The notes under the pieces are model-generated. The model worked only from the letters and a program-made list of their open reading frames with translations, was not told the origin of the DNA and made no database searches. This document shows, piece after piece, positions 1 to 24,299 of a stretch of 24,299 nt of DNA. Source of the DNA: a virus. Position 1 is the first letter of the stretch. The number at the start of each line of letters is the position of its first letter. The translations under genes were made by a program, and so were the position numbers. The stretch covers positions 1-24,299 of IMG/VR virus record IMGVR_UViG_3300021075_000015, one strand, 5' to 3'.

Positions 1-1
1 A

Positions 2-349
2 AAGGTACTAAAGACAGGAGCGAAGGTGGTTGAGAAGAAACTCAAATCAAACCTGGTTTCAGCAGTGGGCAAAAACACGAAACAAAAGTCTGGGTCAACT
101 GGCCAGTTAGCAGGCGCGCTTGGTATTTCACCTGCAATGCAGGATAAAAACGGGAACTACAACGTCAAGGTAGGATTTAGTGAAAATAGGAGCGACGGTA
201 AAAGCAATGCCCTGCTTGCAAATGTACTGGAATACGGAAAAAGCGGCCAGCCTCCAAGACCATTTCTAAAGCCGGCAAAGTCAGCAAGCAGGAATGATTG
301 TATTGAGGCGATGAAAGCAAGCTTGGATAAGGAGTTTGAGGAAGTATGA
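2..349 (+). CDS. HK97 gp10-like head-tail protein, 5' end outside window
   Basis: The reading frame is open from the first bases of the window (codon phase starting at base 2), so this is the C-terminal part of a longer protein. The GTG at 26 is probably an internal valine: the residues before it (KVLKTGAKV) fit the GAKVV helix typical of HK97 gp10-like proteins. The C-terminal pattern, with an 'EYGKSGQPPRPFLKPA' stretch followed by a helix rich in Ala and Glu, is the usual end of this family. Such proteins take part in joining head and tail in siphoviruses. The stop overlaps the ATG of the next gene (ATGA), consistent with one late operon. Identification rests on motif pattern plus gene order. 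Confidence 0.8.
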   Translation, partial: KVLKTGAKVVEKKLKSNLVSAVGKNTKQKSGSTGQLAGALGISPAMQDKNGNYNVKVGFSENRSDGKSNALLANVLEYGKSGQPPRPFLKPAKSASRNDCIEAMKASLDKEFEEV

Positions 350-681
350 GCATTTTATCTGAAATAATTATGGCACTTGAGGAGAGTAATATTCCAATTG
401 AAACTGGAGTGTTTAGCGGGACTTCGCCAAGTGAATACCTTGTAATCACGCCGATGGTGGATTCATATCTGGTATTTGCAGATAACCTACCACAAGCAGA
501 AACAAGCGAAGCAAGGCTCTCGCTCTTTAGTAAGGGCAATTACCTGGCAAGAAAAAATGAAATAACAAATCTGCTGATTGAAGCAGGATTTACGATCACT
601 GACAGGCGCTACATCGGACATGAGGATGAGACCAAATTTCATCACTATGTCATTGATGTGGCGTATGAGTTTAACACATAG
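346..681 (+). CDS. Tail-terminator / tail-completion-like phage protein
   Basis: This 111-residue protein lies exactly between a gp10-like gene and the major tail protein gene, where siphoviruses usually encode the tail terminator. It overlaps the previous stop by 4 bases (ATGA), so translation is probably coupled. The protein is a small alpha/beta type with an N-terminal helix followed by a strand-rich segment (LVITPMVDSYLVFADN) and a C-terminal strand (HYVIDVAYEF), compatible with the tail-terminator fold. No catalytic motif is visible. The role is assigned mainly from position and size; the exact family was not recognised from sequence alone. Confidence 0.6.
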   Translation: MSILSEIIMALEESNIPIETGVFSGTSPSEYLVITPMVDSYLVFADNLPQAETSEARLSLFSKGNYLARKNEITNLLIEAGFTITDRRYIGHEDETKFHHYVIDVAYEFNT

Positions 682-696
682 GGAGGAATATTTATT

Positions 697-1284
697 ATGG
701 CAACAATCGGATTAGATAGACTATATTATTCAAAAATCACAGAAGCAACGGGCGGCATTGAAACTTATGGAACGCCAGTATCACTTGCAAAGGCAATGAA
801 AGTTGACTTATCAGTGGAACTGGCCGAAGCAGTTTTGTATGCTGATGATGGCGCAGCTGAGGTGGTCAAGGAATTTAAGAGCGGGAAACTCTCACTCGGC
901 GTGGACGACATCGGCACCACAGCGGCACAGGATTTAACTGGTGCTACGCTGGATGCAAACGGGGTACTTGTTTCCACAAGTGATGACGGTGGAACACCTG
1001 TGGCCATTGGCTTTAGGGCAAAGAAAGCAAACGGCAATTACCGCTACTTCTGGCTGTATCGGGTGAAGTTTGGACTTCCCGCTACAAACCTTGAAACCAA
1101 GGGCGACAGCATCAAGTTTTCTACGCCAACTATTGAGGGTACCGTCATGCGCAGAAACAAAGTGGACGATGCAGGAAAGCACCCTTGGAAGGCAGAGGTC
1201 AGCGAGGACGGTGCATCCGTTGAGGAAGCAACTATCACCGGCTGGTTTACTGGCGTGTACGAGCCTGAATATGCAAGTGCTTAA
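697..1284 (+). CDS. Major tail protein, phi13 family
   Basis: This 195-residue protein starts at an ATG behind a GGGAGGAA ribosome binding site. The opening MATIGLDRLYYSKI and the following 'YGTPVSLAKAMKVDLSVELAEAVLYADDGAAEVVKEFKSG' region (described in parts: YGTPV, AKAMK, LYADD, EFKSG) are the signature of phi13-type major tail proteins, which polymerise into the tube of a long non-contractile tail. The length is usual for the family. It precedes the tail assembly chaperone and, beyond an inserted cassette, the tape measure gene, which is the standard order. The C-terminal end is acidic and ends in a strand-rich segment. Confidence 0.9.
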   Translation: MATIGLDRLYYSKITEATGGIETYGTPVSLAKAMKVDLSVELAEAVLYADDGAAEVVKEFKSGKLSLGVDDIGTTAAQDLTGATLDANGVLVSTSDDGGTPVAIGFRAKKANGNYRYFWLYRVKFGLPATNLETKGDSIKFSTPTIEGTVMRRNKVDDAGKHPWKAEVSEDGASVEEATITGWFTGVYEPEYASA

Positions 1285-1302
1285 TGAGGAGGGATTTATT
1301 TC

Positions 1303-1689
1303 ATGGAAACTGACAGAGGCGTAACAATCAAAATTGGCACTCAGGAGTATGATCTGATTCTAACCACAAAAGCGACGAAGGAAATCGCCAAGCGCTATGG
1401 TGGTTTGGAGAATTTGGGCGAGAAAATCATGAAGTCAGAAAACTTCGAATTAGCACTGGATGAGGTTGTGTGGCTGATTACCTTAATGGCGAATCAGAGC
1501 GTGCTGATTCATAATTTGCAAAACCCGAGTGAAAAACGGGAACTGCTTACAGAGGAAGCAGTGGAGCTGTTTACTTCACCACTTGAACTATCTGCGCACA
1601 AGGAAGCAATTATGGAAGCGATGCTTAAGGGCACCAAGCGTAACATTGATTCGGAGGAGTCGGAAGTAAAAAACGTGCCAGTCGGGTAA
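1303..1689 (+). CDS. Tail assembly chaperone, short (gpG-like) form
   Basis: This 128-residue protein follows a GAGGAGGG ribosome binding site, 18 bases after the major tail gene. It opens with a beta segment (VTIKIGTQEYDLILTTKATKEI) and continues with helices, as in small tail assembly chaperones that coat the tape measure protein before tube polymerisation. The frame ends at TAA 1687-1689, 13 bases beyond a canonical slippery heptamer at 1668-1674. A second frame continues for 68 codons after it, so this gene very probably makes two products as in the lambda G/GT system. The function follows from position, size and the frameshift arrangement rather than from close sequence recognition. Confidence 0.8.
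   Translation: METDRGVTIKIGTQEYDLILTTKATKEIAKRYGGLENLGEKIMKSENFELALDEVVWLITLMANQSVLIHNLQNPSEKRELLTEEAVELFTSPLELSAHKEAIMEAMLKGTKRNIDSEESEVKNVPVG
1668..1674 (+). other. Programmed -1 ribosomal frameshift site A_AAA_AAC
   Basis: In the zero frame the codons read GTA AAA AAC, giving the heptamer A AAA AAC in exactly the X_XXY_YYZ register needed for tandem -1 slippage. The zero frame stops 13 bases later, while the -1 frame stays open to TGA 1878-1880. The location between the major tail and tape measure genes is where tailed phages place this event. No downstream stimulatory structure was established. Confidence 0.85.
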
Positions 1690-1880
1690 GTGACGAAGAG
1701 TTGTTTGCTCGACTGATTTATTATGGCGTGACACAACTAAGACGGGTAGAGCACGAGGTCTGGCTCATGCCGCTTGGTGAATTACTGGACCACTGGGAGA
1801 TTCACAAGCAGTATATAGGGGAGGCGAAGCCAAGGGTTGAGGTTTTTATTGATGACGTGATTCCAGAATATTTGATTTGA
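1674..1880 (+). CDS. Frameshift extension of tail assembly chaperone (gpT-like part)
   Basis: This is the -1 frame reached from the slippery site. Reading from base 1674 gives 68 residues before TGA, starting RASRVSDEELFARLIYYG and including a Trp- and Glu-rich helical stretch (EHEVWLMPLGELLDHWEIH). Joined to the upstream frame, the long product would be about 192 residues. The segment has no start codon behind a good ribosome binding site at its beginning, which supports expression only as a fusion. In lambda-like systems the extension contacts the tape measure or tail tube protein. Its stop codon overlaps the -35 hexamer of the promoter of the next cassette. Confidence 0.8.
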   Translation, partial: RASRVSDEELFARLIYYGVTQLRRVEHEVWLMPLGELLDHWEIHKQYIGEAKPRVEVFIDDVIPEYLI

Positions 1881-1904
1881 CTTATTTTTGAAAACTGTTA
1901 GAAT
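1877..1904 (+). promoter_or_regulatory. Sigma-A type promoter with extended -10, driving the cargo cassette
   Basis: A -35 box TTGACT lies at 1877-1882 and a -10 box TAGAAT at 1899-1904, separated by 16 bases. The -10 is preceded by TGT at 1896-1898, giving an extended -10. Transcription would start near 1911, leaving a leader of about 42 bases before the ATG at 1953. The -35 overlaps the stop codon of the chaperone extension. Confidence 0.65.
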
Positions 1905-1952
1905 TGGGGTAAGAATTTGTCAAAATGGAATTATCGACGGGAGTGAGTTATT

Positions 1953-2789
1953 ATGATTTGTAATAAATGTGGAAAAGAATTTAAAGAAGAGCATGTTTAT
2001 TGTGGCCGTTGTGGAACAATACTACCTAAATCACAGCCTAAAAAGGGAGTATATTTATACGATAATTTACGATACTTACATCCAATGTTATCTGATATGT
2101 TAATAAAAGTTAGGCAGCTAACTGCCTTATTAAGTTCGTGGAGTGGTTTTAGTTATATAGAAATGGGTGAGCTTATCGAGGAGGATAACTTCAAAGTTAT
2201 GCCGAATTCTTACGATGAGTTATCAAAGAAATTAACTGTAACAACGCAGCGAATTTCATTTATAAGGCTTGTTAAAGCATATTATGTTGTTGATTTGTGT
2301 ATTTTGTCAGCAGCAAAAATAATTGGAGATGAGAATTATATTAATCACCTATACAAAAAAAATAGAAATGGGTTTTTTCTGTTTAATAAAGCGCAAATTT
2401 TAGAAGCAGATCTTTTTGATATTGTCGAAAGCAGAATGGAATGTACCAGAATTATCTCAGTAATTTTAACAGGCGGAAGATATGGCGAAACAAAACTTAG
2501 ATATTATGATGCAATTTTGAAGGCTTTATACAATAATTTGTTTATTTTTGATCATTTATATTTTATGAGCAAATATTCAAATATGACAGATTTTATTATC
2601 GATGTTTGCAACGACTATAATTCAAGAGGAGGAACAAATATAAAGGTTGATCCTAACTCATATTTCATAGAAGATTTAAATTCGCTAAATAAGATTAGAT
2701 TAGACCCAATCTTGTTTTTGAAAATTGCGGGTAACATACCAGCAAGCATATATCATTTTATTAATATTTGGGGAACACGCTTAGAATAA
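1953..2789 (+). CDS. Cargo (moron) protein with N-terminal zinc ribbon, function unknown
   Basis: This 278-residue protein begins with a short zinc ribbon: Cys3, Cys6, Cys17 and Cys20 as CxxC...CxxC (MICNKCGKEF...YCGRCG). The remaining 250 residues are rich in Leu, Ile, Tyr and Asn and look mainly helical, with no motif I recognise and no clear signal peptide. The ATG follows a GGGAGTGAG ribosome binding site. Base use is visibly more AT-rich than in the tail genes on both sides. It is not part of a usual tail module, has its own promoter, and is followed by a second non-structural gene and a terminator. This is the layout of a moron carrying a gene useful to the lysogen; the actual role is unknown. 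Confidence 0.75.
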   Translation: MICNKCGKEFKEEHVYCGRCGTILPKSQPKKGVYLYDNLRYLHPMLSDMLIKVRQLTALLSSWSGFSYIEMGELIEEDNFKVMPNSYDELSKKLTVTTQRISFIRLVKAYYVVDLCILSAAKIIGDENYINHLYKKNRNGFFLFNKAQILEADLFDIVESRMECTRIISVILTGGRYGETKLRYYDAILKALYNNLFIFDHLYFMSKYSNMTDFIIDVCNDYNSRGGTNIKVDPNSYFIEDLNSLNKIRLDPILFLKIAGNIPASIYHFINIWGTRLE

Positions 2790-2849
2790 TTTGAATAAAA
2801 ATAAAGGGAACGGCAAAGTAAGAATAAACCGTTGATGGAGGGGTGCACT

Positions 2850-3128
2850 TTGGGAAAGATATTTATTTGTCCTAAACCAGATAAATGGAATGAAATATTT
2901 GAAAACCTTTGTAGAGCTTATGAAATTCAAACTGGAGAAAGATTACCGTTTCACTCTTCTGAAATGAGTGGAACTGGAGGACCTCCTGTTCCATTGATTC
3001 TTGGGGGCTGGGTATTCACATCAAATCTAGACAAAAAGATAAGATGGGAACAAACAATAAAATGGGCTAAAGAGCGTGGGTTAGACCATCTATTAGATAT
3101 TGAAGAAAGTGATATGCATTATTCTTAA
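2850..3128 (+). CDS. Small cargo protein, unknown function
   Basis: The chosen start is TTG 2850, because GGAGGGG at 2837-2843 lies 6 bases before it; upstream in-frame TTG and ATG codons at 2832 and 2835 overlap that binding site. The product is 92 residues, beginning MGKIFICPKPDKWNEIF. It contains a central Gly/Pro-rich turn (GTGGPPVPLILGGWVFTS) followed by a helix with Trp and charged residues (RWEQTIKWAKERGLDHLL) and an acidic end. It has no signal peptide and no catalytic motif I can name. It sits 60 bases behind the zinc-ribbon gene, in the same AT-rich cassette, and is followed by a terminator. It may be a partner of the upstream protein, an inference from pairing only. Confidence 0.65.
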   Translation: MGKIFICPKPDKWNEIFENLCRAYEIQTGERLPFHSSEMSGTGGPPVPLILGGWVFTSNLDKKIRWEQTIKWAKERGLDHLLDIEESDMHYS

Positions 3129-3207
3129 ATGAATAAAGTATAATTAGTCAAGCAGTCTTAATGTGAAGTTTTATTATTTGTTTACAAAAAATCTGATCGT
3201 AAATTAT

Positions 3208-3235
3208 GAACAATCCAAACGGGTTGTTCTTTTTT
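3208..3235 (+). terminator. Rho-independent terminator closing the cargo cassette
   Basis: GAACAATCC at 3208-3216 pairs with GGGTTGTTC at 3221-3229 (nine pairs, one G-T wobble) around the loop AAAC and is followed directly by six T residues. It lies 80 bases after the small cargo gene and 34 bases before the tape measure start. Confidence 0.8.
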
Positions 3236-3268
3236 GTTAACCCAAAAACACGAAAGGAGTGAATGCAA

Positions 3269-5548
3269 ATGTCTGATTTTGGTCTAAAAATTGGAATTGA
3301 CGGCGAGAAAGAATTTAAAAACGCGCTGCGTGACATAAACCAGAGTTTCAAGGTTCTTGGGAGTGAAATGAATCTCGTAGCCTCTGAGTTTGATAAGAAC
3401 GACCGAAGTATACAGGCCTTAACTGCTCGCAACAAGGTATTAAATAAAGAAATCGAAATGCAAAAGGAAAAGGTCGAAACCTTAGAAAAGGCCTTAAATA
3501 ATGCATCCACTTCTTTTGGTGAAAACGATAAGCGTACCCAAGCCTGGCAGATGCAACTTAACAATGCAAAAGCTGCCTTAAATGGCATGGAAAAAGAACT
3601 CAAGCAAAATGATAGCGCACTTAGTGGTGTTGCGGACGAGTTTAACGATGCCGAGAAACAAACCGAGCAATTCAATTCTGCACTTAAGCGAAGCGAAAAT
3701 ACTGCAGAAAACGCGCATAGCAATTTCTCAAAGCTTGGAACGTCACTTGGTAAAATCGGCGCCGGTCTTGGTGTCGGTGTTGCGGCAATTGGTGTTGCCG
3801 CTATTGGTGCAATCGCTGGTCTTGGCAAGATGTCACTTGCAGCAATAGAAAATGCTGACGAAATCCAAAAAACAGCTGATGTTTATGGTATGTCGGCAGA
3901 GAAGATCCAGGAGCTAACCTATGTCGGCACAAAACTTGACGTCGAACTTGAGACGATTACCAAAGCCCAGAGCAAACTGACCAAGAGCATGTACGCGGCA
4001 AAGGACCCGACAAAAGCTGGTGCTGATGCATTTAAAGAACTTGGGATTAAAGTAACTGACGGAAGCGGCAAACTACGTGATTCGAAGGTTGTCATGGCCG
4101 AAGCATTTACTGCTTTGGGTAAGATGGGCAATGAGACTGAAAGAAACGCTCTAGCAATGAAGCTGTTTGGTAAATCGGCAATGGAACTAAACCCGCTCAT
4201 CAAAGCAGGTGGCGCTGAGATTTCAAAACTGACGGCCGAGGCTAGAAAGTCAGGAGCGGTGATTTCAAACGAAGCAGTAGAAGCGCTTGATAAGTTCGGA
4301 GACAGTTTTGAAGGACTTAAACTAAGTGTTAAGGGTATTGGATCAGAACTTACCGTTGGTCTCTTGCCGGTACTTAACGGGATTCTTTCTTTTGCAAAAA
4401 GTATTCTGCCCGAGATTTCAGGAGCAATCAAGTCGGGCGACTTCACGAAACTTGGAAATGTTCTGGCAGCCGGCATATCAAAAGGGTTATCTCAGGCTAT
4501 GTCTTTATTGAATAAACTTATTCCAGTTATTATGAATATCGTAGGCGCGATCGGCAATGTGATTTTGAAGAATCTGCCGATGATGATTGACTCGGCTGTA
4601 AGTATTGTAATGACACTAATCAAAGGAATCATTAAGGCACTACCACAATTGACAAAAGGCGCGCTTCGACTTGTTCTGACTCTACTCGATGGTATTTTGG
4701 CAAATCTTCCTGCACTTATTAAGGGCGCCATTCAAATGGTAGTCACCTTAGCTAACGGAATCGGTGATGCACTTCCAACGCTAGTTCCAAAAATCGTAGA
4801 TGCACTGATTCTGATTGTCGAAACCATCATTAATAATATGGATATGATCCTTGGCGCAGCACTGAAAATTATCATGGGACTTGCAAAGGGACTCGTGAAA
4901 TCACTGCCGAGGCTTATTAATGCCTTGCCTAAAATTATTGAGGGAATCATTAACTTTATCGTTAATCACCTGCCTGAGATTATTGAGATGGGTATTAAGC
5001 TGGTAATTGAGTTGGCGGTCGGACTTGTTAAGGCAATACCTCAGTTGGTTTCAAAGCTGCCACAGATAATTGGTGCAATTGTATCAGGACTTGGAAAAGC
5101 AATTCTTGCTGTAACGAAAATAGGCTCGGATATTGTTTCAGGTATATGGAAAGGAATTCAGGATATGGCGCAATGGATAACAGATAAGATTACTAGTTTC
5201 TTTAGTGGGATTATCGACGGAGTCAAGGGTTTGCTTGGAATCAAGTCACCGTCAACCGTATTTGCTGATATCGGATCTAACATGGGCGAGGGTTTGGGCG
5301 TCGGGTTTGTGAAGTCAATGGATACAGTCAAGCAGAACATGAAGAAGGCGATTCCAACAAATTTCGACATACTGACGAGTTTAAATGGATTAATGCCTGC
5401 AAACAGCTTTGCTGGTGCTTACGCTGCCTCGTCAACCTATAACCTGTACCAGACAAATAATAATGTAATATCTGATAAGGTTTCGGCCAATGCTTTCTCG
5501 AGCAGTTTAACAACTGGGACAATGCGTTTTTTGAAGGGGGCGTTCTAG
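3269..5548 (+). CDS. Phage tail tape measure protein
   Basis: This 760-residue-class protein is the longest of the window, as expected for a tape measure. ATG 3269 is preferred over ATG 3263 because AAAGGAGT at 3253-3260 lies 8 bases before it. Residues 1-130 are a charged coiled coil (SFKVLGSEMNLVASEFDKND and onward), typical of Gram-positive siphovirus tape measures. A Gly/Ala-rich hydrophobic segment near residues 165-195 may span a membrane. The second half has repeated hydrophobic units of about 40 residues built on an 'LPxLI...I' pattern, roughly residues 400-620, then a 'GIKSPSTVFADIG' motif common near the C-terminus of these proteins. Using the known relation of about 0.15 nm per residue, a tail tube somewhat above 100 nm is inferred. 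Confidence 0.93.
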   Translation: MSDFGLKIGIDGEKEFKNALRDINQSFKVLGSEMNLVASEFDKNDRSIQALTARNKVLNKEIEMQKEKVETLEKALNNASTSFGENDKRTQAWQMQLNNAKAALNGMEKELKQNDSALSGVADEFNDAEKQTEQFNSALKRSENTAENAHSNFSKLGTSLGKIGAGLGVGVAAIGVAAIGAIAGLGKMSLAAIENADEIQKTADVYGMSAEKIQELTYVGTKLDVELETITKAQSKLTKSMYAAKDPTKAGADAFKELGIKVTDGSGKLRDSKVVMAEAFTALGKMGNETERNALAMKLFGKSAMELNPLIKAGGAEISKLTAEARKSGAVISNEAVEALDKFGDSFEGLKLSVKGIGSELTVGLLPVLNGILSFAKSILPEISGAIKSGDFTKLGNVLAAGISKGLSQAMSLLNKLIPVIMNIVGAIGNVILKNLPMMIDSAVSIVMTLIKGIIKALPQLTKGALRLVLTLLDGILANLPALIKGAIQMVVTLANGIGDALPTLVPKIVDALILIVETIINNMDMILGAALKIIMGLAKGLVKSLPRLINALPKIIEGIINFIVNHLPEIIEMGIKLVIELAVGLVKAIPQLVSKLPQIIGAIVSGLGKAILAVTKIGSDIVSGIWKGIQDMAQWITDKITSFFSGIIDGVKGLLGIKSPSTVFADIGSNMGEGLGVGFVKSMDTVKQNMKKAIPTNFDILTSLNGLMPANSFAGAYAASSTYNLYQTNNNVISDKVSANAFSSSLTTGTMRFLKGAF

Positions 5549-5549
5549 T

Positions 5550-6389
5550 ATGTTTGGCATTACATTTCGAGATATCCACTCCAGTGAACTTGGAGCGTTT
5601 TGGCAGACAACCTCAAAGCCCATTCTGCCACAACCAAAACTCTATATTGAAAGTGCTCCCTCAATAGATGGGAGCTTCGATTTATCTGCCTTTAACGCGG
5701 ACGGTCGAGTTCATTATGAAGACAGACTTCATGAAGGTATCTTAAGTGTAGTCGGTCTTGATACGACAGACAAGAATTCAAAGCTATCTAAAATTGCAGC
5801 ATGGCTCCAGGGAGATTATTCGTATCTTGTGTATGACGAAATGCCCTACACTGCCTGGTTTGCAAGAGTAGAAAACATCGGACTTGTCTTAGGAGAACTG
5901 CTAAGAGTAGGCAGGGCCACTGTGTTCTTTCGAACTAAGCCGTTTTCAACAAGAAAAGAGGTGCTTCTTAGTGATGCACTTCTGTTATCAAGCGAAAATT
6001 ACATCGGTGGAGCATATATCTTGGGTCAAGCAAGTTACTTGGGGGATTTCGTGTACAACCACACACTCGATGACGGGCACTTCTACTCGAAGCCATTATT
6101 TTTACTAAAGCCTAACTGGAGCGTCGACGATTACACGATTACTTTATCAGCAAGTGGTCAGGAACCAAAGGTGTTTACACTGGATATTCCATCACCGCAG
6201 GCGTGGGTAATGGTTGATTTCAATCTACTCAGTATTACATCTGAAACGGGTGATAATTTGTTAGGAAACTCAAACGCTGCATTCTTTGAAATTCCACCAG
6301 GAAACTTTGAAATTAGCGTTTCAAGCTCGAACAGTTCCGATATCGAGATGTATCTGAATTTTCAATACATATACGAGGTACCGCTATGA
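5550..6389 (+). CDS. Distal tail protein (Dit), siphovirus type
   Basis: This 279-residue protein begins one base after the tape measure stop, behind GAAGGGGG. The start MFGITFRDIHSSELGAFWQT, the proline-rich 'KPILPQPKLYIESAPSIDGSFDLS' region and the 'HEGILSVVGLD' and 'LQGDYSYLVYDEMPYTAWFARVENI' blocks correspond to the N-terminal belt domain of Dit proteins of Gram-positive siphoviruses, which forms the hub between tail tube and tip complex. The C-terminal half is strand-rich, as in the galectin-like domain of the family. Its stop overlaps the next start (ATGA, 4 bases). Both position after the tape measure and sequence pattern support the call. Confidence 0.87.
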   Translation: MFGITFRDIHSSELGAFWQTTSKPILPQPKLYIESAPSIDGSFDLSAFNADGRVHYEDRLHEGILSVVGLDTTDKNSKLSKIAAWLQGDYSYLVYDEMPYTAWFARVENIGLVLGELLRVGRATVFFRTKPFSTRKEVLLSDALLLSSENYIGGAYILGQASYLGDFVYNHTLDDGHFYSKPLFLLKPNWSVDDYTITLSASGQEPKVFTLDIPSPQAWVMVDFNLLSITSETGDNLLGNSNAAFFEIPPGNFEISVSSSNSSDIEMYLNFQYIYEVPL

Positions 6390-7429
6390 TAAAGATAATT
6401 GATTCTCAAAACCAAATATTCATTCCGTCTGCTTCAAACATCAAGATCACAGCAGAAATCAATGCCGAGTACCGGCTATCGTTCAATGTTTTAAAGACAG
6501 ACGGCGCGTGGGACTTTTTATGTAAAGGGCGTTTGCTTAAATGCGACAATCAACTTTACCGGGTGTATTCAACTACAGAAGAAAATTCTGGGCTCATTAC
6601 AAAGAGCGTGGAGTGTGTGCACGTCATAACGGATGCTACATTAACACACCTAGTCAAGTTCCCTGTTCTTAGTATGGGTTATACATACTTGGAAGATATA
6701 AGCCCACACGACTTAATGGTTAAGGCATTTAATGGCACACCATTTCGTGTCATGGACTTAAACGAAGCGGACTGGGTTACAACTACCACAGACTTTTATC
6801 CGATAAGTAAAACCAACCCACTTGCAGTGGTTCAAAAATTGATTGAGCAGCTCGGTGGGGGTGAGCTTCTGTTAAACGGCTATGACATCGCCCTGGTTAA
6901 ATCTCTTGGGCGAGAAACAGGGTTGGTCTTTGATATGCGAACAAATCTGAAATCAATTTCAAAACAGACTGATATCGACTCTGTGATCACAGTACTCTAC
7001 GGTTACGGCAAGGACTCACTTATGATCGAAGATGAATTTGTGTTGAGTCCAAATGTGAATGACTACGAGCTTCCCAGAGAATCGTCAATGGAGTTTGATT
7101 GGATTACGAACGTATCAAGGCTTGAGGCGGCAATGAACTATATGTTTTCGCCAGACAACCCGAACAGGATTGACGTGCCAAAGGTATCATACAAGATCAG
7201 TTTTATTGATCTGACCAAGGCAGGGTATCCAAACTATAAGATTGGTCTTGGCGATACAATCAATCTTTCAGACTCTGTGCTTGGAATTAACGAGGCGCAG
7301 CGTATTAAGAAGTACGAATATTATCCATTCTCGCCAGAAAATTCGAGTGTGGAACTTGGCAGTCCTCGACGGACAATGTTGGATTATATTAAGAAATCAA
7401 CGATGGGAGGAAGTTTAAATGGCATATGA
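6386..7429 (+). CDS. Prophage tail endopeptidase-like (Tal) protein
   Basis: This 347-residue protein overlaps the Dit gene by 4 bases. The beginning (IIDSQNQIFIPSASNIKITAEINAEYRLSF, in parts IIDSQ, SNIKI, EINAEYRL) and the 'DGAWDFLCKGRLLKCDNQLYRVYS' and 'ECVHVITD' segments match the baseplate-hub fold of phage tail-tip proteins of the prophage endopeptidase tail family. Such proteins sit at the tail tip and in longer relatives carry a peptidoglycan-cleaving domain. At 347 residues this one contains only the hub part, with no visible C-terminal lytic domain, so a lytic activity should not be assumed. It overlaps the next gene by 11 bases. Confidence 0.8.
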   Translation: MIKIIDSQNQIFIPSASNIKITAEINAEYRLSFNVLKTDGAWDFLCKGRLLKCDNQLYRVYSTTEENSGLITKSVECVHVITDATLTHLVKFPVLSMGYTYLEDISPHDLMVKAFNGTPFRVMDLNEADWVTTTTDFYPISKTNPLAVVQKLIEQLGGGELLLNGYDIALVKSLGRETGLVFDMRTNLKSISKQTDIDSVITVLYGYGKDSLMIEDEFVLSPNVNDYELPRESSMEFDWITNVSRLEAAMNYMFSPDNPNRIDVPKVSYKISFIDLTKAGYPNYKIGLGDTINLSDSVLGINEAQRIKKYEYYPFSPENSSVELGSPRRTMLDYIKKSTMGGSLNGI

Positions 7430-8177
7430 CAATAATTTCAGTGGCGCCACCAAACTAAAAGACTGGTGGCAAAAGGTAAAGGCGAACTTTGACTTTTTAA
7501 AGACTAAAGCTGACAACTGCGATACCTTTCAAGAATTTAATAACAAATATCTTTTGCCAGACAAAGAATTTGTAAGAGTAGCAAGCAGTACAAGTGTTCC
7601 ATTACTAACACCTTCCAACGGTGTACTACCAACAATAGACGGAGTTCTGGTTGTAGGTTATGACAGAGTACTTGTTAAGGATCAGATAGACCAAAGACAA
7701 AATGGTATCTATATTGTAAATCCGGCTTCGTCAGGTGTGTGGCAAAGAGCTACTGACTCAAGTCTAAGTGCTTATATTAAGCTTGGAATGAGAGTGTTTG
7801 TAAAAGAGGGTACGACAAATGCACAGCGGTTTTTTGTGCTATCAAGTGCCTCTGATAATCCAATCTATTTAGGTAGTTCTACTCTGGTATTTATTCCAGA
7901 AGCAGTGAAAGCAAGATCCATTAAAAGTGGATCACATACCTTTTCAACTGTAAACCATGGAACAGCGTATAGTTACGCTGTAGCCTTTGGCCTGGGTAAC
8001 ACATTTTTGACAACACCGTCAACAGTCTGTAATGTGCAGACGTTGGCGCCAGAGAACTTTGTGGTTTCGGTGGAAAGCGTATCCGCAAGCGGATTTACCA
8101 TGAGAATCAAAAACATTCATGCTTCCAATGACTACACGAATGTGGTTGTGTTCTGGATTGCGGCTGGGGATATTTAA
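7419..8177 (+). CDS. Phage tail fibre-like protein with phage 'RVLVKDQ' domain
   Basis: This 252-residue protein starts inside the end of the preceding gene behind GGGAGGAAG. Residues 50-160 carry the well-known phage fibre domain with a VRVASSTSVPLLTPSNG-type strand, 'DGVLVVGYDRVLVKDQ', 'QNGIYIV', 'WQRATDSS' and 'GMRVFVKEGTTN', found in many tailed-phage fibres and appendage proteins. The last 90 residues are strand-rich (HTFSTVNHGTAYSYAV and onward) and look like a small C-terminal head domain. It lies between the tail-tip hub and the collagen-like protein, as expected for an appendage that contacts the host surface. The domain resemblance is clear; the receptor is unknown. Confidence 0.75.
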   Translation: MAYDNNFSGATKLKDWWQKVKANFDFLKTKADNCDTFQEFNNKYLLPDKEFVRVASSTSVPLLTPSNGVLPTIDGVLVVGYDRVLVKDQIDQRQNGIYIVNPASSGVWQRATDSSLSAYIKLGMRVFVKEGTTNAQRFFVLSSASDNPIYLGSSTLVFIPEAVKARSIKSGSHTFSTVNHGTAYSYAVAFGLGNTFLTTPSTVCNVQTLAPENFVVSVESVSASGFTMRIKNIHASNDYTNVVVFWIAAGDI

Positions 8178-8192
8178 GGAGAGTGAGTAATT

Positions 8193-9800
8193 ATGCGAGT
8201 AATAAATATAACCGTCGGAGACGAGGGTGCTTTTGTGAGCCCTAAAATCGTGGGCCGAGTTGGAGAGAATAAAACCACTCGACTTGAGTTTAGTCTGCCG
8301 CCATCATTCATGGGCTATCAATACTACATTACTTTCAAACCTGAAGGACTTGACTCCATTCACACAGATACCTTAGAGGAAGAAGACGGCATTGTTTCAT
8401 ATGAACTGGAGCATTTCCTGCTAGTAAAGGGTGTATTGCAGATTGAACTGTCTGCATTTGAAGATGACAAAGTGCTAAAGAGTGCAATTATCTGCCTTGA
8501 AGTGCCAGAGGGTCTTGATGTCGGGGGCGAGTTTCCGAGTGATCCATACACACCGGCATGGTATGTGAAGGTTTTAGATGAGGCGAATAGGGCAAAAGAT
8601 GAGGCAGACAGAGCTGAAAACAGCGCAATACTAGCGGAGACAGCAAAGAATGAAACCGAAACAGCAAAGTCAGCAGCACAAACAGCACTTCAAAGGCTAG
8701 AAGAGGGAATTGCAAATGGCGACTTCAAAGGCGACCCGGGCGAAAAGGGTGTTCCAGGTCAAGACGGAGTCGACGGCAAAGACGGATTAAACGGGCAAGA
8801 TGGAATAAACGGCACTAATGGAGCAGATGGTTTAAACGGACAAGATGGGTTAAATGGTACAGACGGCGTTGATGGAAAGTCCGCCTATGAAGTAGCTGTT
8901 ACAAATGGTTTTGTTGGGACTCAAGTGCAATGGCTGGCGAGTCTTCATGGAGCTGACGGCATAAACGCCACCACAACTGCAGTAGCTACTGAAACAACAA
9001 ATGGGTTAATGTCATCAACTGATAAGGTATATCTTGACGGGTTGCCAGTAAGTATGAGTGCAAAAGCTGATAAAGATAATTTAATTACTGCATTTACCTT
9101 TTCGCCTTCGCAAGCAACCCTGCCAAATCTGCCATCAAGCGACGGGTCGGTTTTTATTACTTGTACAGCACATGGTTTGTCAGTAAACGATATTATCTCA
9201 TTCACTGGAGCAACACCGCTGTTTGGTGGTGTCGCCATTCCAGTGGGTAAAAAGTATCGTGTTATTGCGGTGACTGGTCCTAATACTTTCGTACCGTTTG
9301 GTTCCAATATTACTGCAAAAGCTGCAGGCGGCTGGAATGTGGTGAAACATTCATCTGTCCCTGCTATTATCTTTAGCAATCTTGGAGTGGACAGTTCATG
9401 TAATGAGGTGACAGTAGAGTTTAAGGCAACAACAGTCTATCGAGACAGTGGAAGTGTGGCACAGTTTTATTTTACGCTAAATGGGATCACATCCGCTTCT
9501 TACTGTCCATTCAAGAGTTCGGCGATAGGCGTTGCAGGAGCGCTTGTGTCTAAGTTTGTAATTTCAGACTGTACTTCAGGAGAGAACCAGGGTGAAGAAA
9601 TCCACCTATGTTCAATGACGCTTAAGCGGATAAGCACAAGTGTATGGAGTGTACTTATCAACTCAGGCTACAGAAACAGTTATTTTGCCACAGCCTATGG
9701 CTATGTTTCTGATTCATCGTTTTCCACACTTAGTAGTTTGGAGTTACTATTTAATGTTGGCGCGTGTGTTGATGGAACTTTTATAATCAGGAGGGGATAG
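8193..9800 (+). CDS. Collagen-like receptor-binding / baseplate upper-like protein
   Basis: This 535-residue protein has four visible parts. Residues 1-115 are a strand-rich domain resembling the N-terminal domain of baseplate upper proteins (BppU type) used to attach to the tail. Residues 128-172 form an Ala/Glu/Lys coiled coil with AKxEADRAE-type heptads. Residues 180-228 are collagen-like Gly-X-Y triplets rich in Asp and Asn. Residues 230-535 form the C-terminal part, starting with an 'SAYEVAVTNGFVGTQVQWLASLHG' segment often seen after phage collagen repeats, then a strand-rich head ending IIRRG. A trimeric host-recognition fibre is the natural reading. The ATG follows AAGGAGAGTGAG. Confidence 0.8.
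   Translation: MRVINITVGDEGAFVSPKIVGRVGENKTTRLEFSLPPSFMGYQYYITFKPEGLDSIHTDTLEEEDGIVSYELEHFLLVKGVLQIELSAFEDDKVLKSAIICLEVPEGLDVGGEFPSDPYTPAWYVKVLDEANRAKDEADRAENSAILAETAKNETETAKSAAQTALQRLEEGIANGDFKGDPGEKGVPGQDGVDGKDGLNGQDGINGTNGADGLNGQDGLNGTDGVDGKSAYEVAVTNGFVGTQVQWLASLHGADGINATTTAVATETTNGLMSSTDKVYLDGLPVSMSAKADKDNLITAFTFSPSQATLPNLPSSDGSVFITCTAHGLSVNDIISFTGATPLFGGVAIPVGKKYRVIAVTGPNTFVPFGSNITAKAAGGWNVVKHSSVPAIIFSNLGVDSSCNEVTVEFKATTVYRDSGSVAQFYFTLNGITSASYCPFKSSAIGVAGALVSKFVISDCTSGENQGEEIHLCSMTLKRISTSVWSVLINSGYRNSYFATAYGYVSDSSFSTLSSLELLFNVGACVDGTFIIRRG
8730..8876 (+). repeat. Collagen-like Gly-X-Y coding repeat
   Basis: About 16 consecutive Gly-X-Y triplets are encoded here, with DGLNGQDG and DGVDGK variants recurring. 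DNA units such as GGACAAGATGGGTTAAA-like and GGGCAAGATGGAATAAA-like 18-base pieces are near copies, so the tract could change length by slippage or recombination. Confidence 0.85.
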
Positions 9801-9801
9801 T

Positions 9802-10074
9802 ATGCAGGAAAAGTTAATAGTTGACTGTCTTACAAATGAAACGCAGATAGTTATGGCAGCCGAGGAAATATCGGAAGTAAATTTAGCGTATTTTATTGAC
9901 ATTAAAACTGCTCAAATAAAGCAGTTGCTATCAGAAAGCAACGAAACACAGTTAGTAGATGCACCTATTACTTATGAGAAAAAGTTAGAGTGGCGAGAGT
10001 ATAGAAAAGTACTAAGAGAACTTTTGACCGACCCCACCTTTCCAAATGTGGTGATACCAGATAAGCCAGATTAA
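9802..10074 (+). CDS. Small phage tail (fibre) assembly chaperone-like protein
   Basis: This 90-residue protein starts one base after the receptor-binding gene, behind GGAGGGGAT. Its C-terminal pattern, KLEWREYRKVLRELLTDPTFP followed by Pro-rich residues (in parts EWREYRK, LRELLTDP, PNVVIPDKP), is the motif of small phage tail fibre assembly chaperones, in which a WxxYRxxLR helix precedes a proline-rich end. The N-terminal half is a short beta/alpha segment. Placement directly after the fibre gene fits a role in folding or assembly of that fibre. No enzyme activity is expected. Confidence 0.65.
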   Translation: MQEKLIVDCLTNETQIVMAAEEISEVNLAYFIDIKTAQIKQLLSESNETQLVDAPITYEKKLEWREYRKVLRELLTDPTFPNVVIPDKPD

Positions 10075-10095
10075 ATATTATTAGAAACGATAGAG

Positions 10096-10125
10096 AACCT
10101 CTTTAAAAAACTAGGGGGTTTTTTG
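10096..10125 (+). terminator. Rho-independent terminator-like hairpin after tail genes
   Basis: AACCTCTT at 10096-10103 can pair with AGGGGGTT at 10113-10120 (including T-G wobbles), followed by a run of six T. It separates the tail genes from the lysis genes. The stem is modest, so it may be leaky. Confidence 0.55.
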
Positions 10126-10156
10126 TTATATGCGAAAGAGAGGAGAAGTGGGAGAT

Positions 10157-10423
10157 ATGGAGATTGATCACAAATGTATTCAGGAAGAGCGTATCAGAGC
10201 CTTGGAAACTGGAACCGCTGAAACGCGCGTGTATGTGAAGCTGATCCGCGAGGACTTGGCAGAAATCAAAGATTCACTTAAGGAAATCAGAGGCTCGCCA
10301 GAGCAGCAGGAGCAAAGCCAGAAACGCTGGCAGGGAGTTGTAATGGAGTTACTAAAACTGCTAGGCGTATGCCTGGCAATATTAGCATCAATATTTGGTG
10401 CAATAAAATTATTTGGAGGATGA
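10157..10423 (+). CDS. XhlA-like membrane-associated lysis protein
   Basis: The ATG at 10157 is preferred over 10130 because GAGGAGAAGTGGGAG lies just before it; this gives 88 residues. The protein has a charged coiled-coil N-terminal part (IRALETGTAETRVYVKLIREDLAEIKDSL, in parts ETRVYVK, REDLAEIKDSL) and one C-terminal hydrophobic helix (LLKLLGVCLAILASIFGAIKLF). This is the layout of haemolysin XhlA proteins, membrane-anchored partners of phage holin and endolysin. Its stop overlaps the leader of the amidase gene, and the holin follows, which supports a lysis module. The family assignment is from architecture and position. Confidence 0.75.
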   Translation: MEIDHKCIQEERIRALETGTAETRVYVKLIREDLAEIKDSLKEIRGSPEQQEQSQKRWQGVVMELLKLLGVCLAILASIFGAIKLFGG

Positions 10424-10428
10424 GGGTT

Positions 10429-10974
10429 ATGAAGAAAGGTATTTACATTAGTCCGTCGACACAGGAGCACAACGTTGGCGCAGGAAGTTACGGCACAGAA
10501 GAAAAAAGAATGAACGAGATTGCTGATGTGGTTGAAATCACACTCAAAAAGCATGGACAACTTACTTTTAGGAACAAGCCGAGTTTTACACTGACCGAGG
10601 TGGTTCATGACTCAAATGTAAAGAATCCAAAAGTTCATGTGGCGATTCACTCAAATGCAGGTGGTGGTGGCAAGGCGCGTGGTTGTGAAGTATACTGTCA
10701 CAAGTTTGGGACAGCCGGTGAGAGATTGGCTAAAGAAATCTATGCAAATGTAAGTGCAATCACGCCAACCACCGACCGTGGTGTGAAGGAAGGTCAGAAT
10801 TACTTCGGTAAAGGCAAACCGCTGTATGAGACGGCAAAGACAACGGCAGTTGCTGCGTTAATCGAGATTGCCTTCCATGATTCGCCTGAGGATGCAAAAT
10901 GGATCCAAACGCACATCAGACCAATCGGCGAGGCAATCGCAAAAGGTATCTTGGAATACCTGAACGTGAAATAG
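10429..10974 (+). CDS. N-acetylmuramoyl-L-alanine amidase (phage endolysin, Amidase_3 type)
   Basis: The ATG at 10429 has TTGGAGGA 8 bases upstream, giving 181 residues starting MKKGIYISPST. Zinc-dependent amidases of the Amidase_3 family cut the bond between MurNAc and L-Ala in peptidoglycan. Visible family residues are His14 (in QEHN), Glu24/Glu25 followed by N29, His74 in 'VAIHSNAG', and the catalytic Glu146 in 'ALIEIAFHDSPEDA'. The usual 'DxGHGG' around the first His is replaced by SPSTQEHN, which is seen in phage-type members. There is no cell-wall-binding domain after the catalytic domain, so this is a single-domain endolysin. Neighbours are an XhlA-like gene and a holin, completing a lysis cassette. 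Confidence 0.9.
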   Translation: MKKGIYISPSTQEHNVGAGSYGTEEKRMNEIADVVEITLKKHGQLTFRNKPSFTLTEVVHDSNVKNPKVHVAIHSNAGGGGKARGCEVYCHKFGTAGERLAKEIYANVSAITPTTDRGVKEGQNYFGKGKPLYETAKTTAVAALIEIAFHDSPEDAKWIQTHIRPIGEAIAKGILEYLNVK

Positions 10975-10987
10975 GGAGGAATCGAAC

Positions 10988-11185
10988 ATGGGACAATCAA
11001 GATTTAGAAGTAAGGTGGCATGGGTTGCGGTATCTGCGCTCGTGCTTTTTTTACTCAAGAACTACGGACTACTTGGAGGCGTTGGCTTGACTGAGGGAGC
11101 ATATGATACTTTCGTTAATCTGCTCTTTGGCGTCTTGACTACATTTGGAATCTTTAACGATCCGACTAACAAGACCGGGTTTTAG
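10988..11185 (+). CDS. Phage holin, phiLC3 family
   Basis: This 65-residue protein follows a GGGAGGAA ribosome binding site, 13 bases after the amidase gene. It has an N-terminal hydrophobic helix (VAWVAVSALVLFLLKNYGLL) and a second amphipathic to hydrophobic stretch (TFVNLLFGVLTTFGIFNDPTNKTGF, in parts FVNLLFGVLTTFGI and NDPTNKTGF). The ending 'GIFNDPTNKTGF' is characteristic of phiLC3-type holins. Holins form membrane lesions that release the endolysin at the end of infection. It is the last gene of the lysis cassette and is followed by a strong hairpin terminator. Confidence 0.92.
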   Translation: MGQSRFRSKVAWVAVSALVLFLLKNYGLLGGVGLTEGAYDTFVNLLFGVLTTFGIFNDPTNKTGF

Positions 11186-11207
11186 ATTAACTATTAGTAT
11201 AACAGCG

Positions 11208-11242
11208 CCCTCTGCAAATCAAATTTTGCAGAGGGTGTTTTG
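11208..11242 (+). terminator. Rho-independent terminator after the holin gene
   Basis: CCCTCTGCAAA at 11208-11218 is perfectly complementary to TTTGCAGAGGG at 11225-11235 around a six-base loop, followed by TGTTTTG. The stem is the strongest in the phage part and probably marks the end of the late operon. Confidence 0.85.
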
Positions 11243-11259
11243 ATTTGGGGGCAGTATTT

Positions 11260-11685
11260 ATGAAAGAGGAAATTAAACAAAAAATTATAGATTTAAGGCA
11301 TGAGTGCAGGAGTTACTCGCAGATTGCCACATCGCTGCAGTTGTCCGAGAATACAGTCAAGTCTGTCTGCAGACGAACTGCAATGCTTGTAAAAGAAGAA
11401 CTCAGATCGAAATCGGCAGAACATTGCAAGAACTGTGGCACCTCACTTAAAAATAAGCGCCTTGGCAAGCCGGCGAAATTCTGTTCTGAGGCGTGCAGGC
11501 GCGAATGGTGGAAAAGCAACAATGCATCATCTAACAGAAAAGCCTATTACCCCTGCAGATGTCAGGGCTGTAATAAGGAGTTTTTAAGTTATGGGAACAG
11601 TGATCGTAAATACTGCTCCCATACCTGTTATATCAGTAAACAGTTTATTAAGGGGAGTGCAGAAAATGACACAGCAGCAATTTGA
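11260..11685 (+). CDS. HTH and zinc-ribbon DNA-binding protein (sigma-70 region 4-like)
   Basis: ATG 11260 is chosen because a GGGGG stretch lies just upstream; the product is 141 residues. Residues 1-45 form a helix-turn-helix of sigma region 4 / transposase type (RSYSQIATSLQLSENTVKSVCRR). Two treble-clef-like cysteine groups follow: CKNCG...FCSEACR and CRCQGC...KYCSHTC. Proteins of this kind recur immediately before SHOCT-like genes and serine recombinases in Clostridia prophages and integrative elements, where they are often labelled sigma-70-like. A role in control or in assisting recombination is inferred from this association; nothing in the sequence fixes it. The end overlaps the next gene by 20 bases. 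Confidence 0.7.
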   Translation: MKEEIKQKIIDLRHECRSYSQIATSLQLSENTVKSVCRRTAMLVKEELRSKSAEHCKNCGTSLKNKRLGKPAKFCSEACRREWWKSNNASSNRKAYYPCRCQGCNKEFLSYGNSDRKYCSHTCYISKQFIKGSAENDTAAI

Positions 11686-11827
11686 GATGGAAAAGAACTA
11701 TAGACTGGCACTTACAATTGCCAAGACTATGTTAAATAATGACCTGATTTCACCTAAGGAATACAAGAAAATCGATGCGATGTTAATTGCCAAATATCAG
11801 CCTATTATAGCGAGTTTGAGGGTCTAA
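11666..11827 (+). CDS. SHOCT-like small protein
   Basis: This 53-residue protein starts inside the end of the preceding gene, behind AGGGGAGTG. The C-terminal segment 'MLNNDLISPKEYKKIDAMLIAKYQPI' (in parts LNNDLISPKEY, IDAMLIAKY) is the short SHOCT domain pattern, a two-helix element often found at protein ends or as small stand-alone proteins. It sits between an HTH/zinc-ribbon protein and two serine recombinases, a recurring trio in Firmicutes mobile elements. The function of the stand-alone form is not established. Confidence 0.7.
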   Translation: MTQQQFEMEKNYRLALTIAKTMLNNDLISPKEYKKIDAMLIAKYQPIIASLRV

Positions 11828-11889
11828 TTGACTTGCTATTTACCTCGAAAAGAGTGATTAATGGTGTAGTTGGATAGGAGCTGATTTAG

Positions 11890-13206
11890 GTGCGAACAAT
11901 AACCAGGATTGAACCAAAAACTTTTATAATCCCAACAAAATTAAGAGTCGCTGCTTACTGTAGAGTTTCGCTTGAAAAGGAAAGTATGTTGCACTCGCTT
12001 TCAGCTCAAGTTAGTTACTACAGCGAGTTCATCCAAAACCATAGAGGCTGGCAGTATGTCGGGGTTTATGCCGACGAAGCCATATCAGGCACATCAAATA
12101 TTCGCCCCGAGTTCAACAGGCTACTTGTGGATTGCCGAGAGGGAAAGATTGATATGATTATTACAAAATCAATTTCTCGGTTCGCTAGGAACACTCTCAC
12201 CATGCTTGAGGTGGTCAGGGAATTAAAAAGTATCAACGTGGATGTGTTCTTTGAAAAAGAAAATATTCACTCAATCAGTGGGGATGGCGAGCTAATGCTT
12301 ACCATCCTCTCTTCATTCGCCCAGGAAGAAAGTCTCTCGGTAAGCGAGAACTGCAAGTGGCGAATTAGAAATCAGTTCAAAACCGGTGTACCTTATCATT
12401 TTTCCATTATCGGTTATGAGCTAAAAAACAATAAGCTTGAAATCGTCCCCCGAGAAGCAGAGGTTATAAGAATGATTTTTAATGATTTTCTATCAGGCAT
12501 GGGCAAGATTGCTATCATTAAAAAACTAAACGCAAAGGGTCTTATGACAAGAAACAATAAACTGTGGCAAGAGAAGGCTGTTGACAGGATTTTGCGTAAT
12601 GAAAAATATGCAGGAGATCTGCTTTTGCAAAAGTTCTATAGTTCAAATCATTTGGAAAAACAAAAACGTGTAAATGTTGGTCAACTTCCTTCGTATTACA
12701 TAACAGACAGCCACGAACCGATTATTGATAGGGATACATTTGAGAGAGTACAGTTGGAACTAGAAAAGCGAGCACGGATTTATAACGCCGGAGCAGTTAC
12801 TGGAATGCCACATTCCTTTGCAGGTAAAATCGTTTGTGGTGAATGCGGGGACAATTATCGAAGAAGAATAACCCACGCAGGCGAGAAATATGAAAAAGCA
12901 GTGTGGATTTGCACAACTAAGAACAGACTTGGAAAAGAAGCCTGCGGCTCAAAACAAATCCCTGAGGATATTATTTCAAAAACGACTGCTGAGGTTTTAG
13001 GAATAAAGGACTTTGATGAGGATTTGTTTAGTCAAAATATTAAGATGATTAAAGTAACAGACACTAACCATTTAGTGTTTGTTTTTTTAAATGGGCTCGA
13101 ATGCATAAAGCTATGGCAGAATAATTCGTGCCGAAATAGTTGGAGTGAAGAGAAAAGGCAAAAACAAAGGGAGATGATTACATGCAGGCTACAGGAGCAA
13201 AAATAA
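11890..13206 (+). CDS. Large serine recombinase without coiled-coil domain (first of pair)
   Basis: This 438-residue protein starts at GTG 11890 behind a GATAGGAGC binding site. The N-terminal catalytic resolvase domain has Ser27 in 'YCRVSLEKES' and the arginine-rich 'SISRFARNT' motif. The recombinase domain follows (residues 165-270), then a zinc beta ribbon with CGECG near residue 317 and later Cys in 'WICTTK' and 'ACGSK'. The coiled-coil region that normally follows in large serine integrases is missing: the terminal strand ('VTDTNHLVFVFLNGLECIKLW') comes almost directly after the ribbon. The gene overlaps the second recombinase by 25 bases, so they are surely co-translated. It may act with the second protein or as an accessory factor. 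Confidence 0.88.
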   Translation: MRTITRIEPKTFIIPTKLRVAAYCRVSLEKESMLHSLSAQVSYYSEFIQNHRGWQYVGVYADEAISGTSNIRPEFNRLLVDCREGKIDMIITKSISRFARNTLTMLEVVRELKSINVDVFFEKENIHSISGDGELMLTILSSFAQEESLSVSENCKWRIRNQFKTGVPYHFSIIGYELKNNKLEIVPREAEVIRMIFNDFLSGMGKIAIIKKLNAKGLMTRNNKLWQEKAVDRILRNEKYAGDLLLQKFYSSNHLEKQKRVNVGQLPSYYITDSHEPIIDRDTFERVQLELEKRARIYNAGAVTGMPHSFAGKIVCGECGDNYRRRITHAGEKYEKAVWICTTKNRLGKEACGSKQIPEDIISKTTAEVLGIKDFDEDLFSQNIKMIKVTDTNHLVFVFLNGLECIKLWQNNSCRNSWSEEKRQKQREMITCRLQEQK

Positions 13207-14774
13207 CAGTAAGACCAGCAACAATTGGGAGGTACTCAACTATACCAACTAATCTGGCTTACAAAAAGCGAGTCGCGGCTTATGCCAGGGTATCAACAGA
13301 TACTGAAGAACAGCAATCAAGCTACGATGCTCAGGTCAAGCACTACTCAAAGTTTATAAAGGAGAATGTTGCTTGGGAGTTTGTAGAGGTGTATGCCGAC
13401 GAGGGTATTTCTGCAACAAGTACCAAGAAGCGAGACGGCTTTAATAGAATGATTTCCGATGCACTTGAGGGTAAAATCGACCTTATTGTTACCAAGTCAG
13501 TAAGCAGATTCGCCAGGAACACCGTCGACACGCTTACCACGGTACGAAAGCTTAAGGAATGCGGTGTGGAAGTGTACTTTGAGAAAGAAAACATTTATAC
13601 CCTCGACAGCAAAGGCGAACTTCTAATCACAATCATGTCATCTCTCGCCCAAGAGGAGTCGCGTTCCATTTCAGAGAATGTCACTTGGGGCCAGAGAAAG
13701 AGATTTGCTGACGGAAAGGTGAGCCTTCCCTACAAACACTTTCTTGGCTTTGAGAAAGGCGAGGGCGACATTCCGAAAATAGTTGAAAGTGAGGCAAAGG
13801 TAGTCAGGCTAATTTATAAGCTCTTTTTAGAAGGACAAACGCCAACGGCATTAGCTAGGTATTTAACTGAAAATGGGATATTAACACCCTCTGGTAAGAA
13901 AGTATGGAAGTCAAATGTGATAAATAGCATCCTGAAAAACGAAAAATACAAAGGCGACGCAATGCTTCAAAAGTCGTTTACGGTTGATTTTCTGACTAAG
14001 AAAAAGAAAATAAACGAGGGTGAGATTCCACAATACTACGTTGAAAATTCTCACCCAGCAATCGTAAGCCCTGAGGTTTATAACCTGGCCCAGTATGAAT
14101 TTAAAAAACGAAAGGCCAATAAGGGTTACAAGACCTGCGGCAGCTGCTTTTCAGGTAAGATAATTTGTGGGGAATGTGGCAGTATATTTGGCAGAAAAGT
14201 TTGGCACTCAAACAGTAAATACAAGCGTGCCATTTGGCAGTGTAACAGCAAGTTCAAAACAAAAAAGAAATGCGGGACTCCGCACATTTACGAGGATTCA
14301 ATAAAGGCCGCGTTTGTTGAAGTCTTTAACTGCTTGATTGGAAACAAGGCACTACTTCTCGCGGATTACGCTGAAATAATTATGGTGATTACAGACACGA
14401 CTGCACTTGAGAAAGAAAATTCAAAACTTCAGACCGAGATTGATGTGGTGCTTGAACTGCTTAGAAAGAGTGTGGACGAAAACGCCAGAACGGCAATTAA
14501 CCAATCGGATTATGAAAAACGTCATAATGCACTACTTGATAAGTTCGAAACTACAAAAGATAAAAAGGCTGAGGTTGAAGAAAAACTTAAGGAGCGTCAG
14601 GCTAAGGGTGAAGAGATAAGGGTGTTCATGAAAAAGCTTGAGGAGTCAGAAAATTTACTCACAACTTTTGATGATGAGCTTTGGAATGCAACGGTGGTGA
14701 GGGTTGTGGTTGGAAACGAAAACACGGCATGGTTTGAGTTCAAGGATGGTCAGGAAGTTGAGTGGAAGATTTGA
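13182..14774 (+). CDS. Large serine recombinase / prophage integrase (second of pair)
   Basis: This 530-residue protein carries all parts of large serine integrases. The catalytic domain has Ser38 in 'YARVSTDTEEQ' and the 'SVSRFARNT' motif; the recombinase domain spans about 180-290, with a zinc beta ribbon with CGECG and 'WQCNSKFKTKKKCG'. A long coiled coil runs from about 410 to 500 (ALEKENSKLQTEIDVVLELL and on), and a short strand-rich end contains 'VVRVVVGNENTAWFEF'. Such enzymes join attP and attB in one direction unless a directionality factor is present. It lies at the last position before a terminator, where prophage integrases adjacent to an attachment site are usually found. This is the more probable integrase of the two. 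Confidence 0.92.
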   Translation: MQATGAKITVRPATIGRYSTIPTNLAYKKRVAAYARVSTDTEEQQSSYDAQVKHYSKFIKENVAWEFVEVYADEGISATSTKKRDGFNRMISDALEGKIDLIVTKSVSRFARNTVDTLTTVRKLKECGVEVYFEKENIYTLDSKGELLITIMSSLAQEESRSISENVTWGQRKRFADGKVSLPYKHFLGFEKGEGDIPKIVESEAKVVRLIYKLFLEGQTPTALARYLTENGILTPSGKKVWKSNVINSILKNEKYKGDAMLQKSFTVDFLTKKKKINEGEIPQYYVENSHPAIVSPEVYNLAQYEFKKRKANKGYKTCGSCFSGKIICGECGSIFGRKVWHSNSKYKRAIWQCNSKFKTKKKCGTPHIYEDSIKAAFVEVFNCLIGNKALLLADYAEIIMVITDTTALEKENSKLQTEIDVVLELLRKSVDENARTAINQSDYEKRHNALLDKFETTKDKKAEVEEKLKERQAKGEEIRVFMKKLEESENLLTTFDDELWNATVVRVVVGNENTAWFEFKDGQEVEWKI

Positions 14775-14793
14775 AGGGTTGAGAGTAGAGAAA

Positions 14794-14832
14794 CCGCTGA
14801 TTCAGAATTAATTCTGAGTTGGCGGCTTTTTT
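14794..14832 (+). terminator. Long Rho-independent terminator after the recombinases
   Basis: CCGCTGAT at 14794-14801 pairs with GTTGGCGG at 14818-14825 (three wobbles), enclosing a perfect inner inverted repeat TCAGAATT/AATTCTGA at 14802-14817, and is followed by CTTTTTTG. The pairing at the top of the stem leaves little or no loop on paper, so a few apical pairs must open. Confidence 0.8.
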
Positions 14833-14888
14833 GTTTTGTTGTCGGAATTTGGCGAAGACGGGTGGTATGATAAATTTGTTGAAAATTA

Positions 14889-14917
14889 TTGTAAATAATT
14901 ACGGGATGAAGTATTAT
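14889..14917 (+). promoter_or_regulatory. Candidate promoter for the secreted DUF6273 protein
   Basis: TTGTAA at 14889-14894 and TATTAT at 14912-14917 are separated by 17 bases, matching the sigma-A consensus at four and five positions. They lie 66 bases before the chosen start at 14984. The surrounding DNA is AT-rich, so chance matches are possible. Confidence 0.45.
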
Positions 14918-14983
14918 GGGTTCATAGAAAATTGTTAATTTTATGAAGGAATATTATCGGAATATTTGCGAGGTGAATTGCCT

Positions 14984-16210
14984 TTGAAGAAAAGATTAAT
15001 TAGTGTTTTGATGACGGTTGCTTTGATAGGATCACTGGCAACCATTTTGCCAGTAAGTAAGGTTGAAGCTGTTGCTAAAATAAAAATTGGCGACTACGTT
15101 AAAATGGGCAAGTACTATGGTGAATCAATACTATGGCGTTGTGTGAACATTGATGCAAATGGTCCGTTGATGTTGGCGGATAGAATTTTGACGTTTAAGT
15201 CTTTTGATGGTAGAGGCACGCACAAATACTCGGACGGCACTTTACAAGAAGATCCTGATCTATATCGCATATCTTATGGCTCAGACTTATGGCAAACCTC
15301 AAATATGCGATCGTGGCTGAATTCAACCGCTACTGCAGGGAATGTGAAATGGCCAGATGGTTGCCCACCAACAGAACATAATGTTTTGAAAGGATATTAT
15401 GCTTATGCGTCAGAAAAAGGTTTTTTAACAAACGGAAACTTTTCAGCAACCGAAAGAAATGCGTTGAAATCAGTAAATCAAAAGTCTTTGTTGAATTCAT
15501 TGGATGAATCCAAACTAAGTGTAGGAGGCTATCATTATCATATAAATAACAATGATATTTCAAATGTACTCACAAACTACGAATCGGCATATTACCATAA
15601 CATAAAAGATAAAATGTTTTTGCTTGATGTGAAACAAGTATTCAAGGTATACCAAAACAGAAAAACTCTTGGGACAAACTATTACATAGGGAAACCAACG
15701 CAAAAAGCAATTGATAATTACGAATATAATGACAGCGAACAAAACACATCTAGCAATTTGGATTATTGGTTAAGGTCTCCGTATGCGACTCCTGCATATG
15801 GTTTCAATGTTCGCATTGTCGGTTCCGGTGGAAATGTCTTTAATGCCAGAGCATACTCCAGTTGCGGCATACGCCCGGCTTTCTATTTAAATCTTCAAAC
15901 TGCAAACTTTAAATCTGGAAATGGCAGTAAAGGTTCACCATTTTCTTTAAACCCTAAAATTCATGTTAAATCAGTAAAACTCAACAAAACTACCATATCA
16001 ATCCTCAAAGGCAAAACATCAAAACTGATCCCAACAATCAACCCATCCAACGCCAGCAACAAGAAGGTTTCTTGGAAATCAAGCAACAAACTTGTAGCTA
16101 CAATAAATACAACTGGAACGGTTAAGGGAATCAGGAAGGGGATAGCTTATATAACGGTAGTCACGGTTGATGGGAAGAAGAGCGCGAAGTGTAAAGTGGT
16201 AGTGAAATAA
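14984..16210 (+). CDS. Secreted DUF6273 protein with C-terminal Big_2 domain
   Basis: TTG 14984 is chosen because AGGTGA lies 7 bases upstream and the product then begins with a classic signal peptide (MKKRLISVLMTVALIGSLATIL, cleavage near VEA). The mature part carries the DUF6273 pattern: 'GDYVKMGKYYGESILWRCV', 'SNMRSWLNSTATAGN', 'YWLRSPYATPAYGFNVRIVG' and 'GIRPAFYLNL'. This is a domain common in secreted and surface proteins of Clostridia with no known activity. Residues from about 325 form a bacterial Ig-like group 2 domain beginning 'IHVKSVKLNKT' and ending KCKVVVK. The 252 bases for this domain are nearly repeated at the end of the next gene. No anchor motif follows, so the protein is probably released or bound non-covalently. 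Confidence 0.82.
   Translation: MKKRLISVLMTVALIGSLATILPVSKVEAVAKIKIGDYVKMGKYYGESILWRCVNIDANGPLMLADRILTFKSFDGRGTHKYSDGTLQEDPDLYRISYGSDLWQTSNMRSWLNSTATAGNVKWPDGCPPTEHNVLKGYYAYASEKGFLTNGNFSATERNALKSVNQKSLLNSLDESKLSVGGYHYHINNNDISNVLTNYESAYYHNIKDKMFLLDVKQVFKVYQNRKTLGTNYYIGKPTQKAIDNYEYNDSEQNTSSNLDYWLRSPYATPAYGFNVRIVGSGGNVFNARAYSSCGIRPAFYLNLQTANFKSGNGSKGSPFSLNPKIHVKSVKLNKTTISILKGKTSKLIPTINPSNASNKKVSWKSSNKLVATINTTGTVKGIRKGIAYITVVTVDGKKSAKCKVVVK
15959..16210 (+). repeat. Big_2-coding direct repeat, copy 1
   Basis: This 252-base segment from the ATTCATGTTAAA of the Ig-like domain to the stop codon aligns without gaps to 17213-17464. Long stretches are identical, for example AACTGATCCCAACwATCAAC-type and GATGGGAAGAAGAGCGCGAA. 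Confidence 0.85.
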
Positions 16211-16225
16211 AACCAAAAGCTTATA

Positions 16226-17464
16226 ATGGAGGCGGAAAAAATCAAATTTAAAAAGCACATTATTTTGGTCTTAGTTATAGTTTTTCTCTTAACAACTTCT
16301 TCTTTTGGGAATTTGTCCTTAGGAGCGGAATCCAATCTACAGGTTCATATTATCGATGTTGGACAAGGTGACAGCATTTATTTATCACTCCCAAATGGCG
16401 AGAATATGCTTGTTGATGGAGGACCAGGAACAACGGCGACTCAGCTAATAACCTATTTGCAAAATCGGGGAGTCAATACGATTAACTATGTCGTGGCTAC
16501 ACACCCTCATGAGGATCATATTGGCGGTCTTGATAATGTTATTAGCACCTTTACTATAGGCAAGGTTTACATGCCGGCAGTTACATATACCACGCAAGCC
16601 TATACCAATTTAATAAATGCGATAAGTTCTAAGGGACTCACGAGTATAAAAACGTTTAAAGGTGTGGTGATATTGAATACGACCACAAACGCTAAAAACC
16701 TCTCTATCATGATGCTTTCCCCTATTTCAGCAACATATTCTGACATAAACAATTACTCGCCTTTTATAAGAGTTGTGTACGGAACAACAGAATTTTTACT
16801 TACTGGAGATGCGGGGACAATAGTTGAAACCGAGGTTAAAAACTCGGGACAAACAATGTATGCTGATGTTCTGAAAGTTGCTCATCATGGCTCGAACACA
16901 GCGACTGATGTAACTTTCCTAAACGATGTTAATCCTTCATCCGCAGCAATTTCAGTTGGTAGTGGTAATACAGACGGACATCCAACCGTGGCAACATTAG
17001 ATAAATTAAAAGCAAAGAATATAAATATTTTCAGAACGGATCTTCAAGGTTCGGTCGTTTATACAACAAATGGAACGGGGTATTTAGTTAATGTGGTGCC
17101 ATGGTTTGTTGGAATGATAATCCCAACTTCAGGACCTATTATTACAGCAGCGCCTACTTCAACTCCAACCCCAACTGCGACTGTTTCTCCAAAACCTACG
17201 CCTAAACCGGCAATTCATGTTAAGAGCGTAAAACTCAACAAAACTTCCCTATCAATCCTCAAAGGTAAAACTTTTAAACTGATCCCAACTATCAACCCAT
17301 CCAACTCCAGCAACAAGAAAGTGACATGGAAATCAAGCAATGTTAAAATAGCCTCAGTCAGCTCAACTGGAACGGTGAAGGGGATCAAGAAGGGGATAGC
17401 TTATATAATGGTAGTCACGGTTGATGGGAAGAAGAGCGCGAAGTGTAAGGTCGTTGTGAAGTAG
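16226..17464 (+). CDS. Secreted ComEC-like metallo-beta-lactamase-fold protein with Big_2 domain
   Basis: This 412-residue protein has a signal peptide (KKHIILVLVIVFLLTTSSFG), then a metallo-beta-lactamase domain of the ComEC/Rec2 C-terminal type: 'VHIIDVGQGDS', 'MLVDGGPG', the zinc motif THPHEDH at residues 92-98, 'LLTGDAG' and 'VAHHGSN'. A Pro/Thr linker (about 305-327) leads to a Big_2 domain. Stand-alone secreted relatives are presumed phosphodiesterases or nucleases acting outside the cell. The ATG at 16226 has no ribosome binding site, but GGAGGCGG at 16228-16235 ideally serves an in-frame ATC at 16241 that would start just before KFKKH, so the true start is uncertain. The gene follows the DUF6273 gene by 15 bases, probably one transcript. 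Confidence 0.82.
   Translation: MEAEKIKFKKHIILVLVIVFLLTTSSFGNLSLGAESNLQVHIIDVGQGDSIYLSLPNGENMLVDGGPGTTATQLITYLQNRGVNTINYVVATHPHEDHIGGLDNVISTFTIGKVYMPAVTYTTQAYTNLINAISSKGLTSIKTFKGVVILNTTTNAKNLSIMMLSPISATYSDINNYSPFIRVVYGTTEFLLTGDAGTIVETEVKNSGQTMYADVLKVAHHGSNTATDVTFLNDVNPSSAAISVGSGNTDGHPTVATLDKLKAKNINIFRTDLQGSVVYTTNGTGYLVNVVPWFVGMIIPTSGPIITAAPTSTPTPTATVSPKPTPKPAIHVKSVKLNKTSLSILKGKTFKLIPTINPSNSSNKKVTWKSSNVKIASVSSTGTVKGIKKGIAYIMVVTVDGKKSAKCKVVVK
17213..17464 (+). repeat. Big_2-coding direct repeat, copy 2
   Basis: This 252-base segment aligns without gaps to 15959-16210 and, like it, ends at the stop codon. The differences cluster in the middle (around the 'SSNVKIASVSS' codons), while both ends are nearly identical. 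Confidence 0.85.
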
Positions 17465-17483
17465 AGAATCACTCTATTTCAAG

Positions 17484-17927
17484 TTGTTAAAGCTTAGCAA
17501 TTATAATGAAAAGGGGAAGAATAATGGGTTTTCTAAAAGGAGTACTGATAAAATATCCGACTGGAATGCAAAGAGGGAAGCAGAAAGGCAGGAGAAAGAG
17601 CGTGCTAGACAGGAAAAACGGAAAAATGACGCTTTGAATTATATTGAGAATGAACGAGTCAAATGCGACTCAGAAATTGATTTTGAAACCATGAAATTTG
17701 TTGTTGATTCATTTACAGACAGGGAAAAAATAGCAGGTTATTCTAGCATCTCAATTGATGGAAACAGTGGCAATTTGGATAATGATGCAGCACAGTATGT
17801 AGATGCGAATATGTATCGTTTTTGCAAGGCAATCATCTCCCAGAATTTCATGCTAATGCGAAAAATCGACGCCTTATCAGAAAAAATCGAAGCGATTGAG
17901 AAGAGAGAAGAACAATCTGAGGAATAA
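17484..17927 (+). CDS. Charged unknown protein, probable frameshift near the start
   Basis: The open frame begins at TTG 17484 and gives 147 residues, but no ribosome binding site precedes that codon. An excellent AGGGGA site at 17512-17517 instead serves ATG 17524, which lies in another frame and opens MGFLKG before being lost after about 37 codons. One extra A in the AAAA run at 17535-17538 would join that start to the long frame and give MGFLKRSTDKISDWNAK. The body has a highly charged helix (REAERQEKERARQEKRK), a middle domain and a C-terminal coiled coil (LMRKIDALSEKIEAIEKREE). I recognise no function. The gene may be a recent frameshift, a sequencing error, or use the weak TTG. Confidence 0.6.
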   Translation: MLKLSNYNEKGKNNGFSKRSTDKISDWNAKREAERQEKERARQEKRKNDALNYIENERVKCDSEIDFETMKFVVDSFTDREKIAGYSSISIDGNSGNLDNDAAQYVDANMYRFCKAIISQNFMLMRKIDALSEKIEAIEKREEQSEE

Positions 17928-18008
17928 ATGAACAGAAAGAATGCATCAATGTTGGGTTATTTACAATTAAACAAAACAATCGTTTTGAATAAAGTGAGGT
18001 AAAGAAGT

Positions 18009-18392
18009 ATGGGGAAATATGGACAAACAGCTATACTAGCAATGAATTATATTATAGAAGGTTATGCAAAAACACCTAACGTGGCTTGGGATGAAGCATC
18101 AAAAGAAATCTTTGGAGAAGGTACCTCAAGTCAAACAAAAGGGTGCCCAAGAAATACATTTTTAGGTCTATGTGAGAACGGTAAAATTAAAGGGGTTAAC
18201 GCTGGAAGTTATACTTCTTCTAAAAAGAATAAGGATTATGCATTGAAAGCATGTGAATTTCTCAAAAACAACCCTAGTCTATCAAAAGAACCAAAGTTGC
18301 TTTGGGCAAAAATAATGCAAGGGCAGAAAATAAAGTATAATCAGCAGATGGATGTCGTATGTGCTTTATGGGATATGGGTCTGATTACTTGA
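18009..18392 (+). CDS. DUF6979-like conserved hypothetical protein
   Basis: This 127-residue protein starts at ATG behind GTGAGGTAAAG. It begins MGKYGQTAILAMNYIIEG and contains 'WDEASKEIFGEGTSSQTKGCPRNTFLGLC' (in parts EASKEIFG, SSQTKGCPR, TFLGLCENG) and ends 'QMDVVCALWDMGLIT'. I recall this combination from small bacterial proteins grouped as DUF6979, found scattered in many genomes, often near mobile DNA; the role is unknown. The K-G-C-P and SSKKNKDYALKA segments look conserved and could be functional, but no catalytic motif is evident. It stands alone between the charged protein and the lipoprotein-like gene, with its own binding site. Confidence 0.6.
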   Translation: MGKYGQTAILAMNYIIEGYAKTPNVAWDEASKEIFGEGTSSQTKGCPRNTFLGLCENGKIKGVNAGSYTSSKKNKDYALKACEFLKNNPSLSKEPKLLWAKIMQGQKIKYNQQMDVVCALWDMGLIT

Positions 18393-18445
18393 AATTGTCT
18401 TAAAAGGGTACTTGAGTTTTACAAATAAACAGGGAGGTACTTTTT

Positions 18446-19273
18446 ATGAATAGAGGCGGATTTTCTTGGAAGCGTCTACTTGAGATTTCAAAAGCAAAAA
18501 CTAGAATTTCTAGAATGACTGGAATTCCCTTTACTAAGGCTGGGCGGCAACGGAAAGCTGGTAAAATAATAACTGGTGACGGGTACCTGATTCCTTTTGT
18601 TTTAATTGTAATTTTGAGTTTTTTATTGTCTGCATGTGTTGGTAAAACCGATAGCCAAATACCAAACATTTCAAAGGATAATGCTTCTACACCTATGCCA
18701 ACGGGATTAGCACAGAAAATTGTTGAAACACCTAAAAAATCGTTTTCAAAAGCGATCATGGCAATAAAAGATTATAATGTTCGCGAAATGAACAAATATC
18801 TTAATTTTACTGGGGTTAAGAGTTTTAAAACCTCGAAAAAATCTATGATAGCTAGAGATAAAAAGCTAGTATATGCGTTTTTTTCAAAGTTGAGGTTTAA
18901 GGTCCTTTCGGTTTCTGAAAATAAAAACAATGCTAAAATTAAGGCGATAATTTCTAATCAAGAAATTAAAAATCTGGTAAAAATATATTTCACTAAAGCA
19001 TTTAAATTTTCATTTAAAAATGTCTTTGCAAAAAAGAGTTTAAGATTGAGTCAAAAGCAGGTGGAGAAGAAAATTAGAGATATTTTATTGGAGGTTGTTT
19101 CAGGTAAACACAATAAAAGAATATCAGCGACCGTTGAAGTTAAATTAATCAAATATAAAGACTACTGGAAAATAAAGGCGAACAATAAACTGGCGGACGC
19201 TTTAACTGGAGGAGGAGTGAGTTATTTTGAAAAACTAACAAAAATATTTAGTAATTGGGGTAAAGCAAAATAG
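18446..19273 (+). CDS. Lipoprotein-like membrane protein with unusual N-terminal basic domain
   Basis: This 275-residue protein starts at ATG 18446 behind AGGGAGGTAC. Residues 1-42 are a strongly basic soluble segment (MNRGGFSWKRLLEISKAKTR, then TKAGRQRKAGK) that I recall as the start of small unnamed Firmicutes proteins. Residues 47-63 are a hydrophobic helix ending in a perfect lipobox (LLSAC, Cys64). The rest is Lys-rich with helices and strands and no motif I can name; it resembles the extracytoplasmic part of small lipoproteins with a 'DYWKIKANNKLADAL' strand near the end. A normal lipoprotein would start near residue 45, so this looks like a fusion of two proteins. Otherwise it is a type II membrane protein with a cytoplasmic basic head. 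Confidence 0.65.
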   Translation: MNRGGFSWKRLLEISKAKTRISRMTGIPFTKAGRQRKAGKIITGDGYLIPFVLIVILSFLLSACVGKTDSQIPNISKDNASTPMPTGLAQKIVETPKKSFSKAIMAIKDYNVREMNKYLNFTGVKSFKTSKKSMIARDKKLVYAFFSKLRFKVLSVSENKNNAKIKAIISNQEIKNLVKIYFTKAFKFSFKNVFAKKSLRLSQKQVEKKIRDILLEVVSGKHNKRISATVEVKLIKYKDYWKIKANNKLADALTGGGVSYFEKLTKIFSNWGKAK

Positions 19274-19351
19274 CTTCAATTACTCAAAATACTGGTTTGG
19301 GTACAAACTTTATTTGAAGAAAAAATGAATTTGAAAGGATAGGTGTTTATT

Positions 19352-20050
19352 ATGGCAGGGTACGCAAAAACAAGTTTGATAAGTACATTAGGAATTGCTA
19401 TCAATGATATTTCAAACCTTTATAAGGAGAAATTCATTAACTATCGAGGAAAAACAATTTCGCAACCAAGAGAACAATATTCAGAGGTAATTTCAGGATT
19501 CCTTTTGAATAACCTTCAAGAATTCAAGAAAATAAAGAGTATTACAAGGGAGAAGTGTTATTTTACAAAAACTCACGATGGTAAAATCAAAAACCCAAAC
19601 TCGAATCGAACTGAAGAAAAAATCGCACTTTCAATGTCTGGAAAGACGTATCAATACATTGGAAAGATTGTTGACTATCAGATTCCGCTGAAAAATAAAA
19701 AAGATGATACCGGATTAGGCAAAATTGACCTGCTTTCATATATAGATGATAAATTAATAATCCTAGAATTAAAAGTTGAAGATAGTAAGGAGACTCTTCT
19801 AAGGTGCGTTCTTGAAACTTATACTTATTGGAAAACTGTTGACCAGTTAAAACTACTTAGGGATTTTAGTTCTTTGGCGCCAGAAGTAAAAAATGTTGAA
19901 AAGGCAGTTTTAGTTTTCAAGAACAGTTTTCAGCACGAAGAATATAAAAACACGAATTCAAAAACTCGTGAATTAATGACAAAATTAGATGTTGGGATTT
20001 ATTTAATTGAACATATAAATGAAAATAGATTTATTATCACTCTTCCATGA
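19352..20050 (+). CDS. PD-(D/E)XK nuclease-like protein
   Basis: The ATG at 19352 is preferred to GTG 19343 because AAAGGATAGG lies upstream at nuclease-gene spacing. The product has 232 residues. A PD-(D/E)XK core is visible: Asp126 in 'GKIDLLSYI', then Glu139 and Lys141 in 'LIILELKVED', preceded by a helix with Glu (RTEEKIALS) and followed by the helix 'LLRCVLETYTYWK'. These residues bind the metal and cut nucleic acid in this superfamily, although many members act in RNA- or DNA-linked defence or repair. There is no recognition domain, so the substrate cannot be guessed. It lies 65 bases before a coupled HTH and beta-CASP pair. Confidence 0.7.
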   Translation: MAGYAKTSLISTLGIAINDISNLYKEKFINYRGKTISQPREQYSEVISGFLLNNLQEFKKIKSITREKCYFTKTHDGKIKNPNSNRTEEKIALSMSGKTYQYIGKIVDYQIPLKNKKDDTGLGKIDLLSYIDDKLIILELKVEDSKETLLRCVLETYTYWKTVDQLKLLRDFSSLAPEVKNVEKAVLVFKNSFQHEEYKNTNSKTRELMTKLDVGIYLIEHINENRFIITLP

Positions 20051-20087
20051 AAATTTTTTAAACTGCCATCCCCATGTCGTGCTCGTG

Positions 20088-20096
20088 TGATATATT
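20088..20096 (+). promoter_or_regulatory. Extended -10 promoter candidate for the HTH/beta-CASP pair
   Basis: TGA followed by TATATT at 20091-20096 forms an extended -10 motif (TGnTATATT), 20 bases before the ATG at 20116. No good -35 box is seen at 16-18 bases upstream. The short leader leaves just room for the GAGGTGAT binding site. Confidence 0.4.
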
Positions 20097-20115
20097 GTTA
20101 TTGAGGTGATTTCAA

Positions 20116-20850
20116 ATGAATTCTCAAACAACGGGAATAGTGTATGATTATTGTAAGTACATTTTAACTTTTGGACTTTCAAGTGTTCAGTTGGAAAGTG
20201 TAAGGAAGAAGCTCGGTTCGCTTAGCATAAAAGTTGGAACTCAAAGTGAGAAAATAATTGTTCGCAGTTGCTATCAAATGACTGACATTTTAGCATATCC
20301 AGGATTCATGATAATAGCTAACTTGGAACAATTGTCGGAAGCTGAAAAGGTTGATTTGTTTGAATTTTGGGCTGAATGCGAAGAACCACTTTCAAAAGAG
20401 TTAAAAAAGTTATATGGGGATGTTAGCGATAAGTCGCAATTGATATACCTTATTGACGAAAATGTAAATATACCGCAAAAGTTGAAACGTGTATATCACA
20501 AACCAAAACTACTTGAAAACCTCCAAACTTTAAGACTTGATGTTTTGTCCGAGATAAAGGACAACGAAGGCAATGGAAAATCAAGCGAAACGTCAATTAG
20601 GATAAGCAGGGTGTTAAAAATTTATAAGGCACTGAAAGAAGGCGAGATATTTAGAATCGATGATTATTATTCGGGTTCAGAAGATATGGTTAGTACTCGC
20701 ACATTACTTCGGGATATTCAAATAATCAATGATGTCGAATACGGAGACGTAAAGTACGATCGCAATCAACGGGGCTATATTCTGCAACCGCATAGCACTT
20801 CTTTGATAGCTGCTTTAGTAAAAAAATTCAATAAAGAGGGCACAATGTAA
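20116..20850 (+). CDS. Protein with C-terminal WYL-type winged HTH domain
   Basis: This 244-residue protein starts at ATG behind GAGGTGAT. Residues 155-225 form a winged helix-turn-helix like the N-terminal domain of WYL regulators: 'ISRVLKIYKALKEGEIFRIDDYY', 'STRTLLRDIQIIND', then the wing 'VKYDRNQRGYIL' (recognition helix around TRTLLRDIQ). Here the domain is at the C-terminus and there is no WYL domain. The N-terminal 150 residues have helices and strands I do not recognise. The stop and the next start share a base (TAATG), so translation is coupled to the beta-CASP gene. It may be a DNA-binding regulator of that operon or a targeting subunit for the nuclease. Confidence 0.65.
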   Translation: MNSQTTGIVYDYCKYILTFGLSSVQLESVRKKLGSLSIKVGTQSEKIIVRSCYQMTDILAYPGFMIIANLEQLSEAEKVDLFEFWAECEEPLSKELKKLYGDVSDKSQLIYLIDENVNIPQKLKRVYHKPKLLENLQTLRLDVLSEIKDNEGNGKSSETSIRISRVLKIYKALKEGEIFRIDDYYSGSEDMVSTRTLLRDIQIINDVEYGDVKYDRNQRGYILQPHSTSLIAALVKKFNKEGTM

Positions 20851-22046
20851 TGAAAATAATTATTCATAAAGGCTCTCATCAAATTGGTGGTAGTGTAACG
20901 GAGATATCTACCGACAAAGCAAGAATTATTATTGATATGGGTGCAGATTTGCCGAATTCAAATAGTTCAAGCGGCAAACCGTTTGGAATTGATGGCGTTA
21001 CATTCGGGGAAAGAAAATGCAATGCAGTGCTTTTAACACATTATCATGGTGACCATTTAGGATTGACAGACGAATTGCTGCCAGAAATACCTGTCTATAT
21101 TGGTCGTGTTGCTAAAGAAATCTTCCTATTGTTAAGTGAGCGAATGAATTATTATGATAAAGACAAACCAAGAAAATTAGATAGAATTAAGAATTTTAAT
21201 ACATTCAAAGCTGAGGACAAATTAGAATTCGGCGATATAATCGTAACGCCTTTCTTCATTGATCATTCAGCTTATGATGCTTATATGTTTTTGATTGAAG
21301 CTGAAGGCAAAAAAATCCTGCATACCGGAGATTTCAGAACACACGGATTTAGAGGAAAAGGACTGATGAAAACGCTCAGACGCTATGTAGGTCAGGTAGA
21401 CATTTTAATTACCGAAGGCACGTTGCTAAGTCGCGGCAAAGATGAAATTGTTTCAGAAGCACAGCTTCAACGACAGGTTAGAAATTTAATGGTTAAAAAT
21501 AAAAACGTCTTTATACTTTGTTCCTCCACCAATATTGATCGGATATTTTCATTTATACATGCTAATCCGCATGGAAGACCATTTGTTTGTGACCAATATC
21601 AAAAGTCGGTGTTGGATCTTGTAAAAAAAGATGGTTCGGTTCACAGCAGCTTCTATGATTATAATTTTGTTTATGATTATGGTCATAACTTAGATAAATT
21701 AATGGATGAAAAAGGTTTTTGTATGCTGATCCGTACCAGCGATTATTTCAAACCATTTTTAAAAAAGTACAAAAACGATTGTGTAATTATATATTCTATG
21801 TGGCACGGTTATCTTAGCGGAAAAGCAAAAAATGATAGCTTGGTGGAATTCCTAGCACCATATAAATATATTATTAAACACACAAGTGGACATGCTACCA
21901 GTAATGCTATTAAGGATGTTTGCAATACAGTTAATCCTCAAATAGCCGTTATACCTATTCATACTGAGGATCCAAACGCTTTGCAGAATATTTGTACAGG
22001 TCATAATGTGAAAGTATTAGCAGATGGGGAAGTGTTTTCATTTTGA
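20850..22046 (+). CDS. Beta-CASP metallo-beta-lactamase nuclease (RNase J-like)
   Basis: This 398-residue protein has a complete set of catalytic residues: HYHGDH at 64-69, His139 in 'IDHSAYDA', His158 and Asp161 in 'HTGDFR', and the beta-CASP motifs A (Glu189 in 'ITEGTLL'), B (His344 and His348 in 'HTSGHA') and C (His371 in 'IPIHTE'). Family enzymes are zinc-dependent ribonucleases or nucleases such as RNase J. Housekeeping RNase J is about 550 residues with a C-terminal oligomerisation domain, which is absent here, so this is a separate short accessory lineage. It is translationally coupled to the HTH protein. A role in defence or stress-related RNA cleavage is inference. Confidence 0.85.
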   Translation: MKIIIHKGSHQIGGSVTEISTDKARIIIDMGADLPNSNSSSGKPFGIDGVTFGERKCNAVLLTHYHGDHLGLTDELLPEIPVYIGRVAKEIFLLLSERMNYYDKDKPRKLDRIKNFNTFKAEDKLEFGDIIVTPFFIDHSAYDAYMFLIEAEGKKILHTGDFRTHGFRGKGLMKTLRRYVGQVDILITEGTLLSRGKDEIVSEAQLQRQVRNLMVKNKNVFILCSSTNIDRIFSFIHANPHGRPFVCDQYQKSVLDLVKKDGSVHSSFYDYNFVYDYGHNLDKLMDEKGFCMLIRTSDYFKPFLKKYKNDCVIIYSMWHGYLSGKAKNDSLVEFLAPYKYIIKHTSGHATSNAIKDVCNTVNPQIAVIPIHTEDPNALQNICTGHNVKVLADGEVFSF

Positions 22047-22116
22047 TTGGAAAAAAGTTAAGATTAATATAAATGGTTAGCAATATAAGAAATATTTCTA
22101 GAAGGAGAATTCAAAA

Positions 22117-22716
22117 ATGAAAAACGAAAAAATTGAAAATGCATTAGTTAAGATGAAAAATCAATACGAAAAAATATTTAAAGTTATGCGCCCACGAATA
22201 GGTTCAACTGGGTATACCGAGCGTAATCAAACATGTAATTTTGTAACAGCCTTTTTACAAGGAAATGCTGAAGCTGTAGCATGGTATGAGTTCCCGTTAA
22301 CAGATAAAAGGTCTCACATTGATGCAGTTATTTTTGACAAAAGTGATAATACACTTTATTTAGTAGAGGCAAAAAGGTATAATAATGATAAAAAAGTTAA
22401 TTATATTATAGAAGATTTTAAAAGATGCTATAAGTCGCAACGTCAGATAGCAGAAAATTGTAGTTTTGATGCTATCAATCATACTGAATGCAATTATTAT
22501 GTAGTAATTTTGGCGGATCTATGGAAAGATTGCATAAAATATTGGACTAGTTGGGATGAGAAAAATGGCGATTTGTATGATGGAATTATGAAAGAAAGTA
22601 ATTTTAAAGCGGAATTCCGCAGTCAAGAATTCGAAAACCCCAAGGATTTTAGAGATGAATATCTCGCGGGGTATAGACTTTTGTGTATTTACGCTGAAAG
22701 TACACAATTAAAGTAG
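22117..22716 (+). CDS. Second PD-(D/E)XK nuclease-like protein
   Basis: This 199-residue protein starts behind an AGAAGGAGAA binding site, 70 bases after the beta-CASP gene. Motif residues are Glu35 in 'TERNQTCNF', Asp69 in 'SHIDAVIF' and Glu84 plus Lys86 in 'LYLVEAKRY', in the order and spacing of a PD-(D/E)XK nuclease core (strand-turn-strand with Asp, then ExK). The remaining part is helical with a Trp-rich middle (ADLWKDCIKYWTSWDE). No partner or recognition domain is visible. It is unrelated in detail to the nuclease-like protein at 19352, so the pair is not a recent duplication. Substrate is unknown. Confidence 0.7.
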   Translation: MKNEKIENALVKMKNQYEKIFKVMRPRIGSTGYTERNQTCNFVTAFLQGNAEAVAWYEFPLTDKRSHIDAVIFDKSDNTLYLVEAKRYNNDKKVNYIIEDFKRCYKSQRQIAENCSFDAINHTECNYYVVILADLWKDCIKYWTSWDEKNGDLYDGIMKESNFKAEFRSQEFENPKDFRDEYLAGYRLLCIYAESTQLK

Positions 22717-22747
22717 AAAATGAATTGAAAAACAAGGAGGTGTTTTT

Positions 22748-23296
22748 ATGGATAAAAAAGAATTTGTTTATGACAATGAGATGGAAAAGCCTGCAGGTTT
22801 TTGGGAGGAGCTTATCCAACGCAAACCTAGTGATGAGGAAGTTTCACAACTAGTCCTAGAAGCAGAAGAACATCTAAGAGAGAATCCAACTGCTGTTTTT
22901 CACTGTGTGTTCACTCTTGTGCTTCAAACTAAATGCCAATTTGCTAATCCAAATAGCGAAATATGGAAAGAAACCTTTAATCGAATTGAAGCATTATGTG
23001 AAAAGTATCACGATGATGAAAAGTTAATTTACATTATGAGGGGCGCATTTTCATATAAATGCCACGATACAGATTTTGCTTTAGAACGGTTTGACACATT
23101 ACTTAATGAACCTTTTTATACTTATAGAATGGCGGAGGCAATTGCAGGAGGGCTTGCCTGTCTTTCGGATCAGGTATCACCTGCTACAGACATGGAAAAA
23201 ATCACAGCATATCTGGAGATGTTGAATAAGGAATACATTGAAAATGAGTATATAGCTTCTATGTATGCGCAAGTGCTTTCAAAGCCTATACAATAG
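22748..23296 (+). CDS. Helical unknown protein, possibly TPR-like
   Basis: This 182-residue acidic protein begins at ATG behind a strong AAGGAGG site at 22734-22740. It is almost wholly helical in pattern (DEEVSQLVLEAEEHLRENP, IWKETFNRIEALCEKYHDDE, LIYIMRGAFSYKCHDTDFALERFDTLL). The middle helices resemble TPR-like pairs (YIMRGAFSYKCHDTDFALERF), suggesting a protein-protein adaptor, but I do not recognise the family. It has no signal peptide and no catalytic motif. It follows the second nuclease-like gene by 31 bases and precedes an HTH gene, so it may be transcribed with both. Confidence 0.65.
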   Translation: MDKKEFVYDNEMEKPAGFWEELIQRKPSDEEVSQLVLEAEEHLRENPTAVFHCVFTLVLQTKCQFANPNSEIWKETFNRIEALCEKYHDDEKLIYIMRGAFSYKCHDTDFALERFDTLLNEPFYTYRMAEAIAGGLACLSDQVSPATDMEKITAYLEMLNKEYIENEYIASMYAQVLSKPIQ

Positions 23297-23352
23297 GGCT
23301 TTCAAGTGTATTAAGCAAAATACTAAGTTTGAGGATGAAAGGGACAAGCAAA

Positions 23353-23667
23353 ATGGATGGAATACTTGAGCAGATTTTATCAGAATTAAAAGAGATAAAG
23401 CAGCTTTTACTTAAAAACAAAGGGTTAGATTCTGGCATTAATAATAGTGATTCTTACCGTGAGACTATGCAGTTTAAAGAAGCATCAGAATATTTAGGAA
23501 TTACGAAGAGCAGAATCAGAACGCTTGCGATAAATGGTGAAATCAAACATTTTAAAGTAGGGAATAGATACTTATTTAAGCGGAAGGCTTTAGATGAGTG
23601 GCTGGAGGAAGTTCAAGAAGCTTCTATAGTAAAAGAAACGGGGAAAATTAGAAGAATAAAAGAGTAA
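23353..23667 (+). CDS. Excisionase-type HTH (HTH_17) DNA-binding protein
   Basis: ATG 23353 is chosen because AAAGGGA lies upstream; it gives 104 residues. The N-terminus is a coiled coil (GILEQILSELKEIKQLLL). Residues 40-84 match the helix_turn_helix type 17 / excisionase pattern: 'FKEASEYLGITKSRIRTLAINGEIKHFKVGNRYLFKRKALDEWL' in parts EASEYLGI, RIRTLAINGEI, FKVGNRYLF, LDEWL. Such proteins bind DNA either as phage excisionases or as small regulators in mobile DNA. No integrase is adjacent, so excisionase function is not supported, only the domain type. Confidence 0.8.
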   Translation: MDGILEQILSELKEIKQLLLKNKGLDSGINNSDSYRETMQFKEASEYLGITKSRIRTLAINGEIKHFKVGNRYLFKRKALDEWLEEVQEASIVKETGKIRRIKE

Positions 23668-23697
23668 GGATTATTAGAAAACTAGGGAGAGTTTGAC

Positions 23698-24186
23698 ATG
23701 GAGACTTTGATATTAATTATAATTGTTCTACTCATTTTATTGTTAGTATATATTATAATGAAACTTTTCCGAACTAGCGAAAAGGGAAGTACTGCTTATT
23801 CAGCACCTGAGATTTCGGAAAAAATTTGTGAAAGTGCAACTGATATTAGTCAAACCCCAGCTGTTATTAATCAAACCCCAACTGTTATTAATCAAACCCC
23901 AACAGAGAGCGCCCCAATTATTGAAACAGCAGTAGTATTTGAAAAAAATATGGCTCAAGTTTATGAAAATGAAAAACACTATTTGCTTTACAAAAATAGG
24001 TTATTTGATGTAAATAAAACGTTGGAATTTCTTAATAGAAAAGCAAATATTGATTTTATAGTAAAGGAATATGATGAAATTAACGATAAGGGCGAATCAT
24101 TGAAGAAATATTTATTAGATGCAGAGACTCTAATTTCATCAATTATGGTTAGAAAACGTTATCCGTTAATTTTGCTATGGACTTGA
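23698..24186 (+). CDS. N-terminally membrane-anchored protein, C-terminus probably disrupted
   Basis: This 162-residue frame starts at ATG behind TAGGGAGAG. Residues 3-22 are a transmembrane helix (LILIIIVLLILLLVYIIMKL), followed by a Pro/Thr-rich linker with three VINQTP-type units and then a soluble charged domain (YENEKHYLLYKNRLFDVNK and on). The frame ends with RKRYPLILLWT, just where sequence of an IS3 transposase takes over in another frame, so the natural C-terminus is probably lost by the insertion. The function is unknown. The anchored-domain layout would suit a membrane-bound receptor or scaffold. Confidence 0.6.
   Translation: METLILIIIVLLILLLVYIIMKLFRTSEKGSTAYSAPEISEKICESATDISQTPAVINQTPTVINQTPTESAPIIETAVVFEKNMAQVYENEKHYLLYKNRLFDVNKTLEFLNRKANIDFIVKEYDEINDKGESLKKYLLDAETLISSIMVRKRYPLILLWT
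23839..23901 (+). repeat. Three tandem 21-base units
   Basis: Units at 23839-23859, 23860-23880 and 23881-23901 share the form xCTGwTATTArTCAAACCCCA; the last two differ only at their first base. They encode (D/V)I(S/N)QTP(A/T) repeats in the linker of the anchored protein and could vary in number. Confidence 0.85.
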
Positions 24187-24299
24187 TCCAATTGCCGCAG
24201 AAATCAAGGAGAAAATGGGACACGGAAAACGCAGAGTAAAGCGTTTGATGAGAGCTAATGGGATACATTCAAAAAGAAAGATCAAGTGGAAAGCAACAA
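24170..24299 (+). mobile_element. IS3-family transposase fragment (OrfB N-terminal part), continues past window
   Basis: From about 24170 a frame different from the preceding gene reads FCYGLDPIAAEIKEKMGHGK, then RRVKRLMRANGIHSKRKIKWKAT, which is the conserved HTH_21 segment (xRVxRLMRxNGIxxKRKxK) at the N-terminal end of IS3-family OrfB transposases. No start codon or OrfA is seen upstream: a stop codon (TAA 24167-24169) precedes directly. This is therefore a 5'-truncated transposase remnant or the edge of an insertion; the rest lies outside the window. Confidence 0.7.

Follow-up and report, generated by a model that had tools for sequence, protein, structure and literature searches.

Why does a siphophage tail operon carry two AT-rich genes between its frameshifted chaperone and its tape measure gene? 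We addressed this question in a viral DNA of 24,299 nucleotides, which in its full length is called the window here. The left part of this 24.3-kb window is a siphophage tail operon encoding tail completion and terminator proteins, the major tail protein, gpG with its frameshift product, the tape measure, Dit, and tail proteins. An amidase-like gene was also recognized by eye in the operon. An earlier, sequence-only reading had proposed that the two genes, designated P1 and P2 here, form a self-contained cargo cassette of the moron type. We therefore examined the parts of this cassette, the corresponding position in related phages, and the possible roles of the two proteins.

The cassette and its borders

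The left border of the slot is the tail assembly chaperone gene. gpG matched PHROG 2115 (tail; E = 2.8e-23), and the second chaperone frame matched phrog_10988 (E = 5e-23). The canonical slippery heptamer was in place, and the −1 frame ran on to its own stop codon (Table 1); the same heptamer was found in 161 of 163 related loci. On the right border, the tape measure gene matched phrog_58 (tail length tape measure; E = 1.4e-66). The distance from the gpGT stop to the tape measure start was 1,382 bp, with a GC content of 31%.

Table 1. Features of the slot and location of a second slot. Positions refer to the window unless a locus is named.
Feature	Position	Strand	Description
gpG, tail assembly chaperone	1303-1689	+	gpGT is the −1 frameshift product, stop 1878-1880; left slot border
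Slippery heptamer A AAA AAC	1668-1674	+	In frame with gpG, for −1 frameshift
Replaceable cassette	1865-3207	+	Unrelated DNA in sister phage L002 here
Predicted extended −10 promoter	1877-1904	+	TTGACT, 16 nt, TAGAAT; TG before −10
P1	1953-2789	+	278 aa; zinc ribbon at residues 1-23, then ~250 aa predicted mostly helical
P2	2850-3128	+	92 aa; TTG start; ribosome-binding site GGAGGGG at 2837-2843
Intrinsic terminator	3208-3235	+	9-pair stem 3208-3229, then T6 3230-3235; before tape measure gene
Tape measure gene	3263-5548	+	Start 3263 or second ATG 3269; right slot border
Second cargo slot, terminase-portal	L017 486-531; L061 502-531; L121 312-363; L002 ~420-474		Ends in terminator type and trailer of the tape measure slot; other similar examples

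The −35 element of the predicted promoter overlaps the gpGT stop codon. Its score of 11 in the 87-nt leader was reached by about 0.5% of 200 shuffled leaders (p ~0.005). Over the first 6 kb of the window, promoter-like matches were no commoner than chance (14 versus 13.0), so the evidence for this promoter is its position and not the number of such matches. The position recurred in relatives. Counting the window, seven slots whose cargo is unrelated have a −35 element built over the stop codon of the chaperone gene (TTGA), with a usually extended −10 element 16 to 17 nt downstream. For about half of all slot leaders, the promoter score was not above chance as judged from shuffles.

P1 and P2 have GC contents of 0.30 and 0.35, compared to 0.40 to 0.50 in the other tail genes, and their GC content at third codon positions (GC3) was 0.22 to 0.25 versus 0.35 to 0.51. 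The terminator that follows them is conserved with the closest relative, sister phage L002, and is of the same type as in other occupied slots. Taken together, the elements named in the sequence-only reading were all recovered, namely, an extended −10 promoter scoring above its shuffled leaders, AT-rich genes for a 278-residue zinc-ribbon protein and a 92-residue protein, a closing terminator, and a composition unlike both sides. Its notion of a self-contained block also stood, but the limits of the replaceable part shift slightly; it ends at 3207 because the terminator is common to the sister phage and is thus not included.

Several other regions of the window drew our attention. Two overlapping large serine recombinases lie in tandem (11890-13206 and 13182-14774) at the right end of the phage. 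They are followed by adjacent secreted-looking DUF6273 and metallo-beta-lactamase-fold proteins (14966-17464) that have a nearly identical C-terminal Big_2 domain. An AT-rich gene group at 19343-23667 is possibly another mobile or defense region. It contains a protein weakly matching the PADLOC viperin-associated NERD model (19343), an RNase-J-like metallo-hydrolase (20850), a protein judged nuclease-like by eye (22117), and a Tn916-Xis-like excisionase (23329).

A recurrent slot in related phages

Relatives were gathered with gpG, gpT, and tape measure queries, and in each of them we measured how far the tape measure start lies from the gpT stop. Among 163 distinct loci (window included), the slot was empty in 121 and occupied in 42. 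Empty slots measured 8 to 118 bp (median, 23 bp), mostly just a ribosome-binding site, and occupied slots measured 325 to 3,058 bp. The 163 loci are not all independent; kinship grouping by flank identity gave 104 clusters at 90%, of which 37 had an occupied member and 5 contained both states. The mixed groups, along with the prevalence of empty loci, imply that the empty site is the usual one and that the slot changes fast. The sequence-only reading had held that the chaperone and tape measure genes are usually adjacent and had proposed looking for an empty site in relatives; the 121 empty loci bear out the first point and supply the second.

The sister phage gave the sharpest view of the insertion. 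Its DNA aligned with window positions 1-1864 at 90% identity and with 3208-8006 at 87% identity. Between these blocks, with breakpoints at window positions 1864 and 3208, it carries 1,014 bp of different sequence encoding a 188-aa protein and a DUF4177-like gene. The sequence-only reading was to be given up if P1 and P2 proved to be core genes in all related phages. No homologue of either was found in any related phage locus, and thus, they are not core genes.

The other occupied slots hold highly diverse cargo. All 42 inserts were lower in GC than both of their flanks (mean of 0.39 versus 0.51 and 0.52). Automatic gene calls yielded 70 cargo ORFs in 53 different protein families. These included PIN and MazE-type (PIN/AbrB) proteins (L228, with relatives in L012 and L066), ParE toxins (L067 and L176), a Fic protein (L184), an AAA_14-DUF4143 protein (L129), Phd/YefM, RelB, a DNA alkylation repair protein, a GNAT acetyltransferase, and a uracil-glycosylase-like protein, among others. 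Matches to PADLOC models (PDC-S01, PDC-S04, PDC-S24, SoFic, PDC-M11A, and IetA-type AAA proteins) were to single proteins, not complete systems. The slot is a real cargo hotspot, and about a quarter of the related phages carry differing foreign cargo, with toxin-antitoxin and candidate anti-phage genes among it.

Two further observations concern the cargo. In L066 (6572-8331), two toxin-antitoxin-like modules are stacked in one slot, which suggests stepwise addition of cargo. A DUF6979 protein encoded after the recombinases of the window (18009-18392) has a 44% identical homologue that is slot cargo in L031 (7691-8026).

In a hairpin scan of the 130 bp preceding the tape measure gene, 25 of the 42 occupied slots had a terminator, located 27 to 45 bp before the gene. 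The same scan was positive in 7 of 400 and 4 of 410 control stretches, in 1.5% of shuffles, and in 2 of 96 short empty slots. Many of the slot terminators share the signature GGAGCAATCGAAAGGTTGCTCC-TTTTT-CATGCCC, and the shared stem has paired changes, both members of 3 pairs having changed. Searching with a covariance model built from 12 copies added nine terminators at this location that the scan had not detected (four of which scored >50 bits), for a total of 34 of the 42 occupied slots. One covariance model, R1, came from a mixed terminator alignment and found no base pairs; R2 was used instead.

The presence of the terminator depended on the direction of the cargo. It was found in 30 of 31 slots in which the last cargo gene points toward the tape measure gene and in 4 of 11 in which it points away (Fisher p = 8.8e-5), with orientation taken from automatic gene calls, some of which look doubtful among the eleven pointing away. 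Such a dependence is expected if the cargo is transcribed independently and the tail genes need insulation. We infer that the terminator shields the tail genes from the activity of a cargo promoter at times when the operon should be silent. Of the two modules in L066, the forward one has a weak copy of the signature downstream (7347-7392; 19 bits, E = 0.21), and the reverse one, next to the tape measure gene, has none. Three nearly empty slots (L171, L174, and L175) retain the terminator without cargo, as if it were the scar of a lost insert.

Some relatives have the hairpin and trailer of the slot terminator upstream of the portal gene as well, where they close a second cargo slot (Table 1). 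The strict scan found them in 13 of 80 distinct portal upstream regions, plus near-misses; in other relatives, the terminase gene is directly followed by the portal gene. The portal slot of the sister phage holds a gene for a BspA-type leucine-rich-repeat protein (LRR_5; L248 2896-3702, minus strand). The trailer there is the lineage variant TTTTTTGTTACCC, which is also the one in its tape measure slot. On the plus strand of the examined loci, the signature was almost absent outside these slots. One odd cassette thus becomes a mapped hotspot with a fixed position, a recognizable terminator signature, and some 40 occupied examples, and it gives a simple rule for locating prophage-borne traits in a little-studied phage group. 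What may be new in these results is a hotspot that extends across the clade and shares a single terminator type between two slots.

Morons have been described as insertions between genes that are adjacent in relatives, with their own promoter, operator, and/or terminator and with a different GC content; occurrence in other phage classes is an optional mark (PMC2920897). For the cassette, the flanking genes are adjacent in 121 of 163 loci and enclose a different insert in the sister phage, the predicted promoter at 1877-1904 and terminator stem at 3208-3229 would provide its own transcription control, and the GC content of both genes is unlike that of the rest of the phage. The optional mark was the one not found. 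On these grounds, we class 1865-3235 as a moron, in which two cargo genes occupy a recurrent slot flanked by gpGT and the tape measure gene, with a probability of roughly 0.85. This agrees with the moron architecture put forward in the sequence-only reading, given the empty site in most relatives, the other cassette in the nearest sister, the control elements, and the distinct composition.

The predicted promoter and the orientation-dependent terminator make expression of P1 and P2 in lysogeny likely. From the layout and the orientation rule, both genes would be transcribed from the cassette's own promoter in the prophage, at a time when the structural operon is silent, and the transcript would end at the terminator without entering the tape measure, tail-tip, and lysis genes. 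In the lytic cycle, transcription of the late operon would have to pass the terminator by antitermination or partial read-through. A terminator inside the late operon would be costly without antitermination, and this counts against the moron reading. The alignment with the sister phage shows replacement of the cargo as a block. The exchange between phages would most likely proceed by recombination in the conserved flanks, using the chaperone end as the left flank and, as the right flank, the terminator together with the beginning of the tape measure gene.

Possible roles of P1 and P2

In P1, the CxxC...CxxC motif at residues 3-20 matched Pfam Zn_Ribbon_1 (E = 0.0013, under the curated cut-off). 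No homologue was found for the approximately 250 residues beyond the ribbon. Searches of Pfam, PHROGs, NCBIfam, PADLOC, PDB sequences, and phage and plasmid collections returned no named family for either protein, with ribbon or chance matches only, in line with the earlier statement that the genes have no recognized function. Neither protein matched a PADLOC defense model at E ≤ 1, and no Rfam family was found in the window. We discarded five genome loci matching P1, in which the zinc ribbon alone matches, and three marginal ribbon-less P1 matches that were within chance (E of 0.003 to 0.01 per genome over 299 genomes). A PDB match to P2 (E = 0.0029) was dropped since the chain, C3HR3_9r_shift4, is apparently a designed protein, and the protein behind a Rhizobium plasmid match to P2 (E = 0.6) is hypothetical and unrelated. 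With a mean pLDDT of 57 for P2 and 41 for P1, the AlphaFold2 models built from single sequences were not good enough to search for similar folds.

P2 carries the motif GGPPxPLILxGW...DKxxRWxxTIxWA. Searches of sampled Bacillota genomes yielded two relatives of P2, both on bacterial contigs and both without a P1 partner; P1 was not found in other phages, and P2 had no relative in phages, plasmids, or viral contigs. One relative is a chromosomal gene for a 104-aa protein (L241 7186-7500) in a type I restriction-modification operon, where it is flanked by hsdS and hsdR. It is 44% identical to P2 over P2 residues 40-73, with the motif PPxPLILxxWxxT...K..R....I.WA. The other relative is closer to P2, is split over two frames, and lies in a region of the L243 genome with attC-like repeats. 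P2 and its relatives make up a small protein family that has no name, and one of its members is encoded within a restriction-modification operon. This location is suggestive of a link to defense, as a hint from one neighbor and no proof.

The L243 region itself (4400-11000) looks integron-like. Three attC-like repeats (5863, 6888, and 8933) separate cassettes of one or two genes, and an Xer-type tyrosine recombinase lies beyond them, but the integron integrase model gave only 38.8 bits, compared to a cut-off of 265.

The other slot cargo and the P2 relative in the restriction-modification operon make the defense, exclusion, or fitness trait put forward in the sequence-only reading plausible for P1 and P2. 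A prophage-expressed trait that limits competing phages would be their most likely single role, at somewhat short of an even chance. Another host-fitness trait, or some other function, is a serious contender.

A role in toxin-antitoxin activity or stabilization appears unlikely. In its specific form, P1 and P2 would be a toxin-antitoxin pair stabilizing the prophage, and the cassette would be a moron but carry no defense gene. ParE/Phd, PIN/MazE-type, and Fic proteins among the other slot occupants are in keeping with such a pair, as are two adjacent genes behind one promoter. However, no toxin or antitoxin domain was found in either protein in Pfam, NCBIfam, or PADLOC, and a 278-aa first gene and P2 relatives that lack P1 are ill-suited to a classic pair. 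We consider the toxin-antitoxin pair decidedly unlikely.

A tail or virion-assembly role restricted to this lineage, with late expression of P1 and P2 as part of the operon and a merely incidental promoter and terminator, is very improbable. The sister phage, with flanks that are ~87 to 90% identical, lacks both genes and has its own pair in their place, the slot is empty in most relatives, the GC3 of the two genes is far from that of the other tail genes, and promoter and terminator enclose P1 and P2. These points outweigh the location on the operon strand between two tail genes and the shortage of homologues, which is often seen for diverged structural genes. Chance landing of a small, autonomous mobile element resembling a transposon or an intron would account for the low GC and the precise insertion between genes but is barely credible, as there is no transposase, intron protein, or Rfam match, the slot keeps its position in 42 loci although its cargo varies, and the insert borders coincide with the promoter and terminator.

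The moron reading can be extended to both slots. They would then be a standard cargo platform with related terminators, and P1-P2 would be an anti-phage system whose P2 family also works in type I restriction-modification loci; we regard this joint reading as doubtful. With the same doubt, the platform trailer would consist of a T-run, CATGCCC or the lineage variant GTTACCC, and then a ribosome-binding site, and swapping of the block would spare the late operon.

Comparison with known systems

In coliphage HK97 (AF069529), gp15 (8203-8391), which is annotated as a moron product, occupies the same slot; its neighbors are the −1-frameshift chaperone Gp14, directly upstream, and the tape measure gene downstream. 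An annotated putative terminator (8398-8422) follows gp15, as in the window cassette. The cassette therefore belongs to a known kind. According to passages in PMC10884400 (citing Cumby et al. 2012) and PMC10883804, gp15 is a superinfection exclusion protein, and it is described as a predicted inner-membrane protein (PMC10883804). HK97 gp15 is one 62-residue gene in a coliphage, whereas the window cassette comprises two genes in a distant phage group, and neither P1 nor P2 had a match in the phage collection that contains HK97.

Tab of Pseudomonas phage JBD26 is a moron gene of the late operon that is expressed from the prophage and blocks competing phages (PMC10884400). Compared by description, Tab and the cassette are alike in being small orphan genes in a late operon with their own promoter. 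Unlike the cassette, Tab is flanked by the terminase genes, is encoded on the opposite strand, and is accompanied by an anti-Tab gene (PMC10884400). The Tai systems and prophage immunity hotspots (PMC11364771) belong to beta- and gammaproteobacterial phages and occupy other positions, and no genes common to the window cassette were seen among them. What they have in common with the slot described here is the arrangement, i.e., variable immunity genes at fixed phage positions, which the authors call “moron loci.”

What the first reader, a model, noticed from the sequence alone, without database searches (positions are those of the whole stretch)
19352..22716. Candidate undescribed nuclease system: PD-(D/E)XK, winged HTH, beta-CASP nuclease, PD-(D/E)XK
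Four consecutive genes encode two different predicted PD-(D/E)XK proteins around a translationally coupled pair of a winged-HTH protein and a complete, short RNase J-like beta-CASP enzyme. All catalytic residues are present. The cluster lies in an accessory island between a prophage end and an IS3 remnant, as is common for defence loci. I do not match this combination to a named defence system.
Basis: partly seen in the sequence, partly recalled or inferred. Interest (0 to 1): 0.8.

Follow-up and report, generated by a model that had tools for sequence, protein, structure and literature searches.

The report
Paired RNA- and DNA-type nuclease module
Bacteria of several phyla carry a mobile pair of nuclease genes, one of the RNA-cutting RNase J type and one of the restriction-enzyme type, in which the second is repeatedly swapped while the first stays; no such pair could be found in the catalogues searched, and it may be an unrecognised defence against mobile DNA, though that is untested.

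Summary
In detail: four consecutive genes at 19352-22716 encode a PD-(D/E)XK protein, a winged-HTH protein, a complete short beta-CASP enzyme (HTH and beta-CASP overlap, TAATG) and a second PD-(D/E)XK protein. The four-gene grouping is only partly right. In 41 of 56 non-redundant relatives the beta-CASP gene lies within two genes of, overlaps, or (once) is fused to a PD-(D/E)XK nuclease. Genome-wide searches from the nuclease side recover the pairing in 3 of 5 (window-type nuclease) and 9 of 14 (Bacteroidales-type) cases outside the seed genomes. The partner belongs to several unlike subfamilies and is swapped between near-identical beta-CASPs, DNA similarity stopping at the beta-CASP gene's ends. 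The window's first three genes recur together in two other Clostridia loci. The fourth has no relative near the beta-CASP loci examined; its one relative found stands among cassette-like genes of a Vibrio plasmid. The beta-CASP is accessory (12 of 348 genomes of a Lachnospiraceae family sample) and fails the RNase J and Cas14 cut-offs. Defence is plausible but unproven: a PADLOC scan of its neighbourhoods is no richer than controls. Best reading: an unnamed two-nuclease module with an interchangeable PD-(D/E)XK part, here with an HTH regulator.

The parts
19352..20050 (+). PD-(D/E)XK nuclease-like protein 1 (232 aa), core partner
   Evidence: E88, D126, E139, K141 invariant in 9 relatives; AF2 model pLDDT 79.7, pTM 0.80; structural matches to EndoMS, XisH, Can2, FokI, Shedu and other PD-(D/E)XK folds, best Z 8.8; homologues next to or two genes from a beta-CASP gene in L002, L005, L050, L053, L085, L101, L103
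20116..20850 (+). winged-HTH protein (244 aa) with an N-terminal domain of possible receiver-like alternating alpha/beta order; likely regulator
   Evidence: E 1.2e-9 to a profile of HTH proteins from other loci built without it; relatives within three genes of the beta-CASP in L005, L039, L042, L103; AF2 model too weak to use (pLDDT 47)
20850..22046 (+). short beta-CASP metallo-beta-lactamase nuclease (398 aa), core of the module
   Evidence: Pfam Lactamase_B_2, Lactamase_B and RMMBL; catalytic residues conserved in 39 rows; NCBIfam RNase J cut-offs not reached
22117..22716 (+). second PD-(D/E)XK-like protein (199 aa); adjacent, probably not part of the core module
   Evidence: D69, E84, K86 shared with a Vibrio plasmid protein; no relative in 348 genomes of the family of G001 nor beside the first 51 beta-CASP loci

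Best explanation
The locus carries a mobile two-nuclease module. A short RNase J-like beta-CASP enzyme is the constant core; a PD-(D/E)XK nuclease, taken from one of several unlike subfamilies, is its interchangeable partner; in this lineage a winged-HTH protein probably controls the operon. Shown: the conserved pairing, overlapping reading frames, one natural fusion, partner exchange between near-identical cores, conserved catalytic residues and a sporadic distribution including plasmids. Inferred: the two proteins act in one complex; the PD-(D/E)XK part cuts or recognises the target (most likely DNA) while the beta-CASP part degrades RNA (its motif C is the histidine of the RNA type); and the job is to destroy foreign nucleic acid or stop an infected cell. 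The second PD-(D/E)XK gene downstream is a separate neighbour.
For: 41 of 56 non-redundant beta-CASP loci have a PD-(D/E)XK gene within two genes or fused (34 adjacent, 6 at two genes, 1 fused), against 5 of 454 genes three or more places away and none in 180 kb of control DNA; 24 partner genes overlap the beta-CASP frame. An 800-aa natural fusion, beta-CASP 1-417 and PD-(D/E)XK about 431-779, E 3.5e-28 with a profile built without it. Searches from the nuclease side: window-type nuclease, seed genome G001 left out, beta-CASP beside it (one gene between in G513/G627) in 3 of 5 lineages (G299, G552, G513/G627 yes; G213, G388 no); Bacteroidales-type, seed genome left out, 9 of 14 genomes. Partner exchange: at least 11 changes of class on the beta-CASP tree; L004/L008 (85% identical beta-CASPs) and L042/L044 (88%) carry different nuclease classes and their DNA similarity spans just the beta-CASP gene. 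HTH + beta-CASP + same nuclease class recur in L005 and L103. Accessory: 12 of 348 genomes; plasmids of Butyrivibrio, Prevotella and Alphaproteobacteria.
Against: No activity, complex or protection has been measured. PADLOC families are no denser around beta-CASP genes than in controls. 15 of 56 loci have no recognised nuclease within two genes (five of them have one 6-7 genes away). The nuclease classes were modelled on genes found beside beta-CASP, so the neighbour count is partly circular; the reciprocal searches are less so, but they are small. The window's gene order (nuclease, HTH, beta-CASP) is not seen elsewhere. Cross-class homology of the nucleases is firm only among the Bacteroidales, alphaproteobacterial and some Firmicutes forms; the rest share just the D...E-x-K core.
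Confidence: 0.52

Rival explanations
1. The module is not a defence but an accessory nucleic-acid processing unit of mobile elements: it serves replication, RNA turnover or maintenance of plasmids and integrative elements, and pairs with whatever PD-(D/E)XK nuclease the element carries.
For: On Butyrivibrio plasmid pCY186 it lies with replication initiation, dnaX, DnaE-like and FtsH-like AAA genes, and L085 has the related AAA and a DnaA-like gene; DNA polymerase III alpha domains are the commonest neighbour family (5 of 102); no excess of PADLOC families.
Against: Most loci, including the window and the Bacteroidales ones, lack these replication genes; the replication genes differ between loci; partner exchange at gene boundaries is unusual for a maintenance function.
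Confidence: 0.22
2. A toxin-antitoxin-like or abortive unit: the HTH represses the operon and the nucleases kill or arrest the cell when the HTH is removed or induced.
For: HTH stop overlaps the beta-CASP start; HTH or WYL-type regulators lie near the beta-CASP in many Clostridia loci.
Against: The HTH is absent from the Bacteroidales and proteobacterial loci seen; no small conserved antidote gene was recognised; two active-site-complete nucleases are more than a toxin-antitoxin pair needs.
Confidence: 0.14
3. All four genes, second PD-(D/E)XK included, form one four-component system.
For: Same strand, gaps of about 70 bases or less.
Against: No relative of the fourth gene beside any beta-CASP in the first 51 loci, none in 348 genomes, none in phage records; its one plasmid relative is in a row of unlinked single genes.
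Confidence: 0.08

Closest known systems
RNase J / short beta-CASP RNases (RNase J1, TTHA0252, EF2904 structure 2az4)
   Same: Metallo-beta-lactamase plus beta-CASP fold, motifs 1-4 and A-C with the RNA-type histidine C; best solved relatives 2az4 (E 6.5e-14) and RNase J structures
   Different: 398 aa without the RNase J C-terminal part; NCBIfam scores 68.9 of 400 and 49.9 of 820; sporadic; linked to a PD-(D/E)XK gene
Type VII CRISPR Cas14
   Same: A beta-CASP RNase used against mobile elements (PMC12669027)
   Different: Score 28.2 of 800; Cas14 carries a Cas10-like C-terminal domain, for which 398 aa leave no room; no CRISPR-like repeat array; no Cas7/Cas5 recognised in the locus
MBL nuclease-protease pairs of Hachiman, AVAST, Lamassu and DRT (PMC12799240)
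   Same: An MBL-fold nuclease gene beside a partner gene, sometimes with the PD-(D/E)XK protein HamA, repeatedly moved between systems
   Different: [quoted passage not shown] none of these is recognised here
Viperin-associated NERD and HamA nucleases
   Same: PD-(D/E)XK cores with weak profile hits: NERD 3.9e-5 to protein 1, HamA 0.018 to protein 2
   Different: Partial or sub-threshold hits; no viperin or HamB-like helicase recognised in the locus

Membership tests
beta-CASP nuclease superfamily | Metallo-beta-lactamase motifs 1-4 plus beta-CASP motifs A, B, C | tested here: met
   D29, H64/H66/D68/H69, H139, D161, E189, H348 invariant and H371 nearly invariant in 39 rows; Pfam RMMBL above cut-off
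Ribonuclease J | Reaches the curated RNase J cut-offs | tested here: not met
   TIGR00649 68.9 of 400 bits; RNase_J1 49.9 of 820 bits
Type VII CRISPR-Cas (Cas14) | Cas14 profile score | tested here: not met
   NF045584 28.2 of 800 bits
Type VII CRISPR-Cas (Cas14) | CRISPR array nearby | tested here: not met
   No repeat array in 14700-24299; no Rfam match in the window
PD-(D/E)XK nuclease superfamily (protein 1) | Core fold and E...D...E-x-K active site | tested here: met
   Invariant residues; model and structural matches to many PD-(D/E)XK nucleases, best Z 8.8; Foldseek alone gave no PDB hit below E 0.001
PD-(D/E)XK nuclease superfamily (protein 2) | Core fold | not tested
   Only the D69, E84, K86 motif, shared with one relative
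MBL nuclease-protease defence pairs (Hachiman/AVAST) | Trypsin-like protease or caspase partner | tested here: not met
   None among the profile hits of the locus's proteins
Anti-phage defence system | Located in defence islands | tested here: inconclusive
   54 PADLOC families in 102 neighbour proteins against 58 in 96 control proteins; a crude measure, and the controls happen to hold a Wadjet-like locus
Anti-phage defence system | Protects against phage or plasmid | not testable with these tools
   Needs an experiment

The most novel reading that the evidence does not exclude
A new class of bacterial nuclease system: an RNase J-like beta-CASP core that works in one complex with an exchangeable PD-(D/E)XK subunit, the exchange setting what is attacked, present in Bacteroidota, Firmicutes, Alphaproteobacteria and a few other groups and acting against phages or plasmids.
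Probability: 0.45. Interest if true: 0.85.

Novelty: categorically new. Interest (0 to 1): 0.72.

Why it matters
A pair of nucleases of RNA type and DNA type that travel together, fuse, and exchange one partner while keeping the other suggests a nuclease machine that no catalogue used here lists. If it defends against mobile DNA it adds a beta-CASP enzyme as a core outside CRISPR type VII, and a natural set of partner-swapped loci in which target choice could be mapped directly.

Tried and rejected
Viral contigs: no relative of the beta-CASP, nuclease 1 or nuclease 2 in IMG/VR with single-sequence queries, which find only close relatives. Phage records: only distant hits, at most 28% identity. 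HTH model: too weak to search with. Foldseek with the nuclease model: no PDB hit at E 0.001 or better, so the fold statement rests on the structural re-alignment and the residues; no single nuclease family is picked out by it. Direct BLAST of the window HTH against the L103 HTH: not significant; the profile test is. Defence-island enrichment: tested with a control and not found. Literature searches for beta-CASP with defence terms: only CRISPR type VII and unrelated papers; bioRxiv is not held as such and most subscription journals are missing. Fourth gene as system member: judged unlikely. RNase J and Cas14 membership: rejected by score.

Full report
What is there. The window is an IMG/VR record of 24,299 bases. 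Phage tail and amidase genes and two large serine recombinases fill it to 14774, then come accessory genes, and a fragment like an IS3 HTH_21 domain ends it (the last match is weak). The beta-CASP protein passes the Pfam cut-offs for Lactamase_B_2, Lactamase_B and RMMBL. It fails the RNase J and Cas14 cut-offs of NCBIfam by a wide margin. Its nearest solved relatives are EF2904 (2az4, a 'hypothetical protein') and RNase J.

The beta-CASP family. A scan of genome contigs found 51 relatives in Clostridia, Bacteroidales and a few other groups. Aligned with plasmid relatives, 39 rows keep D29, H64/H66/D68/H69, H139, D161, E189 and H348 without exception and H371 nearly so. From established knowledge of the superfamily these are the metal-binding and beta-CASP residues, and histidine at motif C is the RNA-type signature. 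The gene is accessory: 12 of 348 genomes in a family sample around L005 (Lachnospiraceae) carry it, one copy each.

The partner. Beside most beta-CASP genes lies a gene with a D...E-x-K core. Profiles sort these into a large class (Bacteroidales, Alphaproteobacteria, some Firmicutes), a second class (L007, L039 and others), the class of the window's first nuclease, and a small fourth one. In 56 non-redundant loci the partner is adjacent in 34, two genes away in 6 and fused in 1; 24 partner genes overlap the beta-CASP frame. Five of 454 genes three or more places away match these classes, and none in 180 kb of control DNA from genomes of the same searches. The profiles were seeded on neighbours, so this count is partly circular. 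Gene starts were taken mechanically, so the larger overlaps may be inflated.

Reciprocal tests. Searching genomes with the window-type nuclease profile, and leaving out the seed genome G001, beta-CASP was beside it, or one gene away in G513/G627, in three of five lineages: G299, G552 and the near-identical pair G513/G627, but not G213 or G388, the latter with a frameshifted copy next to proteins that look, by eye, like type III CRISPR subunits. Searching 301 genomes of the family of G003 with the Bacteroidales-type profile gave 15 genomes with a hit; leaving out the seed, 9 of 14 have the beta-CASP immediately downstream; in the others it is absent from the region examined. An 800-residue protein in an uncultured Clostridia genome is a natural fusion of the two, E 3.5e-28 for the nuclease part with a profile that did not include it.

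Partner exchange. On a tree of 56 beta-CASP proteins the partner class changes at least 11 times. Beta-CASPs that are 85% (L004, L008) and 88% (L042, L044) identical carry different nuclease classes, and the DNA similarity covers the beta-CASP gene and stops at its ends. The nuclease classes are homologous beyond doubt only within the large class (E 4.7e-11). The window class meets the others only at the active-site core.

The window's nuclease and HTH. The first nuclease has invariant E88, D126, E139 and K141 in nine relatives, a good model, and structural alignments with EndoMS, XisH, Can2, FokI, McrC and Shedu, best Z 8.8 over 105 residues. The HTH matches a profile of HTH proteins from other loci at E 1.2e-9 although that profile was built without it. 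HTH, beta-CASP and this nuclease class recur together in L005 and L103, in other orders. The HTH family is not confined to such loci: two of three genomes found with it in the family sample have no beta-CASP beside it. The N-terminal half of the HTH protein alternates strands and helices, which may be a receiver-like fold, but the model is poor.

The fourth gene. Its D69, E84 and K86 are shared with a Vibrio plasmid protein that sits in a row of unrelated single genes resembling an integron cassette array. No relative was found near the first 51 beta-CASP loci, in 348 genomes of the family of G001 (no positive control in that set), or in phage records. It is probably a separate gene.

What it does. 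Overlapping frames, a fusion and long-term pairing argue for a complex. A constant core with a swapped nuclease, on plasmids and beside integrases and prophages, fits a conflict system. But neighbours of beta-CASP genes match PADLOC models no more often than control genes do (54 families in 102 proteins, 58 in 96), and some Butyrivibrio loci sit with replication genes. So defence is a reasoned guess, not a result.

Novelty. No model in Pfam, NCBIfam or PADLOC and no paper found joins beta-CASP with PD-(D/E)XK. The nearest published idea is the MBL nuclease-protease pair of Hachiman and AVAST (PMC12799240), which uses an MBL enzyme resembling DNA-uptake nucleases, and a protease. The rating 'categorically new' means that every known system considered failed a membership test; the protein folds themselves are known, the function is unproven, and most subscription journals could not be checked.

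Noticed in passing
window 16226-17464: A ComEC-type metallo-beta-lactamase protein with a C-terminal Big_2 domain, just after a DUF6273/Big_2 protein at 14966-16210; the two share about 88% identical DNA at their 3' ends (15958-16209 and 17212-17463).
   Followed up: partly
window 11890-14774: Two large serine recombinases in tandem with overlapping frames (13182-13206) at the presumed prophage end.
   Followed up: partly
window 22748-23296: A 182-aa protein of unknown family follows the second PD-(D/E)XK gene by 31 bases.
   Followed up: no
window 18009-18392: A clear DUF6979 protein (E 9e-49) in the accessory region.
   Followed up: no
L054, L056; also L123, L124: A metallophosphoesterase gene overlaps the end of the beta-CASP gene on a Prevotella and a Cereibacter plasmid; a similar-looking one lies near beta-CASP-less Bacteroidales-type nuclease genes. 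Possible third component.
   Followed up: partly
L026-L031, L051: A Lachnospiraceae form in which beta-CASP ends a longer operon of unknown genes with a protein of two HTH-like segments upstream; in several the PD-(D/E)XK gene is 6-7 genes away.
   Followed up: partly
L002, L034, L037, L053, L085: DnaE/PolC-like polymerase III alpha, dnaX-like, DnaA-like or FtsH-like AAA genes lie near beta-CASP in several Clostridia loci and on plasmid pCY186.
   Followed up: partly
L104: A frameshifted window-type PD-(D/E)XK gene lies near genes whose proteins look, by eye, like type III CRISPR RAMP subunits.
   Followed up: no
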